Source: Pycnopodia helianthoides
Lineage: Eukaryota > Echinodermata > Asteroidea > Forcipulatida > Asteriidae
DNA length: 64,000 bases
Assembly (NCBI GenBank): GCA_032158295.1
Contig: CM063252.1
Location: 19,488,036 to 19,552,035 of the forward strand
Reading direction: 5' to 3'
Part shown: one piece after another, positions 1 to 64,000 of the stretch
How the letters are laid out: the number at the start of each line of letters is the position of its first letter
Numbering within the stretch: the first letter of the stretch is position 1
Notes under the pieces: model-generated
Database searches by the model: none
Told to the model about the DNA's origin: nothing
The model's input: only the letters and a program-made list of their open reading frames with translations
Translations under genes and position numbers: made by a program

Positions 1-2413
1 AAAACAAATGGGAAGTTCCGCCTGCCCGAAATCAGTACCAGGGAATTATGCAGCTTATGTTACATGCCGAAATCAGATTACACCATGTAATTATAAATAC
101 TAACTTACATATAACCAGGATTTTTTATTTTTTTTGGGGGGGGGGTGGGGGGCGAATATGAAAAAAGTATTTCGGTGCGTTAGCACTGCCCGTCGCGCAG
201 CTACGCAGGGGGAGTATGAGAGGGGGTGATGCCCCTCTCAGAAGTTAGCCTTGATATCAAGGCTGTGTAGACAAGTACTCTAGCTAAAACCATATAGCAA
301 GGATACTAAAACCTCAGCCGCCCGAATGCCATACAACCCCAGTCCCCCGACTGACTCTAAAAAAAATAGGACACCGCACTCTCACCATGCACCCACACAG
401 CGCATGTACACAGCCCCACACACACACCGCTATTGTCCACACACCACTATCGCCCACAATCCTAGCCCGTGAGCCGTCAGGCTCACAGCCTTGACGATCT
501 TTTACACTTCCGGGTCTTATGTGTTTCATTGTTTTTCTTCGCAAATCCGTGGAAAATGGGGGGGGGGGGGTGAGTGGATATGCAAAGAGCGCACTTATTA
601 CCATAACCGCATAATATGTAAACAGTCTGATCTGACGCAGCAGTGGTTTCAAAAAAACAGACCATGTTTTTTCCATAACAAAATGACCTTTGACCTTCCA
701 AGGCAAGTTTAAATTACAGGCCCAGCTGGATACGTGGACCAGATGCCGTGGCAATCTTCAGTTATTACATTTAGAGATTGAGAACCTTGACCCGGAATAT
801 TACGGTTTCAATTCCTCAATGGTATTACCAATGCAGACGGTGTCGAGCCGCGGTCGCTCCACCAGAACAAATACCGTTATTTGATATACAAAGTCAGGTC
901 TAGTATCCATGCTTATATTTAACTTTTACCGATTGTGAAATGTGTCACACTAAACATACATCAGAGTCAAGTTATCATTATCGATTTCCTGGTGAAATTG
1001 AGATTTAAATCCAGCCAAAACTACCCCAGAAAAAAATCGATATATATCATTTTAATATACCATTACTTCCAACATTCATGTTCACAAACTTGAGCACGGG
1101 CGATCGACGCTAGATTGATGGACACGTTGGTAATGAGTCACTCGTTTGATATGAACATTTAAGTTACGCACGGACAGAGGTAGTCAACAGCAACCATTCA
1201 AACTGTAGAATGCTGAAGTACCTTTTGGGGCAGGGACAATCTCGACCTTTCAATGGAAACCAGGTTTAACTCTGAGAGTTAAAGGGACGTGCACTCAGCT
1301 TGAAATGCCACGTCTGGGGACCGCCTAAAGTTTGAAGTTATTATGCTTTGGGCGATTTGCGTGAGATTATTATACAACAGAGCCAGAAAGACAAACACAA
1401 ACGTTCAACTTGCATTGTTGTGTCCCCGATACATATTAATACGAACCCCGGAGAAATATTGAAAATATATGTCCCAGATAAAATGAAATCAATGACAAAT
1501 TGAAAAATATTCTGATCACACAAGCAACATGTGGTATAAATACTACAACTAAGTAAGTGTTTTTTAAAACTCCAACACAGTGAGACTTTTTAACCCTTTT
1601 GAAACAATTTCTGACGGGGCACGACTGGGCGCAAGCGGAAGGCGTTTTATGTTACGGGTAATTAAACTGTTTGGGGACACAATTATTTTTCTAATGGTCT
1701 GACTAGAGAAGCTCCCTCTGGACACACACACACACCCAAGATTGAAGCATTCTGGCAATTTACACATTGGTTCCCTACTGATTTGCAAAAAATAGTCGAA
1801 ATTTTATTTTGTACACGTTTCAACGGGGCTTGGCTGAGCACAATTTTTCCAATGGTCCCTGGCGACCTGTGAGTGAACTCACCCCAGATATCACTATACT
1901 ATCTCAAAAAGGGGGATTTCACTGAAGTAAAACAAAAGACAGAAAAAAACCAGCGGAATTGACCCACACTGAGATGTTGTATTAATTGAACAAAGTAAGA
2001 AACTTGTCCATCAGCTCGCGCCCCCTTGGCTTCTCGCAGAATGAAACGATTATTTTATACAATATACTATGTCTCGAGAGGAAAATAAAATGAAAAATGC
2101 TAAAGTCCTAAGACACAGCTTAAACAAACAACCCCTGTGAACATTTGAACATCAATTAATACATTGATATGTCTGATAAGGCTCACAAATATTGACATTT
2201 CCCTCAGCGCCACACAGCCCTCCAATACAATGATCACGTTACCATGCATTATTGGGGGGAGGGGGGGGGATAGTGGGAGGTCTTAACCCACCAGTGCACA
2301 AAGCAAGGGCACGGTCGACAGTTAATCGTGTTTTACAACCACTCTGCAGTTTTTTTCTTTGGAGATATCACATTGATTTGGGTTCACAGATCGGGTGCAG
2401 ACAGACTTTTAAA
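1..2413. other. Upstream/intergenic region, no gene recognised
   Basis: No exon with credible splice sites or a recognisable protein is visible here. The stretch contains homopurine/homopyrimidine runs (G-runs near 127-152, 559-570 and 2252-2270) and short CA repeats near 1724-1735. Its 3' end must hold the promoter and 5' UTR of the aminopeptidase gene that starts at 2414, but I see no clear core promoter element. An ATG at 2252 is in frame with the gene start and would add 54 low-complexity residues before the signal peptide, so it is unlikely to be used. Confidence 0.5.
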
Positions 2414-2456
2414 ATGTCGCGAATTTTGTTGGTGTTTGGATTTATGCTCACGGCGG
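2414..2456 (+). CDS. XPNPEP2: Gene 1 exon 1: signal peptide
   Basis: Encodes a short basic start followed by a hydrophobic core ([10 protein letters not shown]), a secretory signal peptide. It ends in phase 1 at a strong donor (G|GTAAGT). The paralogue's first exon has the same phase and the same kind of sequence, which supports this start over the in-frame ATG at 2252. Confidence 0.8.
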
Positions 2457-5400
2457 GTAAGTTTGGGGGTTATTGTTTGATGCTAAGCACAAAGTTCTGT
2501 TTAAAGAGAGAAACGGTGTAAGGGGCGTACACCTTACTCCAAATCAACATCTGGATTTGTTGTGTATTGAAGCAGAGGGGAAAACTGGCTCCGACGCCAG
2601 ATATGATAGAAACCATAGAGCAAGGAACATAAACTAGTGAAAGAGTACCCTAGAAAATAATGTCGTGGGAGGCCATTGGAAGACAAAATCTCATGTGAAA
2701 TAGTGCCAGGAAAAACTTCATGAGGACGATGAAGGGTAAAAACCCACATCATTATTTCGTGGGGCCGACTTAATCGTTTTTCCTTAGATTTCAATCACAT
2801 CACGTAAAAACAACTATGTATTCAATTCAAAAGAAATTAATTTGGAAAAAAGGTGTTGCGGTGCTGTTCGACATCAAAGAATAGTGTAAGTTCGTGCGTG
2901 TGTGTGTAAAAGGTAACTAAAATGCCTGGTGCTAGCACAGTGCTTTGGAATTGTTTTACATTCCAGAAAGAACACAAAATAGTTGAGAATGACGCACCCA
3001 GGATTTCCCCTTTGAAGAGGTTCAAATTCCTTAAAAGTGGACAGCTCGAATCTAAACAAGCCCATGACAGGGTGGGACACGTTCATTTTTCCAGGGGAAT
3101 TCTCAGATTGTATGGGCCTCTGATGGAAATACATGATTTCTACTAGAACTTGTCAGAGTGAGAAGAAATATTTGACAAGTATTTCTGTGCTGAGGAAAAA
3201 AAGGTGTGTGGGACTCATAGGGTCAATAACATTATTGCGTTTTCAAGACCCATTGTGTAAATGCACCAAAATATACAAAACAGCTGATGTACTTCACCTC
3301 AGGCTTAATTACCTCTGACACACAAAAATGTGTTTTCTGTAAGTGCACTGCACTTCAAGTTCCAGACATCTTATCAAAAGCTAAAAACTCATCACCCCAG
3401 CGGCGAATCGTCTGTGGAGAATCATGTTTACAACACTTTCATGTTAGTATTGAAAACCTCCAGTATTTTCATTCGGTTCAAAAGATTCTAGTTGTTATTA
3501 AAGACCCTTTTCAGAACTTAGATCCAATCTTAGGTTTCGCTGTGTTTTCGCATTCTCTCTCTCTCTCTCGATAAAGGATTAGTGAGTGTGAGCGCCGACC
3601 CCATTGCTTCGCTGGGGGCGGGGGTAAAACTCCACGATCGCCGGCGGCGTCAGACGATCTCCGAGGACGTGCGAAATTGTTCACTATCTCCGCCGGTAGG
3701 TAACCAGTGTAAATAACGCATGACCTTTGTAAAACCATAGAGCAAGGACCAGAAACACACTGGTTGATTTTTACAAATGTATTGATGTTGTATACCCAGA
3801 GTATTGATGTGTAAAAATTGAATAAGAGGAATAGTCTTTGATTATTACTTGGACCAACAATTACAGAATCCAACAAATAAAACATGCCATACATGTGGGC
3901 CTACTTGGCAATTTCGCAACGTAGTTTTAAAGTTATAGTTAGGCTTTGAATTGAAACAGACAACATCAACAAGTATATGACCCAAAAGGGCAGGTGTAAA
4001 TACGGATTTTTTCCTGGCATAATTTGTATCCCAGGACTTATACAGCTGCAAGGACACAAAGTTCAACCAGTAACTTTATTGAAGCATTCTTGCAGAGCTT
4101 ACAGGGTCAAAATAGGACGAACGTTTCATTTCATTTAACGTTATGATGACGTTATCAGTTTTCAAATTAGGCTTGCTCAAGGTTTCTGTTTCAAAAAGGC
4201 AAATCTTTAGAGCAGGCGCGGTTCTACGGGGGGGCTAGGGGGGCTAAAGCCCCCCCCCCCATTTTTTTTTGTCTAGCCCCCCCCCCCAAAAAAAAAAGTG
4301 CAAGGGGAAAAAAAGAAGAAGATACAAGCTGGAAAATACTGGATCTTTATTAAAAATAAAAATGAATAGATTTGCACGGTCTTTTCACATACTATAAGTC
4401 TTGGCAAGTAAATAGTAACGCCCTGCCTCCTCCTCTTTTTGAAAAAGTCCAGACGAGAAACATGTTACTTGGTTTACCTGGCCTTATCCCTCCCTCCCTC
4501 CATTCCGTCCATCCCCGGGCTTCCGGCGATTTTTTGCCCTTCCTTTCCCCCTCCCCGTTTTTTATAAAGAACTATACTTGACGCCTCAAATGTTTTTTTA
4601 AAGCTTGCCTTTCAATACATGATTCTCACTAGTCACGGAGAGAATCTTCATAACTGACAAATTTGTATGCTTTTTGAACATTTTGAGTGCTATTTTTTCT
4701 TTGCTTGTCCATTAATAAAACCTCTCTATTATATGATTCTTATATCGAATACCATCAAAATATTTTTTGTGGCCACATGATCTCATCCTGACTTGATTGC
4801 ACACGGCTACATATTATGATTTCACTCTTCCCTCTGTAAACATCCCATAATATTCTCAATCAAATTCGTTAAACCACTGCAAGCTTTTGTTCTGTCTACC
4901 GTTTTGGAGTCAAAATAATTTGCACGCAACTGCATCATGTGTTGTATGATTATTGTATCTTTCTACTTATTATGCGACAAATACATGAAAAATGCGCTGT
5001 TTATATGTTCCTTTTCGACTCCCAAAAAGAAATAGCAGTAGCGAAAGTTAGAGGGTGACGTCACGTGCAAAAGGTCTAGCCCCCCTAAAATTGTGGCTCT
5101 AGAACCGCGCCTGCTTTAGAGCCACAATTAACTTTACGTCAATATTTCATACAAAGACGTGTTTACCACATTTTCTCTTTACTTTTCACCAGCTCTGGTA
5201 ATTTCGACAGAACACCCTGTTTTTGTGATGTCACAAAAACTGAATTTATAGTTAAACTTTTATTTCATTTTTAATTTCACAGGGTACGAAAAAACAGTTA
5301 CAAAACAAACAGACATTAAAAATACAAACTTGTTAAAATGAAACAATGATTCCACCAGACACAATAATACCAAGTAAAAGCTGATGACATTCCCCTTCTG

Positions 5401-8400
5401 TATAAGATTACCGAATGCAAACTGAATCACAATCTCCGCGAAAAAATAAAAAAAAAGCCAAACAAACTGAGTGTTACTTCTTATTGTTTTTACTTTGAAG
5501 TTTTATCCCCCTACGGTCACCGATACTACAGCCAGGCTTGCTGCTCTTCGCAATGAAATGGCAGGAAAAGGCATTGCAGCTTATATCATCCCGTCAGAAG
5601 ACGCACACGGGGTAAGTACAGCAGAACTTTGGATAAAAGATCGTACGTGATATGGAACAGAATATATTTTCATAAAACAAATTGTAAGAATGTTGAAATG
5701 GTTCTGTTTAAGCTCCACAATCAGTGTGTTGAGAGCCGTCTCTCAGGTGAAAAAAAAATCTTTAAAAGTTGTTTATTTCTGAACATTTTGCTTTTTTGGT
5801 TTAATGTTTTTGTTTGTTTATAAGACATCTGCTCTAGCATGGCAAGGGTGGTGGGTCGAATCCCACCCAGTAATATGCCTGTGGATTTTTTTTCCATAGA
5901 ACTCGTGGAAGTGCTGAATATACAGTGCTTTACACACATAGGTGTAAGGGTAAAACCAAATTAGATTAATTATCTCCTGTGCAAATTTAGTATCTATTAA
6001 ATGGTTTGATTTGCTGTATAATAATGTGTAATTTAACGCTCGCTTGTCAACTAATTAAATATATTAGTATCAAGCTTAATACAAAATTGCTCTAAAAAAT
6101 ATGCAAAATATTAAAATATCAAAATTAATCTGGTTTGTTTATTAGAGTGAGTACGTGGCTGAACGCGACAAGAGACGCGCGTTTATGTGCGGCTTGAAAG
6201 GCTCTGCAGGTGAGATAACAAAGAACCTCCAAATGTTGTTTATTTCTCAAAATTTTTGCTTTCTTTGGTTTAATTATTTATGATTTGGGGTTTTTTGTTT
6301 TGTTTATAAGATGTTATGTTCTGAATAATTACAAGTATCCGTTTGTTTACCCTTCAATGTTTCTCCTCCCAGATTTGTTTAACTTTTTAAGACTGAAATA
6401 CATTACTTAAAGTTTCTGACAAAAAATGATTAGATTATTTGTTATGAGTGGGAAGGGGGAAGGGTTGAGAGCAGATTCCAATGTAGATCCTTGGCCATTT
6501 TGTCATATTCCCTGCCAAAACTATGGCAATAATCATTCTTAATTTTAGTTCATAAAACGGGACCCACTTCCTTTCCTTTCCTGCCTCATTTTGGTTGCAT
6601 TACTTTGAAAGGATGACAAAGTCAAGGGTTTCAACAGTTGCTAACAGTTGCTAGTGGTTGATCGGAATATACACCATTTCAGATAAAACAGCACAGCTTG
6701 GCCCAGATTTTTTGTTTACGATGTCGATTTTACACACTTTGTATTTTAGGTTATGCCATAGTGACCATGAAAGAGGCCAAACTGTGGACTGATGGACGAT
6801 ACTTCCTCCAAGCTGAGAAAGAAATGGACTGCAACTGGGATCTTATGAAGATTGGTAACTTGCTGCTCTTAACTACTGTTTTATTTTTGGTATTTATTAT
6901 TATTTGCTTATTATCAATATAGCATCCCCTGCTTTTGCCTGAATTTGCCCAAATGCACAGTGCTTGGCATACCATTTCTAGCTCACTGATAGATTTTGTG
7001 GACTTGAGGCATTTCCAAGTGGAAGTTCGAAGTTGGTTTTAAAATTGGTTGTGCCAGAGCTAGTAAACTGTCTTGCCATATATATTTGTGATGAACATTA
7101 AATTAAAAAATGCATCTAAAATTCATCCACATTTTAGCTGCTGAATTATTGTATCCCAATTGATCCCAATTAGGTTACACTTTTACCCCAATTGGAACCT
7201 TCTTATCCCAATAAAGGTACCAGCGGTGCCCAATGCAGCAACTATTCATGGGTGACAACACTATCGGTACATTTACAACCAATTTCTGTTGTACCTATAC
7301 AATACTTCCAAACTTGTTTCTGTGTGAAACCTTATTTCTAGTTCAGGTGTTTACATAATTCTTTGCAGGAGGTGGATCTGATGACCCGTCTGATTTTGAA
7401 TATTTAGCAACAACCCTTCAAGATGGAGAAGCAGTAGGATTTGACCCCACACTAATGTCTGTCAGTAAGTACTGAATGCAGACATACAATGTTGCAAACT
7501 ATTGATTTGATATTCATCTTTGACAATTCAATGTGGATTTGTTGCCCTAAAGCTAACTCTAGTTGTACCTGGCCTCGTATGAGCTTCATATAATAAACTG
7601 GCCTTGTATGAGCTTCATATAAAACTTCATTCTTTATTCAGACGTGAATGGTGAACATTTCCAATTTGAATATCAAGTTATGGTTTTTTTCTAATTGTGA
7701 ATGGGATTTCCAATATCAGGTTCCTATTCCATGTACATGTAACTTCCAATATCAGGTTCCTAAATCCCTGTACATGCAACAACATTTATGTGCACTTAAT
7801 TCCAAACACACACACAAAGTGCCAGACTGTTTCAATCCTCATTTGGGGCCAAATGTATTTGCTTGGATAAAAACAAGATGAAGACACTAAGAATTCCAAA
7901 GTTTCTGCAACCCTGGATCTACATTCTCTTTCATCAAGTTAAATTTGTTGAAAGGTTCACTAGGTATCCATTAATAGTTACACTCACTCCTACATTACAG
8001 GAACACAGGCAGTTAGTTATTATTATCTTCAGCTTGCATTGAGCTATGGTTGGTTATAGTGGGTAAAGCACAGGCAGTTTGTTATTATTATCTTCAGCTT
8101 CCATTGAGCTATTGTTGTTAAGTGTGTAAAGCGCTTGCCTCTCACCACTGTGGCCCTGGTTCGATTCCTGGTTAGGGCCATATGTAAGTAGAAATGTGCA
8201 GTGGTTCTCTCCTTCAGGCTTTTTTTCTGAGCCTTCCAGTTTTCCACACTCTGGAAATATCACACTTTTTGATCTCCAGCTGTGCTCTGTGGTCATGGGT
8301 CAATGTGGCTGGCTGCCAAAGGTGCCTTCACATTGACCCATGACCACGGAGTACAGCTGGAGGCGCCTTCACATGCCTATGGCTAAAACACGCTGTAGCC

Positions 8401-11400
8401 GCGTGTCCTTCACAATTCGGCTTCTCAGCTGCCAATAAGGATGATAAGCCTACCAAAACATTATTGAAGACATTTAATGTGTCTTACCTTTTCTTGCCCC
8501 CCCTCCTTATAGGTGACTATCAGGCCTATGAGGAAGCTTTCAAGGAACAATCATCAACCAAGACAATCAACATCACATCCATCAGCGAAAATCTTGTTGA
8601 TGGAATCTGGGATAGTCAGCCAGCATACAATTCTGAAACAGTCATCACTGTCTTGGATGCAGTCAAGTACACCGGTATGATAACTACAGAAAAACAAAAT
8701 CCAATAGAACATGTTGATATCAAGTTTTTGTTTAAACAACACATGTCAAGTTCATTCTGTTAAGTGATAGCTTTCAAGTTCAAAGCTGATTTGACTGAGC
8801 GGTGAGGAAAACATAATCTTGTTCAGGTAATCAAATGAAATATCAGACTTGCTGATTTTTACCGAGTTCTCAAGATATAATTGACAGAATATGTGTTGAC
8901 ACACCAAGCCAAGCTGGTTGTTGTAACATGTGTATCGAGTATCAACTTAACCATGAACTGCTTCTCCTCACACAGGAGTATAAATAAGGACCAGGAAATT
9001 TGAAGTGTATGACACCTTTAATGACAAAACTTGTTTTGTTTGTTTTTATGAAAGGTGAGACTTGGCAGCAGAAAATCATTGATGGTGCCCCAGGGCAGGA
9101 GAGTCTTCGCAAACAACTCCAAGATATGACAGGAGACCCAATTACGGGCATAGTTATTAACAAGCTTGATGAAATCGCATGTAAGATACGATTGAACAAT
9201 CTCTTCAGGCCTGTGATTTTATCTTTGAGAGAGCAAGGCCATTTGTATTTTGCAAGTGGCACAACCATTGGAAAAACTTAAAGTCTATGGGAAACTTTTG
9301 AAGGGGCACTGAGGCAAAGACCAGGGCAACAGAGGCTATGGCCTCCAAGACCTTCGTGTAATTCACAGATTTTGTTTATTTATGAGGGCATGTGTGAACC
9401 AAATTTAGGCGATGCGAACAAAATCAACACAGGACTGTTTCTTATGATTTGTGTATTGGTCTTTGATCTGATTATATTTTAATTGATTCACTGACCTACG
9501 CCCAATTTCATAGAGCTGCTTAACGGCCAATGTTGTGCTTACTCTGCGAGTTTCCATTGTTTTTTGTGCTTAGCTATTTTTTGTGCTTAAGCAGCTTAGT
9601 GAAATTGGGCCCTGTCTGCTCTAAAATCCTCTGACTAATAATCCAAATCCATGTATAATCAAATCCACTTATCAGAATTGCTAATCTGATATTAGGAGCC
9701 AGTAATCTTCATAAATAATACAATTCAATCCAATTTAATGTGATTTCTGTATATCAAATCTAGCTCAGGTAGGTACTTTTCTTAACTTATCCGACCAGTT
9801 TGTATCTTAGTTGATCCCAAAATAAATTGAGCACAAAACTGAGGCAGTGAGTGATATGAAATAATCTAGACTGACAAAAGGGACAAACAATTCTCCACAA
9901 AGTGTCTTTCTCAGGTAACCTGAAAAATTTGTAAATTTTTTGTCCCTTTGTTTTTCAGGGTTGTTTAACATCCGTGGTGATGATATCCCATACAATCCAA
10001 TGATTGTCTCCTATGCCATTGTAACCTTGACGGAACAAATGTAAGCTCCTATAAAATCTTGATTAAAGTTGAAGTTATTTTCAAGAATATTTATTCTATT
10101 TTCAGCATCAGTGTGGAGTGCTATTCCCCAAAGTGACACTTGAATCCTGTTATATACATAGAAACCACGAATTCTACATACCTTCATGAACATTGAGGAA
10201 ATGCCCAATACCGTGTCCTGTTCCGTGGTTATAGTCCAACCCTCCTTGCCACAAATTGCCTCTTGCGTATGCATCAATATCCCGCCCTGATCATATACAC
10301 AAGATATAGTTCCAAATTATCAATGATGTGTTCATCAAAAGTCACTTAGTTGTAATACTTGCTCCCATTTATCTAGGAACTTTATTTGCAAACTTGACTC
10401 AGTGCCCAACAGTGCAATGCAATCCAGGTGCTCAAGGACAGTAGCTTTTAGGAGAGTAAAGGCATCTAAGATCACTCTGATAAATGTGCACATTTGAAAT
10501 TTGTCTCATCTTAAACAAAACTAGATGATAGATCAAGTTATCTTTACGCACAGAAATATAAAAACTAACTTTTTCTGATATTCTTGCAGCCTATATCTCT
10601 ATGACAGCACATCAACAAAAAGAGTCCCAGATGCAGTTAAAACCCATCTCAATTTGGACCTCACTACAAACAACTGTATATCCACACGTAAGTACAACAC
10701 AAACAAGACCTTATATCGAGACTTTCCTACAGAATTACCTTGAATATAAAGGGGACCACCAAAATGGCAAAACCATGGCAACAATGTGTATCAAAACAAT
10801 CAATACAGATACTTATCAGATATCATTATCAATAATCTAAAATTCAGAAACAAAAGCTTGTGATTTTTTTAAGACCTCTGAAGTCATGTATAAATAAAAC
10901 AGTCTTCTAAAAAAATGAAAAGTTATGTAACCAGACATTTTCATTTCGAGGTGTCAGGGCAAAGACATATAAATGTAAACTTTTGTATACATATTATAAT
11001 TTTTTATTACATTTGGGTGGGGGGTGGGGTGGGGTGGGGTGGGGGCTATTCAATTTATTGAATGATTCATTTGTGCAATTTTTCGATCTCATTTGGTGGG
11101 GGAGGGGGGGGGATGAGTTCTGAGTTGGTGGCCCACACCCCCCCCCCCTCTCCTCTGGTATAATTAATAAGAGGAAGTGATTGATCTGGAAAGAACCAAC
11201 TTATTTTCCCAGCATTTGATTTCATCAACAGCTTGTGTCGTAATCAAAGACTACGATGAGTTTTTCCCTGACCTAACAACCATGAGTGACGCATCGAGTG
11301 GTAAGATGCTCGTTAGTAATGCCGCAAGTTATGCTGTCTATGATGCTGTGGGGGTAAGTTTCAATGGGGAGCAGTGTTTTGCTGAAGTGTTTAAAGAATT

Positions 11401-14400
11401 TTAATTTGTGTTGATCCTTATTTTAATTCCCCCTCGGTTCAAAGCAATTTAATCAAGGCTACATTATGATTTGATAAACATAACATTTCCTCCTCAGACA
11501 CCACCCCCCCCCCAAAAAAAAACAAAACAAACAAAAAAAACAACAACAACCCAAAACCCCAAAACATAATAACACAAATTAAATAAATGATGTCATTTTT
11601 GTGAATATTTTGTTGATTTAGGATAAGCGCTACGTAGGAACTTCTCCGCTTCTTCTCATGAAAGCAGTGAAGAGTGAAACGGAGGCTTTAGGCATGGAGA
11701 AAGCTCATGTAAGACCAAGTAAAGGCATTTCTTGACTGGTTTGGGTAAATGGATTACCATACTTTAAACACTTTAGTCGACAGTTAAAAGACGATAAGCC
11801 TTTGGGATGGAGGAAGCTCATGTAAGGCCGAGTTAAGGCATTTCTTTTAACTGGTTTGAATACGTGAATAACCAAACTTTAAGCATTAGTTGATAGTTAA
11901 AAGACCAGAATCTCATGTAAATGTAGGAGATGATCAGTTTTAGAAAGTATCAAATATCATGAATAGTTACAACTAACAAACTCCGATCTTTCTTTGATAT
12001 TTTACAATATTTTCTGAATAGGCCATGGATTCCACCGCATTGTGTAATCTTGGGGCTTGGATGCAAAAAACCATCGACAGTTTAGAGGTAAGATAAAAAA
12101 CACTTTTTATATCTGATTTAAGAGTAATACTGATTTTGTAAATGATCGGACTTTTATGTACTAGGCCTATTAGCTATTATTGAAAACACACTGACTGTTG
12201 TAAATTTCAACTTATCTGGCAATAAATTCAGTGCAAAACCATGTACTACCTTCCGATTCATATAAAGTATGATTGAATCTATAATACTGCTGTAACACCC
12301 ACACTTTCAGATTATGCATAGTGCTTCGATAAAGCCATTTATTCACCCTTTTAATTACAAATTAATTTGCAGGATCCAATGGTAGGAGACAAAAGTGTGA
12401 TCAGTGAGCAGATTGTTATGCAGAAATGTGTTGAGTTAAGAGCGTAAGTATACATTACTTACCGAATAATGCACTTTACATAATTGGAGTTTATTACTCA
12501 CATTAACTTTTTGTCTGATTGTTTTTCAAATTCCCTTTGCCTTTATTTAATAGTGATTTTGAGGACAACAGAGGATTAAGTTTTGGTACCATCGCTGGGT
12601 TTGGACCCCATGGCGCCATCATTCACTACACGTAAGTAGTTATTTTTGATTTCCTTTTATGTCTTTGTAACTCATTGCCATAATTGCTTCTCTGCACCAA
12701 GGAGTTGATAATGTTACAGTATGCTTGATTGCTGGTAAAAGGATATATTTGTGTTATAAAAGTGAAGTATTACATTCATAGCACTTTAAAGTGGTTTTAG
12801 TGTTGACTGTTTCTTGAAGCTAGATACAAGACACTTTTCGTTCCTCTCTTCTCGCAGAAAGTCATGACAATGGATAATGTAAATTGATTCTAGATTTCAA
12901 AATCAAAATTATCATTACTATTGCTATTATTTTTTGTTTATAGATCTACACCAGAAACTGATGTTGCCATAACAAAGGCCAGTACTTTCCTTTTGGATTC
13001 TGGAGGCCAATACCTGTAAGTAAATTGAATCTAGAATATTTTGCTGGAAATTTGAATAGAAAGCAAACATAACAACACTTTGATAGCCAAGTTTATTTTG
13101 GAATTTTTCTTCCAGCCTATTATAAGCAACTGTTTCTGATTTCAGGCAAGGTACATGCGACATCACCAGAACCTTCCATTTTGGTACTCCAACCAATTCA
13201 TGAGGGTGAGTAACTCCCAAATTTAAAACTCACAAACACTTCACATAACAGCCCCTGCAGTATCTTCCAAGTGAACAACATATAACAACATATTCACAAG
13301 TGTTGGTAATACACATAACTTGTAGTTTGGGGACAAAGTTTCTTGCAGTATCAATTAGAGACAGAGGGGGGGGGGGTCGGGATATTTGCACTTTCGATGT
13401 GGGTTCCGAGTTCTTTAACATACACTGTAAACTTCAGTGTGAAACTAGTACAAGAAACTCTGGAACTTGTCAACTTTGTGTCATGGCTGAGTGGATAAGA
13501 GCACCGCACTCAAGCTCTGGTGTTCTGATCAGCAGAGTGTGGGTTTGAGTCGTGGTCGTGACACTTGGGTCCTTAAGCAAGACACTTAACCATTATTGCT
13601 TTGTCTTCGGATGGGACGTAAAGCCATACGTCCTGTGTGTTGTGTAATGCTTGAAAAAAAACTCAGTGCACTTATCGTAAAGAGAAGAGGTTTGCCCTGG
13701 TGTTCCTGGTTTTATTAGCTTATTGTGCCACAGCACCTTGTTAACCATTACATGGTGCTACATGAAGGAAAAAGGTCTCATACTTCAAAACGTAGCTCCC
13801 TATACCTTGCAGCAAAAATTATATGAGTGTCACTGAGTGACGTATTTGAGCACTACAGTAGAAGCCACTATTATTATTATTATTAAAGCTACCCCTGCCA
13901 AGGCTTTGAATTCAAACCCACTCTCTGACAACTGCCTGAGAATCCATGTACAATTGCACCAGATTGCTTGTTTATCACACTCCATCAAGATAGTAATGAT
14001 TAGCCTATAAAACCACTAGTCATATTGGTGAGGATCCCCTTGGAATTAGAACATAACCTCTGCATTGTTTGGATTAGTTGGCAGTGCAGCACTGAAATAA
14101 ATCTATCAAACTCAAAGAGAATGGAAGATCTGTGGTGCACCTTGATGAGCTTTTTTTTCTCTAATTTCTGTCTTTAGGAATCATATACTAGAGTTCTACT
14201 TGGAAGCATTGACTTGGTCATGGCAGTGTTCAGAGATGGAGTGTATGGTACGTTCCTCATTCTTCATATCAACCAGCATTATTTGACATGAACATTCACA
14301 GACATATTATCCTCACGCAAACTTTACCCTTGATGCGGATTAAAACAATCTGTTAACATTAATTTTGTTAAATTTCTTAACCACTTTAGGGCAGTATTTT

Positions 14401-17400
14401 TTGTTTAATGACCACGGCTCTGTGCAGTAATATTTTGGGGGAACTTCTGAAATAAATTGTTTTTAAAATACCCTGACTAAACAAAGTGAAGACAATAAAT
14501 GCTCTCTTTAAATGCACCAAGAATTTTTGTTCTCTTTTGAGTCGGCCAATTAATTCCCAAATGCTTACTACAATGGTAAACAATGTGGCAAGCCTATCGA
14601 TCTCTTGTTATCCTCCTTTATACAACAAAAGGACGAAGGTCTGGAACTAGGGATTACACAATAACTCAAAGAAAATGGGAGATTTTGAGCATGTATCCCA
14701 ATACCCTTTGGCCCTCTTTGAATAAGGGAACAGAAGCATAGCATGCTACACAATGGAATGTCTGGGCGTATAAAGATGCCAATTGGTGTTGACCTCATAC
14801 CAAAACCACAACAATTCTGGGTGTAACAAAAAAGTTTTGCGTAAATCTGTGCCTTCCAGCGTTAACTGGTTAATTTCTCTTAAAGGGAAAAAATAATGGC
14901 ATTTGGTTTTGAAAGACAACAACATTCATGATTTATCATCCAGTTTTGTTTAAGATGAGAGAAATTTCAAATGTGCAAATTTATCAGAGTGTTCTTGGAA
15001 GCCTGTACTCTCCTAAAAGCTACTGTCCTTGAGCACCTGGATTGCATTGCACTGTAGGCACTGAGTCAAGTTTGCAATTAAAGTTCCAGGGTGACATTCA
15101 TAGTTCTGAGATAAATGGGAGCAAGTATTACAACTAAGGGACTTTTGATGAACACATAATTGATAATTTGGAACTATATCTTGTGTAAATGATCAGGGCG
15201 GGATATTGATGCATACGCAAGAGGCAATTTGTGGCAAGGAGGGTTGGACTATAACCACGGAACAGGACACGGTATTGGGCATTTCCTCAATGTTCATGAA
15301 GGTATGTAGAATTCATGGTTTCTATGTATAACAGGATTCAAGTGTCACCTTGGGAAATAGCACTCCACACTAATGCTGAAAATAGAAGCCAAGTACCCGA
15401 ATCTCGGACAAACCAGTCAAATTTTACGAACATACGCACGCGTACATGTGTCCAAGTTTTATGTTTACTCGCGTGTACTGACTATACTGCCAGTGAAGTT
15501 TTGCGCATCGATGATGCGGTGATTGTGTAAGTGGTGGAATGTATGTCCGACAGCCGGGTACTTGCCGAGCAAAATTGTGACTTCATTAGTGCGGAATGCT
15601 ATTGTGGATTCTGATAATTTACTAATGATGAGATATAACATTGGTTTTGAATGGGTATATTCAGTTCAATACTCCAGACAAAGTCCTCTCCAAAATGTAA
15701 CTGAAACGCATTGAGGATTAAGGAACAATTATTGACAGTATTTTGGATGCTGTTCTTTACATCACATGCATGATAAAGCATTGTATACTCAGTACTTTTC
15801 AAATCTTGAGAAAAAGGGGATTGGATAATCATGGACAAGGTTGACATTGAAAGGGAACAGCAAGGGAAAAGGGATGTGTTTATGACAAATGAGACCATTG
15901 ACATCACTCACCCTTTTTTCATGAAAGAAAGTGATATTTCCTCCGTGAATATGTCCCGACTTTTTCTAATGGTTCCTAAAAAGAAAACAAAACAAAGAAA
16001 ATGCACATTAATAATCATTATGCAAATACAGGCGAAACTTTTGACCAATCAAAACACACAAGCAGACAATATTGTGGATTTTCATTGCAAGTAACTGTAT
16101 TAAAATGCTATCTTTAATGTGAATACTTTGGAGCATCACAATTTGACATTAATTGATCCCTCTAAAAGTAAAAAAGTAACATCATAACTAAAGAGCTTGG
16201 CAGACGGAATTCCCAAATAAACGATGTCAGGGGTCGATTTCACAAAACTCTTCCTAATTTAGGACTAGTCCTAGGCAATGCTAAGAGATAGGACTAGTCT
16301 TAAGTAACTGGTCTTAACTTAAGACTAGTCCTATCTCTTAGCATTGCCTAGGACTAGTCCTAAGTTAGGAAGAGTTTTGTGAAATCGACCCCTGGTACCA
16401 TGTCTTCTTCAATCACAAGTAAACACTGACTTAGAATTCCTCAGACTAAACGCAGCGTTGCATTGTCACATAAATCGGGGCAAGCTTTTGCAGCGCAACC
16501 TCTATATCTCCTTGTGCCACAGTACATACCATTGAGAATTGTGTGTGGGTGTTTGTTGTCTCTTTTATGCAACTATTAGACAAACCTTTCTCCTGGTTAT
16601 GTGACACAGCAACACTGGATGTAGTCTGGGGAATTCAAATTGAGCACCAATTGTGACTGAACAAGGCAGTGTACCAGACATCATTCAAAGGCATTGGAAA
16701 GCCCTCTAATAATGTCAGTTTCAATGTTACTTGAACCAAATTGTGGTAAGAACTGATAGCATCAATTTATTTGGGACAGTGCAATGATATAGCACTTTTA
16801 CCCCTACGGCCAGATTTGGGTAATAACCATTCTATTTACCTCAGGTTTGTGTGTATATTATGTACCTTTTTGAATTTATGAAGAGTTCTATTCAACCACT
16901 ATGTTGAGATAAAACACAGAAAAACTTGTTTGAAAATGTTTTAAAGGATTGAACAGAATGAGTGAATGATCTGTTTTTATCAATGGCATATTAAGATGCT
17001 GTTGTTGTTGTTTTTTGTTCTACAATTGTTTTCTTCCATTAAACATCTTTTATTTTAGTAGGCCTATGTCCTTCATGCTTTCATTTTCAGATCATAAATA
17101 AAAAAGGCATTTTTTCCCCCTTAAATACATTGTGCAATTATTCAGATTGTTGCTTATGTCCAGGCCTGGAATAGACCCTTCCCATGAAATATGTAAATTA
17201 CATTCACGCATGCGTACAGACGCTGATGGTTGGCAAACGCCATAGAGTTGTGCACAAGGCAGACGCACAAACGCATGTGCGCCACGCCACCATCAGTCCC
17301 ATGCAAAAAGGCGCGATGTTCACTAATTTTGCCCACCAGTAGGGAGAGTGCGCACGCGCGATGTTCAATTTGCATATTTCATGGGAAGGGTCTATTATAC

Positions 17401-20400
17401 GAAGGCCGCAAGGCCTCTATTGCCCAGGTCTTGGCCTTGGTGCCCCTTCCAAAGCCTTTACACTTTTAAATTTTGGAATAGATGGATTGCGCATGACGTC
17501 ATTGACCACCATCTTTGATGAAGAACAATGGAAACATGCACGCGTGTACGCGCTGCGCACAACTCTCAGCCAATGATAGCCTTTCACGCGTACACATTTC
17601 ATCAACGATGGTGGCCAATGCAAGGGGTCTGTGAAGTGCCCTTTCAAAATGAAAATGGCCTTGCCCTTCAAAGATGAAATTCCAGGCCTGTATGTCTCTA
17701 ACATTTTTAAGTACTTTGTATGAGTTTCTACATGTATGGAAACCATGGAGTGCAATGGTCTCAAGTCCAGATAGTGAGCTTAGACCCATCCTTGCAGGTT
17801 ATGAAAGCAGTGTCTGAGTTGGTGGCTTTGTCTACGGCTAGCTCTGGATCACCACGTCAACATGCATTGGAGCATAGGCTGCAATTAGCAATACCCTTAG
17901 CAACAGCAACAGCCGCAACCGCAAATGCGACCTAACACCTAATGTTTCATTGCAAATTAAAGCCAATCTGATTTGACAGGTACATCAGAATTGGTCTCGT
18001 GGAATAAGCAATGAGTGTAGAAAGCCATTATGTCATCATACTACATGAGCATCTTTTTTAGGGGTTAGAAAATAACTATCCTGTTAGTAAGTGATGGCGT
18101 TTTGAAGCCGGTAGTGCAGTGTAAATAAATGGTATACATACATGTTCAAACATGTATACATACATGCTCCCAAACATCAGACTAACCAAAAGGATAGTGA
18201 TTTGTATTATGACATTACATTTGCTATGATTAGCCCAAGTATAGCAAGCTAACAACCATCAAGACTGGCATTCAACCCACATAATGGAACAGTACTTTTT
18301 CATTCAACCTCGTTCTCAGGGTTGATCAATCTCGCTGCGCCATTTTCCCCCCCAGCATTATTCCAGCATGCCTTGCTTCCTCCTAACTCCTGGTATTAAT
18401 TTCAATGTGTGAATATATGGCACATTTAAAATAGGCCTGTAGTCGATCCACTGTACCACAGCTGTGGTAGTCCCCAAAAAAGGCATCAAATCAAAAAGCA
18501 ACTTGTCGCCTGTCATTCTTCTTTGATCTTGTGACATGTCTAACTGTATGCAGTTAAGGGTGGTTGTGTATAAACATGATCTATTTGAAATGAGATTTGC
18601 ATTTTGACAAGCTAGTGTGTACTCAGCTTCCAATAAGTGCCATACAGGTGCTTGAAAGTTTTTAACAGGTGTGCACGCAAATGAGTCGCTATGAGGAGAC
18701 AATCAGCGTTGTTTGTACATCCCTACCAGGGGTTAGTGACAAGAGGTATCGATAAAACTCACTGCCCATTGTAGCAAGGCATGCTTTCCATTTACATCAA
18801 AGATGGTTATATCAGTCTTAGGTGGTTATTTCGTGTATCTATACTCAATTCACTGTGTCAACAATTCACTTTCAAATCAATGAATAAGATACTATAATGC
18901 TATCCTTTAATATTCATCATTGCATCAAGTGCTGAAACTCCAAGTGTTCCCCACTACTAATTAAGTTTATTAATGTAGGTCCAGCCAGGATCAGGATTGG
19001 AGTTAGGGAAGGAGAGAAACCATTACAGACAAATATGTTTCAATCTGATGGTATGTTGAACCCCATCCCGCCTTCTGCCCCCACCCCATGCCTGTCTGAG
19101 TGGTACCAACCCATAACCTCCAAAATGCATGATGCTTTTAACTGGCACATCCATCATTTGCATTTCTTGCCCACCCCGTTTTTGTTTTTGTTTTTACTTT
19201 CTTTTTCACAGTTGTGTGGTAAGTGACACAGTCTACTTATTTTTATTCGCCAAAGTTGTTACTAACAATTTAGTCTTGAGTCAAGACGCTATAACATTGT
19301 GTATTCATCAGCAGTAGAGGGCACTATCATTAGACAACCCACTACTGTACAGTTGCCCAAAAGTCTGATTTATATGTAACAATTAAATAACCCAAAACAG
19401 AGATATGGTGAGCCCTCATTGTCAAATATATTCACCTTTGACTTTTGGGGTAGTAACAAACTGCAACATCTACCTCATGCAGCAAATACCTAACCAATGA
19501 GGTACATGGTACCTACAGAGCCTGCCGACATCCAAGACCAAGGCGTTCTCATAAAACAAAAACACCTTGTCTATCAATACACAACAACTACCACACCTCA
19601 ATTTATACAAATATCCCACTATTAACTTCACAGGACAAAGTTCAAGGTTCAAGGTTCAATTTTAAGGTCTGTCATGTGAAGAGCTTCACGAATCAGTAAA
19701 TGGAGGGTTTTGTTCCTGATATTTTAATTATCAACTGATTTTCACATCAGATCCCATAAATGTTGCCGACTATGAGGGTGAACAGAGTTTACGTTCAAAT
19801 GTGTTTCTTTCAAATGGTATGTATGACTAAAATGACTAAATAGAGACTGAAATGCACTGCTGTGGCTCACATAGTTCTTAACGCATTTACAGATGCTCTT
19901 TAATCCTCTCAATATCCTCTTTTATCCTCTGATTCAACACGCTTGAAACACACTCTTTTCATTTAAAGGCTTTTGAGGGCAATAACTTCTGGGTTGTTTG
20001 ACCAATCTCATAAAAAAATATGCATATATTTTGTTATATGAAAGTTCACTTCATACAAGGCTAAAAGCCACTCTTGGTAAGGGGCTACAAGAAGAAAGTA
20101 TTTCAGATGAAAATAACTTCTTAGGGTTACACACCCAAAGTATCAATCAATCAGACGAGAAGTTTCCATATACACTTACAGACACCGCTCCTGGTTGGAG
20201 GGAAGCAATTATTCTCAATGTAACCCCCAATTACATACATGTATCTAGTCTTAAAGTAAAAAATGTACTCCTTGGGGCAGAGAAGAAAATTGTCCTCACC
20301 TTCAATCATATCAGCAGTTTCTATCCTCACAGATACTAATGCACTCCTAGGTGGAGGGAAGCAAGTTGTACCTACACTCACTCAATCACACACGCAAAGT

Positions 20401-23400
20401 TGATCCACAACGATAAAAGAGCACTCCTGTGGAAAGAGAAGCAAACTTTCTTTATCATATCAGCACTCAATCAAACAAAATATCTATATCCTTGAAGATA
20501 CTGCTCACTAAATATTATCAGTTGAAAGTTTACTCCAAGGTGGAGAGAGGCAAACCCGCCCCAGCAATCAATCACAATAACGATTACTATCCTGGTAAAT
20601 ACCAAACCATTTGAACAGCATTTATCCTCAAAGATGCCTATGCACTTCTGGGTTGAGAGGAGTAAATCTCTCATGGTATCATTATACCAGTCTTCCATTC
20701 TCTTTAATTTCAACCCAAACATATCTTTGGGGTCATTTATTACAACACCAAAAGTTCATAGCCTTTTCTTGGCATGATACAGCAATCAGATTTCACTCTC
20801 AGAGCTTTCTTAAATCCCTAATATCCAGACCAGAAATGCAGGTCACAAGTAAGATGCCATAGAACCCAAACTAAAAGGCATGTTAGCAGGTTGTAGAAGT
20901 CCATGAACAGTACCATCAAGAGGCTGAATGGGGTTGCCTCAATTCTAACTAAGGGTTTCTGTTAAAGAGAGCCTTTTACGTTGATACACAATATTAGCAT
21001 CTTGGCTCCTGACTGCTATCCCCTATGTATTCCTACACCTCATTTTTTCATCCTATCATACTAACACAACAGGTCAAAAGTCGAGGTTCAAGGTTCAACT
21101 TTTAGGCGTCTCATCTGAAAAAATACATGAATCAGTATGCAGAGATTTCTAATCTATTCAAATTGTATTCAAACGTATTTGTAACTTGACAACCTCGGAC
21201 TTATTCTCTCATCACCTGATATCTAAATCAGATCCAATAAATATTCATGACTATGGGGGTGCAGAAAGTTTCCGTTTAAACGCCTTTATTTCAGATGGTA
21301 TGTATGGCTTGAGATTGAAATGCATTGCTGCCGCTCACATTAGAAAATCTTAAAGCCTTCACAGCTGCTCTTAAAAATTTAACAAGCATCTCCATCCTTG
21401 AATCATCTCACACTGTGAATGCTTATTTTAGAGCTTGTGATTCAGCCTGCTTGAACAACTTTCAATTAAATTTTTAACACAAAATTTCTTTAAGGCCTCA
21501 TAATCATTCATTACAGCACCAAAATGTTATAATCAGCTCTTGGCTTGCTACAGCAATAGAAGTAGGTAAGTTCCTAATCCCTAATTTATAGAATAGGAAC
21601 GCAGATAATAACTAGAAATGCACAAGTAAGGTTGCCTTAGAACCCATACTAAAAGGTAAGTTCTGTTAACTCCTTCTATATGCAGGTTGAAGAAGTTCCT
21701 CAACAATAACCATCAAGCTGGGTTGCCTAATAGTGCAAACAACATTTCTCACTTTCAATTTCTCTTTTTTGTGTGTTTTTCCCTCTCTGCTTTTTACAAT
21801 GAATATTTGTAGCCCTGTCATCTTTCCGTTCAAACTTCATTCAATCCAACGGTAAGCCAACACAACAAATTTTACAAACAATTCTATCCCCAAAGAGCTA
21901 ACCTTTGTTATAAACTCCTAGCAAGTGCCCCACGATCGAGTTGATGACTTAAACAGGGCATTAAATCTGGCATAATGGATACCAGGTAACAAATCAGAAC
22001 TGAAGATATGTTTTTTTAGAGCAGTAGACAGTGATGGCCTTTACACTACAAATCTAGTTGATTCTTTTTATTGGGGGGTATTTTTTAAAAAAAGCTCACT
22101 TACAGCATACTGCTCAATACCACTTATCCCCTCCCGAAAAAAGATTTGGTACATGTTTTAATTTTAGACAATCAAATGGACAATTGTACTGTTCTTCCTG
22201 TTATATTGACCACATATCTTTAAAAATCTGGTTTTCTAAATGACCTGTTTTGAACTGAATTAATGTTGAGGTTTGCTATAACCGATAGTAAATCGACGAT
22301 AGTTACTTATGTAGTTCCTGTAATCAACGTATGTATAAATGTTCAAATGACACAAATTCTGCTTCACCAAACAACTATTTGAGAATAATTGGACAAGATC
22401 AATATGAAAACCAAGTTCTGAATGTGGTCTAGTATAACTCACAACATCACTTATCTACTACAAGATGATATGACTGGGTAACAGGTTAACAGGCAAAAAG
22501 TGTGCACAGATTTGTGAGAAGAAAAAAAAGAAGATATAACAAAGAATTGTGTGCAAATGCCACAGAACAATTTTCAGTACTTCTGAAATTACAATGTAAA
22601 ACATACATTTCACAATCAAAGTACTGACAACTTTGCCTCTACAAGATGCCCGGTTATGTACAGTGTTACTCTTTGATATTATTCAGAGGATATCAGGCCT
22701 TGAATTAACCCACGGCAACCACAGCAATTGCTGTGGTGCCCTGTGCTCTTGCTGTGGTGCCCCTTTGGGCAAATTTGCTGTGCCCTTTCAAGAGTTCAAG
22801 GCCTGAGATATTGTGCTTATACTTTACTATTTTAATCAATATCTCCAAGGGTAAACACATGTCATACTAATGAAACATACAGTCATTTCAATTCATTCCT
22901 TGTGTACATTTGATACACGATCCAAAATAAATTATCACTATAAACAACATTATCAATATCGATGTCAAATCATCTTCAATACATTGTCAATATGGATCAA
23001 CACCGTTTATCGATACTTTGAAAATAAACTTGATGTCGTTTTACTTTGAAAAATATTGGGTCTTAATGTTTGGAAAATCCCAACTCTCCAAGTCCAATAA
23101 TCATGATTTCATCCAGTGAGCAAGAATCCTTGTTTCTGATTGTTGTGGGGTATATTTACCTATCCCACTCCTGCATCATGAAAGTTATTCACACATGTAC
23201 ATGCTTACGTCACTCATTTAAAGATAAAAAAATAAAAATATAAAAAATTGTCACTGTTTACCAGCACACATCAACATTCACCAAGACTAATTTATATTTC
23301 AATCTTTCAAGAATATAACATTCTAAAGCTTAAAGGTAGGGTCATACTTTGGTAAGTACTCCAGAAACTAATGGCCATAAAAACTTACTTAACAAGAAGC

Positions 23401-26400
23401 ACTACAGCTGTTGATAGTATACAATATTTTGAGAAAGGAAGCTATATGGTTTCGATAATTTTTCACCCCAAAACATTTGAATCTGAGAAATGACTTATGC
23501 ATGAATCGTTTTCAGGTTTGCGAGGGTTGCTGTCCAATCGCTAATGCTGCGGCAAGAGATGCGGTTGGTACCCGCTGACACCTCGCTGAACATGGATGCA
23601 TTCACGCTCTTGTGAAAAAACTTTCACATGTGACTTTTGATGTATCTTTCTTGATAATTTTGCCAATAAATCAGCGTTATGGTGACAAAAACCAATCTAT
23701 GACCCTTCCTTTAAAGGTTGTAAAACCACCGAACTAAACTGTCAATGTTTACCAGCACACAGCGACATTTACAGAGACTAATGTTCATTTCAACCTTTGA
23801 AGAATGTACCATTCTAAAACTTGATCTTTTTTAAAGTCATACAATAATCTTCCTTTCAAAAACCAATAAAAACACAGAATAAGGATGAAGTGTTAAGATA
23901 ATTGAAATAGAAAAATAGTATTTTGTGCTGTTTTTTTTTTTTTTGCATCTTTGCTAGAGGATTTATTTGTAATCCCATGAAAGCTCATGGATTGAGCCTT
24001 GTTGCTTGTGTGAGAAGGAAAAGTCCTTCCTCTAAGGTAGGATGCAAACAAAAACTTTCTGGGTAAACAAGATATCTATCCATAGTTATCACAATCAAGG
24101 TCAAAAGTCAGCTCAAAGGTCAGCATGCTCAACAGGTAAGCTAATCTTCTCCCAAATGCCACTAGCAAAAATTGCTTTGCTTCATTAGGAGGCAAGTTGT
24201 GTGATGTTTGTGGAAAAAGTCAAACCGGCGCTCTTGTAATATTTTGGAAGTTTCTCTTACCTTATTGGACATCACCAGCTGTGAACTCTTGAATCTTTCA
24301 ATTGTGGAAATGATGTTGAATCTGCAAAAAAAAATACGTTGGGGAAATAAATTTAGAACAAATTTTCTATATTATTCAACTAATAATAACAAATGAAATT
24401 TTAAAGGGTACTAATCTTCCTGAGAATCTTGAGCATGTTATTAAGGATAACCTTTCAACATTTTAATGTTTTTCAACTCTACTGCATCTGGAGTAGCCTT
24501 GATCAAGTTTCTTTTTATTTATTAATACTTTATTGATACTTTTCTTTGCGCGACGCTACCCACCCGAGCTGTGTGCATGTGTCTGTGAGTACTGTACACA
24601 CTGCACTGTGCAGTCAGTGTGCGTGTGCTCTGTTATGACGGCCTCCGCATGCGGACAGTAATACGAGTGCGGATGACCTGCGCACAGTAGTAGTACGGGC
24701 GTCGTGCAATGTGATACACATTACGCACAGTGCTAGTGTACAGTACATGTATAGGTTAAGGTGGGTTTTACTGCATCTTTTTCAAAGTGAAAACAAAAGA
24801 GAAACAAAATTGACTTCATGGTTTGCTCTTAGATATAAATGATAATTTGAGACAGGTTTGTTTACTGCACAACTAACACTCTATTCTTGATCACCAACAT
24901 TTTACTTTGTTTGGTCACTTCTGTCAATTTCCAAAATAAAACACTTCAATCATCGCATTTTCTGAGATCATTTCTTGCACATCACTCTTCATTCATGTAC
25001 TTCATTCATAAACCTAAAACTGTTGTTTGAATTCACTGCAAGTTATTTGATACCACAAGCTTAAACACCTTGTAATAATTAATGATTTACAGCTTTACAT
25101 CTGTCTATAAATTCTGATCTGTCACCATGAAACCCGGACAAAGTTTAAATTTTGAAGTTTTTGATATTTTCAAGATCTCCAGTTCTTTAGCTTTTAAATG
25201 GGTAACTTTTCTCAATGATATCCTGTGAGGGGGATTAAGACACTGAATCATTAACAAGTCAAAATGAGAAAAGAAGCATTTTGTGAAAAAAGTGAAAGTA
25301 CACATAGAATAGAACAAGTTAGGGTTGAACAAAGAAAAATTGACAAGAGCGGGACTTGAACTTGCGACCTCCAGATTAATGTGCTGGCACTCTACCGACT
25401 GAGCCATATAGCCCTAATGTTGGCGGTCTCCCTATATTGTCAATAACTTTGTTCGGGCTGCCAGTCAGAAGCCATTCAACCTGTAACTGTCGCATACCGA
25501 GGGATCAAACCCAAGTTTACAAAACAACCCGTGGGAAGCGAAGCAGAGGGATCACCTTAAGGGGACGCAACTTTTTGTTCCAAATCTCAAGCAATAAACC
25601 ACAAGGTTGTAGTTTATTACTTTCCGGTGAATGGTTTATAGGAGAACAATCAAAATGCTGGAAACTTTGGGCTTCATTTCACAACCTCAGAGGATATTTG
25701 ACTTTATTCTCTACTCATTTCGACCTCAACTCTTTTCAAACAATGTTCAAAAGGGGTTTATAACCATCTTTGTCCTGAACTGGTTATATTTATAGCAGGG
25801 ATGAAATTTGACAATTTGAAAATTCCTGAAAACAGCTTCTGCATGGACCTGGGCTCCCCCTTATTCTAGACCCACAACCTCCCACTTTTGCAATTCATGA
25901 GGTTTACATACTCTGTGCATCACCAGAACAACAAACCTACAGGTTTCCCTTTGTGACTGCTTTACTTTTTCAAGAAAATTTAGAAGCTCAAGGAGATTTT
26001 GAGAAAATAATGAAATCAGATCAAATCCTGAGAAATCCTACACCTGTGAAAGTGTGAGCAGATGAATAACTAAAGATTACAAAGTTATTGAAATCTAAAA
26101 ATCAACCATTCAGGTACTTTTTACAGGAAATGTAGGGCTGGGACTTTGTGTGGGTCTCAGGGTGACTGGCCAAAATTGTTTGGCAAAAATTAATAAACCA
26201 CAAAACAATACTTTGCAATGCTAAGAATTTATTTATGAGAAATTATTTGGCACTAAAGGAGGTTTAAACTCCGAATACCAAAATTTGAGTTCATCACAAG
26301 AATTGTGAAAGCATAGATTCCAGGACAAACTTATTCCACTTGAAAATGTAAAAAGAAAATTATATTGTGAAAAACTATTAAACTTCATGGTTGAAATTAC

Positions 26401-28481
26401 CACAAAAAAATAGGAATCTGCTAAAAAAGCAGCTTTCTTCAATATTTAAAACAAACTCTTTGGTTAATTTGGATTTGGGGTAAGGTATAGCATTGGTTGA
26501 TGGCAAATAAGAAATCTAACTTTCTTTGATACATGCAAGAAAGCTAAATCCTCGGAACCTTTAGTTAATTATGCGGGTTTTGTTGAACAAAAAATGTTGA
26601 AAGTTGAAAGGTTTTTGTAAAATCACTTCACATTTCTTAAAATCGACCTCAACTTTGACAGAACCTTTTAACAGAAAACTCTATATACCATTCCTAAATT
26701 ATTAAATGTTGCATGTAGTTTGTTTTTGTCTCAACTGATGCTACACCTGAACTCGAACAACTTTGAAACTCTATCCAAATGTTACATTAATAGAATCATT
26801 GTTGGTTTAATTTGGCAGAGCCCGGATATTATGAGGATGGTTCTTTTGGAATACGTATTGAGAATGTCATGAGAAGTATTCCAGCAACTGTTGCGGTAAG
26901 AGACAACTATAAAAGTTCATCATTAGGGAGGTTTAGCTGCACGTTACGTGATCAAAAACGTGAACGTGAACGTGAAAAAAATTTGTTGTAAAAATCTCAC
27001 GTTTTAAGCATACGTGAAGTTACCATTTCTCATGTCAGGTACGTACGTGCAGACGTCATACGTGAGCATGAAACAAGCCCAAAGTGGTGACGTCACCTAG
27101 AAATGACACAATTTTCTGACGTTTACGTTCACGTTTTTGCTCGCGTAACGTGCAGCTAAACCTCCCTATTATCTCACAGAACCAGCTTTTGAGCATTTTG
27201 GTTTAGGGCCGAAAAAAGAAACAACTTAAAATTTAATTATAATAATAAGGCATTTATAGGGCACCTTTAAACATCGTTTCAAAGTGCCCAACACTATTAC
27301 TACCCTTGTTCATTGGGACCCAGTGCATTCCTGAGTCAGTTTCAATTCCTTTGTATGCAACACCGGCAGCCAAATTTGCGCACAGGTTCATTCACATCAA
27401 CAATCTCTACCCTTGCAGGTACCCATTTAGTCCTGGGTGATTAGAAGCAATTTTAGTCAAGTGTCGTGCCTGAAGAACACAAGTGTCACAACCGGGATTC
27501 GAACCAACACTCTGATGACTTAGCCATCAAAGCCCAATTTCATAGAGCTGCTTAAGCACAAACAGTAGCTAAGCACAACAAAATTATGCTTACCGGAATA
27601 AGGATACCAGCCAAAATACCATGTCCCATGTACAGTTTGTGACTGGTATCCTGCTGATTTCTGCTTAGCAGAAAATTGTTAAGCAATATTTTCTGCTTAA
27701 GCAGCTCTATGAAATTGGGCCCAGAACTAGAGTTTGATGTTCTAGACCACTCAGCCATGACATGCTACAACTTGATTTATCATTAGAAAAAAACATGAAA
27801 TTAACATCTGTTTGGGTGTAGAAGAAACAAAAGGTACTTACTTCATGTTGTCCTTGGGTGCTTTGAGTGCAAACTGCTGCAAGGGTAATGTGAGGAACCT
27901 GGTTTTTTAATCTATAAAGAAAAAAAACCTAACAATGACTATGATTTCAATTGCCTTCTATCTCAGCATGACTTCAATAACTACAACTACATGACATTCA
28001 AGATGATCTCCCTCGTGCCATTTGAGGAAAAACTGATTGACTTCACATTGTTCAACAACAAACAGGTAAGAGCAAACAAATCACTACACTTATGTAGAAA
28101 ATTGTATGCACATCTTGATTTCAAAGTTGAAAAGCAGATTAGCATTATGCTTTATTAGAAGTATGGATGTTGCTCGAAATCTGGATAATTTTGATTCACT
28201 TGTAAAAAACAAAATATATTCCTGAACAGTAATGCATTGAGTATTCTTTACCTCCCCAGTTGAAATGGTACAACGAGTATAACCAAAGGATCCGTGATGA
28301 GATAGGGTCCCAACCAATGCTCTCTGCAGAAGGCAAGGCATGGATGATGAAAAACACGAACCCTGTTAAGTACACCTTTGAAGTTGAACTTCCTGGGGTG
28401 GTAAGCAGTGGAGAGATGAAAGCACCCTGTGTGGTAACCATCTTAGTTATGCTGTTCAGTGCACTGTACTCTTTCTTGTAA
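2414..28481 (+). CDS. XPNPEP2: Xaa-Pro aminopeptidase 2-like, secreted/GPI-anchored, 23 exons (gene 1)
   Basis: Removes the N-terminal residue when proline is second; M24B metallopeptidase at the cell surface. Exons: 2414-2456, 3577-3695, 5501-5611, 6146-6209, 6750-6854, 7369-7464, 8513-8674, 9055-9180, 9959-10040, 10590-10687, 11232-11353, 11622-11708, 12022-12087, 12373-12443, 12554-12631, 12944-13015, 13146-13205, 14178-14247, 15197-15301, one of four exon-20 versions (18979-19050 first), 26819-26895, 27967-28065, 28260-28481. All introns are GT-AG and phases agree everywhere except exon 17. About 735 residues: signal peptide ([15 protein letters not shown]), two creatinase N-domains (about 55-400), pita-bread catalytic domain (about 430-680), and a hydrophobic C-terminus ([16 protein letters not shown]) typical of a GPI-anchor signal. 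By spacing to human XPNPEP1, metal ligands are D495 (LLDSGGQ), D506 (CDITRT), H569 (HGTGHGIGH), E604 (EPGYYEDG) and E618 (GIRIEN). Exon 17 contains a frameshift, described separately. Confidence 0.9.
3577..3695 (+). CDS. XPNPEP2: Gene 1 exon 2: basic linker after the signal peptide
   Basis: Found by phase and by comparison with gene 2. The acceptor follows a CT-rich tract (3553-3570) and the donor is GTAGGT. The exon runs phase 1 to 0, exactly what exons 1 and 3 need. Its end ([19 protein letters not shown]) matches the paralogue's RKRRTTDDVRDCRLPV, including the Arg-rich run and the single Cys. A second acceptor six bases downstream (start 3583) is in the same phase, so the first two residues are uncertain. 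Confidence 0.75.
4212..5114. mobile_element. Non-autonomous DNA transposon (903 bp) with 15-bp TIRs
   Basis: Ends are perfect inverted repeats (GCAGGCGCGGTTCTA at 4212-4226, its complement at 5100-5114), flanked by a 6-bp direct repeat TTTAGA (4206-4211 and 5115-5120). The interior is C-run rich at the left end, AT-rich in the middle, and has no transposase ORF. It lies in intron 2 of gene 1. Confidence 0.75.
5836..5940 (+). repeat. Degenerate tRNA-derived SINE fragment
   Basis: Contains a tRNA B-box-like GGTCGAATCCC and the tail phrase with ATGCCTGTGGATTTTT and GTGCTGAATATACAGTGC. The same sequence recurs inverted at about 36045-36215, which shows it is dispersed. Intron 3 of gene 1. Confidence 0.5.
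8041..8370 (+). repeat. SINE-like unit with direct repeats and a long hairpin
   Basis: Two adjacent copies of a segment containing TTATTATTATCTTCAGCTT (near 8017 and 8082) precede a tRNA-like part with GTAAAGCGCTTGCCTCTCAC and GGTTCGATTCC. From about 8276 to 8360 there is an almost perfect hairpin: GTGGTCATGGGTCAATGTG pairs with CACATTGACCCATGACCAC around a loop of roughly 20 nt. It sits in intron 6 of gene 1, about 150 nt before exon 7. Confidence 0.55.
9501..9611. mobile_element. Short MITE, family CCCAATTTCATAGAGCTGCT
   Basis: Palindromic ends (CCCAATTTCATAGAGCTGCT and its imperfect complement ending in AAATTGGGC). It is the shortest of seven copies of this family in the window; the others lie near 27.5, 29.3, 37.1, 41.8, 44.9 and 48.4 kb. 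Confidence 0.65.
10094..10533 (-). repeat. Inverted copy of gene 1 exon 19 with flanking intron
   Basis: Reverse complement of 14930-15387. Positions 10182-10286 reproduce exon 19 (105 nt) with no difference that I can find, including the adjacent AG acceptor and GTATGT donor. The intronic flanks differ by scattered substitutions and by about 20 nt present only in the 15.1-kb copy. It lies in intron 9 on the strand opposite to the gene, so it cannot be spliced into the normal transcript. Inversion polymorphism, recent duplication with gene conversion, or misassembly could each explain it. Confidence 0.9.
12944..13015 (+). CDS. XPNPEP2: Gene 1 exon 16: first metal-ligand Asp
   Basis: Encodes the strand ending [10 protein letters not shown]. 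The Asp in LLDSGGQ is the first dinuclear-metal ligand of the M24B family, and the second follows 11 residues later in exon 17 (TCDITRT). Phase 2 on both sides, as in the paralogue's exon 16. Confidence 0.85.
13146..13205 (+). pseudogene. XPNPEP2: Gene 1 exon 17 carrying a 1-nt deletion and in-frame stop
   Basis: Encodes the second metal-ligand Asp ([14 protein letters not shown]). In the incoming frame it reaches TGA at 13201-13203, four bases before the donor. The paralogue's exon is 61 nt where this one is 60, and exon 18 needs the frame that one extra base near 13197-13199 would give. Flanking splice sites are intact and every later exon is in phase. This is either a sequencing or assembly error, a segregating null allele, or very recent decay. 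The rest of the gene shows no other damage. Confidence 0.8.
13482..13887 (+). mobile_element. tRNA-derived SINE, about 405 bp
   Basis: Starts with a tRNA-like head (A-box GGCTGAGTGGATAAGAGC, B-box-like GGTTTGAGTCG), continues with a unique body (TTAAGCAAGACACTTAACC) and ends in an ATT microsatellite (TATTATTATTATTATTAAA). A second copy, inverted, lies at about 53668-54093. Intron 17 of gene 1. Confidence 0.75.
14930..15387 (+). repeat. Plus-strand arm of the 4.4-kb-spaced inverted repeat (contains exon 19)
   Basis: Matches the reverse complement of 10094-10533 over its whole length except a short indel near 15090. The two arms enclose exons 10-18, so recombination between them would invert that block. 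Confidence 0.85.
15197..15301 (+). CDS. XPNPEP2: Gene 1 exon 19: metal-binding His exon
   Basis: Encodes the helix and strand with [16 protein letters not shown]. The second His of HGTGH is the third metal ligand, and the later His in NVHEG matches the conserved proton-shuttle His of the family. Phase 1 on both sides. It ends at the codon split with exon 20, so the residue after VHE depends on which exon-20 version is used. Confidence 0.9.
16229..16393. mobile_element. Near-perfect palindromic MITE (165 bp)
   Basis: Both halves read GGGGTCGATTTCACAAAAC inwards and pair along almost the whole length, with a short centre near 16305-16320. The same terminal sequence bounds a 1.5-kb element at 60287-61763, so this is likely a deletion derivative of that family. 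Intron 19 of gene 1. Confidence 0.75.
17159..17690. mobile_element. Nested inverted-repeat elements
   Basis: Inner element 17174-17392 has TIRs AGACCCTTCCCATGAAATAT and TA on both sides (17172-17173, 17393-17394), so it is mariner/Tc1-like in target choice. A second hairpin, 17501-17619, has ends related to ATTGACCACCATCTTTGATG. Both lie between inverted copies of CAGGCCTGGAAT-like sequence. No transposase is present. Confidence 0.6.
17780..17935 (+). other. Exon-like open frame of unknown origin
   Basis: After a plausible acceptor (CATCCTTGCAG, ending 17797) an open frame [18 protein letters not shown] runs to TAA at 17935. It ends in an Ala/Thr-rich tail ([12 protein letters not shown]). 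Composition looks coding-like, but I do not recognise the protein, and in the phase leaving exon 19 the sequence hits a stop at once. It may be a terminal exon or a processed fragment of another gene; chance is also possible. Confidence 0.25.
18979..19050 (+). CDS. XPNPEP2: Gene 1 exon 20a: active-site loop, canonical version
   Basis: 72 nt, phase 1 to 1, acceptor TTAATGTAG and donor GTATGT. Encodes [16 protein letters not shown] then TNMFQSD. This matches the family segment between the His exon and the Glu exon (GP...L..GM...DEPGYY). The final G joins exon 21's AG to make the codon for the metal-ligand Glu. This version keeps the conserved Gly-Pro after VHE, so I take it as the default. Confidence 0.8.
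19751..19816 (+). CDS. XPNPEP2: Gene 1 exon 20b: alternative active-site loop
   Basis: 66 nt, phase 1 to 1, acceptor TTTTCACATCAG and donor GTATGT. Encodes [12 protein letters not shown] and LRSNVFLSN. It begins with Asp instead of Gly and is two residues shorter than 20a. The exon and its introns are homologous to exon 20c and its surroundings (repeat extends roughly 19620-20000 against 21080-21440). No stops, same boundaries: a candidate mutually exclusive exon. Confidence 0.7.
20170..20720 (+). repeat. Degenerate tandem repeat between alternative exons 20b and 20c
   Basis: Five or six diverged units of roughly 90-110 nt recur, recognisable by a core like CACTCCTxGGTGGAGGGAAGCAA followed by a stretch with CAATCA and ATCCT. 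Examples lie near 20189, 20344, 20424, 20530 and 20643. No protein is encoded. The position, between two alternative exons, makes a splicing role possible but unproven. Confidence 0.5.
21232..21297 (+). CDS. XPNPEP2: Gene 1 exon 20c: alternative active-site loop
   Basis: 66 nt, phase 1 to 1, acceptor ATATCTAAATCAG and donor GTATGT. Encodes [10 protein letters not shown] and FRLNAFISD, alignable without gaps to exon 20b. Many of the differences from 20b change the amino acid, yet the frame and both splice sites survive, which argues that it is still used. Confidence 0.7.
21813..21851 (+). CDS. XPNPEP2: Gene 1 exon 20d: short alternative loop
   Basis: 39 nt, phase 1 to 1, preceded by a long pyrimidine tract (21765-21794) and a TTTGTAG acceptor, followed by GTAAGC. 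Encodes [13 protein letters not shown], whose second half matches the end of 20b and 20c (FRSNxFxSN). It lacks the first nine residues of the loop. It could be a functional short version or a decayed copy. Confidence 0.55.
22690..22810. repeat. Dispersed repeat with inverted CAAGGCCT ends
   Basis: Ends read AGGCCTTGAATTAACC and GTTCAAGGCCTGAG, with internal repeats of TGCTGTGGTGCCC. Related sequence occurs near 47912-47990 (CAGGCCTCGAATTACATGGC). Intron 20 of gene 1. Confidence 0.5.
23334..23714 (+). repeat. Dispersed repeat, CATAAAAACTTACTTGGTAA family
   Basis: Carries the family landmarks (ACTCCAGAAACTAATGGCC, AAAACTTACTTAACAAG, GAATCTGAGAAA). Other copies are at about 28698-29080, 32027-32390 (minus), 58464-58760, 59278-59640 and the split copy 60217-60286 plus 61764-62045. 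Non-coding. Confidence 0.6.
25320..25430 (-). mobile_element. tRNA-derived SINE (GGCTATATGGCTCAGTCGG)
   Basis: On the minus strand the order is A-box (TGGCTCAGTCGGTAGAGTGC), B-box (GGTTCAAGTCCC), then the family tail TTTTCTTTGTTCAACCCTA. Acceptor-stem pairing is lost, so it is a SINE and not a tRNA gene. Relatives on the plus strand lie near 36.6, 45.45 and 45.75 kb. Confidence 0.7.
26819..26895 (+). CDS. XPNPEP2: Gene 1 exon 21: two Glu metal ligands
   Basis: Encodes [17 protein letters not shown]. The first Glu is completed across the splice (G from exon 20, AG from this exon) and the second lies in GIRIEN, 14 residues on, the spacing seen in human XPNPEP1. Phase 1 to 0, donor GTAAGA. Confidence 0.9.
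26936..27166. mobile_element. Mariner/Tc1-type MITE (231 bp)
   Basis: TIRs GGGAGGTTTAGCTGCACGTT at both ends, flanked by TA (26934-26935, 27167-27168). The interior repeats ACGTGAACGTGAACGTGA, making an imperfect long hairpin. It begins only 40 nt after exon 21. Confidence 0.75.
27240..27530 (-). mobile_element. tRNA-derived SINE
   Basis: Shares CACATCAACAATCTCTACCC and GCAGGTACCCATTTAGTCCT with copies at 30520-30840 (same orientation) and 38815-39050 (opposite). The tRNA-like head is at the right end on the minus strand (GGTTCGAATCCCGG). Intron 21 of gene 1. Confidence 0.65.
27532..27720. mobile_element. Palindromic MITE, CCCAATTTCATAGAGCTGCT family
   Basis: Best-preserved copy in the window. 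Ends GCCCAATTTCATAGAGCTGC and its complement pair, and the interior halves (TAAGCACAACAAAATTATGC; TTGTGACTGGTATCCTGCT) recur in the other copies. It directly abuts the SINE at 27240-27530. Confidence 0.75.
28260..28481 (+). CDS. XPNPEP2: Gene 1 last exon: C-terminal extension and GPI signal
   Basis: Starts after TACCTCCCCAG and ends at TAA (28479-28481). Encodes the last conserved element of the domain ([16 protein letters not shown]), a short stalk, then a C-terminal hydrophobic segment ([16 protein letters not shown]) reaching the stop. A terminal hydrophobic tail with no cytoplasmic residues is the usual form of a GPI-attachment signal, as in vertebrate XPNPEP2. No poly(A) signal is visible close to the stop; AATAAA-like sites occur from 29250 on. 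Confidence 0.85.
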   Translation: MKWYNEYNQRIRDEIGSQPMLSAEGKAWMMKNTNPVKYTFEVELPGVVSSGEMKAPCVVTILVMLFSALYSFL

Positions 28482-29295
28482 AGTAAACAAACTGTCTCGA
28501 ACATCATTAATACTTCTGGGGGGTACATTATACTATGATTTAGATCAGTTATTGAAAGCCTTTTTGGGCACACAAACTTTGTAAACTTTTCTTTTGTAAA
28601 GTGTAAACCTTAGACTGCCAACAGAAACACTTTTAAAGCAAGAGCCAAGGTGCAAGAACAAGGCATGCATGTCATGACCTTCATGTAACACAATACCTTA
28701 AAGGCATTCCAAGGTAAACTTTTGGTAACTACTCTACAAGTTACTGACCATAAACACTTACTTGGTAAGGAGCACTGAAGAGCTGTTGATAATATAAAAC
28801 ATTGTGAGAAACGACTTAGGTCTTTCGTTAGGAAACAAAAGAGGTAATTTTCACCCCAAAATTTTTGAATCTGAGAAAGGCTTCAGGCATGAAGCCCTTT
28901 TTCAGGCATCTGAAAGCACACAATTCTATGCAGCACGGGTGTTTTTTCTTTCATTATTTTCTTGCAACTTCGATGACCAATTGAGCCCAACTTTTCACAG
29001 GTGTGTTATATTATGCACATTTTGGGATACACCAAGTGAGGATACTTGTATTTGACAATTACCAAAAGTGTATCTGCCTTCAATGTGTTATCAGTGTAAG
29101 TGTAATCATAGAGAAATTACTCTCTGTGGTAAAATGAATTACCGATCAACACAAATGATTTTAGTTTAAGAGGGTAGAATTTTCAGGGAACTAATCAAAA
29201 CATCAACTGTAATGAAATTATCACATATTAGATGTTAAACAGAACCGAGGAACGGAATAAAAATGCCTTATATTAAAGGGCTTTGACTTAGACCT

Positions 29296-29473
29296 GGGCC
29301 AAGTTATAGAGCTGCTTAAGTAGAAAATTTTGTTTAACAATTACCTGCTTGGCAAGACTAAGCAGGAAACCAGTCACAGAGACATAGTATTTTTGCAGTT
29401 TACCTTATTCTGGTAAGCATAGTTTTGCTGAGATTAGCTCCTTTTGTGCTTAAGGAGCTCTACTAAATTGGGC
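29296..29473. mobile_element. Palindromic MITE, CCCAATTTCATAGAGCTGCT family
   Basis: Diverged copy, with ends GGGCCAAGTTATAGAGCTGC and CTCTACTAAATTGGGC and the shared middle ACCAGTCACAGAGACATAGT. Confidence 0.6.
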
Positions 29474-30519
29474 TTGAGTCAATTAACAATGCTTTAGGCA
29501 CAGACTTCAAAGTGGCTAGTGATGTCACAAGCCAGAGCCAAGAGTTTGGGGAAAGACATTCATTACTGTCACAGAGTGAAATAAAATGTAGCGAATTTAC
29601 TCCAGATATTGTATTAAACAGAAGAGTAACTTAGTTTAGTTGTGAATGGCCGTAGCATCATACCTTCACCAAACCCAATCACCAATAACCTTATTCCATA
29701 GAACTTGATTTAAAACTTGAACAAATTCACAAAATCATGTACATATTATGTGAACACACTGCTGAGAAAACATATTTGTCGTATGAAGCCTTTGTCATTT
29801 GACATTTTGGGCAGAGACATAAACAAGGATTAAAAATATTTCCCACTTGAGTGGCAATCATCTGTAAACTGAATTTAAATTGAAAAGAATGAGGTACTTT
29901 TACAACTTTTTTTGTGTTACTTTTCATTTGGTTTAGAACATTCTAACTAAATCTTTTTTTTGAGTGTACAAGGAGAATTGCTGAACTATAGGAATTATCA
30001 AGATTTTAGAGTTAAACATTTCAATATTTCCGTACGATTGAATTTTAATGTTAGAGTTAGCGTAAAGGGAAACTATAAACATGGAAAAATGGAAGTTCAA
30101 ATTACAAAGTTTGAAACAGTTGCTTTTGTGCTCAAAGAAAATACTAACAAAGTAAGATATGATCGAACCAGTGCGTTGTTTAGTTTCATATTTGTGTAGA
30201 AAACTGAAGGATTGGATTTAAAGTAGGCTTCTAAAAATCAATGTTATATCTTCCCTTTAAAAATTGATTTTAATGAACTTGTTGAGAAATAACTAATGAG
30301 TAATATTAACAGTGTAATACAAGAAGTACACAGAAAAAGATATACTACAACAGTACTAGAAGATACACTACATCTATTGGAAGAACATAATGTTGTACAG
30401 AAGATCTTTTCATTGAATTTTGTAAAATTTTAAGAAATAAATTGCACAAAATCATAATAAAGTATTGGATGTTTCGTCTTTTAATTGTGTCCAAAAATCT
30501 CCTGTAAGTAATTATAATA

Positions 30520-30840
30520 TAATCATAAGAGGCATTTATTAGGTGCTTTTAAACATTGTGTCAAAGCACCTTGCCCTTGTTCTACCCTTGTTTAATTGGC
30601 TGAAGCTATCCTGAAACCATCTCAACTCCTTTAGAGTATGCAGCACCAGCAGCCTAATGGGCGCACAGGTTGCTAATCATTCACATCAACAATCTCTACC
30701 CTCGCAGGTACCCATTTACTCCTGGGTGATGAGAAGCAATTATAGTACAGTGTCTTGCCCAAAGACACAATGTCGACCAGGATTCTAACCCACACTATCA
30801 TGACCATAGCCATCAGAACTCTGCCACAACATGTTCAAAT
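30520..30840 (-). mobile_element. tRNA-derived SINE
   Basis: Same family and orientation as 27240-27530: CACATCAACAATCTCTACCC, GCAGGTACCCATTTACTCCT, and TGTCTTGCCCAAAGACACAA, with the degraded tRNA head to the right. Confidence 0.6.
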
Positions 30841-33754
30841 TTTACATTTTAATTAAACCCTCCCCTCAGTACCATTAGATGCTGTTAAAGACATAGCATC
30901 AATCAATCAATTACTTATTGGGAAAAAATACTGGAATGTTCAAGTTGCAAAACTGTATAGTTTTGAAGATCACTGTGGCATAAGAGAACAAAAATAGTCT
31001 GGCTTCTTTTTACAATGTGTGAATAAGTTTGATCATCCTCAATCGTACATAGGGAATATGACAAAGATGTCTTAAGTGCCATAGAGGTGTAGGGTGGTTG
31101 ATACATCTCATTCTAATTGTGCTGTTATTCTAGAACCTTTGAAACATTTCTCAACAGTTATAAAATGTTCTGAATAACTGTGGAATAAGAATGGTACATC
31201 AGACAGTATGCTTGAAAGCAATCACTGCAACCTGATTGAAGCATTTGTCACACTTTAAAACTTCAGTCACCTTCATATTTCATTGTGCATCAGATCATCA
31301 CAAAGATTTCACAAGTTTGGGGAAATAATTCCAAGGTGCTAGTTATCCCAAAAATTTTAAATTGGTAACAGCATTTTGATTTAAGTTTGATAAACCCTTC
31401 TTTTAGTTATACAATGTAGTTTCAATAAGCAGCAATTAATTTCATACAAATTTTTGTAGGATCCTAAGAATTAAAAATAGTTTTAAAAAAAACATTGACA
31501 TTACGATATATACAGATATCAGTATCTATTTCAAGTTTTGAAATTTAAAAAAATACAAGATTTGACTTAAAATTACATTTAAAAAGGACTCACTTAGCAA
31601 AATCTGACAAAAGATACCATTGCATTTATACCATAGGTCCTTTTGGTTGGTAGGCAGTTTGCAACAGCTAATTCTATTTTCTCATTAATTTACTGATTTA
31701 AATTGTAAAAATAATTCTTCCATGAAAAATTTAAAAAAACCATCACCATAAATTGAGCTTGATAGTCAAGACACAAATTATTGTACAAAGATTCTTATAC
31801 GTTGCTATTGTACAGCACAATGCTTCTGCAAAACAGAAAAATAATTACCCACTGCGTACAGATTCTTTAACCTTAAGGTAGATCTTTTTTAGTAATCTTC
31901 CACAATCAAATACAACCCCAAAGCATGTGGTAACTCAACTCTGTAGACTTGAATAGTCACCTATACCTGGACCATTAATTAGAACATTTATTTTATAGGA
32001 TCACATGGTTTTGTTTGAATTGGTACTTAAGGTAAAGTTATACCTTTGGTTTTTGGAACCGTTCGTTTTAATCCTATATAAATGTATACAATATATCTAA
32101 TCCGTGAAAGTTTCATTTCAAAAGGTGGTAGCGTTTTTGATATATCACCAAAAATCTGGAGCAGTTTTGTCCATGCATGAAGAATAGTTCATAGTTGAAA
32201 TACACATTCTGAGAAAAGTTTCATGTATGAAACATTTCTCAGATCTAAATTGTTTTTGAATCTCTTTCTCTAAAACCACATTCCTTAGAAGTGTTCCACA
32301 CTTTCAACAGATGCAGTGCTTCTTACCAAGTAAGTTTTTATGGTCACTAATTTTTGGAGTAATTACCAAAGGTATACCCTCCCTTTAGAATGCCAATCGC
32401 AATGCATGGAGATGTCTTTAAACACTTGGTCACTGAGCTACCATTAGCTTGAGGTTGTCACAATGGACATTATAGCACTGAATTATGGAGAAAGAAACTG
32501 CGCATAACACTAAACAAATCTTTGACACATTCAACAAACCTTATGCAAACTATCAAAAGCTACAACTAAAAAAGCGAGCACATACTTAACTTTAAACATC
32601 ATCTTTGGTGTCCAAGATATGAGGCTAATTTCTCATTCAATTGCTTACTATTTCATTATTAGCAATATAAATCAAATTCACAAGATTCAACAACCATTGG
32701 AAGGAAAAAAAACGTAAATTAAGTGAGTTTAGTTTGTCATAAAACATCATCTGGAATTAATGCCAATTACAAAGTGAAATACTTGTACATGATTGGTAAA
32801 GATGAGGCAGGGATAATGGTCATCTGCTTTCTGTACCTCATTTTTTTATCACCAAATTCATATTAGCTTTCTGGCAAACTTGTTGGAGTAATTGAACCTT
32901 TTTGTTTGCTTTGTTTTTCAACAAGTTGCAGTCGCACATGCGGGTCTGTATACATTTTACTCTTATTGCGTGTTTTTTCCAAGCCACCACAAATGGTATT
33001 CTCCATGACTTATGAGAGGCACCCAATCGCTGTCAAACTGCTGTTTGTTCAATAACCTTTTTGCCAATCACAAAAATCATAACAAACCAAACTTTTTAAA
33101 ACTTGTATTTCAATTTTGAGAAAACATTGGCATTCTTGATAAAAAAACACACCACTCATCATATGTTCAACTTTAAATGTAAACATGAATATCAGTTTTG
33201 ATGCACCTGAATTATTTTTATGGAATTACAAATATTTATTTTAATTACAAATATGAATACATGATTTTGACAAACAGAATTTTTTATAGTTTAGCATTTG
33301 TGCAAACTCAAATATTTACAGACAAGGCTTTTTTTTTAAACTTCACATAAAACTGAAAACAGCAGTACAAAATCTCTCTAAAACACTAGACCAAGAAAAA
33401 TATGATTGGTTCTTTGTGTCATTTTGATCCATGTAAGGCCAATTTTTAATTGAATACTCCTCATTAACCCTCCTACTTATTGTAGTATTTACACAACACA
33501 TGTAGTCTAACCCTTAAAAACAACACGACTCTCTGTTTTTGTCTGACGGACAAACTACATACAGGGAGATAGCAGTACTGTTTAGATGTATTCACCACAT
33601 TATGAGGCAATGTAGTGTCACGTAGTACCGTACCTTTATCATACAAAACCATTCACATCAGTCGATAGGTCAACGTGATGATTCCCTCATTGCTTAATTA
33701 CAAATACAAAAAACTACGATGGCTTCTCTGATTGCTTCCGTCGCGAAAAACTTT

Positions 33755-33964
33755 CTAGTGCTGCAACACATAGCTTGTAAGTGCTGATAACATAACCAGT
33801 GTTGTGCTTACCACTGCGGTCATGCATCCCCTGCCGCCAGTAATCTTAAAGTTGTACTCAATCTTCCTAGTCTTGGTCTCCAGCCACTTTCTGGCCGATG
33901 TGGTTCTGAGGAGGGGCTCGATCGATGAGCGGACACGGAGATTATAGCTGTTTAGCCAGTCAAT
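33755..33964 (-). CDS. Gene 2 last exon: C-terminal extension and GPI-like signal
   Basis: Starts IDWLNSYNLRVRSSIEPLL, the counterpart of gene 1's [12 protein letters not shown], and ends in a hydrophobic stretch (TTLVMLSALTSYVLQH) before TAG. Signal peptide plus terminal hydrophobic tail means the protein is probably retained at the cell surface even though the active site is lost. Confidence 0.8.
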   Translation of the reverse strand: MDWLNSYNLRVRSSIEPLLRTTSARKWLETKTRKIEYNFKITGGRGCMTAVVSTTLVMLSALTSYVLQH

Positions 33965-36900
33965 CTAAAAAACAAATCAAATCATGGTAAACGATTACAT
34001 TACACCATGTATTATGTTGTTATCATGACTCAGAGTTATTGACCAAAGTATAACTCTTGTTACTCATTTAATTAGTTGTACATTTTCAGTTAAGATTCCT
34101 CAAAATGTACTTATTCATACATACTTTGTGTAAGTTAGGCATATTCTAATGTACAGATTGCAAGGGTCATCAGAAAAGTCAGTATCAGAGGTCAAAAGTT
34201 ACAAAATCTCATAAACAAAAACAACCATGTTTTTTTTGTAGTACAAATAAGCACAGCATTGCAGATTGAAGGAAGATTCAATAAGATTAGATGAGATAAA
34301 ATAAGACTTCATTATCCCTCACTGGAGAAATTAAAAATGGCCTTGATTCAAACAGTCCTGACAAAAACACTCAAATTTAGAATAACCAAACTGACAAAAA
34401 GATAAAACCAATAATACAAAGGAAAGCTAGCAAAAAGGCACCAAATATCCATGTAAGTTTTAAGTCAGAGTATATATATATTTTTTAACATTCAGTATTT
34501 CAATTCACTGGTTCATGCAAATACCGATCTAAAAAGGGCTAAATAACATAGAGCTCTAATTCTTAGTCTATAGAGATGAATTGAAAGTTGTCATGGTAAT
34601 GAGGCCTTCTTACCTGGCGTGGGCTAAGCTTTGAGAAATAGATTAACCGTGGCTCAAATGGAACAAGGGTTGCTGGTACAAAGTTCATGAAGGTGTAGTC
34701 CTCAAAACGATTCTATGGGAGAGATAGAAATCTGTTACTGAAGGATCCATAGGAAGCTACTGACAGCTAAGTTCACAGTAAGTTTATTGGCAGTCAAGTT
34801 CATAAAAATCTACTGGCAATCAAGTTTATAAGAAGCAACTGGAAGTAAATTTTATAAGAAGCTACTGTCAGTCAAGTTTAAAAGAAACTACTGGCAGTCA
34901 AGTTTATTAAGAGGCTACTGGTAGTCAAGTTTATATGAAACTAGTGGCAGTTAAGTTTATAAGAAACTACTGGAAGCCAAGATCATAGGAAGCCACTGAC
35001 AGCCGAGTTCATGAGAAGCTACTGGCAGCCATGTTTATAGGAAGCTACTGGCAGCCAAGTTCATAGGAAGCTACTGGCAGCCAATTTCATCGGAAGCTAG
35101 CTGGCAGCCAAGTCATAGGAAGTAGCTGCAGCAAGTTCATAGGAAGCTACTGGCAGCCAGTTCACAGGAAGTACTGGCAGCCAAGTTATAGGAGCTACTG
35201 GCAGCCAGTTCATAGAAAGCTATTGTCAGCCAGTTAATAGCAAGTTACAAACAGCTAAGTGCGTACAAGCTACGTAATCTAGTACATAGGAAGCTAGCTG
35301 GCAGCCAAGTTCATAGGAAGCTACTGGCAGCCAAGTTCACAGGAAGCTACTGGCAGCCAAGTTCATAGGAAGCTACTGGCAGCCAAGTTCATAGAAAGCT
35401 ATTGTCAGCCAAGTTAATAGCAAGTTACAAACAGCTAAGTGCGTACAAGCTACCGGTAATCTAGTACATAGGAAGCTACTGACAGCCAAGTACATAAGTA
35501 GCAACTGGCAGTCAAGTTATGACATGGTAATGGTTTGTAAATTATGGTTACAATAAAAATAGGCCCAATTTATCAAACACCAAAAAAACATAAGCTTGGA
35601 AGCAGAAATACTATAGAAAAATGTTTTAGATGTTGCTTTACCTCCAATTTAATTTCTTTGACCTGCATGACGCTCGAAATGCGAAGTCCAAATTGATCTC
35701 TCAGATCCTCATCATCCTCATGGTAATAACCTGGCCCTGTAATGTAAACATCAAACATCTGATAAAACACAGGGCCTTTAATCTGGATAAAAACCAAAGA
35801 TAATAGTGCAAAAATCTGAGACACTTTGCACTAGCACATTGTTGAGACACAAAACCAATAAAATATATCTTGGTTAGATGTTTGGCCCCTAAATATGGAA
35901 ACAAGATATTACAGTGATGCAAATATCCTGTTCATAGTGTGATGTAAGTCCACTGTAAGCCACGCTCACTTCACACAAACTGGCTCAAATGATTACAAGA
36001 GGCACATAGGAGTTGCATTGAGCTAGTTTTTGATGTGGATTTATGCAAGAAAAGTATCAATAATCAGACTTTGACTGTAAAGCACTGTACACTCAGCACT
36101 TTTCCGAATCATGTAAAAAAATCCACAGGCATGTGGGATTCAAACCCAGACCTTTGCCATTCTAGAGCAGATGTCTTACCAACTAGACCACTGAGATTGC
36201 CCGGTAGCTAGAGGCAATTCCAATCCTATATTTTAGCAGTGCAACAAAACCTGTTGAATTTGCCACATTGACCTTTCAAAAGGATACTTGCTTGGTCCTA
36301 GAGTATTCATAAGAAATAAATCTACCTACCATTAGAGACGAACATTCCTGGTAGAAATGCTTGATCTTGTGAGTTGTAGCCATGGCGGAAACTAACAGGG
36401 CCCTCATGTATACTGAGATAGTGTCCTACACCATTACCAGTCTCATGCTCAAAGTCCAATCCTAACTCCCATAGACGAGTACGGGCGATTGCATCCAGAT
36501 CTCTGCCTGTGAAAGGCAAGAGAAGATAATAACTTTTAAAAGGTGTGTGTCATATTTGTTATTAGGGTTGAGCAAAGAAAAACTGAATAGGGAGACCGCA
36601 AACATAGGGCTAGATAGCTCAGTTGGTAGAGCGCTGGCATGTTAATCTGTAGGCCTCTGGTTCAAATCCCACTCTAGTCAATTCTTCTTTGTTCAACCCC
36701 AAATTGTTTAAAATTTACCAAGTCAGTTTCCCTTGTGGTTTATTACTTGATACTATATTTGTAGTACACATGATATTCTGCTACTCATTGGTTGTACCAA
36801 TTTTCATCTTGCAGTTTATTTAGGAAAGTTCTACCATCTGCTGCAGGTTTATGATTGAACAGTGCCTCAATTGAAGAAAGGAACTTACCGTAGACATCAG

Positions 36901-39900
36901 AGCGGAAAATGGTAGAAGCAAGATCAATATGACCCATGAGGATTCTTGTATAGGCATCCTGAGGAAAATATACAGATAACAAACTCATTCAATGATAATA
37001 AAACTTCTGGATCATGGGCAGCAAGCAAGAAATTCCTTCAGGATTTTTTTAAGCTCCATCGACAAAGATAACTTTCAAGGCATCCTTGGACTTTTAAGAT
37101 CAGGACCCAATTTCATAGAGCTGCTTTAAGCACAAAAATTAATTCAGCATAAACACCTTTTGCTTAACATAAGGTTACCAGCTAAAATGCTATGTCATCA
37201 TGTACCATCTATGACTGGTGACCTGCTCATATTTGCTTAACAGAAATTAATTCAGCATAAACCACTTTTTGTTTAACATAATAAGGTTACCAGCTAAAAT
37301 GCCATGTCATCATGTACCATCTGTGACTGGTGACCTGCTCATATTTGCTTAACAGAAATTTGTTAAGCAATTTTTAAACGAATGTTTCTAACAATGCTGT
37401 ATAATATCCCAGCTCTCCAGTACTTTTTACCATGTAAGTTTTTATGGTCATTAATTTTTGGAGTAATTACCAAAAGTACACCCTGCCTTTGAGCATCTCT
37501 ATGAAATTGGCCCCTGAATTTTTGGCAATGATAGCAATAAACTGAGACACTTGAATAGGTAAATGTTTAACCTGATGAGTTTTTACAATGGACTCACCTT
37601 CATAAACTGAGTTGGTGTTCCAAAATGATAGGTTCTTGCTATTTGGGTAGTACCATCCCTGATAAATAAAAGAGTATTTATTTCATACACAAAGTGTCTT
37701 TACATTTAAGGTGCAGTATAGACTAACGTAATACGACATGGAAGTATTAAGAAATTCAGCAAAAAGTAAACAGAATTATAGTTTTTAGCTCCTTTAAAAG
37801 AAAAGACATCAAGATGAAGTAGCTTCTTGACGAAGACAGGGAGACCGTGACACAAAGCCAAGGTCTAGGGATAGAGAAGGCATTTTCACTATAACAACTC
37901 TATTTCAAAAAAACTTGATAAAAAAAACTAACAAACTGTATGTTCAGCAGACAACCAGTAAATTTTGTTGGATATTCTGAGTACCAAACATGACATCATA
38001 CATTCACACAAAAACACACTGGGTTAAACCTTGGTACTCATAAAGTATTCATTGGTCAGTGAAAGAAAGTGATGGTAGACACTTAAACCAATTTGTCATA
38101 AAGTGCACATTTTAAATATTAAACTCGTATTTATTTAATATATGATGCTAAGAACTACAAAGAAGTTTGCCAGTGGCAGGATATGCTACAGCATGGCCAA
38201 GGTAGCTCTTTGTGTTTAGCTTTGACGTTTATCAAAATGTGTTAATAAAACACTATAAGCTCATGACCGAGTCCTGCAGGAAAAGAAAAGATATACCAGC
38301 AACTAAAAAGATGCCTCTGTTTAGTTACTCTTTTGCACACAGTGATACATTATACATTTGCAGTTAACATTTGTAAACCCACACAGGTTGGAGAAGAAAA
38401 AACAGAGATTGAAACTTACATGAATTGAGCTCCCGAGTCTATGACTAACGGATACTGGTTGGTAATAGGTTGATTTGACTCATCCGAAACACTGTGAAAT
38501 AAAATCATCAATTCATAAACGTTATCAATACCTTATACTATGCATAAACTAATGAATGACTTAAATGACTGAGGAATTAAGAAAATACTCACTTGTATCT
38601 TGGGACTGCCCCGTTGTAACCAAATCCAACAATTGGATAATAACTTGGCATGACATAACCAGTAACTTGCCTGTAAATAAAGAAAAGCAAAATCTCAGAC
38701 AATGCTCTTCTTTTAGATTCTCAAAGAAATGCTTCTGTGATTTGGCTGAAAAGGAGACCATAGCTATAAAGATTACATCAAGAATGTCTGGGCAGGTAGT
38801 AATGATTAATGAGTAATGATTTATTGCTTCTCTTCACCCAGGGGTATAAATGGGTACCCGCGAGGGTAGAGGTTGATATTGTGTATGAAAAAGCCTTTGG
38901 AGCGCCATGGCAGCACAGGGCTGTATACTCCCCGGGGAGCTGAGAAAGATTAAAGGAATGCTATTGGCCAAATGACCAGGGCATTAATGTAAAGCGCGTT
39001 GATACGTTTTTGTGAAATGCACTATATAAGAACTAGTTATTATTATTATATGCAGGGATGTGAAAAGTCAGCTAAAGAAATATTTGCAGAGTAATGACCG
39101 AGCAACCTTTAGATTGCATCTGATACAGTGCTCAATTTAGTCATTAGCCTGGTGTGTGCAAACACTAGTCAAATGTACTGTGCAGGCTGGTCAAACTTCC
39201 TTTCTTAGGTAGCCCAGGCTAGTCAAAAATTAACAACCTATAGTGAAACTAAGATATGATGTAGAATTGACTTTATTACTATTGCAAAATATATCCTTAT
39301 TCGATGTTAACGTGTTGTGATTATATTTATGTACCATCTGACTACAAAACAACAGCCTCATCTTGTAATGACTGCAACACAAAATGATCAACTACGTATT
39401 TTAATGGACCAGTCGAAATTCTTGGCAACTAGTCAAATGTACAGATGACTAGCCTAGTGGCTGGTCAGGGAAACCAATAAGTACAAGGTCTTTGATACCA
39501 GCTATACTTACATCCTGAGCTCTATTGCTTGGTCAGCTACTATCTTCTCACTCAGTTTCTCTATTTTACCGGTGCTCGGATTCTGTTTACAGCAAGAAAA
39601 CAACATAGAAAGTCCCAGTGTTTTTACCCTCATATCATTTCAGTATAAGAGAAACAGAAAGCAAATTAAAATTTTTGTTCAGTTTCACACAGAAGAATTC
39701 CTTTTTAATTCCCAATTTGCCAAAGAAATACTTCTCTGGACTGTTTGACTTACCGTTTCAGAGCGGAGTCTCTCCGCAACCCATGCAGCCAGTTCACAGA
39801 CAGCTGCTGAATCCCGCCTCTGTGCATCAAGGGAACATCAAATCAATCGTTAGAAGTAAAGAAGAGAATGACACATTTGTAAACTAAATAGGCATCTAGA

Positions 39901-42900
39901 CTTAGACCAAGGGTATGGAAGCAAGTGTGCCTGCTACCTCAGTCGAATCTAAGGTTTGCAAAACTCAATGGGCATCAAGGCTTAGAGCAGGGGTGTGGAG
40001 GCAAGTACCTCTGTTTATCTCAGTGAAGTTTAACGTTTGCAAAACTCAATGGGCATTAAAGCTTAGACCAGGGGTACGAAGGCAAGTACTTCCGTTTATT
40101 TCAGTGAAGTATAAGGTTCATACACTAAATGGGCATCAAGGCTTTAGGCCAGGGGGTATGGAGCCAAGTCCCTCCATTTATATCAGTGACGTACACGGTA
40201 TGAAACTAAATGGGCATCAAGGCTTTAGACCAGGGGGTATGGAGCCAAGTCCCTCCATTTATATCAGTGACGTACACGGTATGAAACTAAATGGGCATCA
40301 AGGCTTTAGACCAGGGGGTACGGAGCCAAGTCCCTCCATTTATATCAGTGGCGTACACGGTATGAAACTAAATGAGCATCAAGGCTTTAGACCAGGGGGT
40401 ATGGAGCCAAGTCCCTCCATTTATATCAGTGACGTACACGGTATGAAACTAAATGGGCATCAAGGCTTTAGACCAGGGGTATGGAGCCAAGTCCCTCCAT
40501 TTATATCAGTGACGTACACGGTATGAAACTAAATGGGCATCAAGGCTTTAGACCAGGGGGTATGGAGCCAAGTCCCTCCATTTATATCAGTGACGTACAC
40601 GGTATGAAACTAAATGGGCATCAAGGCTTTAGACCAGGGGGTATGGAGCCAAGTCCCTCCATTTATATCAGTGACGTACACGGTATGAAACTAAATGGGC
40701 ATCAAGGCTTTAGACCAGGGGGTACGGAGCCAAGTCCCTCCATTTATATCAGTGACGTACACGGTATGAAACTAAATGGGCATCAAGGCTTTAGACCAGG
40801 GGGTACGGAGCCAAGTCCCTCCATTTATATCAGTGACGTACACGGTATGAAACTAAATGGGCATCAAGGCTTTAGACCAGGGGGTATGGAGCCAAGTCCC
40901 TCCATTATATCAGTGACGTACACGGTATGAAACTAAATGGGCATCAAGGCTTTAGACCAGGGGGTATGGAGCCAAGTCCCTCCATTTATATCAGTGACGT
41001 ACACGGTATGAAACTAAATGGGCATCAAGGCTTTAGACCAGGGGGTATGGAGCCAAGTCCCTCCATTTATATCAGTGACGTACACGGTATGAAACTAAAT
41101 GGGCATCAAGGCTTTAGACCAGGGGGTACGGAGCCAAGTCCCTCCATTTATATCAGTGACGTACACGGTATGAAACTAAATGAACATCAAGGCTTTAGAC
41201 CAGGGGGTATGGAGCCAAGTCCCTCCATTTATATCAGTGACGTACACGGTATGAAACTAAATGGGCATCAAGGCTTTAGACCAGGGGGTATGGAGCCAAG
41301 TCCCTCCATTTATATCAGTGACGTCCACGGTATGAAACTAAATGGGCATCAAGGCTTTAGACCAGGGGGTATGGAGCCAAGTCCCTCCATTTATATCAGT
41401 GACGTACACGGTATGAAACTAAATGGGCATCAAGGCTTTAGACCAGGGGGTACGGAGCCAAGTCCCTCCATTTATATCAGTGACGTACACGGTATGAAAC
41501 TAAATGGGCATCAAGGCTTAGACCTGTTTATCTCAGTGAAGTACAAGGTTTATATTCTCAATGGGCATCAAGGCTTAGCCCAGGGGGTATGGAGGCAAGT
41601 ACTTGTGACCTTAGTAAAGTCCAAGGTTTTTCTTAACTTATCTACCTGGGATTTCAGCTAGCTTTCTTAACATGTTATTAAAAAAAGTGTAAGGTCTTAC
41701 GTTAGCATCAACCATGCCTGCAATCTCTTTGTCGTTCTTGATTGCCTTCAGCTGCTGGACAAGTGACGGAGACACCACACACGCTTTTTCTATGGCACAA
41801 AATATAAACATAATTATGAAATTTTTTGCATACACCTTAAGCACAAAAAGTAGCTAAGCACAACAAAATATGCTTACCAAAATAAGATTACCAGCCAAAA
41901 TAGCATTCCATATGTACTATTTGTGACTGGTATCCTGCTTATTTTTGTTTAGCAGAAAATTTGTAAGCACTACTTGCTGCTTAACACGTTGACTGCCGGT
42001 CATTATATTCGTAGTGCGTTCGAATTTGCCAAGTGCGGTGCGCATGTGCGCATAAGTGCAATGCGCATGCGCGCATAACAAATAGCTACTATACAAAAAT
42101 TAACTTGCACATTCTAAGGTAGATGTCCTCACCACTGCCAGAAGCGTAAGTGATGCCAGAGTACTTAAATAACAATACAAAGCTCTTTCATTCACTACAA
42201 GTATACTCGTAGTGGCAGAATTCGTCTAACCTGTTACTACGTATATACTAGTAGGCGGCAGTCAACGTGTTAATAAGCAGCTCTATGAAATTGGGCCCTG
42301 ATTGAGAACACATTCCTGTGACCCATAAATTGTTACTTTTATTCAGTCACCACTTACTCAGGGTCCTTAACCTTACCTCATCAATAGCCTCAAGGTATCC
42401 AATACTTGTGTCATTTCCAATCCAGATTTTACGGATAGAGCCTTTGTTGTTGGTATTACGAAGTCCAGTCATAAAGTTTGAGTAGTCATATACTCTTATG
42501 CATAAAGGCAGTAGAGTCCCTGCGGATAAATGCCACACAAAACACAGTATAAAATAAGGAGTCGTCTAAGATGTCAACATTTAGAAGATTGTACAATAAA
42601 TGGTGGTGGTAACACTGAAAAACTAACTATTTACAAAAACCTGCTTGACCTTTCAAAGTAACAACTTCTTCATCAGTTGCAATGAAGGGGTCAATCTATG
42701 TGCATTCTTAATACAATCTACACAATTTAAGAAGGTTCCGGGTGAATGAGTCCAATGAATAAGGTAAACAAAAGGTGGGGTAGGTGACTGGAGCATCTAG
42801 TCTTGATAGTAAAACCACTGCATTCGTTTTCACCCTGAAGCTTCAACTTTTCACATTTTACATGACACTTAATGAATACTGTTGTCCAATTGAAAATGGT

Positions 42901-45900
42901 GAACCAATATTTTATATCCAGCCTCACTTCGGTCACCTTGATTTGAAAAAAATGGAGTAAAAGCAAGATGGCTATACCTGTTTCTGGGCATCCATAGCTG
43001 GCTCCGATCTTCAAATGCTCCTTGATAGTGCTGGTCAAACGACGAGTTGGTTCATACAAGTACAAGCTGAATATACATGTAACCATACAACATAGTTTTA
43101 ATAGAAAGTTACATTTTCACAAAAATACAAACATTAAAAATAGATTTTCTACGAAGGACTTTGGCAAAGTTTTTTAAAACATGGTAACCATTTTGGGTTA
43201 AAGTTTCTTAAAAGAAACTGCGCACAAATCAGAAGATAACATAAACATCTCCAAAAACCAATACGTAGTAATTTCAAGCCAAACAATTTCTTGCATCAGA
43301 AATAAGGAGCAAACCCTTCAAGTGCTTAAGAATACATTACTAAAGGGTAAATAAAAGACTAAGTTTTCAATTCTTAAATCTTTTGCTGCTGCTTTTGGGA
43401 ACAATGTTAGTTGCTGTTTCATTCCCCAGACATAACAATGTATATACTACACACACAGATCATTGTCATTTGATTGGTGGCATTACATGTCATCCTCTAT
43501 TTTGCCATGTATACTGCCACAATGCTCCAAAACTTAACTTGAGAGTCCAATATGGATAATTATTGGATGCTTTGCTGTGTAGTTTCTAAAATAATCGTTC
43601 CCGGTTTGTCCAAATAAGGCAAGGTCGTGTCATGGCATTTAGGAGGTTTTTTAAAGCTAATTTTCAGAATGTGGGGTGGACTAGTTTTTGTGTCTATTTT
43701 GTGTTTATCGTGAACAAATTTGAAATGACAAACATCCATGTGTGAGTTATATAAAACAGATATTGAATGCATTGGGTTTGTGCATTGTCACAGAATACAA
43801 TCACTCAGTGAAATCTGGCCTTTTCATTTCACTTGGCTTCGCTTTGTGAACTACGTGGCTTCGCCCTGAAAATGGAAGTCCAGATTTCACCTCGTGCTTA
43901 TATTCTGCGACAAAGCACTTACATACATCTCATATGTGTATATCTTTAAACATAAATTAATGCTGATGAACAGATAGCTTAGAGGAACCAAAAGATCAGT
44001 ACAGTATACTGTAACATCATCCAATGCCTACATGACTTACTTGATTAGTTCTTCAGTAATAATGGCAAATGACATGAAGAGTGGGTTGAACTGGATATCA
44101 CGACCTCGCAAATTAAACAGCCCTGATGATGAAATCAAACATAGAGTTTAAGGTGAAATCTCATCAAGTTTTCTCTGTTAAGTCACAGCAGCTACTCAAC
44201 CTTTGACCTTCAAATCAACCTACAACAATAACGAGCTTCGTCGATTGACACATGCACTCAATTAGAGGTGTAACTTGTCCATTCTTCAGTTTTACACACA
44301 TTTAATATTTTGTGTCGCAAGCTGAAACAACTATTCAGGGAAATTAAGCACATCAATAAGTTGATATTTTACATTTGCATGTATCAGGCATAATACTTTG
44401 TCCTTAGAAAAAAGTGGGAGAATTTGATTGAGTACAAGGGCTTGCCTACATGTACAAGGTAAAGTATAATAATAATATTGCTAACTTTTCTGAGAGCCCA
44501 AAAGTCGGAAATCAGACTTAAGTAAAAAGAACATCATGCTTGTAATTAAGAGTAATTACAAATCACACAAGACAGAATCTAGACGTTGTTTAAATGTGCA
44601 AATACAAACAAAGGCCCTTTTCTAAAACAGGGCTTCAGCTGCTGCTCTGTTGTTGATTTTGAAAAAAATGTCTACTTTCCAAACAAGTTTTTAAATTTGC
44701 AAATGGAGCCTAAGCGAGTAAGCAGTTATAGTTTTGAAGAGCGCCATAGTTTGTTAAGAATAATGTTATATAAGTTGGCTCTGAAATATAATGAAAGTGT
44801 CAATCTGCATACAACCAATACATATGAATTGTATATAACCATTGATTTAACAAATACACAATTGCTTAAAAATTGTTTGCTAAGCAGAAATAAGCAGGAT
44901 ACCAGTCACAAATTGCACATGTGACATGGTATTTTGGCTGGTAACCTTAATCTGCTAAGCATAATTTTGTTGTGCTTAGCTACTTTTTGTGCTTAAGCAG
45001 CTCTATGAAATTGGGCTCTTTTTTCTTTTTATTCGAGGTGGATTCGAAACAGGTCCACAGAGGTGAAAGAATCACATGGCAATTGATCCCATGCACTTAG
45101 GTCACACGTGGCTATTGTCTGCGCTTTACTCGCAACACAGTAGGGTAAACTGACTCTCAAGATTTATTGTGGTGATGACATCCAGTGAATTGGGTCAGTA
45201 GGGAAAAAGTAATGAAGAGAATTCTAGTTGCATTTACTTTACAATAGGACTTATTCTTAATCTTACATGCAATTTCATCCAGTTTAGTCACCACCACAGC
45301 GTCTATTTTCTCTTCCTCCATCATGTCCCTGATGTTCTTCTTGCCCTCTTGACGGTAAATCTTGTCCTCCCAAGCCTCACCTAAAATTAGTCCACAATAA
45401 AATGAGCAAAAGATATTGACAAAATAGGAAGACATAGGATAGGGCTCTAGATAGCTTGGTTGGTAGAGCGCCGGCATGTTCAAGTCCCGCTGTAGTCAAT
45501 TTCTCTTTGTTCAACCCAGAATTATTTTTAGATTTATCCAGTCAGTTTCCCTCATGGTTTATTACTTGGTATTTGAAATAAAAAGTTGCACCCCCTTAAG
45601 GTGATCCCTGTACTGCCGCTTCCCAGGTTGTATCGTAAACTTAGTTGGGATACCTGGCTACATGGCAGTTTAATACAGGTTGAATGGCTTCCGACTGGCA
45701 CCCCAGGACAAAGATATTTACAAAATAGGGAGACCGCCAACATAGGGCTAGATAGCTCAGTTGGTTGAGCGCTGGCACAATTAATCCGGAGGTCGCAGGT
45801 TCAAGACCTGCTCTAGTTAATATTTCTTTGTTCAACCCAAAATGATTAAAAATGTTTCAGATCTGATTTTCCTTTGTCCCTAGATGCTGTTTTGGTTGGT

Positions 45901-48900
45901 AAAATTATTCTTTAATATTTTTGTTTTCATTTCAAATATTCAAGTACATGTATATTACACTTATAGAAATAATCAACCTCCACAAAATTATACAAACAGT
46001 CATCATACATGGGCAAAATGCAGTAGGGAAGTCATTGGAGATTATGTATTACTTAAAATGAAGGTCTGAGGTAGGGTGATAATTATAATCAGACCTTATT
46101 TCCTAAACAAAACTCTCAGTCTTCAAACTCCGAAGACATGCCCATTTCGGTCCTTCCGTACATTGGTCACACTTCACACAAAATCCAACGTATCCTCCGT
46201 GAGGTTGATATCAAGGTCTACTACCGTACTCGCAACAAATTGGAAATAAAGCTACACACCCACGAAGACAAGTATGACTCTAGCAGTCAAGCGGGAGTTT
46301 ACCGGATTCCTTGCTCTTGTGGTAAAGTGTACATTGGCGAGACGGGTAGAGACCTTAACACAAGGCTGAAAGAACACAAAGCCCATGGCCGCACAGGAGA
46401 ATAGGACAAATCTGCCATTGTCAAACATTCTGCTGATCTAGACCATTAGATTGGGATCAAGCTCAAATCATAGCTCCTGAGAGACATTGGTATACACGTC
46501 GCATCAGGGAAGCTATTGAAATACACAAGCACAATACAGTGCTTCAAGATATCGGCTACTTCATCAGCAATATTTGGCACACAATCCTACCACCCTACTC
46601 TACTGGTATCCCTCAGTCTACTGACACGCCCCACTACACAGGGCACTCACACACAATGGGCAACCCACACAATAACTCTGAGCCCTCCAATCACAGTTCT
46701 CCTTTCAGAAGAACCAATCAGAGCAGTGAATGACTCTACACTGAAACCTCTGAATCCTTATAAATAGTACTGCATGTCTTACACTCACTAGTCTCCTGAC
46801 GATGACTAGAGCAAGCTAGTCGAAACGTTGAGACCAAAAAGAACTCACTCTGCGGCAGTGCAGTTAATTACGAGAAGTCCCCCCGATCCACAAAGCTAAA
46901 GTAGCAGTCCAGGCCGATTTCCTACCTCCCGCCCAGGTAGTAGTTAGGACAGGACAGTTCTTTTCAGAACTGAGAAGTCTCCCGAATTCCGAAAATCTAC
47001 TCCGCGGTAGTAGAATAAATAGCAAGACAAGTTCTCTAAAGAACAAATCTACACAGCAAGTAGATATTTTTTACACATGGTGTTACCGCAAACCGAATAT
47101 ATAATTATAATCAAATTGCTAATCACTGAATCACTAAAAGGCGGGTAGATAAAATTACCAATACCTTTGGATAAAGATTTAAATTATCAGACTCACCCGC
47201 ATACAGTTGTGTATCATATGGCGTCAGAGGTTGTATTCCATAATCCACCTGTTGACTGTCTGCCCAAATGTAGTCAATCATGAAATCATTCTTGTCATCT
47301 TCTTCGTTATCGTCATTGATGAGATCAGGATCAGGAATTTGTGGATTAAGGTTGATAATCCGGATGTCATCCAAGGGAATCAGCTTAAATTTCCTAATCT
47401 CATAATCCTCAAAAGTACGATTGAAGATGTAGAAATCATCTGATACAAAACATGGAAATATCATAAATGAAAAAGCAATCTCAATAATTATTTGAACTTC
47501 TAATGTCAGAAATAATATTTTATTTATCTATTTTGAGGTCAGTCACAAAACACACATCTGATTAATCTAAATAAGAAAAAATGTTTCAGTGAAAATGATA
47601 TTTATTCGTCCCATTTTGTTGTCTGGTACTACTCACGTATTGACAGGAGTTGTGGGTCGTAACCTATTCTGGCAACTGGACTCAACTGATTGTTTGGCAC
47701 AACATACTCAATGATCCACTCTGCTGGAGTCTCATCTCGAGTATCACCTGTCAGAAATAAAAACCAACAGAAATTAGGAATAGTCCTGTCTCATTCAATA
47801 ATTAATTACTTTTCACCCTCTTTGGTTATGTCTTTTAAGTTTCTAATCTCTTGTGGTTAAACCAGCCCCTTCCCTCTACCCCCATTTGTCTCTTTTTTCA
47901 TTGTTCATCCAGGCCTCGAATTACATGGCGGCCACGACAGCCAACGTCGTTGATGCCCTTGTAACTGGCCGTGGTGCCCCTCGAAAAATACCCTTTGCTT
48001 CTTTCGACTGCATTCTGCTTCTCTCTTTCACCTTCATTCTATTTGACTGCTCCTGTTACACTTGTCATTTAGCCTTTAAGAAAGACTCTGCTAGGGTCGA
48101 AACGAGAGGCCATTGAACATTTTTTGCGAAAAAAACCCCCAGATTACTCTTCCTAAATGGTACGCAAAAGGAGGCTGTACTCTGATCTGCTTCCCTTCAG
48201 GCAGAAATGTACATCTCTCCGACTGTTTGGTTAGATGGAGAATCACTTACAGGTCAATGAACCCCCTGCACTGCTGTGACACCCAGCTACTGTCTACCCA
48301 ATAGTCTGCCATGTTGAAAGTCAAGATGCATGTAAAGATACTTGTCCAACTGCCACACGTCGCCTGTGCACTTCACAGTATCATACACAAGGACCCAATT
48401 TCATAGCACTGCTTAACGGTAAGCAAATTTTCAGGCTTACCGTGTATTATAAGGGCAAGTGTATTTCACAGGTTAGCAAGAAAATTGGGCAGCCAGCCTG
48501 CACGTTCACCATGGATTTGCATTGTTACATCATTCATTTTCATATGGTAAGCACAGGAAGGTTAGCATGCCTTTTGAAAATGACCGAGAAATGTCTTGCG
48601 TGAATATACAGCTCAATTCGAGTCCAAAACAATACACCAGCTAGCTGGTCATGACATCTCACATTCAACAACCCATTCTAAGACCTTTTAGAGTATAAAA
48701 AAAAGGAACATACCGAAGCGCATCAAGTCCCAGTTGCAATCGACCTCTCTCTCTGCCTGGATCCAGTAACGACCGTCTGTCCAGAGGAGAGCTTTCCCAC
48801 TTTCCCCTGATCGTTCTGTTGTAACAACGGCTAAAGCATCTGCATTTTCAGAAAAACACAATATATTAACTAAAAATAATAATAATGGTGGCTTCTTATA

Positions 48901-51900
48901 GAGCGCCCAGGTCTGTCAGGCATAACGCTCATTGCAATGAACAAGCAAAATACAAATACGAATACAAAACAAACACTAGGTGTTCGGGTATCGATAGTGT
49001 CAGTGTTGCCTCAACGCGTGAGCTATTTTGTTTAGTTTAATTTGCTGCTATTACTGTTTTGTGGCATGCCTAACAAGCTACACACTTTAGCAAAAGTCTT
49101 AAAAAAGCACCGATCAAAAGCCTGACATTTGATTGTTAGCGAGGTTTGCATGGACGACTGTTTTAGAGACTAACAAAGCTATTGCCAAAATCAGGTTGCG
49201 TGAACCTCGAACAAAGACTAGAGTACAATCATGTATTATGGACTATGAACCTCTCTGCGGCAAAGTTTGAGAACGCTTATGGACCTACAACATGATGTAA
49301 AATTTGTGAGTAGTGTGTGTGTAAAAAGTATGAATATTACCTAAAGTATGAATTTTGAAATTTTCAACTTTCGGTTTGAACAGGAAGTCAAGGTCAAATG
49401 TGTAAGACTTTGTGTAGTATTTGCTACATTTTTCATGACCTCTCCGATGATGTATAGATTGGAATTATAGCTAATGTACTTCTTGAGTAATGAATTATGA
49501 AGTATTAAACTTTGAATTACTGTATTTTGACACCTGATGACGTCATCATGACGTCACACCTACCTGATGGAGATTTTATTCAGGTCCTATGGTGTAAATT
49601 TGAAGTTGATCTTATATACAGAAGTTAATGTTTTTGCCAAGAAAATTACACAAAGGCAAACGTTGTCCTTTCGGTACGACCGGAAGTAAAAGCCATGTGA
49701 ATTTGGTGTAAACTTTTCAAATGTTGCCCGTGTCTTGATCTATTATATGCCTAAATATGAATACTGTAGCTATATTATTCAGAGACATACAGGCATTGGC
49801 ATAAGGCCCCTTTTTGATCTTAAATAGCTTGTAATTTGATACCCGATGACGTCACCATGACGCCACAACTTCTGCATCATGTGCTAGTTATAATCTACCT
49901 ACGGACGACTCTGAGAAGAAGAAAAACTAAAAAAACTAGAATTTAGTGTTTGTAGAAACAAACACTAGGTGTTCGGATGTCATTGGGGTCAATGTTGTGT
50001 TACATCTTCAATGTTGTGTTAATAAAAAAGATTGATAGCTTTTGAAATTTCACAGAAAGTTAATTTATTACACAGGAAATAAATGCTCAGGTTAATTCTT
50101 AACTTCCGGTTTCAACCGGAAGACAATGTTGATTAAGGTCACACTGTTTGGCATTTGTTTGTTTTTGGAAGACCTCTGTGATGATGTGGGCCCAGGGCAT
50201 CAGTGAGAACCCTATCATGGATTTCCAAATTACACAATCGCCTCATGATGACATTTTTTGACAAATAGAAATACTCAACACATCTGGGTAACTAGAAACA
50301 GAGTTATGTAAATGTTTTAATATTTCACACAAAGCAATGGATTGGTAAACACAAACTGACATTCTATCGCTTACCAGCTCTCTCAATTTTAAAAGTGGAA
50401 TACTTACCACTGCCTTTGAATCCTGTGAGGAATTCCAGTCGTTTGTCATGATTAGCAACAAAGTCACTCTGAAACAAAGAGTTAAAATAACATCTCTGAA
50501 AAAGGCTCAGATGGAATTCTTTTAATTTTGGCTCATTGCCATTATTTGCTGCTTAATTTCAGAAAGCAGTATGACATCAAGTGGTTAATAACTGAATGTG
50601 TCCTATCAGAGCTAAGAAAGTCTGACTTGGTAAATTTTAACAAACACGTTTAAAAACATTTGCCAACAAATCAACTAGTATGCTGTTTCTATAGCATGTG
50701 AAATATTTTCACTGAAATTCAACATCAAGGATGGACACAGGTAAATTGTTTCTGCCATATCTCCCTGAACCCTAACCTTCAAACTTTCCCCACATCGATG
50801 GTTAAAGCAAACTTTACCTTCACCCTCAAGATTTTTGACTTTGAAAACCTTGTATTGACGTGATACCCTGACAAAGGACTTTGTTGAGCATCAATGTAGA
50901 AGTAGACTAAATACCAATTATGGTTAATGTCAGTTGGACTTTGCACCACTTGAAAGAATGTGACAAAGGCTATTCAATGGGATGAAGGTAGGGATAATAT
51001 TAATTATAACACCCCTTACAAATATTCTGCCTTTTGATTGGTTTAGAGCGCGTCACATGATATGTCTAAGTTTTACTAGAAAACCGTGCGGTACTATCAC
51101 ATGGCAAACGATGTACTATCACATGGCTGACGATGTACTATCACATGGCATGCAACCAATGAACCAATGATAATAAATAAAACATGTTCAAAAGTGTTGA
51201 CATTAAGAAAAGTCGTATGTTGGTTTGATAACTTGATTTATTGTAGCATGTAGGTCTTTAACTTAATAATACAGTATTTATAAATGTTTGGAGTGTTATA
51301 AAAACAAATATTGAATTCTTTTACTCATGCTATGGTTAAAACTACCATTCGTCTTAATAGCTTTCTATTTTCCCTCGGCGAATAAGCCGAGGGAAAATAG
51401 AACGCTCCGGGGATCACTGAGGGAGTCCTAGTTTTAACCATAGCACTCGAAGCAGTCAATATTTGTGTACTATTAAACAGAAAAAGAGAATATATCCACA
51501 CTTGAGTTACTTTACCTGATGTCTATCTGAGTAAGGGACAATGTAAGCGTCCAAGTCATATTTGATGTGTCTCATTCGTTTCCTCAAATCTCTCAGGCGT
51601 TCAGTTGTGTCTGTTGCAGTTTCAGGCAATTTCTGAATGAAGGAAAGCATTTTCAATATGACTTTATAATAATCTTTATTTTGGGTAAAGTGCCCCAAAG
51701 TAATGGGCACCCATTATAGGCAATGGGCTCGGATTAGGGGAGTAAATCCACAAGACTGCTTTTCTTTTATAAGACCAGAATTAAAATGAGAACAAATTAT
51801 CCACACACGTTAACACTTAAACTGTTCTTATTTGAACAAGCACCAAGAGAAGATTTATCTCATTTGTCTTTTGGGTAAGTATACTTTGATACTCAACAGA

Positions 51901-54900
51901 AATGAAAGATATTTGAACATCGGTCGTTTGTTTAAAAAAAGAAGATATTAATACACACACAGTGAGGTAACATTATTTGGAAATGGGTCAACTCATACCC
52001 AAGTCAGTTCATACCCAAAGATGTTTACCCAAGCCAACTCGTACCAAAGTAATTTATTTTTTTGTTTACAATTTTGCTGACGGCGGAGACTAAGCCTGGT
52101 GTACCGTGATTTTCTGGTGGCATGACAACCTCAAGTTGTAGTAAAAGCTCTGGTTTTATTTTGTAAAAACCTGGGTTTTTTCAGAGCCAATAGAATTTTG
52201 ATACATTTTGCCTTGTCTGTTTTCAGTTTGTTTTTAATAAGTTAAGATGTTTTAAAAGGTGTGAATTCAATAGCTTCGATTTTCGTAAACCCTCCATCCT
52301 CCGGACGGTCGCAGACCGGTGGGTTACGAGCTACATGTAGTTCATGTAATCACTGCCTGTGTATTCCGGACTTACTGCCTAGCTGTGCTTAGCTCCCCCA
52401 GTCTGTTTTTCCTTGGTTTACGCTGATTGGTCAAGATCTTGCAAGTGCAAGGTTCAAAAACACAAGTTGCTGTCCACAGTTCATCGATATTTCGGTCAGA
52501 CTCTGGTAAGTTCAATTTCTCAATGATGTTTAAAGTGTTCTAAATTAATTTATTACACATTGACGATCAAGTCTATGTTCTTGGAATGTGTGTCAAGAAT
52601 TTTGAAAGTGGACTCATTGATACGAGTTGACTCGGGTACAATTTGACTCGGTTACGAGTTGACTCGGGTATGAGTCGACTCGGGTACAAGTTGACTCGGG
52701 TACGAGATGACCTTAATTTTGTTTATTCAATTGAAAAACACAAGACCACTGGACTTGTCCAGTCATGAGTTTACTGGCCCGACACTAAATCACTGGCCTT
52801 TGGTCCAGTGTAAATTTTGAGCCCTGATGAAATACATGTAGGACCATAACTGACCTCTTTGCTATGTCTTGTTAATAAATCACTGTGTTTTTAAGACTAC
52901 AGGTATGTCTAATAAATTTTCATTGGTTTTGGACAAAGCCCCTTTTTTTAAATATTGGTTCATTAAAAAAGTTTCAGATTATGAGATGTACAGATAAATT
53001 TCCAGAATTACTGTGACTGTGTTTCATCAGTTGTACTTACGACTGGCAATCGACAATCCCTGACATCATCTGTTGTGCGTCTCTTTCTGCTAAGCACCTT
53101 CTTCGCAACGGAAGCACTCAAAGATTCCTGCACAACTACTGGCAAAATCAGAGATCAAAATGAACAGTTAATGAAGTAAATTATTAAAAAGAGGCTCCAA
53201 GGTGCTCTGGATTTTTAAATTTTTATATTATTTTTTCGATCAGATAGAGTTCAGAATAAAAAGAAAACAATTATTTTGATTCCATTACCTCACAATAAAA
53301 GTTAAAACAGGGTAAAACATTTTTTTTCTTCCCGAAACCCCTCTCAGCCAAAAATCAGAAAAACTTGAGGTAAAACAAACCATGTGGCAAAGGACTTGTG
53401 ACATCATCGGTGGCTAGTTGATTTGGACTTGCCTACATACTTGCTAACGTAAATACACATCCAAACATCACATTTACAATCAAAACGGCCGTGAATGTGA
53501 CTCTTCAGAGGACGATACAACAGGCACATAATCAGCAAGCCAATTTTGAACAGATTTGTGATTTGGGGATTTATTTCTTTTAGAGGCAAGCGATTCCGCA
53601 GCTCAGCTTGATTTTAGTACATCGATCTACACGTCAATTACAATGTACAACTCTAACAGACATGTAATTATGGTGGCTTCTTATATAGCGCTCATATTCG
53701 TCACTCAGTGACGCTCAAGGCGCTTCAACATTCAGTATTTTCCTGCAAGGTATTGTGGAGCTATGTTTTGAAGTATGAGACCTATTTCCTTTACATACTA
53801 CATAGCACCATGTTTTACATGGTGCTGTGGTGCAATTTGCTGCCAATCAAACCAGGAACACCGGGGCGAACCCAGCTTCTCTTTTCAATATTAGTGAGCT
53901 GGGTTATTTCACGTGCATGACACACAACACACCGAACCTACGGCTTTACGTCCCATCCGAAGGACGCAGCAATAATGGCTAAGTGTCTTGCTTAAGGACA
54001 CAAGTGTCACGACCAGGACTCGAACCTACATTCTGCTGAACAGAAACTCAAGAGCTTGAGTACGGTGCTCTTACCCGCTCGGCCATGACACACCATTTTA
54101 CAGATAACCGTCAAAAAATTCACACGAAGGTGCCGCAAAACGCAGACCACAATGCAATCACGGTACACCACGCACAATCCATTCGACCAGCTGCATGCGA
54201 CAAACAAGCGGTCAAAATGCGATAGCACAAGAGTAAGCGCCCGTTATTGGTGATACTGATAGCATACAAAATAAGTTACAACTTGCTTATTATATAAGTA
54301 AGAAAGGGAGTACAGCGCCCCAGTTGCTGGGTCTAGTAAATAGCTATTCTTTGTGCGCGACAAACAAAGTTTTAAAAAGAGGAGATACTTCTTTAGGCCA
54401 TGAGAATGAAAATTATAGATTTGCGTCCACCGCCCGCGTGCTCTGAAAGCTACCGCCGAAAAATTTCATTATTTTCACAAAATTTCATTATTTTCACAAA
54501 AAAGACTCTACATCACAAATTTCGTTTCAAATCAGGCCAAACAATAAAAGGGTTGTGTTTCCGATTACATGTCATTAAAATTGGGTCGGTAGGTCGGAAA
54601 GTTTTTATTTCGCGTTATTTTTTTATTCCGACACGATTGACGATAGTGTCCACGATTGTTCATGTGTTGAGCGCAATCAACGGATTTGCACAACAAATTA
54701 GGCAAAACTGCGCGCAAACTGCAGTTTGCGCTCTGCAGATTTGGCAGTTAATCTGCCCGACCTTGCAAATTGTGCGCAACCTTCAGTTTGCGCTCTGTAG
54801 ATAGGCAGTTCAAGAGGCCAATTTTGCAAAGGTGTGCGCAATATGCAGATTGCGCAAACCCGTGGAATGCGCTTCACACATCGCCGTATACACAAGTGCG

Positions 54901-55526
54901 CGCTGCGCGCATTGAATTGTGGGTACTTTTCGCTACGAAAAAAATAATGAATAATGAAAAATGAAAAAAAGCCTCATGTCATTTCAAAAATGCCCGGACA
55001 CAAATCTATAACTTTCATTCTCGTGGCCTTACAATCCAATTGAAAAACATTTCAACTTAAAAGGAGGCCAAAAATAAAGTTGTATTTAAATAGTTGAAAT
55101 TTACATGAAAAAGATGTGCTATCAAATTTGATTTGAGCAGTTATAATAATACTGGCCAATGAATGACAGCAAAATGATTCAACCTAAATAATCAAGCCAG
55201 TACTCTAAGTCTAATTTGACAGCAGTCTTCTCTGATTGTTTGTCTTTATCATCTGTGACAGAAGCTTTTTCCAGCAAATTGACTACCACTATTTACTTTA
55301 ATTTTAGGGTTGCATCTAAAAATGATCTAGCTGTACGGTCAGTTCCTTGCAGAATGCACATATCATTACTGGTTAAGCACAGTGTAGCGCTTAAATCTTG
55401 TGCAAGGCTGTACCAACAATCAATCATTACAATTAACAATACATTCAAATTTCTAGTGTAGAAATACTTGCCTGCTGTCAGAATCACCAACGCAAACACA
55501 CTGCGTAAAACCGTTCCCCAGACCAT
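33755..55526 (-). CDS. Xaa-Pro aminopeptidase 2-like paralogue, probable pseudo-peptidase, 22 exons (gene 2)
   Basis: Exons in transcript order: 55526-55472, 53138-53041, 51632-51516, 50468-50408, 48839-48714, 47747-47637, 47439-47197, 45380-45267, 44122-44041, 43066-42978, 42519-42358, 41789-41701, 39819-39754, 39582-39512, 38670-38593, 38491-38420, 37658-37598, 36958-36889, 36506-36330, 35736-35642, 34712-34614, 33964-33755. All phases agree, giving 781 residues. An in-frame stop precedes the ATG. It has a signal peptide (LRSVFALVILTA), creatinase-like N-domains, a pita-bread C-domain and a hydrophobic C-terminus (TTLVMLSALTSYVL) resembling a GPI signal. An acidic insertion (NDDNEEDDKNDF) lies in exon 7. 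Only the first metal ligand remains (D539, VIDSGAQ). The others are Q550, N613, G648 and S668. Frame and splicing are intact, so it is probably expressed but not a working metallopeptidase. Confidence 0.9.
34740..35530. repeat. 26-bp minisatellite with higher-order duplication
   Basis: About thirty copies of a unit GAAGCTACTGGCAGCCAAGT plus TCATAG, more diverged at the left end. A block containing AACAGCTAAGTGCGTACAAG occurs twice (near 35252 and 35431), showing a larger duplication on top of the basic unit. Intron 20 of gene 2. Confidence 0.85.
35642..35736 (-). CDS. Gene 2 exon 20: both Glu metal ligands lost
   Basis: Encodes PGYYHEDDEDLRDQFGLRIS. The codon split with the previous exon makes Gly where the family has Glu (EPGYY), and the later GIRIEN motif has become GLRISS. 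A three-residue acidic insertion follows PGYYHE. Frame and splice sites are intact. Confidence 0.85.
36045..36215 (-). repeat. tRNA-derived SINE fragment
   Basis: Minus-strand copy of the repeat at 5836-5940: shares the ATCCACAGGCATGTGGGATT and CACTGTACACTCAGCACTT parts and adds an A-box-like CTCAGTGGTCTAGTTGGTAA. Intron 19 of gene 2. Confidence 0.55.
36330..36506 (-). CDS. Gene 2 exon 19: His ligand replaced, loop in one exon
   Basis: One 177-nt exon covers what gene 1 splits between exons 19 and 20. It encodes FEHETGNGVGHYLSIHEGP, where the ligand His of HGTGH is Asn (N613) while the neighbouring H609 and H622 remain. The loop ends LPGMFVSN. No alternative version of this loop is visible in the flanking introns. 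Confidence 0.85.
36590..36700 (+). mobile_element. tRNA-derived SINE (TAGCTCAGTTGGTAGAGCG)
   Basis: A-box TAGCTCAGTTGGTAGAGCGC, B-box GGTTCAAATCCC, tail TCTTCTTTGTTCAACCCC. The 5' and 3' ends do not form an acceptor stem, so it is not a tRNA gene. Intron 18 of gene 2. Confidence 0.7.
37106..37513. mobile_element. Composite MITE with internal duplication
   Basis: Ends belong to the CCCAATTTCATAGAGCTGCT family, but the middle module (ACCAGCTAAAATGC to GTGACTGGTGACCTGCTCAT) is present twice. A piece of the CATAAAAACTTACTTGG repeat (minus) is inserted near 37420-37490. Intron 17 of gene 2. Confidence 0.6.
37598..37658 (-). CDS. Gene 2 exon 17: second Asp ligand replaced
   Basis: Encodes DGTTQIARTYHFGTPTQFMK. 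Gln (Q550) replaces the Asp of the family's TDITRT/TDVTRT motif, 11 residues after the retained D539. Its 61-nt length is the reference that exposes the missing base in gene 1's 60-nt exon. Confidence 0.85.
38815..39050 (+). mobile_element. tRNA-derived SINE 3' part
   Basis: Contains GGTACCCGCGAGGGTAGAG and AAAGCGCGTTGATACG, and ends in a TTATTATTATTATA microsatellite. It is related in inverted orientation to 27240-27530 and 30520-30840. Confidence 0.55.
39900..41640. repeat. 81-bp minisatellite, about 17 nearly identical units plus diverged edges
   Basis: The core from about 40119 to 41517 repeats every 81 bp (for example ATGAAACTAAATGGGCATC at 40200 and 40281), with very few differences between units. 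More diverged units lie on each side. Because 81 is a multiple of three and the unit lacks stops in one plus-strand frame, it creates long open frames (39915-40526, 40481-40930, 40927-41661) antisense to gene 2. Single-base changes shift that frame between blocks, so I do not read it as a gene. Intron 12 of gene 2. Confidence 0.9.
41836..42297. mobile_element. MITE (CCCAATTTCATAG family) interrupted by a second element
   Basis: Left half ACCTTAAGCACAAAAAGTAG to CTTGCTGC and right half TAAGCAGCTCTATGAAATTG form one MITE when the 285-bp insert at 41985-42269 is removed. Intron 11 of gene 2. Confidence 0.7.
41985..42269. mobile_element. piggyBac-like MITE (285 bp) with TTAA target duplication
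   Basis: TIRs CACGTTGACTGCCG at both ends, flanked by TTAA at 41981-41984 and 42270-42273, the signature target of piggyBac transposases. No coding capacity. Because it splits an older MITE, its insertion is younger than that element. Confidence 0.8.
44860..45016. mobile_element. Palindromic MITE, CCCAATTTCATAGAGCTGCT family
   Basis: Right end GCTTAAGCAGCTCTATGAAA then TTGGGC; middle ACCAGTCACAAATTGCACAT. The left end is eroded. Intron 8 of gene 2. Confidence 0.65.
45440..45840 (+). mobile_element. Two tRNA-derived SINE copies with shared spacer
   Basis: Copies at about 45443-45530 (partly deleted around the B-box) and 45735-45840 (A-box TAGCTCAGTTGGTTGAGCGC, B-box GGTTCAAGACC). The segment between them (CAGGTTGAATGGCTTCCGAC) is also found, inverted, beside the SINE at 25.4-25.5 kb, so head and spacer travel together. 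Intron 7 of gene 2. Confidence 0.65.
46105..47085 (+). mobile_element. Penelope-like retroelement, 3' fragment (GIY-YIG region)
   Basis: The frame 46138-46404 encodes YRIPCSCGKVYIGETGRDL followed by NTRLKEHKAH, a GIY-YIG endonuclease motif of the type fused to reverse transcriptase in Penelope-like elements. The frame then meets stops (46402-46404 and 46447-46449), so the copy is dead, and the reverse transcriptase part is absent. Downstream lie CTGACGATGACTAGAGCAAG and CTAGTCGAAACG (46795-46827), then a tail with AGTTCTTTTCAGAACT. Intron 7 of gene 2. Confidence 0.75.
46795..46832 (+). ncRNA. Hammerhead-ribozyme-like stem-loop in the Penelope tail
   Basis: A six-base-pair stem (GACTAG / CTAGTC) with a short loop is flanked by CTGACGATGA on the left and GAAAC on the right. 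This resembles the conserved core of hammerhead ribozymes known from Penelope-like elements (CUGAUGA, stem II, GAAA). The left core deviates from consensus, so catalytic activity is doubtful. Confidence 0.4.
47197..47439 (-). CDS. Gene 2 exon 7: enlarged acidic domain segment
   Basis: Encodes the end of the first creatinase domain and linker. At 243 nt it is longer than the corresponding 162-nt gene 1 exon; the excess includes NDDNEEDDKNDF and neighbouring Pro/Asp-rich sequence. Ends DTQLYAG at a GTGAGT donor. Such an acidic insertion is consistent with a new binding role, but this is inference. Confidence 0.8.
48391..48491. mobile_element. Short MITE, CCCAATTTCATAG family
   Basis: Left end GACCCAATTTCATAGCACTG, right end GAAAATTGGGC. 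Most of the middle is missing. Intron 5 of gene 2. Confidence 0.5.
48960..50260. repeat. Three diverged tandem copies of a unit of about 300-450 bp
   Basis: Each unit begins with a CCGGTTxxAACCGGAAG-like motif (49372, 49671, 50105). The first two end with GATGACGTCA and ATGACGTCAC-like sequence (49539, 49849); the third ends with a weaker CATGATGAC. A phrase AAACAAACACTAGGTGTTCG occurs at 48968 and 49958. No coding frame. Intron 4 of gene 2. Confidence 0.5.
52615..52710. repeat. Tandem repeat of GAGTTGACTCGGGTAC, about 18 bp
   Basis: Five imperfect copies (TACGAGTTGACTCGGGTA) lie end to end. Echoes of the same words (CATACCCAAGTCAGTTC) occur in complement near 51990-52035. Intron 2 of gene 2. 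Confidence 0.65.
53668..54093 (-). mobile_element. tRNA-derived SINE, minus-strand copy
   Basis: Inverted relative of 13482-13887, with the tRNA-like head (TGTCATGGCCGAGCGGGTAA on the minus strand) at the right end. The left end is TTCTTATATAGCGCTCATAT. Intron 1 of gene 2. Confidence 0.75.
55472..55526 (-). CDS. Gene 2 exon 1: signal peptide, GC donor
   Basis: Encodes MVWGTVLRSVFALVILTA and leaves phase 1, like gene 1. The donor is GCAAGT, not GTAAGT. The rest of the site is a perfect match to U1, as is typical of functional GC-AG introns. The acceptor at 53139-53140 is a normal AG. Confidence 0.75.
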
Positions 55527-57949
55527 TTTTCTCACTGAAATTTCACTTCTAACCAATTAACAACACACACAAATGTTCCCCAAAACAACTTTAGGTTATT
55601 AAAATGCCATCCGATCCAGTTTGAACAAATGGCGACGATTCGATAGTCAATAGTGCAGTGACTCACAGATAAGAAATTCATTCGAACCATGTCAAATTGT
55701 AGCTGTGGCTAGTCTATTGTTATGCTAATTTCTTTAAATTCACACAAGTGCACAAGTGGTGGCGCTATTTCAATTTCACTGTTCTAAAGGGTGGACCCAC
55801 ACTAAACAAACTACCATAGTAACCAATGCTAAATGCTAAATATTCAAAAATACTCAAAAAATATTTTAAGCATCTCAACCTCTTGAAAACCAATCAGATA
55901 TATTTTCAGACAACTAAACTTTAGATTTCTTTTCAATTTTTTGTAGATCAGTTTGAAATTTTGCTAATTACCCTAGAAAATGAACACCCCCGAAATTTGT
56001 TTTTCCTAAACCGACTCGCTGCCAGTTTCCATGAGGCAGTCCTCCCATTCCCAAGCCAAATAGTACCAACTTCAAAGCCTAAATTTATCAAATCTCCTAA
56101 AAAGTTGAAGCACAGAACCCCCAGGTTTGAAAAAGATTGTTATATTTACACAATCTATTAATTGCATGACCCCAAAACATATTAGGCCTATTCAAAAGAT
56201 TATTAGGCCTATTCAAAAGATTCTTTGGGCTTACAAATGATAATCAGCTTGGCATAATTAGTGTGGTGCACCCAAAACTGACACAAAGACAAAATGCAAA
56301 TACCCCATCCCATGATGGAATACCATCACAATCCAAGCAAAATTCAAATTTTCAAAAAAAAAATATTTTAAAAGTATCTAGAAACACTCGGGCTCTTGAA
56401 ATAAAAGCACAATGTGGCAATGGAATAAAACGCATTTTAGTAAAATCTGACAAGTGCTCTCTGTTGTACGCATTCTGAGCCATTTCGTTTTCGGGGTAGG
56501 GTAAACAGAAGAAGTTTAAACAGTTGTTTTCCTCTCTACTTGAATTTGTTCTCTTTCTTGGAAACAAAAATGTTTAAGCGAATTTTCCCGAGCCTGATGG
56601 GCGCCGCAGATCCTAAGGCTCCCGGGCATTGTTTAGATTCAGATATTCTATGGTGTATATACGGAAGTGTATACCGAAACAAAAAATCGGGCTCCACTAT
56701 TCCGCCCGGGCGGATTACTATTCCGCCCGGGCGTATTACTATTTCGCCCGGGCGGATTACTATTTCGCACCTACTATAATTCCAACCGGTACTATATACT
56801 AAAAATCACCAAAATAAAACACCTTTGACTCCTTCTTTATAGTTAAATACAATTGTTCAATAATTCAATTCAATATTCTACTCCAGAGCACTTATGAATT
56901 AAATTCCAAATTCTTCTCTAAATCACTTATGAGGTCAATTCTAAATTCTACTCCTATAATCACTTATGAATCCAATTCGAAATTCTACTGCAATTCATCA
57001 ATATTCAATTCCAAATTATAATCCAAATTTACCGCTTTTAAATTCAACCGCGACTTCACTTCTTCATTAAATGATTCATCGGCTCTGCCAAATCCCGGTG
57101 TACAACAACACATTCAGCTTTATCGTATATCTCTGTTCCGTTGCATCAAATGATGCTCTTAGCCAACTATGTGGCCTTCCGTACTCTCCTTGTTTTTACT
57201 ACAATGCACATAACTGTCTCGCCCCTCGACGTAGTGTCTGCTTCACACTACAGCAATATCGGCTGTCCCTTGGCCATCTTGGCGGTTACTCTTTGCATGG
57301 GCGTCAATCCTTGGGGGGGGGGACACAGGGGGAAACGTCCCCCCAACTTTTTGAAGGGCGAGGGACACTATATCAAATGTCGCCCCCCCCCCCAGTTTTT
57401 TTTAACTCGACGTCTATCTCATATAGGGCACTATAATGTGATCGCTGAGGGCGATTAACCATGATTTCTGCTGTTTCTACATAAATGGCAAGCATGCCCA
57501 TTAAGTTAGCCGACTGATCCTTTTTTTAAAGCAAAACAATCATATTGCTAAAAGACAAATAAAGCATAGTTTTTATGAACCTGGGTAAAAATAATGTGTT
57601 AAACGCCTCTGAAGTGTCCTAGATTGCACCAGAGACACCAAATGAAAAAAAAAATCCCGGGGCCTTAAAGCGGGCCCCGGACCCCACGCCGTAAGGCTTT
57701 GCGCTTCGCTTGCTGGTTCGTCTCATAGAAATGCCCAACAATACACAGCAAAGGGACGGGCACACGGTTACAAATTAGGTATCCCCCCACCCCGCTTAAA
57801 AAAAATCATGTACCGCGCCTGTTAAAGTAACATTATATCATGTATGTTTGGCTTTTATTAGTAAGTTTTATAACAATGCTATGTAAATATTTGTTTTAGC
57901 AAGGAGAGCTTTTCAAGGCCATTCAGACATGCTAAAACCAAACAACAGC

Positions 57950-58152
57950 CCGAGTTTTTGCCAACCGAGGTTGGAAAACTATGGAAAGCCATAAATGCAA
58001 ATCAAAAACAGATAGCCATAGTTTGTAGCAATGTTACACAAATATTACAAAAAAACATTGAATTTGTTGGAAACAAATCAACCATTGTTATAAGAGACAA
58101 TTCAGCTCATGAATCTTTACAGAAAATGTTGAATTTAGTCACAATTTTTTAA
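57950..58152 (+). other. Unidentified open frame
   Basis: Open frame FLPTEVGKLWKAINANQKQI, continuing to TAA at 58150-58152 with mostly polar, coding-like composition. Upstream the frame is closed by a stop near 57931 and no strong acceptor is obvious. I do not recognise it; it may be a fragment of a mobile element. Confidence 0.2.
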
Positions 58153-58224
58153 ATCACGATTGATTGTTTTGCTAAACATTCGGCCGTCCATGCATGCCAA
58201 CCGGCGCACTTTGTTTATCAACTA

Positions 58225-60200
58225 TTGTTTCAAGGATCATGCTCCATCAGACACTAGACAAATTATCTTATGTAACAATGTGGCCTGATGTTGATTTATC
58301 AGGTTTTATTGGTTGGTAATATGACGGTGTTGGCGGCGGGGATCAGGGGTGATCGACTGGCACTCAATAGCCACTAATCAGCAGCAAGAAACTGCAGCTC
58401 CCTGTGTTTCTTCGAACAGCCTCAGCAGGTAACAATTTTATACAAGAGGGTATTTTAATAGAAGGTACACGTTTGGTAAGCCCTCTTAAAATTGATGGCA
58501 ATCAAAACTTACTTGGTTAGAACAAGTACAGCAGCTTTCGATAGTTTACAACATTTTGAGAATCATTTTACTTCAGAGTATTGTGGTTACGGAAAAAAAA
58601 TTGAATCCGAGAAGCGTTTTTTCAGAAACGTTTCTCAGATTGTGTATTCCAATTGCGGATTATTCTTCCTTCGTGGACATAACCGCTCCGGATTTTCGGC
58701 AATATCTCAAAAACGCTACCACCTTTTAAAATGATATTTTCACAGGTTAGTTTTATTGTTTTACTTAGCCCAAGTTGGACTCCTCCGTTGCATACACCGC
58801 GACGCAGTGCAACGGATACTGGCGTCCTACCAGGGCTATGTTTTACTGTATTTTTGCAAATTTACATTTAAATCTATCTGTAACCATTGTTTTGTAGCTG
58901 TACTGTAGAAACTCACTTGTTTGTGTTTGGGCTTGGTTTTTTGGTGTGGCACGTATGATGATAGTTTGCTTCCCCTGTTGTCGTCCACCTTGTGTGAAAA
59001 CGTTACAATAATAAACACTCAGGTTATATTGTACCTGTCTGATTTGTCTTCGACCTAGTTATAAATGAGATTCGGTGCGTTTCACTTAAATGGGCCATAT
59101 AGTACAATCTGTTTGTTTGTTTGTCGGGGAGTTTGAGTATTTGTTTGTTTGAGTGTTTGTTTGTTTGTTTGTTGGGGTGTTTGTTTGTTTGTTTGTTTGT
59201 TTGTTTGTTTGTTTGTTTGTTTTTTGTTTGATGGTACTTTTTTCAAATATCATCCATGATCTCTGATGGTGGTTTGAAGGCAGGGTGTACCTTTTGTAAT
59301 TACTCCACAAGCTAATGAACATAAAAACTTACTTGGTAAAGAGAACCGAAGACCTGTAAATATTATAGGTCATTGTTAGAAAAGACCCCTTTGGAGTAAG
59401 TAGTTTTGGGGAATGATGTAATTTTTCACAACAAATTTGAATCTGAGAAAGGCTTCAGGCATGAAGGCATCTGAAAGCACATTATTTCTATGCAACAAGG
59501 GTGTTTTTCTTTCATTGTTTTCTTGCAACTTCGTTGACCAATTGAGCTCAAATTTTCACAGTTAGTTTTTCGTTTCATAAATATGTTTGGTGTATTCCCA
59601 GCTTTTCCGATTTTATGTTTTAGGCAAATTAGTTTGAACTGTTCAAGTCCACTGTGTTTTCTTTGTGAGAAAACTCAAATCGGACAGAAAAAATCCCGTT
59701 CCGGGTTGGTGATGTCAGGGGATTTGACGTAACAATTTCCCAGAATTTTACACCAGTGTTTGGATTATCTTTTCAAGGACTATGTTCCATCAAACACTCA
59801 ACAAATTATCTTACATAACAATGTGGCCTGATGTTGATTTATCAGGTTTATTGGTTGGTAATATGACGGTGTTGGCGGCGGGGATCAGGGGTGATCGACT
59901 GGCACTCAATAGCCATTAATCAGCAGCCATTAACACTCAGGTTTTGTACCTGTCTGATTTGTCTTCGACCTAGTTATAAATGAGATTCGGTGCGTTTCAC
60001 TTAAATGGGCCACATAGCACAATCTGTTTGTTTGTTTGTCGGGGAGTTTGATTATTTGTTTGTTTGTTTGTTTGTTTGTTTGTTCGTTCGTTCGTTCGTT
60101 CGTTCGTTCGTTCGCTCGTTCGTTCGTTTGTTTGTTTGTTTGTTTGTTGGGGTGTTTGTTTGTTTGTTTGTTTGTAGTTTTTTTTTTCAAATATCATCCA
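58225..60200. repeat. Segmental duplication with GTTT/GTTC microsatellites
   Basis: The block around AATATGACGGTGTTGGCGGC occurs near 58317 and again near 59859. The block around GAGATTCGGTGCGTTTCACT occurs near 59066 and 59981. Each ends in a (GTTT)n tract (59107-59225; 60025-60180), and the second tract contains a (GTTC)n core. The second copy lacks about 630 bp present in the first. Confidence 0.7.
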
Positions 60201-60286
60201 TGATTTCTGATGGTGGTCTAAAGACAGGGTGTACTTATGGTCTCCACAAGTTAACTAACATAAAAACTTACTTGGTAAAGAGAACA

Positions 60287-61763
60287 GGGGTCGATTTCAC
60301 AAAACCCTCCCTAACTTAGGACCGATCCTAGGATTTAGGACGAGTCCCAGCCGTAAGATCGATCCTAGCTAAGAACGATCCTAGGATCGATTTCACAAAA
60401 CCCGTCCTAAGCAGGACGAGTCTTAAATAATATAAAACCACAAACAAGTTTTCAGACGAGGCTGAAATTGCTAATACAACGGCTATTTGGTGCCTCTATC
60501 GCTTCACTAATGAAACGGCCGTCTGAACCTTCAGATTGCACATCACCAAAAAAAACCAGATCGTCAGCCATTTTGTTTTCGCTTTGTTTACAGTTTACGG
60601 TTGATTTTAGGCCTTTATGAGTGAACAATCAATGTGTGTGTTTATATAGAGCTGAGGTAAGCTGGTTTGTGTGAATTAGTTGATTAGAAGGAGGGAGAAA
60701 ATGTAGTTTGGGTGAAACTGTCCGCCGACAAAAAGTGTCCGCTCATTATCATATTGCGTTCTGATTGGTCATGCGTCTATGACGTCACATTGTTTACGGA
60801 AGCTTGCTAAATAGTGTCCGCGGTTAGCGTGCATCATCATTGCGTGCCTTGGTTCTCAGCTGTTAAGACGTCGTATCCAGATAAGATCATTTTTAACCTT
60901 TTAGTTTTACATTTTTGTAACGCTTTCCTGCTTGTATTTGATTATAAATATTCGTATTATTTATCATTTAGCACTGTCACCATTCGTACTTTTTAACCTG
61001 CACTTTTTAATTACTTAAGTAAAATACTAATCTTGACATACTTTTGAGATTAAGTGTTCGTCAATTTTGTTTAACTTGACTTGTATTTACTTGAACGCTT
61101 TCTTGGTTGTATTTGATTATTAATCATTCGTAACATTTAGCCCTTTCACAATTATTCGTACTTTTTAAACCTGCACTCTTTTTACTTAAGTAAAATACTA
61201 ATCTTGACATACTTTTGAGATTAAGTGTTCGTCTGCTTGATATATTCCTAACTCCCCTCTACAGCCTCAAAATGCCCCAAAACTGACCGTAATCTCTGCC
61301 AAATACTGTCCGTAATCTGCCAAATACTGTCCATGTGCATGCAAACGTGCAGCAGCATGGCGTGCGCCCGGACACTTTTTGTTGGGCGGTATTTGTCACG
61401 TAATACATGCCAAATAGTGTCCGGGGTCTACTGCGCATGCTCAGCGGACACTTTTTGTCAGCGGACAGTTTTAGTCATGACACCGTCTCTCTTCGTTCGT
61501 GGTCAGCCAACAGTAGCAGCGCCATTATTGTATCAAGCAACGTATCGTTCACGTACAACTCAACGCAAAATCATCCGCTAGGACGACCCTCGTACCCGTC
61601 CTAACTTAGGACGGGTTCCGGGCCGTTTCCAAGGTAATTAGGACACGTCGAACCCTTCTTATCTTTTGCGAAATCGTTCCTAGGACGCGTCCCAAGTTAG
61701 GACGAGTTATACTTGTCCTAACTCGAGTTAGGACTAGTCCTAACTCTTTGTGAAATCGACCCC
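60287..61763. mobile_element. 1.48-kb element with GGGGTCGATTTCACAAAA ends
   Basis: Starts GGGGTCGATTTCACAAAACC and ends with the complement (TTTGTGAAATCGACCCC), then resumes the interrupted repeat (AGAGAACA before, TGGAGACCTG after; the intact copy at 59340 reads through). The interior has a 165-bp tandem duplication (60923-61080 and 61091-61235) and TGTCCG-rich sequence. No transposase found. Confidence 0.65.
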
Positions 61764-62110
61764 TGGAGACCTGCAAATATTGTAAGTCATTGTAAGAAAA
61801 GATCCCATTTGAAATAACGCAGTTTTTGAGAAGAGGCAATTTTTTTAACCTGAGAAAGGCTTCAGGCATGAAGACATCTGAAAGCACACAATTTTATGCA
61901 ACAAGGGTGTTTTTCTTTCTTTATTTTCTTAAAACTTCGATGACCAATGGAGCCCAAATTTTAGTTTGTTATTTTATGAATATGTTTGGATACACCAAGT
62001 GAGGATACTGGTCTTTGACAATTACCCAAAGAATACACTGCCATTAACACGGTCTTAATTAATGGCATTCCTCACCCAACCGTTACAGAGAAACGTTGGC
62101 GAGTTACAAC

Positions 62111-63902
62111 ATGGCCAACATGAAGCATCATGATGATAATAGTAATAATACTGACTACTACCAGGAAGCATTGGGATGCAAACGAATTGGAGGCATCTTG
62201 TATGCTGAATTTGTGACACAGCGATCCCTGAATGCTGTTAAAAACTATGACGTACGTTACGATGACGTATGGATTTGTGCATTCCCAAAGGCAGGTGCGT
62301 GTATTTTGCTTGGGGAAAATGGGTATGTTAGTATTATTCTTTTCGAGCGTGCAACTTTTGTTGGTTTCTTAAAAGAATATATTACGCTTAACTCTGCTTA
62401 CAAAACTTAACCAAAGCTGAAGTAACAAAAACTTATGTATGGATTGTGACCTTTGGCTGAGTGATGAATACAATCAATTTGAACATAATGTATTTGTCAT
62501 TGACACGAATTGCTTATCAGTCCAGGAGGAGAGTATAGGGCTAACTATATATTAAGTGCTTGTTTTCATCTGTAAACCAATTTTAACCTCAGACGATGCA
62601 AGTTTGAGCAAGTTTCCATTGATTGCTCCACTCCAACCAGGAGTACAAAATGGATCTACCAATTTTAATTGCATTCTCTTCAATGTATTTCTTACCAGGA
62701 AACCATTGGGTGTGTGAAATTGTTAAACTAATCCACGCTGATGGTTACAAGGACAAAATCGATCGCAGTAGGTTGGCGACTGTAATATCTTTCGATAGAT
62801 ACCTCGACAGAGAGCCTCAATATGAAGAGGCAATGCGCTGGGAGTCACCGAGAGTGTTTGATTCGCATCTGTATGAAAACTTACTACCAACACAGCTTCG
62901 TCAAGGCAAAGGAAAGGTATGTTTGCTGTGTTTATTTTTAAGGAACTATCAATCAATCAACATCAGATTCGACCGAACGCGTACAGGAGAGCTATTTCGA
63001 TCGTTATTGAATTTTTAAAACTCATTCGGCTTAAAACAAAGCTCGTACCATTGGCTGGTGGATTTTTTCTAGTATACACAAAATCATATGTTGAAAACAT
63101 CGTCTAGAATTTGACAAAACATCACCGATCAACTTTCTAAAACACAAGGTTTAATTACTATACAATTTGGAATGATTTTTTTTACTGACAACTTAGGTAC
63201 TTAAATAAAAAAATTCTGTTTCTTTCTGTAACAAGATCATCTTTCTAATCAGAAACCCCAAGGATAGTGCCGTCTCCTACTATCATTTCCTAAAGCCAAG
63301 GAATTATCCTAATTTCTGTACTTGGGATACATTTGTCGAGGTGTATGGCACAGAAAACAGTAAGTTTGTTTACATGTATCGGATTTGATTTCGGATAAGA
63401 TACGAGTTTAGGCTATAAAACCTTTTTAAAACTAGTTTCAGAATACAGCTATAATATATGAATGGTTATTCCTTGTAAGTAAATACAAAATATTCTTCAA
63501 GTAACATAATTCGAAAAAAAATTAACAAATCGCAGTATTTGTTATACTAAATTGTATCTTTCAAAACGTTTCCCTTTAAATTACCGAGAGGGATTACACA
63601 AAAATATATTGTGCACTTAAAGTCCCAAACATTGTAAAATTTATCAAACAACAAAACATTTACTTTGATTGAGAATATGCAGCCAAGCAAAAGCTGGTCA
63701 GGGAAAACTCTATAATGGCTCAATAAAAGCATGGCAGATGTGACACTCTTAAGATCCAATATTGGATTATTGTGGCTGAGATAACACTTGTGTTTTTCAC
63801 TCAGTGAGATGGGGTTCTTGGTACGATCATACCATCAGTTTCGTTGACAAAATGCCCGATTATAAGAATCTTCTAATGCTGAAGTACGAGGATATTAAGT
63901 CC
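62111..63902 (+). CDS. Cytosolic sulfotransferase (SULT family), 5' four exons, cut by window edge
   Basis: Transfers sulfonate from PAPS to a hydroxyl or amine on a small molecule; a soluble cytoplasmic enzyme. Exons 62111-62294, 62699-62916, 63236-63359, 63805-63902; all phases agree (1, 0, 1, 0) and all introns are GT-AG. Motifs: the 5'-phosphosulfate loop split across exons 1 and 2 (CAFPKAGNHW, family PKxGxxW), the catalytic His in DSHLYENLLP, and the 3'-phosphate-binding RNPKDSAVSYYHF in exon 3. Exon 4 has GSWYDH and LKYEDIKS. The C-terminal part, including the GxxGxxK loop, should lie to the right of the window. There is a second in-frame ATG at 62120. The substrate cannot be told from these exons. 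Confidence 0.9.
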
Positions 63903-64000
63903 GTAAGTATCAGTTAAGAGTAGATTTTTAGAGACACTAATTGGTGTACATTACTCATGTTTGCAGTACTCTTCAACGCTGTCTTTATGTACACGTACGC

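Follow-up and report, generated by a model that had tools for sequence, protein, structure and literature searches.

In the 64,000-nucleotide stretch of Pycnopodia helianthoides DNA analysed here (hereafter the window), one Xaa-Pro aminopeptidase gene of membrane type carries a tandem set of loop exons beside its active site, of which each transcript would probably use one, altering the S2'-S4' rim. The closest database proteins to this gene were sea-star records, and its product is a secreted or GPI-anchored enzyme of the XPNPEP1/2 kind, the anchor being suggested by a hydrophobic C-terminal tail that resembles a GPI signal. All five metal ligands were present as counterparts of human Asp415, Asp426, His489, Glu523 and Glu537 (as listed in PMC5774706), with the first two Asp ligands sitting in LLDSGGQY and GTCDITRT within exons E2-E17. 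In spliced fragments running from the His exon to the Glu exon, the Pfam M24 domain scored 59.2, 57.9, 52.8 and 43.3 bits with loop a, b, c and d, respectively, against a cut-off of 23. The original prediction was right about the family of the gene, about where the loop lies and about the metal-ligand residues. Elsewhere in the window, a paralogue of the gene lies on the minus strand at 51.6-33.8 kb, and the His exon recurs in exact inverted form at 10182-10286, a feature that the first reading had missed.

Four open exons of phase 1-1 separate the His exon from the Glu exon, and their splice sites, frames and lengths were re-derived as originally described (Table 1). Exons a and c end in Ser-Asp plus G and exons b and d in Ser-Asn plus G. 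Joined to position 26819 (AG CCC GGA), each reads ...S(D/N)-E-P-G-Y-Y through one common Glu codon, which bears out the claim that all four complete the same metal-ligand codon. Their donors scored 7.2-9.0 and their acceptors 2.5-8.7, inside the ranges found for the remaining sites of the gene (donors 0.6 to 12.2, acceptors -4.4 to 15.7). The encoded loops carry a net charge of +1 for a and -3 for both b and c. A strict scan between 15301 and 26818 returned no fifth loop exon; the remaining hits, all nested at 24037-24135, finish with -STE and were discarded by eye.

Table 1 Features of the peptidase gene and its loop-exon array (window positions).
Feature	Position	Strand	Remarks
First coding exon, signal-peptide start	2414..2456	+	Matches Asterias amurensis P0001 N-terminus
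Second coding exon (ends NCSLSPP)	3577..3695	+	Frame compatible with first exon and 5501-5611
Exons E2-E17 (sixteen), encoding the N-terminal and middle domains	5501..14247	+	AG/GT borders, compatible phases except 13146-13205
His exon, ends VHE+G	15197..15301	+	In-frame joins to loop exons a-d
Loop exon a, family-like, 72 nt, 24 residues	18979..19050	+	AG/GT, open, phase 1-1
Loop exon b, 66 nt, 22 residues	19751..19816	+	AG/GT, open, phase 1-1
Part of b-to-c interval, recurring in c-to-d interval at 21461-21717	20698..20920	+	Marks tandem units
Loop exon c, 66 nt, 22 residues	21232..21297	+	AG/GT, open, phase 1-1
Loop exon d, 39 nt, 13 residues, without family Pro	21813..21851	+	AG/GT, open, phase 1-1
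Glu exon, completes Glu codon, holds fourth and fifth metal ligands	26819..26895	+	
Last two exons	27967-28065, 28260-28481 (span 27967..28481)	+	Hydrophobic C-terminal tail

Sea-star relatives carry both kinds of loop. Exon a shares 23/24 residues with Asterias amurensis record P0001 and 20/24 with Patiria miniata record P0003, both named 'isoform X1', and the loop of Acanthaster planci record P0002, named 'isoform X2', is identical to b at 15/22 positions and to c at 14/22, with a net charge of only -1. The a-type loops of Asterias and Patiria and the b/c-type loop of Acanthaster show that both types occur in different sea-star genera. From 233 candidate phase-1-1 exons on both strands of the window, the nine highest-scoring were listed for each reference; against the alternative loop of Acanthaster, b, c and a took the first three places among distinct exons (scores 90, 80 and 51). 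No other candidate exceeded 24, the score of the minus-strand paralogue's own loop, so that for a, b and c the match is far beyond chance. Exons a, b and c keep the family Pro at position 2 and a normal length (24, 22 and 22 residues); d departs from the family pattern. As the second loop type stands in a record of a related sea star, enzymes that differ in their substrate rims are probably made from this one gene.

Further afield, a sea cucumber protein (P0017) carries a similar loop, GPINIGNYPGEQPMQTGVFLSD, apparently in a separate gene copy. In a short-fragment search, none of the loops listed for matches P0121-P0189 was of the b, c or d type. Two other candidates were rejected: the Apostichopus records X2, X3 and X4 as proof of alternative loops, X4 apparently being a hybrid built from two copies of the gene, and Acanthaster P0013 as a variant loop, the record having an inserted stretch ahead of an ordinary one.

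Exons b and c form a tandemly duplicated pair, intron flanks included. Compared with their flanks, they gave a local score of 636, against 302 for the best of 200 shuffles, in agreement with the homology originally proposed. The interval repeated between b and c and between c and d aligned with an E-value of 4e-17 and 64% identity over 266 columns. At the protein level b and c share 12/22 residues, each being nearer to the Acanthaster loop than to the other, and a is related to b at this level only (score 45). When exons were taken together with 250 nt of flank, DNA comparison of a with each of the other three, and of d with b and c, gave nothing above shuffles (25, 121, 66, 92 and 108 of 200 shuffles were as good). 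Exons b and c are accordingly tandem homologues of one phase, and d is related weakly.

It is highly improbable that the alternative loops arose when a rearrangement fused tandem copies of the gene, instead of by exon duplication within it. The nearby paralogue, the inverted His-exon copy and the hybrid appearance of the Apostichopus records could be read in that way, but a search that admitted matches with E up to 20 placed no other exon of the gene on the plus strand in 15302-26818, and intron sequence common to the b-c and c-d intervals follows a tandem order. Duplication of exons within one gene is the reading followed below.

Exon d stands apart from the other three. Its 13 residues contain no Pro, whereas the 269 parsed family loops range from 19 to 28 residues and all carry Pro at position 2, and it falls 6 residues below the shortest of these. 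It was not among the nine best listed candidates against the Acanthaster loop; against b it scored 31, the best listed candidate besides a, b, c and their nested versions. It occupies the third position of the array, to which it is tied by the repeated interval and by 6/11 or 5/11 residues shared with b or c, and by nothing else. These observations suggest that d is probably a diverged third copy, which may be decaying and probably contributes to no active enzyme. Of the four exons originally put forward as alternative loops, a, b and c therefore match family loops, but d lies outside the family length and lacks the Pro.

A more general decay of the locus has to be considered, since exon E16 (13146-13205, +) contains a one-base frame break, missed by the first reading, which leads to an early stop in this assembly. 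This gene copy thus lacks an unbroken reading frame, and may be a null allele or a pseudogene, or may carry an assembly error; the homologous records P0001-P0003 read through the stretch matching E16. If the gene itself is failing, only exon a might be used in P. helianthoides, with b, c and d as decaying remnants of a once useful duplication. Besides the frame break and the state of d, this would be consistent with the weak acceptors of c and d, which are equalled or beaten by 63 and 73, respectively, of 616 intron AGs, and with conservation of the b and c exons that is no better than that of their flanks (50/66 identical exon positions, against about 71-78% in the flank pieces). The dN/dS ratio of 0.48 between b and c comes from only 16 differences and is weak. 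On the other hand, b and c remain open, have kept the position-2 Pro as well as their length and splice sites, and share 14-15/22 residues with an Acanthaster protein to which the whole query with loop b is 70% identical, close to the identity of the loops themselves. We consider such decay unlikely, and favour tandem loop exons that are in use.

The original prediction of several peptidases made by exclusive splicing is supported in its first part by the Acanthaster 'isoform X2' record, but exclusivity is enforced by neither frame, intron length nor docking RNA. All 16 inclusion combinations keep the frame, as does full skipping, and the introns between loop exons measure 515-1415 nt, so the anatomy forces no exclusion. 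No means of exclusion by frame, short introns, splice-site incompatibility (all sites being AG/GT) or docking RNA was found at the locus. For the last of these, duplexes were scanned between 12 flank blocks and the intron cluster. An initial scan in which 10/12 blocks beat shuffles was rejected, the sets being unequal (about 281 versus 120 windows). When each block was set against 10 shuffled sets, of 280-282 windows apiece (the shuffles keeping two-base blocks, not exact dinucleotide counts), 11/12 blocks were matched by a shuffled set; the sole exception, at 18900-18960 before exon a, had its partner near 15462. Shared pairing partners near 26.1 and 22.7 kb were discounted, as these windows pair well with most probes.

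The same freedom of frame would allow a and its neighbours to behave as cassette exons, giving longer or missing loops through co-inclusion or skipping instead of a clean exclusive choice. A Nucella lapillus model with two loops in succession and a Babylonia areolata model with no loop could illustrate the two outcomes, but both are predictions and may be annotation errors. Exactly one loop was present in 3/3 sea-star orthologue records (two a-type, one b/c-type), each of these being the representative of a 90% cluster inside which the gene's other isoforms fall. Among 282 family proteins surveyed, moreover, every one of the 269 parsed loops had 19-28 residues. In the 13 unparsed proteins, P0058 had two loops, P0013 and P0245 had inserts, P0022 ended or broke off there, P0167 had no motif, P0067 had the wrong motif and no loop, and the other seven had ordinary-looking loops. 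Cassette behaviour is thus quite unlikely, and the use of one loop exon per transcript is again preferred.

The loop spans from a second-shell His (human His498) to the fourth metal ligand (human Glu523) and, by alignment, contains the counterparts of human Gly503 and Tyr506. In human XPNPEP1 these are listed under S2' and S4', respectively; in C. elegans APP-1, apstatin directs its C-terminal residues at loop 505-509, which is exposed to solvent, and the S2' counterpart in the Plasmodium enzyme, Ser658, lies ~6.3 A from the inhibitor and does not contact it directly. With the loop bordering the primed side of the substrate, the function most likely served by loop choice is a switch in specificity on that side. 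The low confidence of the loop in the predicted P0002 model (residues 588-592 below 50), compared with a firmer hairpin in P0001, was not used as evidence, because it may reflect only fewer like sequences in the alignment.

Taken together, these data are consistent with a model in which a symmetric 1-1 loop exon gave rise, in sea stars, to a tandem series comprising a family-like, slightly basic a-type and an acidic b/c-type, the latter being duplicated again to yield b and c plus a degenerate third copy, d. Transcripts would normally take one loop exon, perhaps under tissue control, and one gene would give enzymes with a common catalytic centre and differing S2'-S4' rims, which would prefer different residues after the scissile X-Pro bond. 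A broader proposal, which we hold only tentatively and at somewhat under even chances, is that loop-exon choice makes at least three surface aminopeptidases from one sea-star gene, that this has been kept since the split of Asterias and Acanthaster, and that a like arrangement arose or persisted in neogastropods (Nucella, Babylonia). Bradykinin is an example of the X-Pro peptides that aminopeptidase P strips. Were splicing to exchange the primed-side rim, a single gene could determine which peptides are broken down in each tissue, and the natural series of loops would offer a ready test of how S2'-S4' contribute to specificity.

The literature searched contained no description of alternative loop exons in the aminopeptidase P family, as the original prediction had remarked of exclusive loop splicing. 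Like XPNPEP1 and XPNPEP2 (M24B; human 3CTZ, C. elegans 4S2R, P. falciparum 5JQK), the sea-star enzyme is a three-domain protein with five metal ligands and the motif series HGTGHG...VHE...EPGYY...GIRIEN, and the predicted model of Acanthaster P0002 found its best structural match in 3ctz; the sea-star loops differ from the human one at the Gly503 and Tyr506 positions. The serpin-1 gene of the insect Manduca reportedly has several exons for the reactive-centre loop that meets the partner protein, though its products are inhibitors, not enzymes. Among enzymes, PMC7434440 describes a mutually exclusive coq-2 pair, exons 6a and 6e, known from several phyla, in which a swap beside the active site likewise gives a general and a special form; that case concerns a prenyltransferase with two exons and evidence from RNA and exon removal, whereas ours concerns a peptidase with four exon candidates known from DNA. 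In the mammalian acyl-CoA synthetases ACSL6 and ACSL1, according to PMC1543647, a mutually exclusive pair similarly encodes a short substrate-site motif, the fatty-acid gate, and exclusion of both exons is reported; there the set is a pair only, as against four candidates in the sea star. If the arrangement proposed here is true, a peptidase joins coq-2 and ACSL as enzymes whose substrate site is changed by exon choice.

Four loop exons (a to d) lie between the His exon and the Glu exon of the plus-strand Xaa-Pro aminopeptidase (aminopeptidase P) gene, bearing out the original prediction of four exons for the active-site loop that leads to the fourth metal ligand. All five aminopeptidase P metal ligands (numbering as in the excerpted text of PMC5774706) are present. 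Among the best 120 of 7213 passing proteins (7990 scored), the b-isoform query matched Asterias amurensis best (83% over the whole query), followed among sea stars by Acanthaster planci (70%) and Patiria miniata (67%). The gene copy in this assembly is intact apart from a one-base frame break in exon 13146-13205 that leads to an early stop; as its remaining exons and splice sites are undamaged and the protein shows 83% identity to A. amurensis, this break is either recent or an assembly error. The His exon and its flanks have an inverted copy (10094-10535 versus 14929-15387, 91% over 462 alignment columns), within which the exon itself, 105 nt at 10182-10286, is exact; the two copies could base-pair within the pre-mRNA.

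Aminopeptidase P genes, loop exons and repeats, with coordinates along the window
Feature	Position	Strand	Remark
Start-codon exon	2414-2456	+	
Second coding exon	3577-3695	+	
Exons E2-E17	5501-14247	+	
His exon	15197-15301	+	
Inverted repeat, intron before exon a	16228-16394		MITE-like; 78-nt arms, 99% complementary, 11 nt apart
Loop exon a	18979-19050	+	72 nt
Loop exon b	19751-19816	+	66 nt
Loop exon c	21232-21297	+	66 nt
Loop exon d	21813-21851	+	39 nt
Glu exon	26819-26895	+	
Two last exons, end of gene	end 28481	+	
Second aminopeptidase-P-like gene	51626-33842	-	first Asp ligand kept, four ligands lost
Tandem repeats	34762-35464		26-nt period
Tandem array	39991-41665		81-nt unit; at least 18 overlapping 300-nt register copies among matches listed
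Long open frame in array region	39906-40526	+	

Splice sites were scored with a matrix for which the gene's remaining exons supplied 19 donors and 20 acceptors. Donors of a, b, c and d scored 7.2, 7.2, 7.2 and 9.0, and acceptors 6.0, 8.7, 2.8 and 2.5. The acceptors of c and d are weak but tolerable, since their scores sit inside the leave-one-out range of the gene's remaining exons (donors 0.6 to 12.2, acceptors -4.4 to 15.7). Exon d, encoding 13 residues, breaks two rules kept by all 269 family loops that could be parsed (from 282 proteins), none of which is d-type. No built-in exclusion of the loop exons was found in frame or intron lengths, and RNA pairing was no better than shuffles for 11 of 12 flank blocks.

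Exons b and c have 50 of 66 bases in common and also share intron flanks. Pieces of the sequence between b and c reappear between c and d (20698-20920 as 21461-21717; 19843-19903 as 21311-21375), and c and d are therefore each preceded by an alike stretch; exon d on its own has diverged too far for a DNA comparison to prove kinship with the array. Exons a and b are related solely at the protein level (score 45), which fits an older a/b duplication.

Among the three sea-star orthologue records, those of A. amurensis (P0001) and P. miniata (P0003) carry the family-like a-type loop, and the loop of A. planci 'isoform X2' (P0002) is DPINIGDYSGERSLRRNVFVSD; for Acanthaster the comparison took in P0002, as representative of the 90% cluster into which other Acanthaster isoforms were folded. 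With b, c, d and the Acanthaster loop as its sole queries, a search that scored 7994 proteins gave 46 with E values up to 10, two of them at E <0.001: P0002 itself and P0017 of the sea cucumber Apostichopus. A predicted protein of the gastropod Nucella lapillus (P0058) contains two active-site loops in tandem (15/26 residues alike), joined as phase-1 exons would be, and a Babylonia loop resembles the second (17/26). These predicted proteins suggest that the symmetric loop exon may have been doubled in snails too.

The minus-strand gene, with GTTQIART (Asp to Gln), HETGNG (His to Asn), SN-G-PGYY (Glu to Gly) and LRIS (Glu to Ser), looks like a pseudo-enzyme from its sequence; protein P0032 has a partly similar ligand-loss pattern.

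Predicted structures were good overall (mean pLDDT 85.4 for P0002, b/c type; 87.3 for P0001, a type), and within the catalytic domain certainty was lowest at the b/c loop. The best solved match to the P0002 model was human 3ctz (40% identity, TM 0.89 by target). Counted from the alignment and His498/Glu523 numbering, the human XPNPEP1 loop spans Gly500 to Asp522. A 2026 study of the Plasmodium enzyme (PMC13100289) gives human Gly503 as the single S2' difference; in Plasmodium this position is Ser658, which has no direct contact. In the same study, human Tyr506 corresponds at S4' to Plasmodium Pro661, the residue that touches the P4' group. In Caenorhabditis elegans APP-1, according to excerpts of PMC4404410, the C-terminal residues of apstatin are directed at a solvent-exposed loop, 505-509, not modelled there. 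Aligned by eye with no gap assumed, the Gly503/Tyr506 positions are Arg/Ile in exon a and Asn/Asp in b and c; loop net charge is +1 in a, -3 in b and c, and -1 in Acanthaster. Because of these S2'/S4' positions and the residue and charge differences among loops, loop exon choice may alter the preference for substrate residues P2'-P4'.

The open-licence papers searched, on peptidases and sea stars at large as well as on aminopeptidase P (XPNPEP), yielded no description of such exclusive exons or splicing, so that, as far as this search extends, the proposed exon choice at the active-site loop would be new for aminopeptidase P. An exon choice that affects the substrate site is known from the enzymes coq-2 and ACSL1/6.
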